From Rugalucina vietnamica (lineage: Eukaryota > Mollusca > Bivalvia > Lucinida > Lucinidae), in assembly GCA_964017185.1 (NCBI GenBank), contig OZ024869.1, positions 62,386,931 through 62,450,930 on the forward strand: 64,000 nucleotides of DNA, written 5' to 3'. Below, piece after piece: positions 1-64,000 of this stretch; within the stretch, counting starts at the first letter, position 1; the number at the start of each line of letters is the position of its first letter. A program made the position numbers and the translations under genes. A model generated the notes under the pieces. The model saw only the letters and a program-made list of their open reading frames with translations, was not told the origin of the DNA and did no database searches.

Positions 1-93
1 GGGTTCAGTTTCAGGTTAGCTGCTTTAAGTCTTTCAAGAATTATCTTGAGGTTTGCCAAATGCTCCTCAAATGTTTTTGAGAAAACAATGATA

Positions 94-1464
94 TCATCGA
101 GGTAAAGCAGCAAAAACGCTTGGTGAATTTATAAGACCGAATGGAAGGACGCGCCATTGCCATAAACCACTACCAGGTATGGAGAAAGCAGTTTCAGGTC
201 TGTCTTCCTCAGCAATACTCATTTGATGGAAACCACTTTTCAAGTCCAATGTTGAAAACCACGTGGATCCACCAAGTGCATCAAGAGTGTCATCAATTCT
301 AGGTAATGGATGACTATCTGGTATAGTTACCTGATTGAGCTTTCGGTAGTCTATACAAAATCTCGTAGTGCCATCGCGCTTGGGCACTAAAACGGCAGGT
401 GCACTCCAGGCAGAATGAGAGGTCTCAATCAGCCCTTTTTCGGCCATTGCTTTTATTTCATTTTCGGCGAATTCTCTCTTTGCAATGGGTATTCTGTACG
501 GCCTAAGTTTGATAGGTTTACAGTCGGGCAGGGTTTTGATGGTATGCTCTACGAGATTAGTACACCCGAGGTCATGTGATGATTTTGAGAATTGGTCCTT
601 ATACTCATACAACAACGACCGTAAACGCTCAGTTTGGGACTCATCTAAGTTTGACGAACTTGCCTGAAGAAGCTGTTCCACATGGGCGTAAGCGTCTTCA
701 GACTCACATGTGTCAGTACTGAGTACATTGACTGTCTCCTGCTCTTCTATATCAACTTGCTCATATAGCGCTGCAACAGTGTTTTTGTACAGTGTCAGTG
801 GCTCGTTATTGAGATTCATAATGCGTAGTGGAACTACACCAAATTCAGGACATACCAAAGCTTTAGCTATCAACAGTCCATTGCGCTCAACAAAACCCTC
901 GGTGGCCTCCAACACGCCAATGCTATTGCAGTCAACCCTATCCAAGGGACGGCCTTGGACAATTATTTCACATTCTGGTGGTACCTCAACGGTTTCAGCT
1001 ATTGCTATTCTGCTACTGGTCGGTACAGCATCGACACTACTGCGATAACAAGCAAGCTTTTCGCCATTCAATAAAAGATGGTTTTTACTTAGAAACATGT
1101 CACATCTGTGTTTTGTCAGAAAGTCCATACCAAGAATGCCGTCATTCTTTATATCAGCGAACAGAAAGTCGTGTAACAATTTCTGACTGCCTAAAGTTAC
1201 TTCAGCCTCAGCTTTTCCCAGAAATGGCGAACTTTCACCTGTAGCAGTAACTAAATGCAAATTGACTGGCGTCAAGCATGGACGTGTTTCATAAGGCCAC
1301 CTTTCTAGCAAGGCTTTGCTGAGTATCGTACAACATGATCCAGTGTCAACAAGAAAAGCAAGAGACTTGTCATTGATATAACCAGCTACAAAATAACCAT
1401 CCTCCATACTCTTTAACGGTGTTTCGGCGGGCCGAATTAATGGCGTCGGTTTGCGGCCCCCCAA
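94..1464 (-). pseudogene. gypsy pol region: protease and reverse transcriptase (fossil)
   Basis: The N-terminal part carries a retropepsin signature (FLVDTGSCCTIL, about residue 37) and the C-terminal part the start of a Ty3/gypsy reverse transcriptase (DYRKLNQVT, TLDLKSGFHQ, VLPFGLINSP). In a live element these would mature Gag-Pol and copy the RNA. It follows the gag region directly, the usual Ty3/gypsy order. Treated as part of a relic. Confidence 0.85.
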
Positions 1465-2824
1465 ACCGACTGATTCCAGTTTCCCTGGTTGTTTTGATAC
1501 GGTGTTGAACCATTTCTCTGGTTATAATTGGCATTCTGCTTTTCAGAATTTTGTCTACCTCTTGGGATAAAAGCATCAGCATCAGCACGAAAATTTTGTG
1601 AGTGCCCATTAGTGTAAGCATTCCTCTGAAAATTGTTTCTGTTTTTACTTGCGGATCGCGCCTGAAAGCGATTTGAGGTAGGATGATTATTTTGGCGCTG
1701 TCTGCTCATTCTATCATTTTTGACAGAGTTTGGATTATTTTGGAATCTTCCATTAGCAAACTTTCTTTGGCCTTCATTTTGACGATTATGCATTTTCAGA
1801 TCTTTTACCTGATCAGATAGCACACTTATTGAATTCTGGAGGGACTTCAACGAACTGCTAGATTCTCGCGAGTTCTCGTTATTGGTTTGCATTCTATCAG
1901 TGTCTATCTGACCCACAATGCGCGAACGCTGTTTGTCAGCGATTTTATGTGATTCTAAACGCAAGGCGGTTCTTTCTGCATCACCCACAGTTTTTGGTCC
2001 TAATTCTCTAACACGCAAACGGAGATCAGAATCTGTTAATGCGTCAATGAAGTTATCAATTGCTAACGTCTCGATAACATCTTTGTTTACTCCAGGATAT
2101 GCCTGACGAACTAGCTTCTTAATGGATTGGGCCAATTCAGGAATGGACTCGCCCTTATGTCGTGTTCGGGACTTCAGCTGGGTTCGGTATATTTCAGACC
2201 TATTCACTGAACCAAATCTATTAGCCAGCTTTTCAACTAATGTATCATAATCACGCCTTCCCTCATGATCTAACTCACTCAGAAGGGAGCGTACATCGTC
2301 TGTAAGACAGCTTGCTAAGTAAAGAGACTTCTCTCTATACTGCCAACCATTGATTTCTAAGTTATTTCAAACTGGGAGAGGAAATCATCGAAGTCAGTTG
2401 TACCATTATAATTCTGGGGTCTCATTTTAACCAAAGTGTGGTCTCCCTTAGGTTTTGTACTACGTTCTATAACAGATTCACCAGATTCCGGATTGTGTCT
2501 ACTGGTTGGATTAGCAGTGGAATTGGCATTGGCATTCTGTGTTGATGGTACAAGGTCGGCTAGCAGATGGTCAAATTTAGAATCAACCTCACCGAGTCTC
2601 TTATTCATATGATCAGTAAGACTAGAGATAGTATCCCTAACCATTCTACTCATTTTAGTCATTTCGGTTTCTAGCTTATTTTCGAGCATTGACAACTGCA
2701 ACGAGTTTGCAGAGCTTGGGACTGACTGTACGTCATCTAGCGTCTCATTGTTTAGACTTTGTTGCGAGGTGTTAGGTTCATTTATATCAGCAATGGGGTC
2801 ATTTGGGTTATTTTCATTCGCCAT
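1437..2824 (-). pseudogene. gypsy gag region (fossil)
   Basis: This lies between the primer site and the protease. It encodes an acidic N-terminal part, then a capsid-like segment (around IPELAQSIKKLVRQAYPG), then a long basic Asn/Gln/Arg-rich tail as expected for a nucleic-acid-binding Gag C-terminus. The assignment rests on position, composition and the capsid-like helix rather than a diagnostic motif. Treated as a relic. Confidence 0.7.
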
Positions 2825-3020
2825 TTTGAAAGTTGATTGCTGATTTTTTTTTTTATTCAGTATGTCAGTTCACTTCCAAAGTAGCAACGATCAAACACCA
2901 GGATTTAATGTATCTTGCACAAGTCAGCGTTAGCTGCTCTGACTATGCACAACAAACAGCGGGATATTCTACACCAAAATATCCAATGATACAAACGTCT
3001 TTTAGATATTGGTTATCCTG

Positions 3021-3034
3021 CACTTCTGACACCA
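3021..3034 (-). other. primer-binding site of the gypsy relic
   Basis: On the minus strand TGGTGTCAGAAGTG follows the LTR after a few bases. TGGTGTCAGAAG is the standard start of a retroelement primer site complementary to a tRNA 3' end; its spacing fixes the inner LTR edge. Confidence 0.6.
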
Positions 3035-3037
3035 AAT

Positions 3038-3173
3038 TGCAACGGGACCACCTGGTCGAGTGGATACTCTCTTTATATTGTCAGGATAGATGACCAGTCA
3101 CAATGAATTCACTAGGAATTTTATGTGGATCCGACCTGGGCTGATAGCTATGCTACTTGGGAGTGAAATGACA
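3038..3173 (-). repeat. 5' LTR of the gypsy relic
   Basis: The inner edge (ending GTTGCA on the minus strand) is set by the primer site. The outer edge at 3173 is a guess from a TGTCATTTCACTCC start giving TG...CA ends; no second LTR is available to confirm it. A TATAAAG box lies at 3071-3077 on the minus strand. Confidence 0.4.
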
Positions 3174-3229
3174 CTTGAGCCATTGTTTCAATTTTCTAAA
3201 TCTATTTTGTTTTCCCTTAACAATGAGAT

Positions 3230-3560
3230 GTCTGCAGCAATTTAAACATACACAATTTATTTATATAAGAATACAGTTTCAATGGATACACCTTTTTACT
3301 ACCAATGCAGTTGTACTAATACATATTTATCAAAGAGACAACTATATGCAGTTGCAGCTATACATAATGGAGTTAACTTAGTGCAGTTAAAAGTATAATT
3401 AAATTCAGTGCATTACTATTGCTGGTAAGATACTGTAGATACAGTTGTACTTAATAGTTGCAGTTACAGTTATACTAGATAAATGCAGTTGCAGTTATGC
3501 TAAGTCAATGCAGTTGCAGTAAAAGATAGACAGTTACACTATTGCTATTCCCTAACATTT
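3230..3560. repeat. degenerate short repeat of TGCAGTTGCAGTTA type
   Basis: The words TGCAGTT, TGCAGTTGCAGT and GTTATACTA recur about ten times at irregular spacing, apparently a decayed short tandem repeat. No coding potential seen. Confidence 0.5.
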
Positions 3561-3993
3561 AAATACAAATGTAAGTACAATACATGAAGTTGTATAACTC
3601 AGCTCCTAACCTTAAAAGTATGCATTAAATCCTAATATTTGCAGTTATACAACTCAGCACCTTAGATAAATAATCCCCTAAAGTATCAAAGTATTGCATT
3701 CATTAACATAGTATCAAATACTGAAGACTAAATCTTATATTAAGGGTGTCGCCTAGCTTGGCGGAATTTCGCCGAGATGGGCGAAACTGCACCGAAATGG
3801 GCGAAACGTCACGCAAATAGAAGCAAGACACACAACAGCTTTAATTCATTGCTGGCAAGACAGAACACAGACTCAGGTTGTCCAATGAACTCGGGACTAA
3901 TGCATAAGTAGCACAAATTCAGGTTAAAGTGTGTCTTCGCCTAAATGGGTTGATTTCACCGAGCTTGGTTGATTTCACCGAGCTTGGCGGACT

Positions 3994-4757
3994 CCCAGGG
4001 GGGGGGGTACTCTCATTTTTTGTGGATACATAGGCGAGGCCCCAGCTTCTACCCCCAAACCCAAAAAATTACTGAGATTTGCTGACCACCCCAAAAAAAT
4101 ACCAGTCCTATCAGGCATACCCAAAAAATACTTGAACTTTTAACTTACCCCAAAAAATTACGTATTCATCTTTTTTATGCCTATTGATGAAATTTTATCA
4201 TATCCATATGATCTAAGCTGTTGGTGGGACGTTAAATCCCAAATCAACCAACCAACAGAACACGTCACAATACAGTTAGTATATATGTAGGAACTAGGAA
4301 GTAAATACCAAGTTGGATAAAATTTAAAGATTTAATTTATTCTCAAAGTGTAAGTCTTATGATGGTTTTGATTCCATTTGATTTGCAATCCAAACAACAT
4401 CATCATGATCAAGCTTCCAAAATTTCACCGAGACCAGTCATAAGGCATATGGTCGCAAACAAAATTGAATCTTTAGGGCTTGTAAGACATAAGTGTAAGC
4501 CACTCTTATCTTTATAGAAATAAAGAGATTTCCCAAGAAATGTGCAAAACCCCAAAAATTACTTAGAATTATAGATGACCCCAAAAAAATAATTCAGAAA
4601 AGGCATGACCCCAAAAAAATATCCATAAAAACCTCACTACCCTAAAAAATAACTAGTTTTTCTGAAAACCCAAAAAAATACGGAAATTCAAAATTTTGAC
4701 CCCAAAAAGGTCAGCCTCGCTTATGTATACAGAAATTTTCAGAGTACCCCCCCTGGG
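3994..4757. mobile_element. hAT-like non-autonomous MITE, 764 bp
   Basis: The ends are inverted copies: CCCAGGGGGGGG then TACTCT at the left, AGAGTA then CCCCCCCTGGG at the right, with pairing on through GTATACATAAGCGAGGC-like sequence (about 45 bp). It is flanked by a perfect 8-bp duplication GGCGGACT (3986-3993 and 4758-4765), the length made by hAT transposases. The interior is A-rich with repeated CCCCAAAAAA words and has no ORF. Confidence 0.8.
4220..4256 (+). repeat. SINE 3' tail fragment
   Basis: GGGACGTTAAATCCC then AAATCAACCAACCAAC matches the tail of the tRNA-derived SINE at 59129-59293 (there on the minus strand). No tRNA head is attached. It lies inside the MITE. Confidence 0.45.
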
Positions 4758-5110
4758 GGCGGACTTCACCGAGATGGGTAAAGAAAATAGTTCCTTAGAA
4801 ATTTAAGTTAAACAATTCAACTTGACATGAATACTAGGTAGTAAATATTCATAGGTGTTAATTATATTATGTAATGATCAAAACCAGTGCCAACTTCGCC
4901 GAGATGGATTAGAAAAGTAGAAGAAATATTTCCACCAAAATGGGCGCAACTTTCCGCCAAAGTCGGTGGAGAGATGTAAACAAAATATTACGAGACCTGT
5001 GCTGGACCGTTTTCTGTATTTCTTTTGTTTGGCATGCCAAAGGGGTGAAATTTAGGTGTTAGTATATTTCCACCGAGATTTAGAATGTTTCCACCGAGAT
5101 TGGTGATCAG

Positions 5111-6245
5111 CTAGGGAGCTATTGAAAGCTACAGCAAGGTTGCCAACAACTCAGCAACAGAGATTCTGGCTGCGCGATTCGGTTTATATACCCATAGATG
5201 TTTCCAGGGAATTGATGCGCTCGCCATTGGGGAGTGTATGGGGATGGACACCAGCGTTCTGAAAATTTGGCTCGCGCTTAGCAACAGTAGCTGCCGTTTC
5301 GGATTGCTACGGCTCGATAGGTTTAGTTAATGTACAAAGTTCTGAAGCGCGAATGACAGCTCAGAAGTCAAAATTGGATGTAAATATATGTAAAATACAG
5401 CTACAGAACGGGAATAAATGCATTATAGATGGTATGTTTCAGTTATTTAGGGTTTGATTCGTGTAATGTAGCCGTGAAATTACAATGTTATCGCATATTT
5501 CCTTTGGAAAAGCGATGCGAAGTTGGCACATTGTCGATTCGGACATGGTTCGTTTCAGGCCCCAATCAAATTATTTACATTGACAAAACGAACAATTGGA
5601 GGCCCAAACTAATTCAAATATGTGGTGTATCCATGTAAAATAACAGTGAATAGCCAGACGCCGTTACAATAGCTCATGTGATAGGTAAAAGAGTGTATAT
5701 TCAGATGATATAAGTTTGATAAAACAGACATCTGAACTTTTATAAAGAAAGTCTACGAACTTAAATCCCAACCCACGTAAGATGATTTTCAAATATCAGT
5801 AAATGTAAAGTATTTGCTTTATCTCTAGTTTGAGATAAATTCAATCCAGTGGCAGCCAAGATATACTGGTAACCATTTTTGTTGGTACATGTATGCCCAA
5901 TTTTATGAATTCCTTGACCTTTGGCCTCATGTTTCTTAGACATTCTATCAAGTTATAATTTGTAGAAAGGCTTGGTATCATTTTCTTATCCACTTGCATT
6001 TGTTTCCATTCATATTTCAATACAGTGTGAAAAAGAAAAGAAGACCGTATACTTAAATGTATCATTTTACCGCACATTTGCACTTACTTGACCATTGTCC
6101 TCGCGGTGACCTCCAAGGTGTGAGTAATTTCTCTCTAAAATGCTTAGAGATTCAATGTTGACTATTGCCATTGTATGTTTATGTAACAGAAATCTTCTAG
6201 CTTTGGATTTTGCATGAAAATAATACCATTTCTTTGTCAAAAGTG
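5111..6245. other. no gene recognised
   Basis: Open frames here (for example 5429-5638) are short with no recognisable domain. A GC-richer patch near 5150-5350 could be regulatory, but nothing in the sequence proves it. Confidence 0.3.
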
Positions 6246-6815
6246 AAACAAGGGGACCAATGGCCCTGTAAATGCTCACCTGAGAACTGGGATATGCAAC
6301 CTAAGCTGACCTTGCCGTAAAATAGGTGAAGGCCATCCCAGGGTCATGATTTATATAAACTTTGTAGAGCTGTATTCATTGATGCTTCTGGTCAAGTTTC
6401 AAAATCATAGGTCTACCGGGTCTGAAGGAGAAGATTTATAATGGTTTTTACTATTTATAGCCATGGCAGCCATCTTGGTTATGTGACCTGGACCATTTAT
6501 AGCAACTTTCACTCCCCTTTCCTAACGATGCTCCACTTAATGTTTGGCTTTGATTGGGCTAGCGGTTTCAGAGAAGATGACGTTTGAATATTATGGTCAT
6601 ATACTCGTACATGTATATAGCCCCGGAACAGGGGCAGACAACCCCCTGAGGACAATGTTTTTATAACTATAAATCTTCTGTCCATTTGCATACTCCCAGC
6701 AAGTTTCCCCCCACTTAATAACATTTTACTAAATTTCCCCATTCAAATACATAGGCAACCTATGTTGACCTTGCCGTACAATAGATCAAGTTCATCCCAA
6801 GATCATGATTTATAT

Positions 6816-7850
6816 ACTCATCAAAAGAAGTTTTGCACCAGTTAATATTTTTCTCATTTTAAAATAATGTCTAGTATAGATATTTTTCAAATAAACTTTT
6901 AAAACTTAATACCATCTTAAAGTTCTGGATTTCCTGAATAACAACTCAATATTTTTTCTTAAAAAGATTAAATAAAAATGTGCAAAAATGCATGTTTTTG
7001 AAAACACCAAAATTTGGGATGCAGTAAAAAGCCCACATCTTTATTTCTGGGCTTCGAAACCCGAATTCGTTTCACATCCTCATTCGAGATACTGAAAGCA
7101 ATCATTTAAAGCAAAAAACTAAAAATTGAATTTTTTGGACAAAAACACTATTTTTGACCAAAATTAACGATTTTTGAGATTTTGTTTAAATTGTAAGATA
7201 ATGCTTAGTAACTCATCTCTCCAATAAAATGGGTTGTTTTTCTTTCAAACACAGCATGCAGAACCCATTAATGTTTAACTTGAGGTACTGGTTTTCAACT
7301 CATCCAAATTCAGAATTTTTAAAAAGCTGCATATCAAAAAAGAACTCATGCATCATCTTTGTCATGAGATTGCCTTTAACAGAAAGAACACAGGCGGCAG
7401 GTTTTGGTGTCAAAACATCTAATAGTGATCCAATATTGAAATGAATTTCGATTTTTATCATTTTTTCCAATATTTATAATTTTTTCTCAAAAATTGCGAT
7501 TTTGTCAAAAATGATTTTTTACTAAAATTTTGAGATTTTTAAAATTATTTTTAGGCTTAATCATTAGCTTTGGAGCTCGTGTGTGTAAATTTGAAAATAA
7601 AAATGTGTTCTTAATGCTGTGGCATTTTTTGTGGAATTTTTTCGATTTTCCAATTTTCAGCATTACAGAAAAATGGGAATTTTCAATTTTTCCTAAAATC
7701 GTTTCCGCAACGATTTTTGGTCTTATCACACCCATTATCAAACTCTTTCAGACTGTGCAAATTCAAAAAGCTAGATTATAAATTTGTTAGTTAAAATGTC
7801 ACTTAAAAATATGAAAAAATCTAAATGGTGCAAAACTTCTTTTGATGAGT
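6816..7850. mobile_element. TIR DNA transposon, non-autonomous, 1035 bp
   Basis: A 25-bp inverted terminal repeat, starting ACTCATCAAAAGAAGTTTTG and ending in its complement, flanks very AT-rich DNA without a real gene. Comparison with uninterrupted copies of the host repeat (GATTTATATAAAC) shows that ATAT at 6812-6815 was duplicated at 7851-7854. A 4-bp duplication would fit Sola-type or similar elements; the superfamily is not settled. Confidence 0.75.
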
Positions 7851-8819
7851 ATATAACCTTAGTAGAGCTTCATGCCAAGTTTCAAAATCATAAGCCTTCT
7901 GGTTCTGGAGCAGAAGATTTTTAAAGGTTTTTGCTATTTAGAGCCATGACAGCCATCTTGGTCATGTGACCCTGATCATTTATATAAACTTTCGTTCTCC
8001 CTTCCTAAGAATGATCCACATGAAGTTTGGCTTTGATTGGCCAAGCGGTTTCAGAGAAGAATATAATGGTAATATATATGTATGTTGCCCCGGGGTGGGG
8101 GCAGACCTGCCCCTGGGGTCCATTTTTTCAAAATCATAAATCTACAGTCCACTTGCCCATTTCCATAAAGTGTTTCCCTTCAAATGACATTTTGACAATT
8201 TTACCCATTCAAATGCATGGGGGACCTATGTTGACCTTGCCTTAAAACAGGTCAAGGTCATCCCAGGGTCATGATTTATATAAACTTTATATAGCTCCTC
8301 CACCTGATGCTTCCTGCCAAGTTTCAAAATCATAGGCCTTCTGGTTCTGGAGAAGATTTTAAAGGTTTTTGCTATTTATAGCCATGGCGGCCATCTTGGT
8401 CATGTGACCTTAATCATTTATATAAATCCCAAGGATACTACATATAAAATATGGCTTTGATTGATCAAGCAGTTACTGAAAATTAAGTTTAACATTTAAT
8501 TTGTAACTGACCTTTGGCCAAGGTAAAGAAATGACCTTGACCTTAAATACTCACAACACTTCATTGGCTCAACATGTTGTCTGTATCTACCATCTTTCAG
8601 GTCATAGGCTTCAAAACTTCCTGAAAAATTCAAAATTTTTACTTTTTTTCCATTGAAAAGTCTATGTAACCAAATTGACCTTGCCATAAAATAGGTCAAG
8701 GTAAACCCAAGGTCATGATTTATATAAACTATGTTGGGCCAGAGCCCCTGATGCTACATAACAAGTTTCGTTGAAATTGGTCCACCGGTTTCAGAGAAGA
8801 AGATTTTTTTATGTTTTTT

Positions 8820-9068
8820 AATGTAAATGAAGTTTCTTAAATTGCATGGCGTTTCGTTTCTGCGCCACATCAACGGAAACAACGCCAAGCTTGGAAACTC
8901 TTGATTTTAGATGTTCTTTCAAGGGAACACTCGATTAACATAAATGTAATTGTACATGTAATATTATGACCTGATCCGAAAAAATGCGAACGTTCGAACC
9001 ATCCGGATGTTTGTTTCCGAACGTCCGAACCCTAAATCTGACACCAAATGACATCCCTACTTTTTTTT
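8820..9068. mobile_element. insertion in the hairpin element, possibly truncated hAT
   Basis: The host repeat should read ...GTTTTTTACCATATATGGGC but is interrupted by ~250 bp. The right end, read on the minus strand, begins GTAGGGATGTCATTTGG, an hAT-type start, followed by self-complementary TTCGGACGTTCGGAA words. No matching left terminus is visible. Confidence 0.4.
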
Positions 9069-9597
9069 ACCATATATGGGCATGGCGGCCATCTTGGTCA
9101 TGTGACCTGGACCATTTATATAAACTTTCGTTCCCCCTTCCTAAGGATGCTCCACATGAAGTTTGGCTTTGATTGGCCCAGCGGTTTCAGAGGAGAAGAT
9201 CTTTGAAAATGTGAATGGTCGACGGACGCCGGACGGACGGCGGAGCATGGCCATCCTATAAGCTCACCTTGTCAGCCTTTGGCTCAGGTGAGCTAAAAAT
9301 ACATTTTTTCCAAAATTCCGTACCTAATGAAAAGTGCGTTTTAGGGGCCATAAGCTACCGATCTGTGATTGCTATCATAATGATTTTAACCTACACATGC
9401 TAGACTAATAGAAAATTAGTATTAGATTTAGTCCCCTTGACTGGTAACAAAAAAATTGTCTGGCTCATGGATTATATGGACGACAGACCGGCCAAGGTCA
9501 AGAGATGACCTTGACCTGAATTAATCACATACCTTCATCTACTCCATTAAATGTTTGCATCTACCACTTTTCAGGTCTCAGGCTGCAGTAGTTTTCA

Positions 9598-12500
9598 AAC
9601 AAGAGGACCATTGGTCCTGTAGCTCACCTGAGAGATTAACAGTGTGGGCCTTGTAATTTCAGAGATTTTTTATTTTTTATTCAATTAAAACATATATGTT
9701 GCCATGGCAACCAGAGTTCCAGTCTGATCTGCCCAAAAACAATATACAACCTTTCCTACTACCCAGTGACACTGTGTGTGTAATTTGATCAAGATCTGCC
9801 TACTGGTTCTGGAGATATTGGTGTTTTAATGTTTTCCCATAGTAAGTCTATGTAGATTATCGACCCCCGGGGCGTGACGGAGACGAAGAGTTTTTTAGCT
9901 CACCTGAGCCGAAGGCTCATGGGGAGCTTATAGTATGGTAGTCGAGCCGGCGTCCATCCGTGCATCCGTGCGTCCGTTCACATTTTGAAAGATCTTCTCT
10001 GAAACCGCTTGGCCGATCAAAGCCAAATTTTATGTGGAGCATCCATGGGTAGGGGGAACGAAAGTTTGTGTTTTTTATCTGGATCGGATAAGAACTCTGG
10101 TTGTTATAGCAACTTGAAGTTTCCATTGACTTGTATGGAGAAAAGTGGAAATTGGCATTTTCCGTTGTCAGGCTGGGGATATTTGAATTTTGTTTTTATA
10201 TAAATGTTTATTGAGTAGTCCTTCACGTTTAAGGAAACTTTTGTAAAAATTACTTTATTTGTTTGGTTGCTATAGCAACATAAAGCGTAAATTTTCGAAA
10301 AAAATATTCAAAAATCTTCTTCTCAGAAGCCGTATGGGGGATGAAGCTGAAATTTAGCATACATGCTTATGACATTAGCCTGTACAAAGTTTGTGTTTTT
10401 TACTGTCTTTGTCAAACTACTTTGGTTGCTATGGTAACTTGAAGTTTCCATTGACTTATAAGGCAAAAAGTGGAAATTTGCAATTTCTGCCGTTTCATTG
10501 AGGATATTGAAATTTTGTTTTTACATAAATGTTTATTGAGTAGTCCTTCCCGTTTTAGGCAACGTTTGTCAAAATTGCTTTATTCGTTTGGTTGCTATAG
10601 CAAAGTAAAGGGTAATTTTTCGAAAAAATATTCAAAAATTTTCTTCTCAGAAGCTGTGAGGCGGATGAAGCTGAAACTTTGCACACATGCTTATGATATT
10701 AACCTCTACAAAGTTTGTGTTTTTTATTGTCCTTGTCCCACTACTTTGGTTGCTATGGCAACTTAAAGTTTCCATTGACTTATAAGACGAAAAGCGAAAA
10801 ATTGCAATTTCTGCCATTTCGCTTGAAATATTTGAGTTTTGTTTTTACGTAAATGTTTGTTGACTAGTCCTAGCACCTGTAGGAAGTGGGAACCAATGTA
10901 TATACATGTATAAATAATCCAGGATACACGACCAAGATGGCTGCCATGCGCATATATGGTAAAAACCCTTCAAAAATCTTCTTCTCTGGAACCAGTAAAC
11001 CGATTTCAACAAAACTTGGCATGAAGCATCTATGACTCAAGTACTACAATATATATATAAATCATGACCCTGGGATGACCTTGACCTATTTTATTGCAAG
11101 GTCAATTTTGGAAACATTGGCTTTTACATGGGAAAAAGTGAAAACTATGGATTTTATGAAAACTATTGCAGCCTGAGACCTGAAAAGTGGTAGATGCACA
11201 CAACTAATGGATTAGATAAAGGTATATGATTAATTTAGGTCAAGATCATCTCTTAACTTGGCCGGTCTGTCGTCCATACACACTTTTCAAAGATCTTCTT
11301 CTCTGAAACGGCTTGGCTAATCAAAGCCAAATTTTATATGAAGCATCTGTAGGAAGTTGGAACCAATGTATATATAAAATAATCCAGGATACAGGACCAA
11401 GATGGCCGCCATGCCCATATATGGCAAAACCCTTCAAAAATCTTCTTCTCTGGAACCGGTGGACCAATTTCAATGAAACTTGGCATGAAACATCTATGAC
11501 TCAAGTACTACAATGTATATATAAATCATGGCCCTGCGATGGCATGACCTATATTATGGCAAGGTCAAGTTTGGAAACATTGGCTTTTACATGGGAAAAA
11601 GTGAAACCTATGGATTTTTTGAAAACTATTGCAGCCTAAAACCTGAAAAGTGGTAGATGAAAACAACTAATGGATAAGATGAAGGCATATGATTAATTTG
11701 GGTCAAGGTCATCTCTTGACCTTGGCCGGTCCGTCGTCCATACACACTTTTCAAAGATCTTCTTCTCTGAAACCGCTTGGCCAATCAAAGCTAAATTTTA
11801 ACTATTTTTCTTTAGTCCAGTGACTGTATTTCTTGATCTCTCAGGTGAGCGACCGTTGCCCTTGGGCTACTTGTTAGTTTTTCCCATTGTAAGTCTATGG
11901 AGACTATCGTCCCCAGGAGCGTGGCCAAATTTGATCCCAGGGGCATGGCTGGCAAAACTGTTGTAGAGGACCATTAGCCATTGCCAGATACCAAACATCA
12001 AAGCTGATGGCCTTGTGATTTCAGAGAAGATTTTTGTTTTTTTCCCCATTAAAACATATATGTTGCCATGGCAACCAGAGTTCCAGCCTGATCTGCCCAA
12101 AAACAATATGCAACCTTTTCTACTGCCAAGTGATGCTGTGTGTGTAATTTAATCAAGATCCGCCTACTGGCTTTGAAGATATTGATTTTTGAATGTTATC
12201 CGATAGTAAGTCTATGGAGACTATCAACCCGTGGGGCGTGGCCAACTTTGACCCCAGGGGCATGATTAGCACAATTTATATTGGAGACTTCCAAACATTG
12301 CTACATACAAAATATAGAAGCTCTGGTCCTTGTGGTTTCAGAGAAGTTTTTTTTTAGTTTTGTCCCATTGTAAGCCTATGTAAACTATCGACCTCCAGGG
12401 CGTGGCCAAATTTGACAACAGGGGCATAGCTGGCACAATTTATGTAAAGGACCATTAGCCATTGCCACATACCAAAGATCAAAGCTGTGGGCCTTGTAAT

Positions 12501-13039
12501 TTCAGAGAAGAAGATTTTTTTTTTCAATTAAAACATATATGTTGCCATGGCAACCAGAGTTCCAGTCCGATCTGCCCAAAAACCTTTCCTACTACACAGT
12601 GATGTTTTTAGTGTAATTTGATCAAGATCCCCCTACTGGTTTTGGAGATATTGATGTTTTAATGTTTTCCCATAGTAAGTCTATGGAGACTATTGACCCC
12701 GGGGCGAGGCCAAATTTGACCCAAGGGGCATGAAGGACATAATTTATAAAGAGGACCATTAGCCATTGCCACATACCAAATATCAAAGCTGTGGGCCAAG
12801 TGGTCTCAGATAAGATTTTTTTAGTTTTTCCCATCCTAAGTCTATGAGAGCTATTTGTTGCTATGGAAACCACAATTTTGATACAATCTGCTCCAAAACC
12901 TAATGCAATCAATTCCCCAACCCAATGATGGTTCAAATTTGATCAAGATTGGCCCACTAGCTTCAGAAATATTCTTCTTTGAAATTGTGGATGACGCCAT
13001 CGCCGCCTGCCTATCCTATAAGCTCACCTGGTGAGCTAA
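9598..13039 (-). mobile_element. HINE-like element A, nested in B and hosting C
   Basis: The left end has the palindrome GGACCATTGGTCC (9605-9617) and TAGCTCACCTGAG. The right end is AGCTCACCTGGTGAGCTAA at 13021-13039. The body is built of ~180-bp monomers containing TAAGTCTATGGAGACTATC and CATTAGCCATTGCCACATAC. It is split by the oppositely oriented element C at 9895-11875. Confidence 0.65.
9895..11875 (+). mobile_element. HINE-like element C, complete ends, innermost
   Basis: The 5' end TTAGCTCACCTGAGCC forms a hairpin with GAAGGCTCA, followed by a CCGTGCATCCGTGCGTCC microsatellite. The 3' end has the inverted copy CTCAGGTGAGC (11840-11850), then a small hairpin GCCCTTGGGC (11858-11867), then CTACTTGTT. 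Inside are three ~320-bp units (GTTTATTGAGTAGTCCTT) and two ~465-bp units (ACCAAGATGGCTGCCATG). It sits between GAAGAG and TTTTTCCCATTG of element A. Confidence 0.7.
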
Positions 13040-13487
13040 AAATCCACAGTTTTTTTTTCACTATTTCCCATGTAAAAGCCTATGTTTCCAAAATTGACCT
13101 TGCCGTAAAATAGGTCAAGGTCATCCTAGGGTCATCATTTGATCAAACTATGATGGGGTGGAGTCCCAAATGCTTAATACCAAGTTTCGTGAAAATCGGC
13201 CTGCCGGTTCTGGAGAAGATTTTTGAGTGTTTTTTACCATATGTGGGCATGGCGGCCATCTTGGTCATGTGGCCCGGATTTTGAGATCAAAATTCTGTTC
13301 CCCCTACCCATGGATGCTCCACATAAAATTTTACTTTGATTGGCCAAGCAGTTTCAGAGAAGATCTTTGAATTTTTGGATGACAGACGGACGAAAGACGG
13401 ACATCAGACGGACTGATTGTATACTATAAGCTCACCTTGTGAGCCTTCAGCTCAGGTGAGCTAATAAAACTGAGATCTATTGAAGAG

Positions 13488-13826
13488 CAGTGAGCATATA
13501 AATGAGAAAATTGATGTGTCATACTGCGATTTCGGCTACTGCAGCCTCTTCAGTGACACTTTAGATGGAGCCAAAGTGAAATACTGTAATTTTGCAACAG
13601 GATAGTCGATCAAAGACTAGTATTATCCAAACAGAGCCAAATATATAAAACGTTGGTTAGAAAATGAATCTAAACCGATAATGAATTATTTTTCTGATTT
13701 CTCAGAATACCCTCTCTGATCTTAAAGGGCCAAAAGGAAAATATAATCTGCACAATGGATGATGTATGGGGAGACTTTTTAGGGCCGCCACATGGCACAA
13801 CACCAGCTGCAGTAATAGCAAATTAA
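13488..13826 (+). repeat. dispersed repeat X, copy 1
   Basis: This segment reappears inverted at about 33595-33931. Shared words include CTTCAGTGACACTTTAGATGG-like sequence, CAGAATACCCTCTCTGATC and CACAACACCAGCTGCAG. Hairpin element E begins exactly where it stops. Part of its start recurs at 15308-15345. Class unknown. Confidence 0.6.
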
Positions 13827-15291
13827 AACCAGAGGACCAATGGTCCTGTAAACGCTCACCTGAGACCTGAGATATATACCACTAGAATGGTAATATACAT
13901 GTATATAACCCCAGAGCAACCTCTGGAGGCAATTTCTTTTTTAAATCATAAAGATTCAGTCCATTTGCCAATTTACTGCAAGTTTAATTTTGCCCTAACA
14001 ATTTTCCCCATTCAAATGCGTGGGCAACCTAAGTTGACCTTGCTGTAAAAAAGTCAAGGTCATCCCAGGGTCAAGATTTATACAAACTTTGTAGAGCTCC
14101 ATTGCCTGATGCTTCATGCCAAGTTTCAAAATCATAGGCCTTCTAGTTCTGGAGAAGAAGATTTTTAAAGGTTTTTACTATTTATAGCCATGGTGGCCAT
14201 CTTGGTCACGTGACCTTGACCATTTATACAAACTTTCATTCACTCTTCCTAAGAATGCTCCACATAAAGTTTGGCTTTGATTGGCCAAGCGGTTTCAGAG
14301 AAGAAGATGTTTGAATAGTATGGTCATACACATGTATATAGCCCTGGGGCAGGGGAAGACAACCCTCTGGGCCCAAAATATTTTCATAAACATAAATCTT
14401 TTGTCCATTTGCTTATTCCTAGCAAGTTTTTTGCCACTAAATGACATTTTCTTATTTTTCCCATTCAAATGCATGGGCGGCCTAAGTTGACCTTGCTGTA
14501 AAAAAGGTCAAGGTCATCCCAGGGTCATGATTTATATAAACTTTGTAGCGCTCCATTGCCTGATGCTTCTTGCCAAGTTTCAAAATCATAGGCCGCCTGG
14601 TTCTGGAGAAGAAGATTTTTAAAGGTTTTTGCTATTTATAGCCATGGCGGCCATCTTGGTCATGTGACCATGACCTTTTATATAAACTTTCTTTGCTGCT
14701 TCCCAAGGATGCTCCACGTGAAGTTTGGCTTTGATTGGCCAAGCGGTTTCAGAGGAGAAGATGTTTAAATATTATGGAAATATATATCTATATAGCCCCG
14801 GGGCAGGGGCAGACAACCCCCAGGGGCCAAAATTTTTCCATAAACATTAATTTTCTGTCTATTTGCCTATTCCCAGTAAGTTTTACCCATTTACCATTTT
14901 TCCCCATTCAAATGCATTGGCGACCTAAGTTGACCTTGCCGTAAAATAGGTCAAGGTCATCGCAGGGTCATGATTTATATAAACTTTGTAAAGCTTCTTT
15001 CTGTGATGCTTCATGCCAAGTTTCAAAATCATAGGCCTTCTGGTTCTGGAGAAGAAGATTTTTGAAGGTTTTTGCTATTTATAGCCATGGCGGCCATCTT
15101 GGTCATGTGACCTGGACCATTTATATATACTTTTTTTCCCCCTTCCTAAGGATGCTCCACATGAAGTTTGGCTTTGATTGGCCAAGCGGTTTCAGAGAAG
15201 ATCTTTGAAATTGTGGACGGACGGACGGATGACGGACGGACGGACGACGGAGCATGGCCATCCTATAAGCTCACCGTGTGAGGTGAGCTAA
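13827..15291 (-). mobile_element. HINE-like element E, uninterrupted
   Basis: The cleanest copy of the family. The left end is AACCAGAGGACCAATGGTCC then GCTCACCTGAG; the right end is a GACGGACG microsatellite, CATGGCCATCCTATAAGC, then AGGTGAGCTAA. It contains about two and a half ~450-bp monomers; GTTGACCTTGC recurs near 14033, 14487 and 14930. Confidence 0.7.
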
Positions 15292-16304
15292 TAAAACTGA
15301 GATCTATTAAATGAGAAAATTTATGTGTCATACTGCGGTTTCCACTACAACTATAGGAAGAGGGAACCATTGTGTTTATAAATAATCCAGGTCACTGTAT
15401 GATGACAACGTGAGAAAATGTACCTTTGGACAATTTTTCTAAAGTTAGAAAAACAATGTTACTTTGAATGTATAACGCTTCTAGAGTCTGCTAGTCTTTA
15501 TTTGACCAGAATATTCCAGTTATTTTGTGAGTTATGACTATCTATATGAACCCTAGAGACGTCATTGTCCCGAGTTGTCATTGTCAAAGTTGTTTAATGC
15601 ATTTCTGCATGTTAGTAGAGCCAACAATACTCGCTGTATTTACTTAAAACTGTTTAAGCACTGGTCAGAACCTATTGTTAAGATAGAAGCATATCATTCT
15701 CATACAGGCAATCTGTAGAAATAATCTTGTCTACTGTTTTGATGATAAGGTTGCTATGGTTACCATCTAAGGATAGATATAATCATGACCCTGTGATGAC
15801 CTTGACCTATTTCATGGCTAGGTCAACATAGGTTGCCCATGTAATTAAATGGGCAAAATTGTTAAATTGTCATTTAAAGAGCAAAACTCGCAGGAATTGG
15901 GCAAATGGACTGAAAATTCAAAATTCTGAAAAACTTTGGACACCAGGGGTTGGTCTGCCCCCACCCCGGCCCAATATACATGTATATAACCATAATATTT
16001 AAAAGAACTTCTTTGAAACTGCTTGGCCAATCAAAGTTAAATTTTATAGAAACTTGGAGCCAATGTCATGGCATTTTTTTCATGTATTTCCATTATAAGT
16101 CTATGGTAGATAATGACATGGCATCTATAGACCCCAGGGGCACCGTTGGCAGGATTTATAAAGAGGAGTACTATACATTGCTCCACACAAAATATGAAAG
16201 CTCTGGGCCATGTGGTTTTGGAGAAGATTTTTTTTGATGTTTTTCCCATTGTAAGTCTATGGGAGCTATTGACCCCAGCAGCATGATTTGCAGAATTTAT
16301 GTAA
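15292..16304. repeat. mixed fragments of hairpin elements and repeat X
   Basis: Starts with a piece of repeat X (15308-15345), then plus-orientation monomer fragments (AATAATCCAGG, TTGACCTATTTCATGG, CTTGGCCAATCAAAG to about 16050), then minus-orientation ~180-bp monomers to 16304. About 15380-15780 holds nothing I recognise. Confidence 0.45.
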
Positions 16305-18478
16305 AACCAGAGGACCATTGGTCCTGAGAACGCTCACCTGAAGCCTGATCTTGGAGCATTAAGTCATCACCTTGAATACTCACACACCTTTATTGAAACC
16401 TAGTGATTTCTGAGAAAACTGTAATCTAAATTTTCATATCTAAATGACCTTGGGTAAAGGTCAAGAAATGACCTTGACCTTAATATCACATACCTTCATT
16501 GACTCCATTGGTTGTTTGCATCTTGCAACTTTCAAGTCTCAGGCTGCAATAGTTTCCGATATATCAATTGTTTTCGCCTTTTCCCATGTAAATGCCTACT
16601 TTTCCGAAATTGACCTTGCCATAAAATAGGTCAAGGTCATACTAGGGTCATCATTTGAACAAAGAATGATGGACTGGAGTCCCAAATGCTACATACCAAG
16701 TTTCGTGAAAATCGGCCTGCCGAATTTTTGAGTGTTTTTTACCAGATATGGGCATGGCGGCCATCTTGGTCATGTGACCCAGATTTCGCTATCAAACTTT
16801 CGTCTCCCCTACCTATGGATGCTCCTACATAAAAGGATCTCAGAAGATTTCTTTAGTGAGATTGCCCAAGAAATCTTCAAAATCTCAAGTTCCAGGCACT
16901 TACAAGTTGATTACAGTCGAAACGTAAGTTTCTGTTGTATATAGACATGTTATGTTGTGTGTAAGTCAAGAAGTGACTACTTTAGAAATTGGACAAAATC
17001 TTTGAATTTAATATAGGATCATATAGGAAATAGGAAACTTTATAAGCCCATGTTCCCCCCCCCCCTTGCCCAATCAAATATTTTGAACACAACTGTATTT
17101 TTGTAAAGGACATATTATATCAGAATGTCATGTTTGGGCAATGGGGGGAAGGCTGTCAAAAAGCCCAAAAACCGATAAATGGGCTCAGCTCTATTATTTG
17201 TAATGTACCAAGGCTATGGAAATATACTGTATATGTATGTTCTACCTGAATGAACAGACCATCTGTCCTATTTTAACAGGTATACACATTAAGTGTACAG
17301 GTTACAATGCATATAAATATACTGTGCAAAATATGTTTCTCAATATTTGATGGTTTATGTTTTATTTGAGATATGCGTCCGTGGACTTAAAACCTAATAT
17401 TGCATCAGCACCACACAACTATTGGTTTTATCTTAATTTGATACATGCAAGGCTCTGTCAGAAGAACTTCCCTAATGTCTACAAAACATATGGAGTCACT
17501 GTTCAAAGTAAAAGTTGCTAAATGTTTTTGCGTAGTATATTTAAGGTACAGGTTTTAGCAAAAATGGTGGGCAGTGTTATTTAGAATTATAAATCTGATA
17601 AACATGATGAACCAGTTATTAGTCCATTAATAGTTTCTACCCACAATTTTAGGTTGCAATAAACATAGTGTAGTATATTCTTGATAAACTATAGCAAAAA
17701 AGTTGTTTTCTGACAAAATAATTTTTCGAAAAAATCTGACCCCATTCCCCTTTGGCACAGATTTGTGCTGCAGGTATGTAACATCGTTGTTGCATTAATC
17801 AAACCTTAAATTTTACGGAGAATGCAACAAGATTAACACAGAAGCTGCCAGAAACACTCAAACTTTGGGCGGAAAACCTATATAGTCTTCCGAGAGCCTT
17901 TTACTTTGATTGGCCAAGCAGTTTCAGAGAAGAAGATCTTTGAAAAGTGTGTATAGACAAGAAATGACCTTGACCTAAATTAATCATATACCTTCATCTT
18001 CTCCATTAATTGTTTGCATCTACCACTTTTCAGGTCTCAGGCTGCAATAGTTAAAAAAAAAAATCCAAAGTTTTCACTTTTTTCCATGTAAAAGCCTATG
18101 TTTCAAAAATTGACCTTGCCTTAAAATAGGTCAAGTCATCCTACAGTCATCATTTGATCAAACTAAGATGGGCTGGAGTCCCAAATGCTACATATCAAGT
18201 TTCGTGAAAATCGGCCTGCTGGTTCTGGAGAAGAAGACTTTTGAAGGGTTTTTACCATATATGGGTGGGGCGGCCATCTTGGTCATGTGACCAAGATACG
18301 GCGAACAAAATATAAATGCCACTACCCAAGGAGGCTCCATATAAAATTGATCAGCCAAGTGGTTTCAGAGAAGAAGATCTTTGAAATTGTGGACGATGGA
18401 TGGATGACGGACGGACGGACGCCGGATCATGGCCATCCTATAAGCTCACCTTGTGAGCCTTCGGCTCAGGTGAGCTAA
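16305..18478 (-). mobile_element. HINE-like element F with Spy-like insertion
   Basis: The left end is AACCAGAGGACCATTGGTCC; the right end is AGCTCACCTTGTGAGCC then TTCGGCTCAGGTGAGCTAA. Outside it, ATTTATGTAAA on the left and CAATGCTGCATACC on the right belong to the ~180-bp monomer type, so F itself sits inside an older element. Confidence 0.6.
16835..17898. mobile_element. TIR element without target duplication (Spy-like), 1064 bp
   Basis: The ends are imperfect inverted repeats: GGATCTCAGAAGATT at the left, AGTCTTCCGAGAGCC at the right (12 of 15 positions pair). An intact host copy near 13330 reads CACATAAAATTTTACTTTG. Here the left flank stops at CATAAAA and the right flank resumes at TTTTACTTTG, so nothing was duplicated. 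Precise insertion between AAA and TTT with no duplication is the published signature of Spy transposons. No transposase ORF is seen. Confidence 0.6.
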
Positions 18479-19480
18479 TAACAATGCTGCATACCAAATA
18501 TAGAAGCTTTTGCTCTTGTAGTTTCAGAGAAGAAGAATTTTTACATGTATTTCCCATAAGACTATGGCAGATGATGACGCCCCTGGGGCGGGGCCTGTAT
18601 GAATCCAAGGGACATGGTTGGCAGGATTTATAAAGAGGACCACTATACATTGCTACAAACAAAATATGGAAGTGCTGGGCCTTGTGGTGTCAAAGAAGAA
18701 GATTTTTATTTTTATGTTTGTTCCATTGTAAGTCTATGGGAGCTAATGACCCCTGGGGAGGAGCCATTTCTGGTCCCAGGGGCATGCTTGGCAGGATTTA
18801 TGTAAAGATCCACATACAATGATGCATACCAAATAAAGAAGCTTTGACTGTTGTGGTTTCAGAGAAGAAGATTTTTTCATGTATTTTCCATTATAAGCCT
18901 ATGGCAAATAATGATGCTCCCAGGGCGGGGCCTGTATGGGCACGGTTAGCAGGATTTATAAAGTGGACCACTATACACTGCTACACACAAAATAGAAAAG
19001 CTCTGAGCCTTGTGGTTTTGTAAGTCTGGGAACCAGAGGACCAATGGTCCTGTAAACGCTCACCTGAAACCCCGAGATATATACCAATAAACTTGTTTGA
19101 CTAGAATGGTAATATACATGTATATAACTATATAACCCCAGGGCCGGGTCAGAGCAACCCTTGGAGTCAATTTCTTTTTGAAAACATAAAACTTCAGTCC
19201 ATTTGCCAATATACTGCAAGTTTTGCCCTTCAAATGACATTTTAACAATTTTCCCCATTCAAATGCATGGGCGGCCTATGCTGACCATGCTGTAAAATAG
19301 GTCAAAGTCATCCAAGGGTCACGATTTATATAAAACTTTGTAGAGCTCCATTGCCTGATGTTTCATGCCAAGTTTCAAAATCATATGCCTTCTGGTTCTG
19401 GAGAAAAAAGATTTTTAAAGGTTTTTGCTATTTAGAGCCATGACGGCCATCATGGTCATGTGACCTGGACCATTTATATA

Positions 19481-19672
19481 CTGTAAATTCGAAAATTTTC
19501 GCGTGACTTTTATTTCGCGAATTTTCTTTTTCCGAATTATTAGCGAGTTCTTGAATTCGCGAGTGAGTGTCAATGTATTCTATAAAATTAATAGTGCCTC
19601 TTTATTAGCGAGGCAACCAATTCGCGAATATTAGCGAAAATTAAGTTCTCGCGAATATTTCCGGATCTACAG
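19481..19672. mobile_element. MITE with TA duplication, 192 bp
   Basis: CTGTAAATTCG...CGCG at the left and CGCG...CGGATCTACAG at the right are inverted repeats; TTCGCGAATT-type words fill the interior. TA flanks both sides, and removing the element restores CCATTTATATAAACTTTCG, the normal host repeat. A TA duplication suggests the Tc1/mariner group. Confidence 0.75.
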
Positions 19673-20124
19673 TAAACTTTCGTTCCCCCTTCCTAAGGAT
19701 GCTCCACATGAAGTTTGGCTTTGATTGGCCAAGCCGTTTCAGAGAAGAAGATCTTTGAACATTATGATAATATACATGTATATTACCCTAGGGTGGGGGC
19801 AGACCTGCCCCTGGGGTCCAATGTTTTTTAGGATCATAAATGTCAAGTCCCTTTGCCCATTTCCATAAAGTATTTCCCCTCAAATGACATTTTGACAATT
19901 TTCCCCATTCAAATGCATGGGCAACACATGTTGACCTTGCCGTAAAATAGGTCAGGGTCATCCCAGGGTCATGATTTATATAAACTTTGTAGAGCTCCAT
20001 TGCCTGATGCTTCATGCCAAGTTTCAAAATCGTAGGCCTTCTGGTTCTGGATAAGATTTTTAAAGGTTTTTGCTATTTATAGCCATGGCAGCCATCTTGG
20101 TCATGTGACCTTGACCATTTATAT

Positions 20125-20895
20125 CAGCGAAATAGATAATCATGTGTTCTGCGTATGTACGCACGATTTTTCGCTCTGTACGCATAGAAAATTCGGACCT
20201 TTGCGTACCATGTACGCAGTAAAAATCAGTGGTACGCAAACAGATTTCGGGTTAATGCGTACTCAGATGAAAAAATACCTTTAAAATTATCACAAAATGA
20301 CAATTTTCAACTAGTTTTGTCCGGCTGCTCTGTCAACAATGGAAAAGTAGCTACAATATTAATGTAGCTTTTGCTCGTTCCATATTAACATACCATGCAA
20401 TATTGTATGTATCTTCACGTGCTCTCCGTTCAGTTCCTCGGAGAGACAAATCGTTTAGCAAAGATTTATTCATGAAGTTTTGTGTGTCACTTTTGTTTAT
20501 TGAATAGCCATTTTGCATCGATTTCTGGTCATTGTTTTGAATTTAAAACTTGATCTATTCCACGTTCTACAGCCAGCCCAGTTTATCTTGTTTTTCTATT
20601 TTATTCTCTCTTATTATCTATGCAGGGGAAAAAAGTATAAGTATGGTTAAACATGCCTAAATATTTAATTACTTGTAAAATCAGGATTGTTTACCAATTT
20701 ACTTGAATTTTCATAACTTGAATAAATTGTCTTATCCATACGTGTACACATATCTATAAGTTTAATTGATTCTAAATGAGAGGTTAGAATAAGAATCTTC
20801 AGAAAACGTGTACACAGTTGTATTGTCGGTACGCAGTGTGCATTTATTTTGATGCGTACAGTACCCATTGTGAAAAATAATTATCTACATCACTG
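20125..20895. mobile_element. TIR element, CAG...CTG ends, 771 bp
   Basis: The left end CAGCGAAATAGATAAT and right end ATTATCTACATCACTG are inverted copies; GTACGCA words recur inside in both orientations. The host flanks CATTTATAT and TATATACACTTTC overlap by about 5 bp. The CAG end resembles hAT but no clean 8-bp duplication is seen. Confidence 0.6.
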
Positions 20896-20914
20896 TATAT
20901 ACACTTTCATTCCC

Positions 20915-22175
20915 ACTTCCTAACAATGCTCCTCATAAAGCTTGGCTTTGATTGGCCAAGCAGTTTCATACATGTATATTGCCCTAGGGTGGGGGCAGAC
21001 AGACCCCTGGGGTCCAAATTTTTTCAGAATCATAAATCTTAAGTGCATTTGCCCATTTCCTGCAAGTTTTTCCCTACAAATGACATTTTAACACTTTTCC
21101 CCATTCAAATGCATGAGGAAACTATGTTGACCTTGCCGTAAAATAGGTCAAGGTCATCCCAGGGTCATGATTTATATAAAATTTGTAGAGTTCAGTCACT
21201 GATGCTTCACACCAAGTTTCAAAATCATTGGCCTTCTGGTTCTGGAGAAGAAGATTTTTAAAGGTTTTTTTCTATTTATAGCCTTGGCAGCTATCTTGGT
21301 CATGTGACCTTGACCATTTATATAAACTTTCTTTTCCCCTTCCCAAAAATGCTCCACATGAAGTTTGGCTTTGATTGGCCAAGCGGTTTCAGAGGAGAAG
21401 ATCTTTGAAATTGTTAACGACGACAACGACGACGACGGACGCCGGAGCATGGGTATACTATAAGCTCACCTGTGAGCCTTTGGCTCAGGTGAGCTGAAAA
21501 TGACCCTCGGGGCAGGGCTAGTTAAAGAGTTTTTACCATTTGCTCCATTTGGCTTTGATTGGCCAAGCGGTTTCAGGGGAGAAGATGTTTCATTATTATG
21601 GAAATATACATGTATATAGCCCCGAGGCAGGGACAGACAACCCCCCAGGGGCTTAAATTTTCCATTAATCTTCTGTCCATTTGTCTATTTCCAGTAAGTT
21701 TTACCCATTAAATAACATTTTACCATTTTTTCCCATTCAAATGCATTGGCGACCTAAGTTGACCTTGCCGTAAAATAGGTCAAGGTCATCCTAGTGTCAT
21801 GATTTATATAAACTATGATGGGCCCGCGTCCCCAATGCTATATACCAAGTTTCATGGAAATCGACCCACTGGTTCTGGAGAAGAAGATTTTTAAAGGTTT
21901 TTGCTATTTATAGCCATGGCGGCCATCTTGGTCAAATGACCTGGACCATTTATATATACTTTCGTTCCCCCTTCCTAAGGATGCTCCACATGAAGTTTGG
22001 CTTTGATTGGCCAAGAGGTTTCAGAGGAGAAGGTCTTTGAAATTGTGAACGACGACTACGGACGACGACGACGGACGCCGGAGCATGGGTATACTATAAG
22101 CTCACCTGTGAGCCTTTGGCTCAGGTGAGCTAAAAATGACCCTTGGGGCAGGGCCAGTTAAAGAGTTTTTACCAA
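20915..22175. repeat. tandem duplication, about 635-bp period, in the hairpin nest
   Basis: The stretch ending in the hairpin at 21497 plus flanking TGACCCTCGGGGCAGGGC and AAGAGTTTTTACCA is repeated with the hairpin at 22133 and TGACCCTTGGGGCAGGGC and AAGAGTTTTTACCA. Sharing the flank outside the element shows duplication of a segment, not two insertions. Confidence 0.55.
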
Positions 22176-22639
22176 AACCTAATGCAACCTTCCGTCACCC
22201 CAATGATGCTTCTGATAAAATTTGATTGTAATTGGCTGACTAGTTGCGGAGATATTTATATTTGAAAGTGTGAATGGACGGATGCACACACGGACGGACG
22301 GCGACTCGACTACCATATAAGCTCAACTTGTGAGCCTTCGGCTCAGGTGAGCTAACAATTAAATGTTTTACATCATTGGCTGACAATTCTTAATTTCAAA
22401 CCCCATCTGACATTTCTTGTACAATTGTTGGTACAACAAGATAACACACAACACATGATTCCCATTTCTACATCCAGTTTAATAATAACAGGCCAATAAA
22501 CGGTAAGGCACAAAACAAATGTAAATATAGACAAAAAATGTCTTCATTGGTCTTTACAATGTGTCAAACAAAGTCATGTAAACAATAAATTGGATTTATC
22601 AAAAATCTGTTGGAGAAAATGTAAAAAAAAATACATACT

Positions 22640-22844
22640 GAGCCACCACTTGGGAAAACCAACACTGCATAGGCAAAAACAATGGCGCAGATCAGCGCCT
22701 TTGTTTTCGCTATAGGGATAGTACAATTCCTCTTCTTTCTAAATCCAAAATTTGCAGCCTCTAACCATCTTCTTTGAATGTACAGCCCGATTTGTGTCTG
22801 ACCTGGTTGGAACCCAAATTGTTGGTTTTCTCTCGCACGGGCTC
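22640..22844. mobile_element. GAGCCGCC-type MITE, copy 1
   Basis: Starts GAGCCACCACTTGGG and ends GCACGGGCTC, with the family words GCAGATCAGCGCCTTTG, GATAGTACAATTCCTC and TTTGTGTCTGACCTGG. Weaker end match than copy 2. Confidence 0.65.
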
Positions 22845-23297
22845 ATTTGTTCTGTATACATGATTTCTTGCCTTGACCACTACATGTACATGTAAATGAA
22901 AATTGCACTTTGACATGATTCATTCAGGAACATTTTATACCCTTGGATAACCAGATCTTCTTCAGGACAAACGAGTACCCATCAACAAGATCTGGCTTTG
23001 CCTAAACATATCAATTAAACTTCAGATACAAAAGAATATCAATTTTAGCATCTGTAAATTTTCAACTCATATTGTTATGGCAATCTACTCATGAGAGAAG
23101 CTAAAAAGGTATTTTCGAACTGTAACAAATGAGCTAGAGCATATATATTAACATTCTAACAGAAAATCTGATGCTCATATGACATAGTTTATTTGTCTTA
23201 AGGAATGTCACAAGACTATTGTTCACCGAATGAAGATATTTATTGAGACAATAAGAATATCACAGTTTCTTAAACATTGGACCCTTTAAATATATTT

Positions 23298-23532
23298 GAG
23301 CCGCCTCATGGGAAAACCAACAATCTGCATAGGCGAAAACAAAGACGCAGATCAGCTTCGCGGTAACCGCAAAGCTGATCAGCACCTTTGTTTTCGCTAC
23401 TCAGATAGTACAATTCCTCCTCAACTTAACTCCCAAAATTTCAAGCTTCTAGCCTGCTTCTGTAGCTGTACAGGCCGGTTTGTGTCAGACCTGTTCGGAA
23501 ACCACATTGTTGGTTTTTCCACGAGGCGGCTC
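23298..23532. mobile_element. GAGCCGCC-type MITE, copy 2 (best preserved)
   Basis: GAGCCGCCTCATGGGAAAAC at the left pairs with the complement ending GAGGCGGCTC. A central palindrome (GATCAGCTTCGCGGTAACCG and its partner) follows the left arm. ATTT is duplicated at 23294-23297 and 23533-23536. Translated, it gives ENKDADQLRG, a string I recall from spurious predicted proteins in marine invertebrates. Confidence 0.8.
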
Positions 23533-23822
23533 ATTTCAATAAATCATATATACCGGCTCCTTTGTTTTGAGCAGGTCTCTAACAAATGAGACCTACTAAA
23601 CAAAGGAAATTTCAGCGGGAGGTCTGAAAAGTTTGTGATACTAAATGGTTAACGCTAGTGTGATGTGAATGTAAAACCGTGAACCAATAGCCAACTTCAC
23701 ACTATTATATTTTTGACTAAATGTTTCCCCCATAAATGGTCCTCTGTATAACTAGCATGGGGAGTAGCCATATACAGATCCATTTATAATTACACACAAG
23801 ACATTCTCTAAGCCAAACTTTA

Positions 23823-24683
23823 CAGGTCAGTTTCATAAGGTAAGTACGAAGCGACTTGTTTCATAAGTAATGGCATAGCAGTATGTGTACTTGAAACTTA
23901 TTGGATGTTTGCAGATTTGAACGGATTTCGCTCAGTCAATCTTAATACATGTAGATTGAAATATGCACTGATTGTAACATTTTTATTTTTGTTCTATTAA
24001 TTTACAAATAGTAACACATTAAATTTATTATTGTGTAGTTGTAAAATCAGCTGATTGCAAAACACGTCTGTTTTCGCAGCTCAGTTAATTGGGGTATTTA
24101 AAATGATTTAAAGGATTATAAGCGGTAAATCAGGTAAAATTTGTTTTTTCTTTTATATTTTTTTAAAAATTGTAAACTGAATTCAAAATAATGCAAGAGG
24201 ATATGCAAAAACATACATCGACCTCATCTTTATTGAGATGTAGCGGACAAGTTAAGCAACGTAAATTGAACTAAATTTACATGGTCTGGACAAGACTTGT
24301 GTTGAGCTTAAGGTTTTGTTGATTTAGGCATAGTTCGAGTTATGCTTTGTTGAAATACAAAGAACATATAGAGCAAACTATCGGACCGTTTTTTAGATTC
24401 GACGTAAATGGTAGTATCGAGGTAAGCATTGTCGAGGTAACGCGAGCCACCTGTCTAAGAAATTTCTTGACAACATATATATACACATATTATAAAGATT
24501 CAGATGAGTAACAGTATAACTTAATCGATCACAATGTAAAATGTTACAATCAGTGCACATTTCTATGTATTAAGAAAATCTGTTTAAATCTGAAAATACA
24601 CAATAAAATTTGGCCAAGTTTCAAGTACCATGCCATTACTTATGAAACAAATCGCTATGTATTAAACTTATGAAATGAACCTG
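23823..24683. mobile_element. TIR element with long diverged arms and TA duplication, 861 bp
   Basis: Left CAGGTCAGTTTCATAAGG and right CTTATGAAATGAACCTG are inverted. Pairing continues for about 160 bp (TTTCATAAGTAATGGCAT, TGCACTGATTGTAACATTTT). TA flanks both ends (23821-23822, 24684-24685). No transposase ORF. Confidence 0.7.
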
Positions 24684-25424
24684 TATGTGTAGTATCCTTA
24701 GGATAGAGAATGTCGGTATTGGTCAAAGTGCTCAGTCAGCTTTAAGTTCACATGCCGGGTCTCTAGTTTTTGTATTGGCTGATACCGACATTCTATAACT
24801 ATTACGTAACTAGTATTACATAATATTCCAAGATTGTAATTCTGTGATTTTGGGTCTTGTGGAGTCAAGATGGAAAATTTGCTAAAATAAATTAACTATA
24901 CTCCTTTCCCCAATATGCATCATTAGTTATATTATTGATGACTAAGAGCTGTCGCAGGACAGCGTAGCTTGCCTGACTCATGCTTTGCCATTAAAATGAT
25001 AAAATCTAATTTTTAAGTTAATGGCCTTGACCTTAAGGTCAACCAATGTTTTTAGACAATTGACCTAAAGGTCAACCAATATTTTTAGACAACTTATAGT
25101 CAACTTGCATGAATTTGTTTAATCAGTGCTTAGTAAAATAAGGTTCTGAGGTGAACCAATTCTTAATTTCTTGATACAAAAGCTTGCTTCTCTAACACAA
25201 CAACCATTGTACTAAACTTTACCATCTATAAAATGTAATATCATAATAATATATGGATTGTCAACTGCATGTACTCATAATGGCATTTAATGGCAGTATA
25301 ACACTTGAAGAGATTTTATCCAATAAATAATAACAGCTGTCCCATGACTGCATTTGGCTTTGTCAAGTATTATGGCCAACTCGACTCATAATCCAAGTCA
25401 TCAGGCTCAAACATCCCTTGCATT

Positions 25425-26200
25425 AATCATATAAGGCAAAATCACTGAACCATGAAATTATGTCACAGTGACCTTAATTTACTTTCAGGTCAAAGGACTG
25501 GTTATACTTATCCAAATCTGAAGGAAGTATGTTCATATATCAAATAAGTATAAAGATACAAGTAAGTATAAAGATACAAGGCAAAATCACTGAACCATGA
25601 AATTAGGTCACGAGTGACCTACAATCACTTTGGGGTCAAAGGTCTGGTCATACTCATAATGTGAAAGAAGTATGTTCATACTCCCATTGAGTGTAAAGAT
25701 ATAAGGCAAAATCACTGAAACATGAAATTAGGTCACAGTGACCTTTAACCACTTTGGGGTCAAAGGTCTGGTCAAACTCACTCATTATGTGAAGGAAGTA
25801 CACCTTGACCTCTTTATAACATGGTTAATTATAACACAGTTTTGGATATAACACTGATCATTGTTGGACCCAAACTGGACTATTTGTACTATATGCCTAT
25901 ACATTTTACTCTCGTTATAACATGGATTGGATAGCTAACACAGAAATTGGCTTGGGCCCCAGCAATAGTCTTATAAAGAGGTTGGGGTGTATGTTTAAAT
26001 GCCAATTGTCTGTCAAGATATATGGCAAAATCACTGAACCATGAAATTAGGTCAAAGTGACCTAAAGGTATATTTGGGTCAAAGGTCTAGTTGTACTTCC
26101 CAATAATTTGAAAGAAGTATGTAGATATACTTATTGAGTGTCAAGATACAAGGCAAAGTCACTGGACCATGGAAATTAGGTCAGCCCAACTTTAACTTCT
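25425..26200. repeat. tandem monomers, 120-146 bp, five units
   Basis: AAGGCAAAATCACTGAACCA then TGAAATTAGGTCA recurs near 25432, 25578, 25701, 26012 and 26152, each followed by GGGGTCAAAGGTCTGGT and GAAGGAAGTATGTTCATA variants. A Tigger-like MITE at 25801-25989 splits the third interval. Confidence 0.65.
25801..25989. mobile_element. pogo/Tigger-like MITE, copy 1, 189 bp
   Basis: CACCTTGACCTCTTTATAA at the left and TTATAAAGAGGTTGGGGTG at the right are inverted copies with two mismatches. TA flanks both ends. TATAACA/GTTATAA words inside are typical of pogo/Tigger elements. Confidence 0.75.
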
Positions 26201-26541
26201 TGACACAAAGTGTCACACTCATACAACATCTTCCTTATAGTTGTTTCCATTTAGAAATAAGATTTCTTTTTAAAGTGTTAAAGTCTTTTTAGATTTTGAC
26301 CTCTAGCCCCAACACTGACTCAAGACTCAGTGGTCAGATGTCAATATATCTCGGTCAGGCATTGTTTTTGTGTAAAGATCAGTCATGGAAATATTTCTGA
26401 TGACATTCTTCTGAATTACATGACCACTAATGTGTACTGGTAATCTACCTCCTGGAGACTTGCCCAGCAGTAGTAATATTCAGTATGACATGAAATGTGT
26501 GAAAGGACCAAGCTCAACAACAACACAAATGTAAGAGTTCA

Positions 26542-26687
26542 TCACTTGTCTTTAAAGGGTGGTTTCTCTAGTTCCTCTGTAGGTAGTACTGTAAAACTGT
26601 AGTCTCTAAAGTCTACTATACACAGGCCATGAAATGCAATGTTTGATAAAACTGTGAGATACTCTCCCAGGGCAAACCAGGAATAAA
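26542..26687 (-). CDS. PGAP2: PGAP2 exon 5 (last coding exon)
   Basis: Acceptor TACTCTAATTTCAG precedes TTTATTCCTGGTTTGCC. The exon completes the codon left by exon 4 (A+TT) and encodes YSWFALGEYLTVLSNIAFHG, a membrane helix, then VDFRDYSFTVLP and a hydrophilic tail ending PPFKDK and TGA. This matches the C-terminal helix and WDF region of vertebrate PGAP2. No AATAAA was confidently placed downstream. Confidence 0.9.
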
Positions 26688-29600
26688 CTGAAATTAGAGT
26701 AAACATTAGTGAACTTGTGCTGTTGACACATATGTACATGCATTATACTCTTATGTCGCATCCAGTCTCAGATTCCCCAGTTTTCATTGATAAGTACCTG
26801 ACACAGTTCAACCCCTATGGTGAAGCCTGTCAAAGAACAGTCTGTTGAGGATAAGTGAGCATCCCTCATGATTAACATAAACTCAGTTGTTTACTGTGGG
26901 TGCAAAACAAATGAATAAAACACAAAACTTTATGTCAACATTTTGGACAAGCTGACCTGAATAAGAGCTGTCGCAAGACAGCATAGCTTGCCTGACTTGT
27001 GCTTTGCCACTAAATCTATTAAAATCTATGACCCATGACCTTGACCTCAAGGTCTCTCAGGTGGGTCGTGATGGTACAGCATAAAACTTCAGACCAATAC
27101 ATGTATCTACTAACATGCAAAGTATCAACTTGATCCATCTACATATTCAAGAGATATAGACTTATAAAAACTTTAACCCAAAATCTTTTTAACATAAAAT
27201 TTCTAAGTCTGTGACCTTGATCTCAAGGTTACTCAGGTGCTGTATGTAGAAAAGGAAGTTATGAATAAATAAATGCAGCATGTTTTCCAGTTGAATGGAA
27301 GTCCACATTCATAAGCAAAACTGTTCAGCTACATAGTCTTGCTTATAAAAAAATATACATTGTACATGTATATCGAATAGTTTCTCTAAATTTTCAATGG
27401 ATCCACTCATTTGCTTGGTATTGTTTGACGATTGTCAGGTAACGACTTGACAACTTACTTTTCGGTTCACAGTAGGTGTTATGGCGAAAATAGAGATAGA
27501 CTGACAGCAGAAATATACACAGATTCACCAGGAATAATATCACTTTGTTACATAGACAGCGCCTATCCTGAAATGAGAAAGAAGCTATTGCAACACCATT
27601 TCCCCCAGTCCCAGGAGATAGCAAGGAAACTAGCTGGGTTTTGAGGGGGTTTTTACCTTTCACAGACCCTTCAGGAAATATCTGGGGTTTGTATTATAAG
27701 GACAGTAAGGGCAACACAATGTAAATATAGCAGACTGCAAGGGAAAATGACCTTTTTTACCAAATGACTGTCCCTGTAGTGTGTGGGGGGTTATGGCAAG
27801 GGTTTGCTGGAGAAAAGTCGAAAGTTCCTGCTGGGGCGGGGCACTGTGGGGTGACAAATGACTAGAGCATAAAATCTGCATTTAAATAGACAATTCTGTG
27901 CTTAGTCTAAGATAAGAATATATAAAATCAGAAATACAACCAGAGGACCAATGGTCCTGTAAACGCTCACATGAGATCTGAGATATATACCAATAAACTT
28001 GTTTGACTGTCAACTTAGTGTCAAGGTCATCTACATGTACATTGTATATAGCCCCAAACAGAGTCAGAATACCCCTTGGGCTTCATTTCTTTTTCAAAAT
28101 CATAAATATTCTGTCCACTTGCCCATTTCCTGGAAGTTTTTCCCTTCAGTGTCATTTTAAGAGTTTTCTGTATATGTGATCTATGTTGACCTTGCCGTAA
28201 AATCTGCATTTATACATACATTGAAGTACTCTACTGTCTGAACACCATCTTTTCAGAAACTGCATTTTTCGAAATCTCACTTTTCTGAAAGACTTCAAGA
28301 AAAATATAAGCATGTCACCATTTTGCATTCCAAAAGTCTTAAAAAGTGCCACAAAAACTTTGAAAATCGGTTAACAAATAAAACTTTTATGCAAGAAAAT
28401 ATTACTGAATAGGGCTTTCTTTCATTGTAAAATTGCCAGCAAGGGAAGTAACTATTTTCCCGGAAAAAAATCTAAATTGATTATTTTCTACTAAATGCAC
28501 CAAACCAAAACAAAATTGTTTTGTATGCAGAGCTGAGCAACAAACTCTTAAAATTATTCCACAGATTTGCTTGATTTTCAGTTTTTAGGGATTTGGATTA
28601 GCTCCCTTGCACATGCAAAGTGCCTATTCAAAATGATTTTTGGGCATAGTTATTTTATTAGTGAACCGATTTTCAAACTTTTTGCGGCACTTTTTAGGAC
28701 TCATGAGTTGCAAAAAGATGGGGCATGGTCATATTTTTCTTGTAGTGTTTCAGAAAAGTGAGATCTCGAAAAATGCAGTTTCTAAAAGATGGTGTTCAGA
28801 CAATAGTCTTAATTGCTACATATCATTTTTTGTTGCAATAGGTTCAGCATTTCCTGAGAAGAAGATTTTTGAAGGGTTTTTACCATATATGGGCATGGCG
28901 GCCATCTTGGTCATGTGACCTGGTTTATTTATAATTACATTTGTTCCCCCTTCATACAGATGCTTCCTATAAAATTTGACTTTGATTTGCCAAGTGGTTT
29001 AAGATAAGAAGATCTTTGAATATTATAGTTATAAATTAGTCCCGGGGCAAGGCCAGACCCACCCCTGGAGTCCAAATTGTTTTCAGAATCTTACAAACAT
29101 GCAAAAACCAGCTTAGCAATTCACAAGTTTCAGACATCTCAAAATCAGTTGTCAAAGACAATAAATTGACAGTCCAAACAGTCAAACAGGTACACTTTAA
29201 ATATAGAAAAAGTTGTTTATTTCTTTAAATAGCCAAAAGCTGTCAAACAATCATAAATATAGAAAAAGTTGTTTATTTCTTTAAATAGCCAAAAGCTGTC
29301 AAACAATCATCTTGAACTTTTTCATTATTTTCAAACAACCAATGAAATTTTGAAAAGAGAAATTAACATCTGTCAATTCCAGCTTACTGTAACCAATCAG
29401 AAATATATAAGGTGATGATGTACATTTCCATGTTGAAACTTGATACAAATATTAGATAGGAAATGTCAATTTCATCTTTTTGACAACTAGTTAAGAGACG
29501 CTTGAAACACCTGGATTGCTAAGCTGCTATTTGCCTGGTTGTAAATCTCCAGTTCATTTACCCATTTCATTCAAGTTTTGCCCTTCAAATCACATTTTAA

Positions 29601-32600
29601 CAATTTTACTCATTCAAATGCATGGGCGACCTGTGTTGACCTTGACATAAAATAGGCCAAGGTCATTCCAGGATCATGATTTACATAAACTTTGTAGAGC
29701 TCCATTGCCTGATGCTTCATGCCAAGTTTCAAAATCATAAGCCTTCTGGTTCTGGAGAAGAAGATTTTTAAAGGTTTTTTGCTACTCATAGCCATGGCCA
29801 CCATCTTGTTCATGTGACCTTGACAATTTCTATAAACTTTCATTTCCCCTTCCTAACAATGCTCCACATAAAGTTTGGCTTTGATTCACACTGGTCCGCT
29901 GTTCATAACAGTAAACTAAAACTCTGCACAGCGAACTAACCTGTAACAGATAGGAAATTAAAAAAATGGCGGATTTGTTGGGAGCGAATCGGTTCGTAAG
30001 ATTTGTTTATTTATTATGAGCTTCTCTTTTTGTTTATCCACACAAAATATATGTTACAGACCAATAAAACTACTGTATTATGTTTTTAGATTAGATCTAT
30101 ACTTTCTAAAGGTAACGCCATATTTATTTTTAATGCTGATCACAACTTTGACGGGTGATTGCAAAAGCAAGCTTTTTGTAGGTCATCGTGAAGCAATGCC
30201 TATTTTGTGGCTCAAATTCGACAATTAATGGTATAATTTCTTATTGCAAACAGAGGCATTGATGAATTATAACGATTTAAACCAAAATTTTTGTAAAATG
30301 TCATTTGACAGTAAAGTTATCGATAATTTTTCATTACAACATATTCCACACCTAAATAAACACAACGAAGAACCAACTAAAACTTTTTAAATTCGGTAAA
30401 ATAATTTCATAATGACCATTTATGTTGCATTTCAAGTTGCGTTGACGTTCTCTTATGTAATCTAAAACCAGAGTTCTGATCTGACCTGGCCCAAAACCTA
30501 ACACAACCTTTCCCCCTCCTCAATGATGCTTTAGATAAAATTTGATCACGATTGGTCTTGTTGTCTTAGACATATTCAAGTTTGAAAATGTGAACGGATG
30601 GACGGATGGACACACACACGCACGGACACCGGCTCAATTACTATACTATGAGCTCACCTTGTGAGCATTCGGCTCAGGTGAGCTAAAAATAATGTTGTTA
30701 TAAGCTGGAGCATTTGTAAAATTTCTCTTTTTGTTCAGTATAGCTTGAATTACCTTCTGTAAAACCAGATGAAACAGTAGGCTTTTGCCTTGGAGTTTAC
30801 ATGTGTAATTGTATGTTAAAATGTTTAACATTGATCCATTGAAGGTCAGTGTTGATACTTACAGCCTCTGTGACATTGATATATACAGCCTCTGCGACAT
30901 TGATATATCAATGTTGATACTTACAGCCTCTGTGACATTGATATATCAGTGTTCATACTTACAACCTCTGTGACATTGATATATACAGCCTCTGCCACAT
31001 TGATATATCAGTGTTGATACTTACAGCCTCTGTGACATTGATATATCAGTGTTGACACTTACAGCCTCTGTGACATTGATATATCCAGCCTCTGTGACAT
31101 TGATATATCAGTGTTGATACTTACAGCCTCTGTGACATTGATATATCAGTGTTCATACTTACAGCCTATGTGACAATGATATATCAGTGTTCATACTTAC
31201 AGCCTCTGTGACATTGATATATCAGTGTTCATACTTACAGCCTCTGTGACATTGATATATCAGTGTTCATACTTACAGCCTCTGTGACATTGATATATCA
31301 GTGTTCATACTTACAGCCTATATATCAGTGTTGATACTTACAGCCTCTGTGACATTGATATATCAGTGTTGATACTTACAGCCTCTGTGACATTGATATA
31401 TCAGTGTTCATACTTACAGCCTCTGTGACATTGATATATCAGTGTTCATACTTACAGCCTCTGTGACATTGATATATCCAGCCTCTGCGACATTGATATA
31501 TCAGTGTTGATACTTACAGCCTCTGTGACACTGATATATCAGTATTCATACTTACAGCCTCTGTGACATTGATATATCAGTGTTCATACTTACAGCCTCT
31601 GTGACTATAAGAATCTTACATGAGTGTCAGGTATGGATAGACAAATCTGTCCTGAGGGTCACATTTTGGCATCACAAGAAACTGTGACCCAAGGGACAGA
31701 TTTGTCTATCCATACCTTACACGCATGATGGATTCTTTTTCTTGCACGCCTTAATCCGGCGAAGCTTGATTTTAATACTATTTCCGGCGAAGCTTGATTT
31801 TAAAACTATTTCCGCCACTTTCAATTAGAACGTTTTGACATCCTTGTGACGTGTGCGCTTGGCGGCGAAATTACGTGACGTCCTATACAACCAATGTTAA
31901 AAAAGAACACTTGAATGCAGGATTTCTCTATCTAGTGTGCAAGAAATTGATATATCAGTGTTTATGCTTACAGCCTCTGTGACATTGATATATCAGTGTT
32001 GATACTTACAGCCTCTGTGACATTGATATATCAGTGTTCATACCTACAGCCTCTGTGACACTGATATATCTCAGTGTTCATACTTACAGCCTCTGTGACA
32101 TTGATATATCAATGTTCACACTTACAGCGTCTGTGACATTGATATATCAGTATTCATACTTACAGCCTCTGTGACATTGATATATCAGTGTTGATACATG
32201 TACTTACAGCCTCTGTGACATTGATATATCAGTGTTGATACTTACAGCCTCTGTGACATTGATATATCCAGCCTCTGCGACATTGATATATCAGTGTTGA
32301 TACTTTCAGCCTCTGTGACACTGATATATCAGTGTTGATACATGTAGTTACAGCCTCTGTGACATTGATATATCAGTGTTCATACTTACAGCCTCTGTGA
32401 CATTGATATATCCAGTCTCTGCGACATTGATATATCAGTGTTGATACTTACAGCCTCTGTGACATTGATATATCAGTGTTGATACATGTACTTACAGCCT
32501 CTGTGATATATCAGTGTTGATACTTACAGCCTCTGTGACATTGATATATCAGTGTTGATACTTACAGCCTCTGTGACATTGATATATCAGTGTTGATACT

Positions 32601-35600
32601 TACAGCCTCTGCGACATTGATATATCCAGCCTCTGTGACATTGATATATCAGTGTTCATACTTACAGCCTCTGTGACATTGATATATCAGTGTTCATACT
32701 TACAGCCTCTGTGACATTGATATATCAGTGTTGATACTTACAGCCTCTGTGACATTGATATATCAGTGTTGATACTTACAGCCTCTGCGACATTGATATA
32801 TCAGTGTTCATACTTAAAGCCTCTGTGACATTGATATACATGTATCAGTGTTCATTCTAACAGCCTCTGTGACATTGATATATCAGTGTTGATACTTACA
32901 GCCTCTGTGACACTGATATATCAGTGTTCATACTTACAGCCTCTGTGACATTGATATATCAGTGTTCATACTTACAGCCTCTGTGACATTGATATATCAG
33001 TGTTGATACTTACAGCCTCTGTGATATTGATATATCAGTGTTAATACTTTCAGCCTCTGCGACATTCATATATCAGTGTTCATACTTACAGCCTCTGTGA
33101 CATTGATATATCAGTGTTCATACTTACAGCCTCTGTGACATTGATATATCAGTGTTCATACTTACAGCCTCTGTGACATTGATATATCAGTGTTCATACT
33201 TACAGCCTCTGTGACATTGATATATCCAGCTTTATGGCTCCAGTATATGAGACAGCATGACAACAGCATGTACACTTGTGAACACACTATGAACACAATA
33301 AATGAATTCTCATGTATAGCTGCAAAAGAAAGAAGAATTGTAGAAAACTTGTTTTCAGGGGGAAATGAATACTAAAAAAGAGAGAAAATCCAGCTTAATT
33401 AGCAATGATGATCCTCCACAATTTTAGACCACAAATAAAGAGGACACAGTAATATTCATAAGGTATACTGCAAATAAAACATTAAACAAATGTGGAATTG
33501 TGAAATTTATCATTGAAGTCAACAGGTGAATATCAGCTTTTCATGTCCTTCATGTTGTATACGTATTCAAGCTGTTCTAAGTTCTAAGTTTTAATTTTTA
33601 TTTGCTATTACTGCAGCTGGTGTTGTGCCGTGTGGCGACCCTAAAATGTCTACCCATTCATCATCCATTGTGCAAATTATATTCTCCTTTTGATCCTTTG
33701 AGATCAGAGAGGGTATTCTGAGAAATCAGAAAATTATGTCAGACCAGTCAAGATGCATTTTCTGACCAAAATTTGATATACGTATTTGGCCCTATGTGGA
33801 TAATTAACAACCCTGCTGAAAGTTGCAAAATAACAGTAATTTTCTTTGGCTCCATGTTGCCAAATCTAAAGGGTCACTGATGAAGCTTACGTAGCAGAAA
33901 CAATGGTATGGTCCATCACATTTCTCATTTTTACCTGGACCTCTTTATAACATGGTTCATTGAAAAACGGTTGTGGATATAAAACGGGTCATGGCTGGAC
34001 AAACAATGGTTATTTTAGACTAATTTTGCTATATATCTATACATTTTACTCTCATTATAACACGGACTGGATAGTTAACACGGAAATTGGCTTGGACCCC
34101 AACAATAGTGTTATAAAGAAGTTGAGGTGTACATGTATATGCTCACTGCTCTTAAAGGTAAAAGTAGGCAATGATCAGGAAAGGTTAAATCAGAAAGAAA
34201 TTCCCACTCCAAAACTGAGATGGGGAAAAACTAAATTAACAATCATGTACTTATACCAAGAAAACATAGCGTAAGCCACGTGAGCAGCTATTTCCCAATA
34301 GGCAGCCACTCAGTTACCCAAATTTAAAAATATGAAAACTTACATAAGGAGCAAAGAAACAGCACAAAAATTCAACACCAAAACATAAAACAGTTAGAAC
34401 CACAACAGAAGTATCGCCTTGGAACGATCAGTTATATAAAATCACTGGCGGGCTTAACCTAGTTGTCCCCCGCCTTTTCGAAGAAAAGCGGAGGGACATA
34501 GTTTTTGGCTTTCCGTCATTCCGTCCCTCCGTCTGTCCATCCGTCCGTCTGTCCTTCCGTCCCCCTATAGAGTATGTACCTTGTGTGCGCAACTCCTCCA
34601 ACAGTTTTACTCCGATTCTTTTGAAACTTTACAGATGATTTTACCATCCTTTGAAGATATGCATGTGGTTTGGATATAATCCTCAGATTAATTTTTCACA
34701 CTTTTTTCTCAATTTGAACTTAGTCATTTTTGGAGCATTTTGACAATGAAAGCGAATGGACAGTGGGTACCTTGTGTGCGCAACTCCTCCTACAGTTTCA
34801 TTCCGATTCTTTTGAAACTTTACAGATGTCTTTACCAGGCTTTGAAGATATGCATGTGGTTTGGATATGCTACTCAGATTAATTTTTATTACTTTTGCTC
34901 GCAATTTGAACTTAGTCATTTTTCGGTCATTTTGACAATGAAAGTGAATGGACAGGGGGTACCTTGTGTGCGCAACTCCTCCTACAGTTTCATTCTGATT
35001 CTTTTGAAACTTTACAGTTGTCTTTATAATGCTTTGAAGATACGCATATGGTTTGCATATAATCCTCAGCATATGAACTTAAGTCATTTTTTCGGCATTT
35101 ACACTTAGAAAGTTCATGTGGCTTCTCAGATTATATTTGTGTAACTAAACAATCAAGGCGGGGGACATAAATTCTTTGAATTTGCTTGTTTTACAGGATC
35201 CTTACCTCACCCTCAGCTTCTGCATTGGTTCACAACATTTAGTTAGTTATTCAGTCCTCATGGTGAATCTCTAACTAGTCAATGAATCATCAAAGACAAA
35301 TAAATCATGTTAGCCACCACGATGAATCAAAAACGACGACTCACAGATACAATAAGCTGCCTGGCGTGGCCAAACAACATTACTGAAAATCTGGAGCAAA
35401 AGAAAAACACCATTTGAACACCGGTGGGCCAACCAACAGACAAGAAGCTCCGGCCCCAACGAACTAAAATGACTAGCTTTAAGTCGGGGCCATCATAGAA
35501 TCTAACTCTCGACCCACCGGCGTGCAATTAAAGAAGGCAACATAGTTATCAACCAAGATTGGGTTAAGACTGTCACACTATAACATTTAAGTTATCTAAG

Positions 35601-38600
35601 TTAAAGGATTTGTATATACATTTTAAAGATTGCAAATATAAACAAAATTTAAAATCACTTTTTGGTATAAAACTGACTGTTTTGAGAATTTCATTATACA
35701 CGTACATGTATTTCTTCAGACATCTACACACCTTAAGTATAGTGCATAAGTTTGGAAATGCCAGAAGGTGATCAGAGAGACAGAATTGTCATGCTTATCT
35801 GCAAGTGAATGATGGATTCTTTTTCTCGCACATCTTAAGCAGCAAGGCTTGATTTTTCCTCAACTTAACCACTGAAATCAAGCGGTTTTGATGTCGTTTT
35901 GACGTCAGTGCTTAATAAAGAAGTATAACCAAAGTTGTTTTCATTCTTTAAAATGATGTCATTCCTGTGTAAGATATGGATTTCTTAATCATTATTCAGG
36001 GTAAAATACATGTACATGTAATGGATTTTTGTATCTGGTGTGCTGGTGTGCAAGAAAAGAAGGTGTAACACACACTTTGTGACAGCAAGACTTTAATTTA
36101 TGAACAATTTAATTCCTTCTCACTTTCTTCATATCTTCTTTCGTTAAATTTTATTTTATTTATCAAAGTTTAGGAAAACTTACTAAAATTTTCTGTTGAG
36201 GACACACAAGTCAAAGTGAGCAGTGCCAGGTTTTCAGCTATATGGCATCCAATTGCCACCTTCACCAGCCTCTGGTAAACAGTCTTATGTTCTCCCATGT
36301 TTATACTAGTCAGCCAGTGATAGTAGCACCCCACTAGCAGAAATCTCAGCCCCAGCTGTAGGGCGATACAGATCCGCCATACATATCTCTGAGGGGTAAA
36401 CCCTCCAATAGCAGCACTGATGGATGGTAGGAAATTATACACCTGAAATATATGCAGACGGGTGCCAAATCAACATAACATAACAGGGAAGCTTTTTTTA
36501 TTTTTTTTAATTCAGTTTTACATCCCTTTCAAGATTATTTCCGCTCATATGAGACGGGCCAATCAGTAGGTGGGAAAAAACGGGAGAACCCCAAGAAAAA
36601 ACACCTGGCACACCGGCAAGCAGAACTTCGCTTGTCTCACATGTGGCCAGTACGAGGCTCGAATCCACACAAGTCACAGTGGTGAGATGATCGAGTGAGT
36701 TTAAGAGACAGCGCTCTTAACCGCTCAACCACGGGGGCTGCTTAGGGAAGCTTTTATCTGTAGAAGAGTCCTCTAAAATGAAATTTCAAGCCTCCAGTTA
36801 CTATGACCTGAAAAGTGGCCTATTTCATAGAGTAGGTGAGAACAGTTGAACCACAGGATATGAGCCTCTGTGTGAGAAAACCAACAATTTGATTTCCGAC
36901 CAGGTCCGACACAAACTAGCCTGTATAGTCACAGAAGATGGGTAGAGGCTGGAAATTCAGGATTTACAAAGTAGAGGCATTGTATTATCCGTGTAGCGAA
37001 AACAAAGGCGCTGATCAGCTTCGCAGTTACTGCAAAGCTGATCTGCGCCTTTGTCTTCGACTATGCAGATTGTTGGTTTTCCCATGCTGCGGATCATATA
37101 TGCTCCCCTTAAGTTTATGAATCAGCTACAGACTTAAGTATTAGATTTTGGTGTGACCATGTGAGATGGCAAATCCAAGATGTGCCAGGAAAACAAGAAT
37201 TATCCGACAAGAGAAAATTTGCAACACTCCAAAGCTAGATCTTGCCATTGTTGATGAACATATGAAATTTGGTCACATCTCTCAATTTATTCTCAAAATA
37301 TTGAGCAGAAACCAAATTCTGACATCATTCAGGGGCTGAAACTATCATCCACCATGCATGATCCTAATAATATTACCTCTATACTCAATAAGTGACCACT
37401 AGACTGTGTGTATAAGAAGGAAAATTTCCAAATCCTTCAAATGTGGTCCAGTGCATAAATTTATAAGTTAAAGGGATGCCAGTTCACTTAATGAAACTGA
37501 TTTTATCTGTGACCTAGAAGAACAACCATGGTCAGTGATGAATATTTTTGATTATTTTACTACAACTTTAACTCAGTTCTAGATAAATATGCACCTAAAA
37601 AGAAATGGAGAGTAAAAAAATCAAAGCAGCCACATTGAATGAACCATAACATAATGGCTGCACGGAGAACAAGAGACTCCATAGACAAATCAAACAACAT
37701 GGCTGAATACCAGTTGTGGAGAAACAGAACCTCCTGTCTCATTCACAATACTAAGAAAGAGTTCTATTCCCAAAGTATAAATGATAATTATAAAAATCCA
37801 ACATGCCTCTGGCAAAATTTGCATGATGATACTCATAAATCATTAAAACAACAAACAAACTTCATTCATGATAATCATGGACATCCTATCCTAGATCCTG
37901 AAACATCTGCAAACCATTTCAATGAGTTTTTCACATCTCTATATAAAGACTTAAATCCTGATGATACCAGACAAACTACAATCTGTACTAAGTTAAAAGA
38001 GGTGACCACCGTGGCCTGTGGCCGAGTGGTTAAGAGCGCTGATAGTTCATTACCGCACCTAATCATTCAACCATCTCACTGCTGTGTCTGGTGTGGTACG
38101 GGTTCGAACCCCATACATGGCACATGTGAGACAAGCCAAGTTCTGCTTGCGGGTGTGCCAGGTGGTCTTTCTTGGTGTTCTCCTGTTTTTGCCCCACCTA
38201 CTGATTGGCCCGTCTCATATGTCGAGCTGAAATAATCTTGAAAGGGACGTTAAACTGAATGAAAAAAAGGAAAAAGGTAAAAGACTTTGTAGATGAAAAA
38301 GTGCCTGATGGTACAGAGTTTGACATTCCCCTTGTTTCTGCATCATTTTCTGCAAAGTCAACAAGGCCACGGGAATAGATGACAGAAGTGCCAAAAATCT
38401 AAAATTATCTGCACCTGTCATATCTCAGCCCCTACTGCATGACATTTATAACTATAGGCCTACTTCCGTACTCCCGATTATTACTGGCATTTCTGAATGG
38501 CATATCAGCACATGCTTGATAGATTTTCTAGACAAGCATGGGCTTTATATATGACAATTAGTCTGGCTTTAGATTTTCTAGACAAGCATGGGCTTTATAT

Positions 38601-41600
38601 ATGACAATTAGTCTGGCTTTAGACAGCATCATTCTTGCTAGACTTAGTGTAGTTCGATTATGGAATTTTCATAATCGATCATCGAAAAAAATCAGACATG
38701 ACTTTTCGATCCATCATTGATTATAATCGAAACTGGAAAGGTTATAGTGTTTGGAAAGTACCAGGGCTTGATACCAAGTCTTTAATAAGGATTTTGTTTG
38801 CTTGTTTGGTTTAGGTCTTAGAAAAACTTATACATGTATCTCTGTCTGAAAAAACAAAGTTTTGTCAATTGTAATCTTGTCATGAAATGCTCATTATAGG
38901 ACATGTGCAAGGGAAGATTACAATGTCATTAACTTATTGCAGTGACTTGATACAATATCAAAACTACCTGGAAATGAACTCAGAAGCAGCTAGATGTCAT
39001 TTTCTGACTAAAATCTTTGATAAAAGACAAACTCCATCTCAACTTAACATGACCCACAGAATTTAAATTGATAATCAATTATGACAAAATCATTATCGAT
39101 CATCAATCAGTCAACAGCAAACGAATGATTATCGATATGAATCGATAATCGTTACAACACTAGCTAGACTCCTTAGAGACACATTATTTTGCTACTGTAG
39201 GCGGGGTGGCCTTGCCTAATCACCTGTAATAGACAGTCCAGGAGGCATAGCGCACATCAAAGGTTTGTCTTATCTAAGTCTTATGGGGTCATTAGTCTTT
39301 TTCTTGAAGGGTCCACTTAAAGGTAAATTTGATATAAATTGTTTACAACTGGTTTAAAGCTATGAACAACAATGAAATAGTAGGGACAGTTTTGTTAGAT
39401 CTTTCCAAAAAGGTACAAGAAGGCAATGATCAGGAAATGGTCCAATCAGAAAGAAATTCACACTCCATAAACTGAGGGGTGGAAAAAAACTAAAATGACA
39501 CTTAGGTACTTATACTAAGAAAACATATCGTAAACCGAGTGAGCAGCTATTCCCCAATAGGTGGCCATTCAGTTACCCGAACTGAACTAAAAATATGTGA
39601 AAACGTACATAAGGCTCAAACAGCACAAAAATCAACTCCAAATTACAAAACTTATAGAACCACAACAGAAGTATCGCCTTGGAACGATCAGTAATATAAA
39701 ATTACTGGGGGGCTTTGATCTTGTAAGCCATCAAATTCTAAAACAAAAGTTAGCAGCATACAAATTCAGTCAGTCATCCAAAAAGTGGTTTAATTCATAT
39801 TTAAGTAATAGATTCCTCTGGGAAACTCTCTAGGAACAAAGAGATTAAAGCTGGTGTCTCTCAGGGTTCACACAATACTGAGATTACTGACACAATACCA
39901 TATACAGGGCAATCCCACCACTAATAATAATTATTTATTGTTGTTTGCGCATTTAAAACTGAAAGATCTCGTTTTCTAATAGAAAGCATGTGTTTATGAA
40001 CTGTGTCAGTTGCGTGTATATGCACGAGTGATAATTGCTATTGTATTTTAGTAATTTTTCGACGACACAATCAATTGCTCGTGAAGCCTAAATGACATGT
40101 ATTGTTTTCAAAGCCATTAAAGTTGTGAAAATAAAGCCAAGGGCACTGGGGGATTATCCACAGACTGCATAGACAGGAAACACATGTTGCTGTAGGCTAT
40201 TGATGGCACCTGTTATGCAACGTTGCTCATTATCAATGGTGATACAAACCAAACATTGTCCAAACATTGGGACACCTAAATCTTGTATTATTCAATCCAT
40301 TCAGCTAATGCAAATGTACCTGCGCGATTAAAAACGGCAAATTTAAATAATTGCCAATAAGTCAACAACGGAACCCTACGATACAACAACAACATACGCC
40401 AGGAGTCAAGGACGCTCTTAACTTTCACTTGTGCCGTATTGTAAATATATGACTTTTATCATTTGTAGATGGTTTTTAACGGATTAAAATGTGGGAACAT
40501 GCATGGTTAAATAATTTTGTCTATTCCATTCTACAAGGACTCCAAGGTAAACCGCCAATTCGCTGGTTTAAACCAATAAATACACCTAATAGGAGCTTTT
40601 CCCCACCCACAAAAACTACAGAAACAGCATGCAGCCTGGCCCGACTCGGTAGATTCTGACCTTCACTAAGTCAGGATTTTGGACTATAAAACTGTGATTT
40701 TCTCAGGAGGGTACAGGATTTCCACTTTTTGTACTTTGTAAATGGATATTAGCTTTATGAAACCGTGAAGTGGCGTGTAAGGGAAATTTCGTTTAGGACA
40801 AGAAAACATCAGAAACTATTTTATGTCAAAATACGGATGACCGCCATTATTATGATATCTATACAAGTGTCTTCTTTTTTCAAAAGCTCAAACATGCTAA
40901 AATCACTAATATAGAGTGCATTTAGTGCAAGTCAGACGCCAGTGGATTTACATTATGTGCCTGTGACTTGTGGACCCCAACCAGCGCCTTATAACAGGAT
41001 TGCCCTGTATTTATTTTGTTTTTTAATATCTTGATTTAGATCTATATTTCGGAGCAAAAACTGTTTGAAAGAGGTCAAAATAGATGTAATTTTTCATTGA
41101 CAGTGGCAGTAAACACCCTTAAATCAGGGAACTGCTATACCTGGAATTCGTACTTAATTATAGCGGAAATTGGCACCTTTAGCAGCATACTGGGTGCTCA
41201 ATGCAAATAGACCAACAGTCGAGAGCCATTATCACCTAATTATTATCGCCTTTGATCCCTATCTCCTGCACCGCGGTAGCTTCTTAAGAATTTTAGAACT
41301 TTGCCTGAAATTTTAATACCGGAAATAACAGTGCCATATGCGCAAGTGTCACCACAGGGTGACACCTGTCTTCATGTATGCGCACTCAATGAAATTTAAT
41401 TACGTTTAAGTGTCTGAACCATAATTAAGATGATATGCATAGATAGTGGAATATAGATGAAAAGTCAAGAATTGAAATTTCTAATTTTCAAGAAAGTGGT
41501 GATTTTCTTTTTAAAATTTTACATTGTTCCGATGCTGTGCGACAATGTTTCGTTTAATAATTACGTAGGACAAACTTTGCAGTTTAATCTAATGTTCAAC

Positions 41601-44598
41601 TTTGCATTTATGCCTGGAAGTGCCGTATTGCCGGTTCGTAGAATTACCAAAACACACCAAAACACCGGAACACACTGGTAATTACCAAAACACACTTATT
41701 TTATTGGTAATTGGAAATGTGTAATGGCACAGGTGTCAGTATAGCGAACGGGAAGAGGTATGAGGTATTAACATTATATAAGGCTTCTTTCATAGTGTCA
41801 TAACTTGATGATAAGGTGTTAATTTTCGACATTATATGGCTTCTTTCATGAAGAGGAGGGATGGGGTGAATGGTTGGAAGTGCACGTGTAATTATTTTGG
41901 ACATCATAATGCTTCTTTCATAATGTATAGTGGTCCTGAAAAGGACCGTTTTTGAGACATTTAATCTCGGGAACCGCAGAATGTGAGTCTTATTCTAAAG
42001 AAGTATTTTCGAAGGCCACATTTTTTGCTGTCTTGTGTTGGTTCTGACAAATGGACCTTGTCGCTGTGGTAGTCTCTAGGATATCGTATGTCATGGAATT
42101 TGATGACCCGCGTGCCGTATTCCTTGAACAGTAACTTGTTTATAGCTTTTTTGTCGCTGTCGAACTTTGCTTATGTTAGACCGCGGGGTTTACTTTTTGA
42201 AAAATCGCCTCGTGGTAGAATTTCTGAAATATACACTCGACGCACGTCAGTTTCTTCTAGCTTTTCTACCAGGTCATGGATGTTGTTGAAGATGACTTCT
42301 GGATGGGAGATGGGACTGATGTCGTTGCCGCCGATGGACAGGAAGACGTAGTCAGATTTTGCAGCGGCTTGTTTCATTTTTTTTTCATAGTATCGTCGAG
42401 TTCGTCGCAGCGCAGCCCCCCTTGTCAAAGAAATCTCGTAGGTCCCGGAAAATGAAGGTCGCCGTCGCAGAAGTTCTGTAGCCTCTTGACGTATTTTTAC
42501 TCCAAAACATTGATTGTGGGTACACGTTAGAAACGCCTCGGCGAGGCAGTTCTAACGTGTACCCACAATCTATGTTTTGAGCAAAAATAAGAAAAATATC
42601 AAAATTTTTAGCTGAAAATTTTCAATTTTTAAAGCTTAAAAAAACTGTTTATCGCATGTGTATGTTTTCGTAATGCAGATGACAGTATATAATGTTCCCT
42701 CGGCGAGGCGGTTCTAACCCACAATCTATGTTTTAAGCAAAAATATTAAAGATATCAGAAATTTTCCGCTAAAAATATCAATTTTTTATGATGAAAAATT
42801 CTCTGTATATTGCATGGGCATGTTCTTCGTAATGTTCGAACCACAAGTAACGTTTGACGCTTTAGGCATGTACGAATATTAGGTACATGCACATCTTGTA
42901 CATATGCTTATTTCTTTACATACAAGTATTACATGGACATATTTTTGTAATGATTCGTTCTTTCTTTTTTTCTGTCTGTCTGTCTTTCTTTTTCTTTCTT
43001 TCTTTCTTTAAATATTGTAACATATAACTCATCTTAAGCTTAAAATTCTGTCTTAAAATTCTATCTTGACCACAAAAACCATCTGTATCAAAAATAAATG
43101 CTTGAAACGAATTTTTGACGGCAGACGTTTTAGTATTAAATTTGTGAAATATGTGTATTGGGTGTCATTCGAGTTACTGAAAGGTGTTGCAGACCATTTA
43201 TTACCTGTGTGTATTCAAGCTCAGACTGTTTATTACCTGGCACGTGACTAGTGTGTATCCAAGGAGTTATATTTTAGGACACTGATTTAGCCATGGGTAT
43301 TCTTTAAAATGCTACCGTTTACATTTCTAGATGTCTACCGAATTCAAATTTTATATTTTAAATAACCAAATGAAATTTTACATGTTAATATATACTTAAA
43401 TGCAAAAGAAACGCAACAATTTACATCCTCGTCTTCTTCTACAGTATTTAACGAAATAGTATGATTTCTAATCAAAGAGTTCATCTCATCATACTCATGC
43501 ATCTTGCACTCGTGCATTGTGTGTGCGAGTATGCACCGTATTTTTGCAATGAGCAATGATATTTTCGTTTTGTTTTTTTTTGTTTATTTTCAGCTAAAAA
43601 AAAATCTGTATATTACATGGGCAAGTTTTTTCAGTCGCGTCGAGACGCTGAGACAAAATTGTTTATGGTATTTAGGTGTCTTATATATGTATATTGCATG
43701 GAGGTTTTTGTCATGGGCTACTCGTTTGAACAGCCTCTACCAGGCGGTTCTAACAAGTACCCACAATCAATGTTTGTTATAAAATATCCGTTTTTCCGAT
43801 GAACTTATCATTTTTTACAGCTAAAAATCTCTTATTGCATGGGCAAAATTTTGTTTTGTCTTTTTGGTTTAACGTATTGACTTTACTAACTTACATGCAA
43901 TGTTTATCTTTAACATTTCTTTTAATGTGGAAGCCATATTAAATACTTCTTGAATATATAAATATTTCTAAATTTCACTGTGATACCTATCATTACGAAA
44001 ACAGGCCCATGTAATATAAAGGTTTTTCTTGTGATACCTATCATTACGCAAACAGGCCCATGTAATATAAAGGTTTTTCTTAAGTTGTAAAACTTGAACA
44101 TTTTCAGTAGAAAATTTTTGATATTTTTCTTATTTTTGCTCAAAACATAGATTGTGGGTACACGTTAGAACCGCCTCAGCGAGGCGGTTCTAACGAGTAC
44201 CCACAATCTTTGTTTTGGAGCAAAATAAGAAAAATAGGTATACCCCTGCATACCCCAGTTTTACTATATAAAAGTGGGGTTTAAGGGGGTATTCATTGCA
44301 CGGACATGTTTTTCTGGTGACTTTTATAAAACAAAGTTGTTTGTTTTGGGACTTTTTCCCCGATATTTGTATACACATACACTACAGTGACAAAGAACAT
44401 CTGTACATATTTTTGATTCATTTTTCTCAATTTACAGACTGACACTCCTTATTATTTACTGTGCTTATTATGATACTTGTGATACACTGTTGCTTACCTG
44501 TACTGAACATTGCTTATTTGCTGCTTTTTACCATAGTGTTCTACATAATTTGATTTTTGAATATACATGTACATTGTTTTTTATATACACCCTATTGT

Positions 44599-44672
<74 letters not shown>

Positions 44673-47600
44673 TAATTCACTGATTAAATGAATATAATAA
44701 AATAAATCTTTAAATCATTTGTTCGTTTCTCTTCTCACCAGCTTCTTCTATTGTGCACATGGCTCCGCAACTGGAGGCACCCAACTCTAGATCTAGCTAC
44801 TCTGCAAATTTACTGGAAACGCATATTAAATGATCGGATTGTACTATGCGCTTTTCTGACCAAGGATATTATACCAAATTTAAATGTAAATACATTAAAA
44901 AACATGGGGATGCTAATTAGGCTGCACAGGTTTCATTGTTGTAAGGCCAATCTGATCAGGTAAGCCAATTACCACGGTACATTAATAATGTCAACAATTT
45001 GATGATAGGGTGTGAAAATCAATAACAATTAATTATATGCAAGGCAGACCAAAACACACCAAATAAATAATATTTATCACACTTACAACTGACATCAATC
45101 AAAAGAGAATATAACTTTTTATCATCTGAGTCTCATAAATATACTACAGTACTAGATAACACAAAATATAAGTGTGTTTTGGTAATTACCAGTGTGTTCC
45201 GGTGTTTTGGTGTGTTTTGGTAATTCTACGCACCCGCCGTATTGCTGTTTTATCGCATTTTAAAACATGGTTCTGTTGAACAACGACTCTCATCGCTACC
45301 GCACTGAGATGGCTGGAAGAAATAATGGATGTGACTGGATTCAGGGCGTACATTTTAAAACGGCGAAAACGGGTAACCAGCGATCAAACCGAAAGATTAG
45401 TAACCTCTGATTGCTTCAGACTTGATTGACCATTGAAAACAAGCGGTCCAGTCACATGGCACTTGGGATTTTGTTGTGTGAGACATGATTGACCAATGAA
45501 AACAAGCAGTCCAGTCACATGGCAAACGGGATTTCGGGGATCATTTCCTTTACTGTAAACAACTGTGGCCATCTCAGTGCGGTAGCGATGAAAACCGCTG
45601 TTTAACAGACGATTTTGTGGGTATGCAAGGGAATATTTAAATGCTTTCTGTGTCCGTTTGAAGCGTAATGATTCCCGGACATGCTGATATATATAAGATT
45701 CTTGTAAGTTACGGATTAGTGAATCAGTTTGTCTTTTCAAAGTGACGGTCGTTTTTTTCTCTACATTCAGGATGGCACATCAGTATTTTGATTGCTTTCT
45801 ATAGATTTTGTGCAAACAAAAGAAGCAAAACCCAGGACCAAAAGGGCGGTCCTGAACCATCCCTTGAGAATTTTGATCATGAATTGTCAGTCAATTAAAA
45901 ATAAAAAGGCTGAAATTCACACTGTCATAGAATCGGCTAAACCTGACATCATATTGGGGAATGAGTCATGGTTAACCCCAGACATTAAAAACTCAGAGAT
46001 TTTTCCAGATTCCTTTGATGCTATCCGGAAAGACAGAGCTAGTGATGCGCATGGTGGTGTCTTCATTGCTTTTAGGCGTGATCTTCTCTGTACTGAAGCT
46101 CCGGAATTGGACACCAAGTGCGAAATAATTTGGTGTAAGTTGAACATTATTGGATGTAGGACTTTGTACCTTGGATCATTCTATCGTCCCCCTAGGTTCC
46201 CAACTCAGGAGCTTGAACTGAAATATCTTGAGGATTTTAATACTTCACTTTCTCGGATTATGTCAAATAAAAATGCCCATGTTCTTGTAGGCGGTGACTT
46301 CAATTGTGGTGATATTGAGTGGAGCACAATGCAGGTACCCGAGGGGGTCAAAAAGAGGCCAGTTCAGACTAAACTTGTGGACATAATACAGGATCACTGC
46401 CTCTCCCAAATGGTAAATATACACACCCGAGAAGACAAGACCCTTGATTTACTCTTCACTAACTCGCCATCCCCAATTAACCGTGTTAAAGGGATGCCCC
46501 CGATCGGCAAAGCAGATCATGACATTGTCTATATTGAATATGACATAAAGGCTAAACGGATTCAGCAGGCCCCGCGTAAGATTTTCCTATATAAACGAGC
46601 GGATATGGACGGTCTCCATGACCATCTAGCGCGCTATAGGGATTCGTTCCTTTCAACTGACCATAGTCAGGTGTCAGTCAATGACATGTGGGTCAGTTTT
46701 AAGTCGGAGGTTCTCTCGGCTATTGAAAGGTTTATTCCATCAAAAATGACCAAGACAAAATATAGCTTACCATGGATCGATAGCTCGATCAAACGCTTGA
46801 TAAGGAAACGTGATAAACTTTACTTTCGTGCTCGCAAGTCAAGCAGCCCTGACATTAAGAACCATTACAAACGGTTCAGAGCACATGTTCAAAAGAGCAT
46901 TAGAGATGCATATTGGAAGCATATTACCAATATCTTCTCCTTTGAAAATGATAACCCTGATCCCGATTGTCCCCGAAAAAATGAAAAGGCAAAAAAGTTT
47001 TGGTCATTTGTCAAGTCCCTTAAGAAAGACGCGTCTGGGATCAATACTCTTAGAGAAAATGGTATCTTGAAGACTGACACTTTGGATAAGGCTAATATTT
47101 GTAATAGGCAGTTTCAGTCAGCCTTCACTCGCGAATCAGATGATGAAATCCCCTCCAAAGGCACAAGTCCTTTCACCGCTATGGGTGAAATTACAGTTGA
47201 CCCCAATGGGGTCATTAAACTCTTGAATAATTTGAATATACATAAGGCGCCTGGGCCAGATGGCCTGAGTGCTAGGGTGTTGAAGGAATGTAGTTCTGAA
47301 ATTGCTCCTGTACTGACCTATATCTTCAATGAGTCGCTTGCTCAGGGTGCTGTACCAGACGATTGGCGACAGGCAAATGTAGCCCCGGTATTTAAGAAAG
47401 GTGAGAAATACGATGCAGCTAATTATCGACCGGTGTCGCTTACTTGTATCTGTTGCAAAACTCTAGAGCATATAATAGTCAGCAACATAAACAAACACTT
47501 GGCTCTTGAAAACATTCTTGCTGACTGTCAGCATGGGTTCCGAAGTCAAAGGTCTTGCGAAACCCAGTTAGTTCAGTTTTATCATGATTTGGTTAGTAAT

Positions 47601-50600
47601 CTGGACCGAGCAGTGGGTCGTGGCCACAGGCAGACGGATGTGATTGTTATGGATTTCGCTAAGGCCTTTGACAAGGTCCCACATAAAAGGTTATTATACA
47701 AACTTGACTTCTACGGGATTAGAGGATCTACACATAAGTGGATCGACTCGTGGCTCTCTGAGCGCTCTCAAAAAGTGGTATTAGATGGCCGTGCCTCAGA
47801 TCCAGTCCCGGTTCTTTCTGGTGTCCCACAAGGATCGGTCTTAGGACCGGTCCTATTTCTTATTTTCATTAATGATCTTCCTGACAACATCAGGTCATCT
47901 GTTCGGCTATTTGCTGATGATTGTGTTTTATACAGAAATGTCAAGTCACCATTGGATTGTCAAATTTTACAAGATGACCTGAATAGCTTGGCCAAATGGG
48001 AAATGGATTGGCAAATGAAATTCAATGTTAGCAAATGTCATTCAATGAGGGTGACGCGGCTACATCCAAGCAGGCATATAGATTTCAATTACACACTGCA
48101 TCAGCAAACATTAGAACAGGTTCAGTCCGCTAAATACCTCGGTTTAACTATCACAGATGATCTTGATTGGGGTCAACACATTTCTGAAATTACATGCAAG
48201 GCAACTAAGACTTTGGGTTTTCTTCGGCGCAATTTGGCACTGGCACCTAGGCATACTAAGGAAGTTGCATACAAAACATTGGTTCGGCCTCAACTTGAGT
48301 ATGCAGCTCCTATTTGGCATCCCTATCATGAAACTCAGATTGAGATGGTGGAGAAGGTGCAGAGGACTGCTGCCCGGTGGACCTGCAGGCGATGGAGGAA
48401 CACCAGTAGCGTCGGTGAAATGCTAGATGAACTTGAGTGGCCATCCCTGGAGTCTCGCAGGGAGCGGTCCTCCTTAACCTTCTTCTACAAGATACACTCC
48501 GGTACAGTGTCTCTTGATAAAGACAAATACCTGACCCCGGCACCCAATCTAAGGCATACTCGGGCATCACATGAATCACAATACACAAGACCATTTGCCT
48601 ATAGTGATGCCCTGAAAAATTCCTTTTTCCCCAGAACTATTCCGGTTTGGAATAGTCTCCCTTCTTCAGTGGTCCTATCTAAGACCATTGAGGAATTTAA
48701 GGCTTCTATTTAAATCATTAGCCCAGAGGCATGCGTTTTAGTATGCCTCTCATCTATATCTTGTAAATAGTTTTAATGGTCCACCCCAAATGTTTTATTT
48801 TCCCTTGACTAAATTCTAAATTTAGCCACCCACCCCACACCTGAGGTGATGATCAGAAATTGATCGACTCAGTATCAGAAGATAGATAGATAGATTCTAG
48901 ACATTTTTTTCTAATTTTGCAAGGTCACGACTATTGCAGAAAAGCTCAAAAAGATAACAAAAAATATAATTGTAAGTTTTGAAAAAAAAAAGTACAAGTA
49001 TGAGCTTTTGAAAAAAGTCTAAACAGTAACCCCAACTTATTTGTGCCCTGCTTAAATAAAGCTTATACTTGTCTGTTTGTTTGTACTGTAAATAAACACG
49101 TACGCGACAAGCTGTTCGTACAGAAGCTTCATAGTCATATAAAATCGACCATACAATAGCAAAAACAGGTGCACACTAATCGGTGGGATCCTATGTTGAA
49201 TTATCCGGGATCCAAGGAGGTAGTGTCATGTCATCATCAATATCTCAAGTATTACTGATCAGATTTTTATGATTTTGGTATCATATTAATTTGAATGCTC
49301 TGATCTAAAATGTGACATAATCACAAATCGAAAAAAATTAATTTGAATATGTTAATTTTGCATTTGAAAATTCCGGGATCGCTGAAAACCGCAACTCTGG
49401 TCCAGTGAGTAGTGTTACTTCCACATTAATATCTCGAAAATTTCTCATCAAAATCAAATCTTTTTTATGTCATAATAATTTGAATGCTATATTCTAGCAT
49501 ATGAAATAAAGAAAAAAGAAAAATATTAATATTTAATATGTTAAATTTGCATTTGAAAATTCCGGGATCGCTGAAAACCGCAACTGGGATTCAGTGGGTA
49601 GTGTTACTTCTACATTAATATCTCGAAAATTTCTTATCAAAATCAAATCTTTCTTATGTCAAATTACATTGAATGTTGTATTCTTGCATATGACATCAAC
49701 AGAAATGAAAAATATTAATATTTAATATGATGAATTTGCGTTTGAAATTTCCGGGATCGCTGAAAACCGCATCTGGGATCCAGACGGTAGTGCTAGTTCT
49801 AATAATAACTCGATTATTTCTCATCAAAACCAAATAATTTTTATGTCAAATTACATTGAATGCTGTATTCTTGCATATGACATGTACAAAAATGAAAAAC
49901 ATTAATATTCAATAGGTTTGATTTGCGTTTGAAATTTCCGGGATCGTCACAAACCGCATCCGGGACTAATTCTACATTGATGCTTGTTTAATGTTTTCGA
50001 CCATTGCACATAAAATGTTGAAAAAATGACATAGGACTACAGAGAAAACAATTTTTTGTAGCTCAATGCATGAATTATGATTTTGGTAGCTTGACATCTT
50101 AAGTTCCTAAGTTTACATGATCGTCTGTGTGTATAAATATAAATGAGCCGCCGCATGGGAAAACAAATAATTTGCAAAGGCGAAAACAAAGTCGCAGAAC
50201 AGCTGTGCAGTAACTGCATAGCTAATCAGCGCCTTTGTTTTCGGTGCACGGATAGTACAATCCGTCTTCTTCTTAAATCCGAAATTTCAAGCTTATAGTC
50301 TGTGTCAGTGAATGTACAGGGTGGTTTGTGTCGGACCTGGTTGATAAAGACATTTTGTTTTCTCACGCACAGTCTCTGTTTAAATATAATTTATTTGGAT
50401 AAGATTTCGCGATTTCAACTTTAATTTTTAATTTGAATGGAATAACAAAGTCGCTTATCAGCCTACACGGTCGATACTCGCTTTTGTTATTCACAAGTCC
50501 GAAAACCTTCCGTTAGCCGTATAATATAGAAACATACCATAGCGATATGGTTCTGCATTATCCGTTGCCCCCTGCTCACCGCGGGGAGGTGGAAGTTGAG

Positions 50601-52927
50601 CACGATTTTTTTTTTTTAACCGATAGCACTTTCACAAGTCCACTTATTATGACAATGGCATGACACATCGATGAATTTCTGAAGAATATGGGTTTAAACA
50701 CTTCCTTATTTGCACTTTCACTACACTGAAAAAAAGTTATAAGAGGCCACCTCATATTTTGTCTTCTAGTTCAGAAAGTAAAATACGATCAATTAAAATT
50801 CATGATCATATGAATAAACCAATGTCTAACAGTGGCTCTGTGAGTTTCTGCATTCCAAAATGCGTGATACTTCTCACACAGACGAAGCATGTGTAAAGGT
50901 ACCCTATTTCAAAAAGTCACACTTTATTAACATCAAATTAAATGTCATATTATGACGTTGTGTTTTTACATTTTAATTTATTTGAAAGTGCTACTGACTG
51001 CCATGATGCAAGATAAAATTAAGTCAAAAGTGTTGCTGCAATAAGAATCTTCGTTTTTGTTTTGCACATGCAAGAAGACAACAACCTGAATAACAGGAAT
51101 TCAGCTTTTGTATGCAATTTGCATACCAACTTTGTTCTTCTCCAGTTGCGTTATTATCAGCAGCACGGCATTGAAATTTTCAGCGATTATTTAGGTCAAA
51201 TACTAGACTCTGATAAACTTTGAAAATTAAAAAAATCGTCCACAAATTTTGTTATTTTGTTCGATAAAAATTGGCATTGAAACCGGAAGTGTGCGGCAGC
51301 CTTGACATGTTGGTCCTCGAAAATGGTCAAAAACAGTTATGTCGAATTATATCTCTCATTTCCAGGCCTCATCAAGTGAATTTAACAGGGGTCAACATGT
51401 TTAAGAGGCACATTTATGAATTTTTCAAAAAATCTCAAAATTGGCGATTTTTAAAAATGCATAAAAATTCTACCAGTAGAGAAAATTCGAATGTTTGATG
51501 TTTTTCCGAGCCGTAACGACCCCTTTGATGACACCCGTTCCTAATTTCAATAAATGGTGTGCTGTATCCAATTTTTTATTTAAAAACATTGATTTTTGCA
51601 TTTTTACTCCAAAAACGCCTTTAGTAAAAGAAAATTATTTCTTAACACTTTGGAACTTTACTTACTGAAAAACACGTCTTTTGGCAAAAAATTGTGCAAT
51701 TTTGAACTTGACTTAGAAACAAAAAATGAGTTTGAAAAGTGGCCTCTTTATAACTTTGTTTCAGTGTACTTCACTTATTATTATAATTGAGCCGTCTCGT
51801 GAGAAAACCAACAATCTGATTTCCGGCCATGTCCGAAACAAACCGGTAGCTAGAGGTTTTTGAAGTAGAGTGATTCCACTATCCATGTAGCGAAAACAAA
51901 GGCGCTGATCAGCTTCGCGGTAACTGCGAAGCTGATCTGCGCATTTGTTTTCGCATATGCATATGTTGGGTTTCTCACGAGGCGGCTCAATTATGTTTTT
52001 TTTGGAAACCATATTGTCTATGCATTCTGGCATTTTGCATCTACACCATATAGGAATTTTTACAACTTTACATGTAACAGAGTCCAGTTTAGATCTTCCT
52101 CTCACTGTTTCCTTGGGAAATGGTGTCATGTTTCCGCGTTCAAGGCATTCGATTAGATGTTCTCTCATTTTTGACACTGTGTAACTTACTCTAGTATTAA
52201 AACCATTTGGGTTAAAACAAAACTCCACAACATTTGCAATTGCGAATAATCCACAATCATACGAATTCGGTTGTTGTTGAACACGAGGAACCTTAACTTG
52301 AAGGATCGATGACGAAGTCCTATAAATCTGGGATAATTGAATCTTAACATTATTTCTCAAATCCTTCAAATTTGCACCTAAACTGTCTATATAGTAAACA
52401 CAATTTTCATCTTTATATGACGAGAAACTCATTGTCCAATGGTTAGTCCCATCGAAATGTAACTGAACACTTGGCGTAACCTGTTCCTTAAATTGTCTGT
52501 TAGAATACCCACAATCTATGTTTTGGAACAAGCAACATTCCGACTATATATTCTGTCAATTATTCTTATGTCTATCGCATATGAATCTTTACATCTTCTT
52601 ATATCTTGTATAATAATAATAATTATTTCAATCATATAAAAATGTCTAGTTAGGCATGTCGTGTGCAAGGGAAAACAGTATTTGCATGTATCGTATTTTG
52701 ATCCAGAAAATATATGCCTATGAAAATTTGATCAGTCTAAAACATTATGCCACGCTTCTTTAAGCTGTTTGTGCTAATTTGTCACACGGACCATTAACTC
52801 TGAAATGACAATTATCATGGATCATTAATTTCTATGTGGAAATTAACGACCCGTAAAAAATAATTGCTTTAGAATCACAAACATTATTTAATGAATTTCA
52901 CATTTATTTTGTACGTTTATAACATTT

Positions 52928-52969
<42 letters not shown>

Positions 52970-55143
52970 TAGGAAGAAAAGAAAAGAGGAAAAGGAAAGC
53001 TTGCTTAGATAGGAAGCTGACTTTCAGAATTTTGTTACCTTCAATTTCGTTTCTTCGTAAGCATGAAGGTCTTGTTCATAATGTAGGGACGTGACTGAAA
53101 AACCTGTTCATAAATATGCAATCTCTTTAATTTATAAGTAAGTAACAAGCTTTCTTCAAACACCTCTGAAAATTCCTTCATTCAATCTCATGAGCAATGT
53201 AACGGTGAAATTCTACAACATTAGGACCAGATACGGCAATTATAATGCTTCCTGTTTGAATAACTAAACATGTGATTTGATCAAAAAATAATAGTCTTAT
53301 TCATGGAATACTGGTTTGTTTAATATAATTCATATTCTCACACAGCAAAAATGCTTGCGCAAATATAAAAGATTGTGCATCTTATACGATAAAAAGTACA
53401 TTTTATATTTGAAAGAGACTTGACATTTTCCGTTGTAATAAAAGCATCTGATCCACGCAAAATCAAACGTTACAAACTCTTACCTGGAACTTCTTGATAT
53501 CGAGCAAACCTCCATGAAGCTGCTCGACCCGTGCACCGCTGGAAAACCTCACATCGGACCCGGGACGATTAATCCTCATGTACTTAAACAGCGAATCACC
53601 AACACAAAGCACGGCCATTGCAAAGAGCGATATTTCCTACAACACAGTAGCGTAAACTATCGTGCGATAAGATTTATCAAGTGATTTTAAAATTAAATTC
53701 AACATCTTATATAGAGCCTATGGCTTATGTGACACCGACAAGCGAGCTGAGTGTCAAAAAGGAGTGATTTCTGGTAAAAAGGTACTCCCATCCAGCTTGT
53801 GTTTTCAAAGGATCATGCCATTCGTAGCAAAATGTTTCAGCTTGCAGTTGCAATTAGTGCGCTGTGATGTATAAACTATTGATGCTTTGAGTTGCGCTAA
53901 TTGTTCTTGACATACTAATTAGCTTTGATACCAACTATAGGGCTTTGGTGGTGTTAAGTTAAAATCTAAAATTTAAAATTGGCAAAATTAAAATAATATC
54001 TGAAAAAAAAAATGTCATATTCATTAAAGAGATGAAAAAATATTTATTTTTACCTATATCAATGATGAAAGCGTAACTAGTGGAAGAATATTACCCGTTA
54101 GTTTATAAATAGACAGACACAAATACGTTTAAATAGTATTATTTTATTTTAATCTTCTAAATATTTAATGCAATATGTTTAACGGGTTTATGTCAGAAGC
54201 TGAAAATAATAATTATTAAAAGATGATCAAGCTGAATTTCCGTTCCTTTATTAATAATTTACAGTCGCAATTCCGTTTGCGCGATTTAAGTGGGTCCCGG
54301 AATTTTCAAACGTAAAAATGACATATTAATAAATACTATTTTTGTTTAATCTTTGTGTCATATGAGATATTGTAGCATTAATTTTACTATGACATATGAA
54401 AATATGAATTTTGATGGGAAATAATCGAGTTATTAATGTAGAAGTAGCACTACCGTCTGGATCCCAGATGCGGTTTTCAGCGATCCCAGAAATTTCAAAC
54501 GCAAATTCATCATATTTAATATTGGTATTTTTCATTTCTGTTGATGTCATATGCAAGAATACAACATTCAATGTAATTTGGCATAAGAAAGATTTGATTT
54601 TGATAAGAAATTTTCGAGATATTAATGTAGAAGTAACACTACCCACTGAATCCCATTTGCGGTTTTCAGCGATCCCGGAATTTTCAAATGCAAATTTAAC
54701 ATATTAAATATTAATATTTTTCTTTTTTCTTTATTTCATATTCTAGAATATAGCATTCAAATTATTATGACATAAAAAAGATTTGATTTTGATGAGAAAT
54801 TTTCGAGATATTAATGTGGAAGTAACACTACCCACTGGACCAGAGTTGCGGTTTTCAGCGATCCCGGAATTTTTAAATGCAAAATTAACATATTCAAATT
54901 AATTTTTTTCGATTTTTGATTATGTCACATTTTAGATCAGAGCATTCAAATTAATATGATACCAAAATCATAAAAATCTGACCAGTAATGCTTGAGATAT
55001 TGATGATGACATGACACTACCTCCTTTGATCCCGGATAATTCAATATAGGATCCCACCGATTAGTGTTAGCCGCAAAAACAGCACCAAAAAGAGGGAATA
55101 CTACAGCAGTAAATCCTATAAAACTCATAGAAACACGAAGCAT
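26542..55143 (-). CDS. PGAP2: PGAP2-like gene (post-GPI attachment to proteins 2), span of coding exons
   Basis: PGAP2 is a multi-pass Golgi/ER membrane protein of the Frag1/DRAM/Sfk1 family that acts in fatty-acid remodelling of GPI anchors. Coding pieces at 55143-55073, 49158-49104, 36442-36184, 33319-33204, 27567-27459 and 26687-26542 join with canonical splice sites and consistent phases to about 251 residues, close to human PGAP2 as I recall it. Diagnostic matches include PSISAAIGG, TPQRYVWRICI, AENLALL, IHENSFIVFI, YFRHNTYCEP and EYLTVLSNIAFH. The start at 55143 has A at -3, and an in-frame stop lies upstream. Introns are packed with repeats. Exon 1 is split by a transposon, so this allele may be impaired unless the insertion is heterozygous or removed from the RNA. 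Confidence 0.9.
27459..27567 (-). CDS. PGAP2: PGAP2 exon 4
   Basis: Acceptor TTTCTCATTTCAG, donor AAAA|GTAAGTTG. It encodes DRRCLCNKVILFLVNLCIFL, a membrane helix, then YLYFRHNTYCEPK, matching the conserved YFRHN.YCE of the family. It begins in phase 0 and ends in phase 1. Confidence 0.92.
28235..28802. mobile_element. long-TIR foldback-type element, 568 bp
   Basis: TGTCTGAACACCATCTTTT at the left is mirrored by AAAAGATGGTGTTCAGACA at the right. The arms pair with few gaps for some 170 bp (CTGCATTTTTCGA, TCTCACTTTTCTGAAA, AAAAAGTGCC, GAAAATCGGTT). Only a short middle is unpaired. No duplication found. Confidence 0.75.
29094..29541. mobile_element. TIR element with TA duplication, 448 bp
   Basis: CAAACATGCAAAAACCAGC at the left and its imperfect complement (GCTAAGCTGCTATTTGCC then TGGTTG) at the right pair for over 60 bp. 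TA lies on both sides, restoring AATCTTAAATCT of the host repeat. A perfect 56-bp tandem duplication (29199-29254 and 29255-29310) sits inside. Confidence 0.7.
30840..33226. repeat. 38-bp minisatellite made of the PGAP2 exon 3 / donor junction
   Basis: The unit on the minus strand reads GATATATCAATGTCACAG, AGGCT, GTAAGTATGAACACT, repeated some 50 times with few changes. A shorter ~22-bp variant (GATATATCCAGCCTCTGCGA on the plus strand) and short TGATACATGTA insertions are mixed in. A foreign insertion occupies about 31607-31949. The first unit in gene order overlaps the last 23 bases of PGAP2 exon 3 and its splice donor, so nearly every unit presents GTAAGTAT in transcription orientation. Confidence 0.93.
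31607..31949. mobile_element. insertion inside the minisatellite with inverted repeats
   Basis: It contains GGTATGGATAGACAAATCTG and its exact complement about 65 bp apart, then GATTCTTTTTCTTGCACGCC, a duplicated GGCGAAGCTTGATTTTAA, and ends GTGTGCAAGAAA. The last part resembles 35811-36062, so both are probably copies of one MITE with TTTCTTGCAC ends. Confidence 0.55.
33204..33319 (-). CDS. PGAP2: PGAP2 exon 3, its 3' edge inside a minisatellite
   Basis: Acceptor CTTCTTTCTTTTGCAG, then CTATACATGAGAATTC, coding (T)IHENSFIVFI, a membrane helix with YMLLSCC, and ending GYINVTEA at GCT|GTAAGTAT. IHEN.FIVF is nearly invariant in PGAP2. It is entered in phase 1 and left in phase 0, fitting exons 2 and 4. 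The last ~23 exon bases plus the donor are one unit of the 38-bp repeat that fills the start of intron 3. Confidence 0.9.
33595..33931 (-). repeat. dispersed repeat X, copy 2
   Basis: Inverted relative to 13488-13826, with shared CTGCAGCTGGTGTTGTGCCG, GATCAGAGAGGGTATTCTG and TTTGGCTCCAT. It abuts a Tigger-like MITE at 33932. Confidence 0.6.
33932..34129. mobile_element. pogo/Tigger-like MITE, copy 2
   Basis: Aligns throughout with 25801-25989 (ACCTCTTTATAACATGG, CTATACATTTTACTCTC, GAAATTGGCTTGG, GTTATAAAGAAGTTGAGGTG). TA follows at 34130; the left TA is changed. Confidence 0.7.
34155..34452 (+). repeat. dispersed ~300-bp repeat W, copy 1
   Basis: Matches 39411-39711: AGGCAATGATCAGGAAA, GTGAGCAGCTATT, CCACAACAGAAGTATCGCC, TTGGAACGATCAGT, ending in a hairpin-like CAGTTATATAAAATCACTGG. 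Class unknown. Confidence 0.6.
34463..35192 (+). mobile_element. second HINE-like family (GTCCCCCGCC ends), complete
   Basis: 5' TTGTCCCCCGCCTT opens a hairpin (CCGCCTTTTCGAAGAAAAGC), followed by a CCGTC/TCCGTCTGTCC microsatellite, then three ~191-bp units starting ACCTTGTGTGCGCAACTCC at 34578, 34769 and 34961. At the 3' end the inverted copy AAGGCGGGGGACATAA (35155-35170) overlaps a hairpin AAATTCTTTGAATTT (35169-35183), followed by GCTTGTTTT. It has the same part order as element C at 9895 but unrelated sequence. Confidence 0.7.
35193..36183. other. PGAP2 intron 2 remainder
   Basis: 35193-35810 shows nothing recognisable. 35811-36062 (GATGGATTCTTTTTCTCGCA to GTGTGCAAGAAAAGAAGG) is a second copy of the TTTCTTGCAC-ended element seen inside the minisatellite. 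Confidence 0.4.
36184..36442 (-). CDS. PGAP2: PGAP2 exon 2
   Basis: Acceptor CATATATTTCAG, donor TTTTA|GTAAGTTTT. It encodes 86 residues: VYNFLPSISAAIGG, TPQRYVWRICIALQ, the helix RFLLVGCYYHWL, KVAIGCHIAENLALLTL and CVSSTENF. Each block aligns to human PGAP2 without gaps that matter. Entry is phase 0 and exit phase 1. Confidence 0.95.
36497..36743 (-). mobile_element. tRNA-derived SINE, minus-strand copy
   Basis: On the minus strand a tRNA-like head (GTGGTTGAGCGGTTAAGAGC, then CGAGCCTCGTACTGG in place of a B box) is followed by a body shared with 38001-38277 and a T-rich-complement tail. A 12-bp duplication AGGGAAGCTTTT flanks it (36485-36496, 36744-36755). Confidence 0.8.
36862..37095. mobile_element. 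GAGCCGCC-type MITE, copy 3
   Basis: GAGCCTCTGTGTGAGAAAAC to CCCATGCTGCGGATC, with the GCTGATCAGCTTCGCAG palindrome inside and ATAT duplicated at 36858-36861 and 37096-37099. In intron 1 of PGAP2. Confidence 0.75.
38001..38277 (+). mobile_element. tRNA-derived SINE, plus-strand copy
   Basis: The A box TGGCCGAGTGGTTAAGAGCG and B box GGTTCGAACCC are intact, pointing to a class II tRNA (Ser/Leu-like) origin. The 3' part ends GGGACGTTAAACTGAATG and A-rich sequence. TAAAAGA flanks it (37994-38000, 38278-38284). It is inserted in the LINE relic. Confidence 0.85.
38645..39162. mobile_element. hAT non-autonomous element, 518 bp
   Basis: TAGTGTAGTTCGATTATGG at the left and CGATAATCGTTACAACACTA at the right are imperfect inverted repeats, flanked by a perfect 8-bp duplication GCTAGACT (38637-38644, 39163-39170). 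TCGATAATCG-type words fill the subterminal parts. No transposase ORF. Confidence 0.88.
39411..39711 (+). repeat. dispersed ~300-bp repeat W, copy 2 (in LINE relic)
   Basis: It interrupts the RT codons between LSK and AFD, so the insertion is later than the LINE. Same sequence as 34155-34452. Confidence 0.65.
39873..41621. other. PGAP2 intron 1, no feature recognised
   Basis: AT-rich sequence with no long ORF, no tandem repeat and no element ends that I can find. Confidence 0.35.
42046..42480 (-). pseudogene. SGNH (GDSL-like) hydrolase fragment in element Z
   Basis: On the minus strand, KSDYVFLSIGGNDIS carries the GGND block III of SGNH hydrolases, followed by VIFNNIHDLVEKLEET and RRVYISEILPRGDF. 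In another frame just downstream comes HDIRYPRDY and SDKVHL, resembling the Asp-x-x-His block V. At least one frameshift separates them. The upstream GDS block is not in Z; a GDS-bearing exon of similar type lies in element Y. It could be transposon cargo or a captured host gene. Confidence 0.55.
42957..43008. repeat. TTTC/TCTG microsatellite
   Basis: Irregular CTTT and CTGT repeats on the plus strand. Confidence 0.7.
43980..44081. repeat. 51-bp tandem duplication
   Basis: GTGATACCTATCATTACG...GGTTTTTCTT occurs twice in tandem (43980-44030, 44031-44081) with one difference. Confidence 0.85.
44606..44668. repeat. (AG)n microsatellite
   Basis: About 31 uninterrupted AG repeats. Confidence 0.95.
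44743..44959 (+). other. exon-like segment in element Z
   Basis: A pyrimidine-rich tract with CTTCTCACCAG precedes it and ATCAG|GTAAGCC ends it. One frame is open throughout (LATLQIYWKRILNDRIVLCA and following), with no domain that I recognise. It could be a cargo exon or a chance combination of splice-like sequences. Confidence 0.25.
45246..45790. repeat. 5' flank of the LINE with inverted and tandem repeats
   Basis: A perfect 23-bp inverted pair (CATCGCTACCGCACTGAGAT plus GGC at 45291-45313; complement at 45568-45590) encloses two ~63-bp tandem units (GATTGACCATTGAAAACAAG, GTCCAGTCACATGGCA). This may be a foldback element or the LINE's own 5' region; the element's true start was not fixed. 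Confidence 0.5.
45792..48713 (+). CDS. Jockey/CR1-like LINE ORF2: endonuclease and reverse transcriptase, intact
   Basis: 973 codons without interruption. Residues ~25-240 form an APE-type endonuclease (LRILIMNCQSIKNKK, ILGNESWL, GGDFNCGDIEW, KADHDIVYI). Residues ~480-760 are a reverse transcriptase (HKAPGPDGLSARVL, FKKGEKYDAANYRPVSL, DVIVMDFAKAFDKVPHKRLL, GVPQGSVLGPVLFLIFINDL, and the catalytic LFADDCVLY). A C-terminal domain with RTAARWTCRRW and FFPRTIPVWNSLPSS follows, as in Jockey/CR1 relatives. No ORF1 is found upstream, so the copy may be 5'-truncated or from an ORF1-less family. It lies antisense in PGAP2 intron 1 and is probably young. Confidence 0.92.
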   Translation: MLSIDFVQTKEAKPRTKRAVLNHPLRILIMNCQSIKNKKAEIHTVIESAKPDIILGNESWLTPDIKNSEIFPDSFDAIRKDRASDAHGGVFIAFRRDLLCTEAPELDTKCEIIWCKLNIIGCRTLYLGSFYRPPRFPTQELELKYLEDFNTSLSRIMSNKNAHVLVGGDFNCGDIEWSTMQVPEGVKKRPVQTKLVDIIQDHCLSQMVNIHTREDKTLDLLFTNSPSPINRVKGMPPIGKADHDIVYIEYDIKAKRIQQAPRKIFLYKRADMDGLHDHLARYRDSFLSTDHSQVSVNDMWVSFKSEVLSAIERFIPSKMTKTKYSLPWIDSSIKRLIRKRDKLYFRARKSSSPDIKNHYKRFRAHVQKSIRDAYWKHITNIFSFENDNPDPDCPRKNEKAKKFWSFVKSLKKDASGINTLRENGILKTDTLDKANICNRQFQSAFTRESDDEIPSKGTSPFTAMGEITVDPNGVIKLLNNLNIHKAPGPDGLSARVLKECSSEIAPVLTYIFNESLAQGAVPDDWRQANVAPVFKKGEKYDAANYRPVSLTCICCKTLEHIIVSNINKHLALENILADCQHGFRSQRSCETQLVQFYHDLVSNLDRAVGRGHRQTDVIVMDFAKAFDKVPHKRLLYKLDFYGIRGSTHKWIDSWLSERSQKVVLDGRASDPVPVLSGVPQGSVLGPVLFLIFINDLPDNIRSSVRLFADDCVLYRNVKSPLDCQILQDDLNSLAKWEMDWQMKFNVSKCHSMRVTRLHPSRHIDFNYTLHQQTLEQVQSAKYLGLTITDDLDWGQHISEITCKATKTLGFLRRNLALAPRHTKEVAYKTLVRPQLEYAAPIWHPYHETQIEMVEKVQRTAARWTCRRWRNTSSVGEMLDELEWPSLESRRERSSLTFFYKIHSGTVSLDKDKYLTPAPNLRHTRASHESQYTRPFAYSDALKNSFFPRTIPVWNSLPSSVVLSKTIEEFKASI
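48714..48897 (+). repeat. LINE 3' UTR with GATA-type tail
   Basis: After the stop come ~150 bp of untranslated sequence ending in GATAGATAGATAGATT, a short tandem tail in place of poly(A), as in many CR1/Jockey-group LINEs. Confidence 0.65.
49104..49158 (-). CDS. PGAP2: PGAP2 exon 1, 3' part
   Basis: After the transposon's 10-bp duplication (49159-49168) the frame continues as IVWSILYDYEASVRTACR and stops at donor CGC|GTACGT. This matches the ILWSLLFHFKE...THC segment of human PGAP2 and meets exon 2 in phase 0. The donor is weaker than those of exons 2-4. Confidence 0.8.
49169..49975 (+). repeat. left arm of Y: four ~190-bp units
   Basis: Units recur near 49190, 49370, 49556 and 49747, ending with a diverged one near 49930. 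The outermost unit matches the right arm nearly base for base; inner units are more diverged. Confidence 0.8.
50155..50376. mobile_element. GAGCCGCC-type MITE, copy 4 (in Y)
   Basis: GAGCCGCCGCATGGGAAAAC to TCACGCACAGTCTC, with the family's central palindrome. The right end is diverged. Confidence 0.65.
51789..51988. mobile_element. GAGCCGCC-type MITE, copy 5 (cuts the Ulp1-like ORF)
   Basis: GAGCCGTCTCGTGAGAAAAC to CACGAGGCGGCTC, AATT duplicated at 51785-51788 and 51989-51992. Inserted in the 3' part of the protease frame; read through, it adds ENKCADQLRSYREADQRLCF. Confidence 0.82.
51989..52531 (-). pseudogene. Ulp1-like (C48) cysteine protease fragment in element Y
   Basis: The expected catalytic series is visible: His in TNHWTMSF, Asp in YYIDSLG, the oxyanion Gln in QQQPNSYDCGLFAIA with the nucleophile Cys. 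Such proteases cleave SUMO-like modifiers or serve as transposon and virus proteases. The C-terminal CRCKMPEC, perhaps the start of a zinc finger, is cut by the MITE at 51789-51988. The N-terminal ~10 residues (FQNIDCGYS) come from a fragment of the GAGGCGG palindromic repeat seen in element Z. This is a truncated domain. Confidence 0.7.
52929..52970. repeat. (AAT)n microsatellite
   Basis: Fourteen consecutive AAT-type triplets. Confidence 0.95.
53484..53618 (-). CDS. exon with SGNH block I (GDS) in element Y
   Basis: ATG at 53618 opens MAVLCVGDSLFKYM, the block I Gly-Asp-Ser of SGNH hydrolases, continues for 45 codons (GSDVRFSSGARVEQLHGGLL) and ends at a strong donor TTCCAG|GTAAGAG in phase 0. 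GC content is higher than its surroundings, as in coding DNA. Later exons were not found in Y. The strand is the same as PGAP2, so a fused transcript is possible. Confidence 0.5.
54285..55072 (-). repeat. right arm of Y: four ~190-bp units, inverted
   Basis: GCGGTTTTCAGCGATCCCGG recurs near 54849, 54660 and 54470, with a diverged unit near 54285. Open frames here are not genes. Confidence 0.8.
55073..55143 (-). CDS. PGAP2: PGAP2 exon 1, 5' part with start codon
   Basis: ATG at 55143 (AAAATGC context) opens MLRVSMSFIGFTAVVF, PLFGAVF, the first membrane helix, and breaks off at 55073 where the long-TIR element begins. An in-frame TGA lies about ten codons upstream, supporting this start. A possible AG acceptor at 55170 leaves room for a noncoding first exon. 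A LINE lies about 115 bp upstream, so the promoter must be compact, displaced or disturbed. Confidence 0.75.
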
Positions 55144-55258
55144 TTTAGGTTGGTGGTTAAAGGCACGAACTATTGATAGGAATACTCAATCGCCGTTCTG
55201 TTGAGAGTCGGTGTGCTCGGGGTAAGGGTCGGTCTTTTTACCGCAGGATACCGCAGGA

Positions 55259-57275
55259 TTGCCCAGGATACCGCAGGATACCACATTTTCCCAAAATAAA
55301 GATAAAGCTACTTTGTTAAATAAGCAATTTCAGTCAGTATTTTCACAACTTTCACCTCTTAAACTCCATCAACTATGTATAGATAAACTTCAGGATTACT
55401 TCGCTGTTCGCATTCCTAAGCAGTTCCAGTGTAATTATCCTAAAATGCCGGAAATTAACATTGATCAGAATGGTATTCTCAAATTATTGTCAAAATTAAA
55501 ACCAGATAAAGCAGCAGGTCCAGACGGAATCAAGCCTATAGTCCTGAAAGAACTTAGAGAGGAAATCACACCCATTATCCAACTGCTTTTTCAGAAGTCT
55601 CTGTCCACTGGTAACATACCCACTGACTGGAAAAAAGCTAATGTGAGCCCGGTTTTCAAGAAGGGAACTAAAAGTGATCCAGCCAATTATAGGCTCATCT
55701 CCTTGACATGCATACTATGCAAGGTGATGGAGCATATAATTGCTTCCAAACTAACGTACAGCATTTCAACCAGTCAGAGATATATCTTTATCTCAGAACC
55801 AGTATAATATCCTCTACGATCTCCAGCACGGGTTCAGAGAAAGGAGATCGTGTGAGACTCAGCTCATACAGCTTGTTGAAGACCTGGGCAGACAACTAGT
55901 AGACGGTAAGCAAGTTGACCTTGTCCTACTTGATTTTAGCAAGGCATCTGACAAGGTCAGTCACTCCAAACTCCTATTCAAACTATCACAGCATGGAGTG
56001 AAAGGTAACACTCTGAACTGGATGAGCTTTTCTTGTGTGTCGAACCCAGGCTGTAGTGCTGGCAGGGGAGAGCTCATCTGAGGTCCCTGTGACATCTGGC
56101 GTGCCTCAGGGATCTGTTCTTGGGCCTCTTCTCTTCTTGCTTTACATTAACGACCTGCCACAAAACATCCAATCTCAAGTCAGACTCTTCGCAGATACCG
56201 CTGTATACCTAACTGTTGGCTCTTCAGATGATAGGGATATCCTCCAAGCAGATCTCGATACTCTACAGACTTGGGAACATGCTTGGGATATGGAATTTAA
56301 CCCAAGTAAGTGCCAGGTTCTCCATATCACAAAACAAAAACAACCTTTAAATACCCAGTACACCCTTCATGACCAGGTACTCGAGTCGACCAACACTGCT
56401 AAATATCTCGGTGTAACACTTTCCAAAGATCTCAGCTGGAATGAGCATATCAGTTCAATAACTGCCAAAGCAAATGGGACACTCGGATTTGTTAAACGTA
56501 ATGTAAAAACCAATAATCCAAAAGTAAAAGAACTGGCATACAAAACTTTAGTCCGCCCCCAAGTCGAATACGCCTCCCCACACAAAAGAAAACATTAATA
56601 AAATTGAAATGATCCAAAGAAGAGCAGCTAGGTGGGTAACAGTCAATTTCTCCTCATATGATAGTGTTTCCAATATGTTGTGTGAGCTTGGTTGGAGATC
56701 ACTGGCCGATAGGCGGATTGATGCTCGCATGATACTGCTATATGAGATAATAAATGGGTATGTTGCCATTCAACTACCATCATACTTTGAAAGACCCACG
56801 AGATACACTCGTCACATGCACCCTCTTGCTTTCAGACAGATACACACTGGCGTAAAGTATTATCAGAACTCTTTCTACCCTGCATCGATTGTTCTCTGGA
56901 ACAGACTTCCTTCTGAAGTTGTCCTACTGGATGATCTTGACTCCTTCAGGAGAGGAGTCAGTAAGATCACACACTCACTACCATAATCTTATACACTGTT
57001 TTTAACCTCTTTTAACTTCACCTCCTCTTCACTAACACTATGTCTTTTTAAATCAAGTCTCACTATTGCACTTTTAAATCTCCTATAATCTTGCTTTTAT
57101 TCTAGCACTGACAGCGCAACTGCACATAATACTCGTAAGAGGGTGCTGCAGTATGAAAAGATAGATAGGATAGTGCAGGATAGTGGACTAATTTCTCCCC
57201 CATCCGAACCCCCTGGTGAAATAATGTCATTTGGCGTGTCACCAGTAAACTATTCAGATTCAGATTCAGATAGTT
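55259..57275 (+). pseudogene. 5'-truncated Jockey/CR1-like LINE
   Basis: Starts within ORF2 (MPEINIDQNGILKLLSKLKP, KAAGPDGIKPIVLKEL, DWKKANVSPVFKKG), then LVLLDFSKASDKVSHSKLL, GVPQGSVLGPLLFLLYINDL, a C-terminal part (RRAARWVTVNFSS, YPASIVLWNRLPSEVV). Frame changes near 55780 and 56030 and about 56590 break it. The catalytic FADD is reduced to FAD-T (RLFADTAVYL), so it is dead. The 3' tail ends in ATTCAG repeats at 57256-57275. The left junction has four GATACCGCAG-like repeats (55238-55283). It lies about 115 bp from the PGAP2 ATG. Confidence 0.88.
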
Positions 57276-57583
57276 TTATTAACTATTATATTTCATCACA
57301 AGTTGCCACCAATGAGCTGGATATGGAACATATACACGCACACACACAATGATCCATTTTGGATTCATGGGGTAAAATGGTTTTATATTTCTGAGTAGTT
57401 TCAGCTTTTGTGAGCATGTCGCTGATCTTTGTCCCGTATCAAAAATACAAAAATAGCTCAATTTATAACTTCTAAGAAAAGCAGGTTTAATGTTCCATGT
57501 AAATGTGGAAAACTTGCACCCACAACTTTCACGTAATATGAATAAGCTGCACCAATTTTCGTTATTTTCTCATTATCCGCCAT

Positions 57584-57667
57584 CGGGACTAATTTCCCTC
57601 CTGGCGCACCCCCTGGTGAGGTATTGTCAATTTGGCGTGTCACCAGTAAACCATTCAGATTCAGATC
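57584..57667 (+). repeat. detached LINE 3' tail, copy 2
   Basis: GGGACTAATTTCCCTCC, CCCCCTGGTGAGG, TTGGCGTGTCACCAGTAAAC then CATTCAGATTCAGAT matches the tail of the LINE at 55259-57275. Confidence 0.8.
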
Positions 57668-58129
57668 GGGCCATCATTTTGTGCTACATAGCCAAAGTTG
57701 AGCATGGCAGGCATCTTCGAATATGCCCAATGGCAAATATGATTTAACAAAATGATCGATCCCTATAAACTGTGATGCAACAAATAATACAGACTCAAGA
57801 TGCGAACAATGCAGACGCACAAAAACATAATTTACACATATGGAATATGGAATAACTTGTCTTAGATCGTGAGATTGCTTCAAGCCAGAATAAAGGAATT
57901 GTGGGAATAGAATTGACTTAAATCAATCCATCGACCAAAGCACATAAAATAGTTCCTAGCTACAAATAGTATACACTATACAAGGTGGCTTGTTTATAAA
58001 GAACCCAATAAAAAGGTCTGCTGATGTGGTTCACTAGTAACTCATTTTAGATATTTTAGAAATTTTAGAAGAGGAAACAAGAAACCCTGTTTGCTAGTTA
58101 CAAAGTATTTTAACGGCGTCAAATTTCTT
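57668..58129. other. no feature recognised
   Basis: AT-rich sequence with short frames only. Confidence 0.35.
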
Positions 58130-58860
58130 CATAGAGCTGTAGTTTATCAATCTTAACAATGACTTTTGCTTCAAAAAAAACAACTTCATACACATCTTCA
58201 ATATGTCTGAAAGATAACTGCAAAGTATTAAAGGATATACTGAATACTCTAGGAGGAGTTGATTTTACAAAGTAGTCAGTATATCCCAGTATTCAATTAT
58301 ATGTAAAGTGAACGAAAATCGGCTAAGTTTAAAACACTTTAAAATTGTTCAAAATAAGTTTTTCATCAAGAAAAATCTTCATACACATTTGCAATATGGC
58401 TGAAAGCTAACTGCAAAGTATCAAAAGGATACACTGAAAAGTCTAGGAGGAGGTGATTTCACAATGTAAGCACGATATGCCATAGTTCAATATGTGAAGT
58501 GAACAAAAATTGGCCAAGTTCAAAACGCTGTAAAATTGTTTAAATTTATTTTTTCACGAAGAAAAATCTTCATGCACATTTTCAACATGTCTGAAAGATA
58601 ACTGCAAAATATTTAGAGGATATAGATCTACTGTAAACTCTAGGAGGATTTCACAAAGTAGGCACTAGATGCCATTGTTTAATAGGTAAAGTCAATGAAA
58701 ATTGGTTAAGTTTAAAACGCTGTAAAATTGTTAAAAATTAATTTTTGTCACCAAGAAAATCTTTATGCACATCTTCAATATGTCTGAAAGATAACTGCAA
58801 AGTAGGAGTTTTCTCAAAGTATGCACTGTTTGTAAAATAACAAGCATCTAACATTAAAAA
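58130..58860. repeat. ~187-bp monomer array, four units
   Basis: AAAAATCTTCATACACATTT, ATGTCTGAAAGATAACTGCA, CTCTAGGAGGAG and CACTATATGCC-like words recur near 58180, 58365, 58555 and 58745. The ends were not resolved. Confidence 0.7.
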
Positions 58861-59128
58861 ATACAAAGTAGCATAACTTTTGCAATATTGATCCTTCAGC
58901 CCAAATTTTCCTACATGAATCTATGGCCATAACCCCATTGCAAATTTGGGAAAACTAGAAGTGTCAGAGAAGTGTCTGACTATAGCCCAGCTTCAGCGCT
59001 GTGTAATAATTTAATAAAAGTATTGAGCTGAAAACAAAATCATTGGCCTTAACTCTGTTACAAATTTGTAAAACATGACGGGTAAAATTCCCATTTGCAA
59101 ACAATGACCCTTATCAATACCAAGCTAG

Positions 59129-59293
59129 TTGGTTGGTTGATTTGGTGTTTTACTTCCCACTCAACAGCCATGGTCACACTGTGAAGGGCCATCTGTTTAA
59201 AGTCTCATCCGAAAGACTGGAGAATCCTGGGATCTAACTTGGTTTACAAGGCCAGTAGCTTATCCACTAGGCCACGGAGGCTTCTAAAAATCT
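59129..59293 (-). mobile_element. tRNA-derived SINE, second family
   Basis: On the minus strand GCCTCCGTGGCCTAGTGGAT holds an A box, GTTAGATCCC a B-box remnant; the 3' part ends AAACACCAAATCAACCAACC. CAAGCTAG flanks it (59121-59128, 59294-59301). Confidence 0.75.
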
Positions 59294-59301
59294 CAAGCTA
59301 G

Positions 59302-59813
59302 GTCTTGTCAATGTTGATGTGTACACAAAAGCTGGTCCAATTTTGTCAATTCGTTCTGAAGATATCGAGTGGAAACGAACTTTTGACGTCAATCAAGGGT
59401 CATAATACTAAATTCTGTCATTTGGTTCTCACGATCTTAGTGGTGATTGAAACAAGTAACCACATAACGACGAAAAGACAGGGTTAATCCAGTATAGCAC
59501 CACTTTTTCAAAGCCCCACTTATTCAAAGCGGGGCTAAAATAATGACAAGGTTCACTACAGTAGTTCTTTGCAAGTCTTTGCTCTTTTATCAGTCAAGAA
59601 ACTAACAAACATTCTTATCTGAATCTGCCAGGTACTCCATACACCTCAAGAAGAGTATTCCTCCTCGTGAGTCAACGGTCATTTTTTATTTTATGTACAC
59701 CCTATATTTGTGCAAAATGCTATGTGCAAAATAGCAAAGCTTTGATTAAAAACATAATTCTGCAAATGATATTTTTATTGAATTAAAAATGCAAAAAATA
59801 AACAACACTGAGT
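59302..59813. other. no feature recognised
   Basis: No coding or repeat signal seen apart from AT-rich runs. Confidence 0.35.
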
Positions 59814-60108
59814 TGCTGATCAGCGCCTTTGTTATCGCTACCCAGACAGTACAATTCCTCTAATTTCCCAATCGAAATTTGACGTCTGTACACCCTTGTT
59901 TGTGTCACACCTAGTTAAAGATGATCTGCAGCTTTTTTGGCATATGCCAAATGCTGGTTTGCTCTTGATCCAGTCCAAAGCATTTTGGACAACTTTGCTT
60001 AGGTAAATGAAAAATGACATAATTGAGCCGCGACACGAGAAAACAAATGTTGTGGTTTATGACCAGGTCCGACACAAACCGGCCTGTGCAGCACTGGAGA
60101 TGCCAAAA
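59814..60108. repeat. two GAGCCGCC-type MITE fragments, facing each other
   Basis: 59814-59925 is the right half (GCTGATCAGCGCCTTTG, GACAGTACAATTCCTC). 60025-60108 is the opposite end inverted (GAGCCGCGACACGAGAAAAC, GACCAGGTCCGACACAAACC). The stretch between is unrelated. Confidence 0.6.
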
Positions 60109-60249
60109 TCCCCGCTGTTTGCCAGGAGGTGGAGACCGTGATTAGCAATGACTAGTGTATAACTCGTTCATTATATATTCTCCGTACATTGTTCAAACCT
60201 GTGTCAAAGAGTTATCCGCACCGCATGATCTTTATGGGCATTCCTGTCA

Positions 60250-60444
60250 TTTTCGAGAAGGCTATCCGAGTAACACGAGTAACCCGAGTAGCAATCCCTA
60301 ACAGCTCGAGTTACACCCGAGCTTCTGTAATATGCATGCGCACCTACGTCATTTGCATGTGTATTGCTGTAACTCGGGTGTAACTCGGGCTGTTTGGGAT
60401 TGCTATAAGGGTTATTCGTGTTACTGGGATAGCCTTCTCGAAAA
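60250..60444. mobile_element. foldback element, 195 bp
   Basis: Two arms of about 70 bp (TTTTCGAGAAGGCTATCC, GAGTAACACGAGTAACCC, GAGTTACACCCGAG and complement) enclose a ~50-bp loop. The RNA or single strand would form a long hairpin. Confidence 0.8.
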
Positions 60445-60584
60445 CGCTCTCCGAGTAACACGAGTAATCGAGTAGGAATGCCGAACAGTTTCACCCGAGT
60501 TACAGTAATGACGTAGGTCTATGCGCATACGGCGTATTACTGTAAAGGGTGTAATGCGCTGTTCGGCATTGCTAGGGACTAATT
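60445..60584. repeat. second, diverged foldback copy
   Basis: CCGAGTAACACGAGTAATCG, AATGCCGAACAG and ACAGTAATGACGTA with partial complements up to CTGTTCGGCATTGC. Adjacent to, and related to, the previous element; its right part meets a LINE tail. Confidence 0.6.
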
Positions 60585-60663
60585 TCCCCCCAGTCACAGC
60601 CCCTGGTGAGGAATTGTCATTTTGGCGTTTCACCAGCAAACAAACTATTCTGATTCTGATAGC
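60585..60663 (+). repeat. detached LINE 3' tail, copy 3
   Basis: GGGACTAATTTCCCCCC, CCCCTGGTGAGGAATTGTC, TTTCACCAGCAAAC then CTGATTCTGATA: the same tail, more diverged, joined directly to a foldback fragment. Confidence 0.7.
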
Positions 60664-61156
60664 GTATAAAAGTCTGATTTTTTTCAATGTGCAGGGCGGA
60701 GCCTGTCAATTTTTGATTGACAATGACAAAGTTGACCATTTCATTTAAAAATAGGTAGTTCTCACTTGGACTAATACTTTGACCCACTTGTTATTGTTGA
60801 ACCGATCAGTGTCAAAATTTAACCTCATGCACCGAAAATGATGGGTAAACACATACTGTCACAGAAAAATATTCTGTACTACATGGCTGTATTTATGTAT
60901 GACCGTATTGAAAATTCCCTTAGTAAATGCCTGGTAAACATTCTTGTTGTATGACTCTCTGTTTAAAACTTTAATTCTGATACAAATAAATATCAAAGAT
61001 GCAGGCTTACATTTACTAATGAAGGCGGCAAAAAAGTGCACTAACTTCTTACTGGAAGTCACAGTATGGATCTGTAATGTAAAGTGTTGTGCTGTCATAC
61101 TACAGATTTGTTAAATTTGACTGACAGCTCAGTCAAGTTATCAGCGAATCACAATT
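60664..61156. other. no feature recognised
   Basis: Short frames only. Confidence 0.35.
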
Positions 61157-61174
61157 TTTTAAAGTTAACTCTTA

Positions 61175-61720
61175 TTCAATATTTCGGCCAAAGGCCTTTT
61201 TCAAGAAAAAAAACATTAAACTTCCACTGCTTTTACATTTTGACAGTCTACCATTACAGTATGTTATTCCGACGTCATGAATGTCTAACATAACGTCGCG
61301 CACAAATGTGACGACGTCATTCCCGTACTTTTGCCTTGTGGTACCAAAATGATACTGAAATATCACTGTCTTTCACGTTACAACCATCTGGACGGACAGT
61401 ACGAAGCTCCTTGATCCACAGTCCTTCTCTCAGTTGTCTCTCTGTTCTTTCAGCGTTGTATAGCTTCTCCAGAACAACGAAGCCCATATCTAACTGCGAG
61501 TGTTCTCCTTGGTTGAAATGAACATTTATCGGCTTGTCCCGTCGAAGGCGCACATCTCTTAGATGCTCCGTCATCCTTTCCCTTAACTGCCGTTCTGTTT
61601 CCCCGACATATACTGTTGACTTACAGCTGGTGCAAATGATCCCATAAATAACGTTACGTGACTGGCAATTAATGTCCGAGACCGGAGTATACTTGTTCAG
61701 CGAATCTGTTGCTGCAGCAG

Positions 61721-61752
<32 letters not shown>

Positions 61753-61793
61753 GAATAAACGGTCAAGTTAGCTGCAGCGAAACTTTTCGTCAC
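61175..61793 (-). pseudogene. Penelope-like retroelement 3' part: GIY-YIG endonuclease
   Basis: On the minus strand NVIYGIICTSCKSTVYVGET is the GIY-YIG core with the CxxC insertion typical of Penelope endonucleases, followed by LRERMTEHLRDVR, INVHFNQGEHS, REGLWIKELRT and PDGCN. The frame ends at 61317. Its 5' side runs into a 28-base poly(A) tract (poly-Phe in translation), so the reverse transcriptase is missing. About 110 bp downstream, CTTGAAAAAGGCCTTTGGCC then GAAATATT resembles a decayed hammerhead core, which these elements often carry. Confidence 0.82.
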
Positions 61794-61905
61794 CTATTGA
61801 TTTTGTTTAAATATCCACAAACAACCTTTTCTATCCCTCCTATTACCCGAGTTACAGACAAAAGTTCCCTGTCATCATTAAAAGAGGAAAATTATCGTCG
61901 ACAAC

Positions 61906-61937
<32 letters not shown>
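61725..61937. repeat. poly(A)28 and poly(T)31, 154 bp apart
   Basis: 61725-61752 is A28 after a CAG-rich stretch; 61907-61937 is T31. They could pair as a hairpin. Both are unusually long pure tracts and may be length-uncertain. Confidence 0.9.
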
Positions 61938-61938
<1 letters not shown>

Positions 61939-62745
61939 TATGACTGTGAGCGCATTAGAAAACAACGATGAATGTCGCAAACATGATTTTTCTATGCCGC
62001 CTGTGACCCAAGTTCTGAACAAAAATTCCCTGTCACTAGCATTAAAAGTGGATTTTTGTGGCCCATATTTTAGCTCACCTATGCCCTCACAAGGTGAGCT
62101 TATAGGATCAAGGTACTTGAGCCGGCGTGCCTGCATCCGTTTGTGCGTTCATCCGTTTACCCTTTCAAATATGACTATCTCTAAGACCATGCCAAATGCG
62201 ATCAAATTTTATCTGAAGCATCATTAAAATGGGGGGAATGATTGCATTAGATTGAAAAAAAAAGTTTTCTAAACTGCAAGGCCCATAACTTTCATATTTA
62301 GTGCAAATTAGTGTATAGTACTCCTCTTTATAAATACTGTCAATTGTGCCCATGGGGTCCATACAGACAAGGCTCCAGAGTATCATCGTCTATCTTGAAG
62401 CTTACACTGATAAGCAAATCACTAAGGTGAGCTACAGCACAATTTGGTCTCTCGTTTTCGTTTAAGTCTGTCTATGAGCGCATACATATATAAGAAACGA
62501 TGAATGTCATCACAAACAGACATTTTATAACCCACCTATTTCCCAGTCTATGGACACTTTTACTGCTGGCAGGGAACTTTTGTCCGGGTGGGATAGAACG
62601 GCATAAGTATTTGTTTCCTATAGCGCTCACAGCCAGACGAAACTGTAAAAATTCTGCAACATTTTCCATAACGTTGGTAATAAGTTCTGTTGCAGCATTC
62701 ATCATCATTTTCTACATAGCGATCACAGCCAGATGGAAATAAAAT
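61810..62745. repeat. diverged repeat copies around a hairpin element
   Basis: Related segments (GATGAATGTC.CAAACA, TTCTATGCCGCCTGTGACCC / CTATCCCTCCTATTACCC, CAAAAATTCCCTGTCA) occur near 61820, 61965 and 62490. Class unknown. Confidence 0.4.
62070..62457 (+). mobile_element. short complete HINE-like element, 388 bp
   Basis: 5' TTAGCTCACCTATGCCC with hairpin partner AAGGTGAGCTTATAGG, a GCATCCGTTTGTGCG-type stretch, one body unit, then the 3' inverted copy AAGGTGAGCTACAG, a decayed hairpin and CTCTCGTTTT. The last 25 bp align with the other end of the minus-strand copies (AGGTGAGCTACAGGACCAAT, then CTCTAGTTTT). Confidence 0.68.
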
Positions 62746-62755
62746 GTAATAATAA

Positions 62756-64000
62756 AACTAGAGGACCATTGGTCCTGTAGCTCACCTGAGAGATTATCAC
62801 ATTGTAAGCTCATGAGATTTAAATTAATTGAGAATCGACCAATGAAAGTCTATGCATGGACACTATTGACCCCCGGGGCATGGCCAAATTTGACCCAGGG
62901 GCATGACTGGCACAATTTATAATGGGGACTACCAAACATTGCTACATACAAAATATAGAAGCTCTGGGCCTTTTGGTTTCAGAGAAGAAGATTTTTGTTA
63001 GTTTTTCCCATTGTAAGTCTATGGAGACTATCTACCCCCAGGGCGTGGCCAAATTTGACCCAGGGGCACGAATGGCACAATTTATGTAGAGGACCATTAG
63101 CCATTGCCACATACAAAATATCAAAGTTGTGTGCCCTGTGGTTTCAGAGAAGAAGATTTTTGATTTTTTTTCCCATAGCAAGTCTATTGAGACTATCAAC
63201 CTCCGGGGCCTGGCCAAATTTGACCCCAGTGGCATGAATGGCACAATTTATGTAGAGGACCATTAGCCATTGCTACATACCAAATATCAAAGCTATGGGC
63301 CTAGTGGTTTCAGAGAAGAAGATTTTTTAATTTTTTTCCCATAGTAAGTCTATGGAGACTATCAACCCCCGGGGCGTAGCCAAATTTGACCCCAGGGGCA
63401 TGAATGGCACAATTTATGTAGAGGACCATTAGCCATTGCTACATACCAAATATCAAAGCTGTGGGCCTAGTGGTTTCAGAGAAGAAGATTTTTTTAGTTT
63501 TTCCTATTGTAGGTCTATGGAGACTATCGACCCCCGGGGCGTGGCCAAATTTGACCCCGGGGACATGATTGGCACAATTTATGTAGAGGACCATTAGCCA
63601 TTGCCACATACAAAATATCAAAGCTGTGGGCCCTGTGGTTTCAGAGAAGAAGATTTTTTAATTTTTTTCCCATAGTAAGTCTATGGAGACTATCAACCCC
63701 CGGGGCGTGGCCAAATTTGACCCCAGGGGCATGAATGGCACAATTTATGTAGAGGACCATAAGCCATTGCTACATACCAAATATCAAAGCTGTTGGCCTA
63801 GTGGTTTCAGAGAAGAAGATGTTTTTAGTTTTTTTCCTATTGTAGGTCTATGGAGACTATCGACCCCCAGGGCGTGGCCAAATTTGACCCCAGGGGCATG
63901 ATTGGCACAATTTATGTAGAGGACCATTAGCCATTGCCACCTACAAAATATCAAAGCTGTGGGCCCTGTGGTTTCAGAGAAGAAGATTTTTTAATTTTTT
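62756..64000 (-). mobile_element. HINE-like element with 166-bp units, runs off the right edge
   Basis: Starts AACTAGAGGACCATTGGTCC then TGTAGCTCACCTGAG. At least seven ~166-bp units follow (GAGAAGAAGATTTTT at about 62983, 63149, 63314, 63481, 63646, 63811, 63978), each with TAAGTCTATGGAGACTATC, GGGGCGTGGCCAAATTTGAC and ACAATTTATGTAGAGGACC. The short frames in it are repeats, not genes. Confidence 0.75.

Follow-up and report, generated by a model that had tools for sequence, protein, structure and literature searches.

The window analyzed here, a 64,000-nt stretch of contig OZ024869.1 of the bivalve Rugalucina vietnamica (37.6% GC), holds a predicted gene whose third exon runs directly into a long minisatellite with units that span its own splice donor, and this raises the question of how such an array was founded and how a single donor is chosen from a field of near-identical ones. 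Specifically, the end of exon 3, ...GCTGGATATATCAATGTCACAGAGGCT/GTAAGTATGAACACT, passes unbroken into repeats of those same 38 bases, and each 38-bp unit corresponds to the last 23 bases of exon 3 and the first 15 bases of intron 3. The explanation that we favor, at a probability of roughly three in four, is that the array is a minisatellite of the type called mirages, that it arose from the exon 3/intron 3 junction, and that the exon-proximal donor is mainly used while the decoys are near-neutral.

The gene is a predicted member of the Frag1/DRAM/Sfk1 family and PGAP2-like (Table 1). When exons 2-5 were joined, their phases proved compatible all the way to the stop codon in exon 5, giving one open reading frame of 209 open codons that matched the Pfam Frag1/DRAM/Sfk1 profile (PF10277) at E 3.9e-40 and scored 138.2 bits against a cut-off of 30.3. 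Exon 2, in a 96-aa reading that includes a few pre-acceptor residues, by itself gave a Frag1 match at E 5.2e-16. All four acceptors end in CAG, and all three donors are GTAAGT. The name PGAP2 comes from the initial annotation and from what we take to be traits of the human protein, such as TIHENxFIVFI, the profile evidence reaching the level of the Frag1/DRAM/Sfk1 family. Additionally, the joined protein had no matches among viral contigs, a PDB sequence search returned no match to a 170-aa query that contained a few pre-acceptor residues and an incorrect residue where exons 2 and 3 meet, and no Frag1 family member was found in the lambda record and 14 control genomes, a result that does not show absence.

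Table 1. Features of the predicted PGAP2-like gene and of the array at the start of its third intron (window coordinates; a slash marks a splice or repeat boundary)
Feature	Coordinates	Strand	Description
Exon 1			pattern scan gave 10 matches, none convincing
Exon 2	36184-36442	minus	259 nt, ends TTTTA/GTAAGT, phase 1
Exon 3	33204-33319	minus	116 nt, CAG/CTATACATG ... GAGGCT/GTAAGTAT, end phase 0
Exonic part of first repeat unit	33204-33226	minus	last 23 coding bases of exon 3
Authentic donor GTAAGTAT	33196-33203	minus	exon-proximal array member
Minisatellite	30846-33226	minus	56 units, 38-bp and 24-bp types, one insert
Unrelated insert in one unit	31606-31945	minus	340 nt, between CAAT and GTCA
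Non-repeat intron 3, distal edge	30801-30845	minus	AACACTGA/CCTTCAATGG
Exon 4	27459-27567	minus	TTTCAG/GATAGGCGC ... CCGAAAA/GTAAGT
Exon 5, coding part	26542-26687	minus	with TGA stop (26544-26542)

Units of the array were delimited by splitting at the landmark CAGAGGCT. Of the 56 units obtained, 40 are exactly 38 bp long, seven are 24 bp, and four are 44 bp; single units measure 40, 32, and 27 bp, another reaches 378 bp because it contains the 340-nt insert, and the last is the terminal unit. The donor position is present in 49 of these and absent from the seven units of 24 bp. Where present, it retains an intact GTAAGT in 42 units, the authentic donor included, and the longer GTAAGTAT in 38, while the seven altered donors read GAAAGT (twice), GTTAGA, TTAAGT, GTAACT, GTAGGT, and GTAAGC. 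Intron 3 (5,636 nt) has 42 GTRAGT sites, and every one of them falls within the array. A junction-spanning 24-mer matched 50 times in the window at three or fewer mismatches; the matches are confined to the minus strand and to positions 30855-33219, with none expected from 100 shuffles. The initial annotation was thus right about the location and strand of the repeat and about a unit that spans the exon 3 end and its donor, with exon 3 continuous with the array; it leaves out the seven donor-less 24-bp units and the insert, and its range of 30840-33319 contains the array but also takes in the whole of exon 3, the array itself running from 33226 to 30846.

The size or position of the array could in principle be an artefact of assembly, given that assemblies often mis-size tandem arrays and that the authors of the amphioxus work discussed below note one aberrantly assembled mirage in the part of their paper drawn on here (PMC3087553). 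We regard this as very improbable at the present locus, where point changes and indels distinguish the units, one of them is interrupted by an unrelated insert, and the array joins coding sequence without a gap on its exon side. Within the insert, 31609-31667 and 31679-31737 form a 59-nt inverted repeat whose arms are 85% complementary. About 90 nt of the insert resemble 35768-35856 at 75% identity, and it looks like a small mobile element.

Both edges of the array bear on its origin. The repeat starts at exon base -23, and at the distal edge the final unit, AACACTGA, is followed by non-repeat intron beginning CCTTCAATGG; with exon on one edge and non-repeat intron on the other, the single-copy ancestor can be deduced and would have read ...GGATATATCAATGTCACAGAGGCT/GTAAGTATSAACACTGACCTTC..., with the junction GAGGCT/GTAAGTATSAACACTGACC. 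Two bases, GA, are common to both 38-bp breakpoints (exon -23 and intron +16). On the minus strand, the exon-type junction CTGGATATATC is confined to one place in the exon and five in the array. It is carried by 24-bp units and by the exon and is absent from the 38-mers, the two other 24-bp units having CTGTATATATC, and the 24 exon bases behind the donor-less units are flanked by two GCTG repeats. A CTG-CTG deletion from a 38-mer was considered as the source of the 24-bp units and rejected, the predicted product GGCTGATATATC occurring zero times. Since CTGGATATATC is shared with the exon and GGCTGATATATC is not found, the 24-bp units look exon-derived.

From these features we reconstruct how the array may have been founded and expanded. 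A short tandem duplication from the GA at exon -23 to the GA at intron +16 would have doubled a 38-bp segment that includes the donor, another duplication of 24 bp inside the exon, between the two GCTG repeats, would have produced the donor-less units, and unequal exchange or slippage could then have spread and homogenised both unit types to the present 56. Two duplications, both from the exon end and in either order, constitute the simplest reading. Because the two flanks point the same way as the exon-type junction found in 24-bp units, the exon/donor junction proposed as founder by the initial annotation is also the most likely one in our analysis.

The opposite course of events, in which the minisatellite was already present in the intron and only afterwards provided the end of exon 3 or took its place, appears quite unlikely. 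The last eight codons of exon 3 raise the Frag1 score by only 2.2 bits (138.2 versus 136.0, over an identical profile range), so that the family profile alone is no proof of where exon 3 ends, and this small contribution speaks for a late-acquired exon end. However, an exonic founder accords with the distal flank and with the exon-type junction seen in 24-bp units, and human PGAP2 presumably has a loop at this very place, with the pattern V-x-x-x-D-R. No match was found to a 21-mer from the unit among viral contigs or to a 39-mer among viral and prokaryote contigs, and as these collections are viral and prokaryotic, absence from them says little about animals.

Products were predicted for each choice of donor. 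Between a point 20 nt into exon 3 and position 30700, the reading frame continues open into exon 4 from only five GT sites, namely the authentic donor, with a predicted U1 energy of -7.3 kcal/mol, and four exon-internal sites at -1.3, -2.8, -4.0, and -2.1 kcal/mol. The authentic donor is thereby the only strong GT site with an open exon 2-3-4-5 product. Use of donor 2 would add 38 nt and shift the frame, so that translation meets a stop 81 nt upstream of the last exon junction, and products from donor 3 on contain a common in-frame TAA at 33164-33162; the donor-by-donor listing covered 22 candidate donors, and those remaining lie downstream of this TAA. A stop codon more than 50-55 nt upstream of the last exon junction marks a transcript for nonsense-mediated decay, and by this rule the stops in the decoy products make them expected targets. 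The earlier contention that the first array donor alone yields the full product therefore stands, since no other array GT site gives an open in-frame product, while its explanation, that reading into the second unit meets a TAA, holds for donor 3 onward and has to be replaced by a frameshift for donor 2.

That annotation also stated that no case of a minisatellite founded by an exon/donor junction had been described, and here published examples contradict it. In amphioxus, Adh3 and the globin genes BflGb6 and BflGb9 have tandem repeats across exon-intron boundaries, termed 'mirages', which occur at both 5' and 3' boundaries, have units of 10-72 bp in Adh3, and are said not to disturb regular splicing (PMC3087553, in the portion used here, and Canestro 2002 as referenced within it). 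The BflGb6 repeats comprise three or six units of 150-160 bp on the acceptor side and the donor-side case in BflGb9 is a duplicate (157 bp), whereas the present array is on the donor side and has 56 units, 42 with intact GTAAGT. As in the amphioxus mirages, the unit crosses an exon-intron boundary, with 23 exon and 15 intron nt around a boundary predicted from the sequence, and splice signals are found in many but not all units (GTAAGT in 42 of 49, plus the seven donor-less units). Mirages also vary in length between haplotypes; the array is represented here by one assembled sequence.

In human IFI6 (6-16/G1P3), we assume a repeat unit of 12 bp that is in frame, and extra donors would therefore give longer isoforms. 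A minisatellite giving multiple splice donors was described for this gene by Turri, Cuin and Porter in 1995, and by the second-hand account of PMC4526556, in the passage that cites it, two downstream repeat units act as donors and three mRNA species result. The extra donors of IFI6 would lead to in-frame isoforms and lengthen the product, in contrast to the present locus, where no array GT beyond the first gives an open product and every extra array donor is predicted to destroy it. Minisatellites at exon-intron boundaries also change splicing in human segmental duplications, where the portion of PMC2812944 drawn on describes short repeats, on average four 30-bp units, with RNA-supported new introns, and the array here is longer. 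Finally, the Rogers model derives intron gain from tandem duplication of AGGT segments, and a fission-yeast case cited alongside it involves repeated 24-bp exonic units (PMC4974935, in part); that model makes new introns, whereas here the junction of an existing intron appears to have been copied and no new intron is evident. A mollusc case did not appear in the open-licence literature, in searches that did not use molluscs by name. The kind of array is thus already described, and what distinguishes this one is the number of intact donors, their position on the donor side, and the predicted product-breaking effect of each decoy.

We infer the account of splicing as a whole. No local mark sets the first donor apart: GCT/GTAAGTAT is the same as the authentic site in 36 of the 48 other donor-bearing units. 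Position must therefore decide, the first donor being closest to the acceptor and first transcribed. Greater accessibility was considered as a reason for the first donor to win and was set aside, as its predicted accessibility is low and its rank, 39 of 42, counts against it. The splicing machinery most likely recognizes exon 3 as the stretch between its pyrimidine-rich acceptor (80% pyrimidine over 20 nt) and the first donor met, so that the exon-proximal site would be mainly used. Given that downstream units are said to serve as donors in IFI6, some leakage to the nearest decoys is to be expected, and in a minority of transcripts splicing probably occurs at the one to three donors that follow, yielding frameshifted or stopped products that nonsense-mediated decay would likely eliminate. 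The remaining decoys are most likely near-neutral intron sequence. When a donor is duplicated in a minigene, splicing often goes to the intron-proximal copy, a tendency that would favor the decoys and counts against this explanation. DOK7 has two unequal sites separated by 11 nt, of which the intron-proximal one is preferred, and suppression of the upstream site was lessened when a copy of the stronger site was put upstream, according to the part of PMC5585400 used here.

Leakage could also be so extensive that it sets the output of the gene, with U1 binding many donors, a large share of transcripts decoy-spliced and destroyed, and array length tuning the PGAP2 level. The abundance of GTAAGT sites (42, of which 38 share the authentic GTAAGTAT) is in keeping with this, as are the frame shift at donor 2, the in-frame TAA common to later donors, and the U1 scores, since 40 array GT sites reach -7.3 kcal/mol or lower, compared with -5.6 kcal/mol for the donors of exons 2 and 4. 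Among the 3,525 minus-strand GT sites scored, 73 outside the array also reach this level, and the score is not anchored on GT, so that a value of -7.3 is not rare. Against pervasive leakage, donors are not depleted near the exon, where the first four units all keep GTAAGTAT, and published mirages are said to splice normally in the portion of PMC3087553 consulted. Moreover, no selection on the decoy donors was detected in the 40 exact 38-bp units (of 56), in which donor columns vary like others: minor bases fill 6 of 320 cells in donor columns versus 22 of 1160 in other columns, leaving out column 17 with its G/C polymorphism, for an odds ratio of 0.99 whose 95% CI is wide (0.33-2.54) and whose units share ancestry. 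We consider control of gene output by decoy leakage, including the copy-number tuning put forward in the initial annotation, unlikely.

Recursive splicing is scarcely credible as an account of the array, even though the consensus 38-bp unit contains CACAG/AGGCT/GTAAGT, that is, a potential 5-nt micro-exon, together with a branch-point-like CTGAT motif. Pyrimidines make up 50% of the 20 nt that precede this CAG, compared with 65-80% for the four acceptors of the gene.

The array is an unusually rich case, with dozens of near-identical donors in one intron and a single choice predicted to be productive. A gene with 37 decoys that share GTAAGTAT and that still splices from the first would offer a natural test of exon definition and transcription order overriding donor strength. 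Extensive leakage would instead make array length a heritable dial on PGAP2 output, acting through nonsense-mediated decay; we put forward this pair of readings as a tentative and rather doubtful proposition. The locus further suggests that boundary-founded (mirage) minisatellites exist beyond amphioxus and human IFI6, and how such an array may begin is recorded in the flanks and 24-bp units seen here.

Elsewhere in the window, we noted a histone 3' UTR stem-loop on the minus strand at 41906-41952 (RF00032, 38.9 bits against a cut-off of 34), around which a 97-aa frame (41704-41994) had no Pfam match. Retroelement pieces were present on the minus strand at 97-2869, with a reverse transcriptase and a gag-type aspartyl protease at 97-1521 and no match for the frame at 1440-2366. 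On the plus strand, a 973-codon frame at 45792-48710 has endonuclease and reverse transcriptase domains and is possibly an intact non-LTR element, and retroelement-like frames at 55226-56983 include RVT_1 at 56026-56595 and none at 55226-55804. Minus-strand matches to a Ulp1/C48-type protease (51764-52543, E 1.4e-05) and to a GIY-YIG domain (61320-61793, 22 bits and just below the cut-off of 22.6) were also found, the latter being, at a guess, a Penelope-like element. A AGCTCACCTGAGC-type repeat, which we take to be associated with bivalves, occurred 10 times at one or no mismatch. Further tandem arrays were located at 14001-15201 (454 bp, 2.7 copies) and at 62856-64000, where units of 166, 331, and 497 bp reach the edge of the window.
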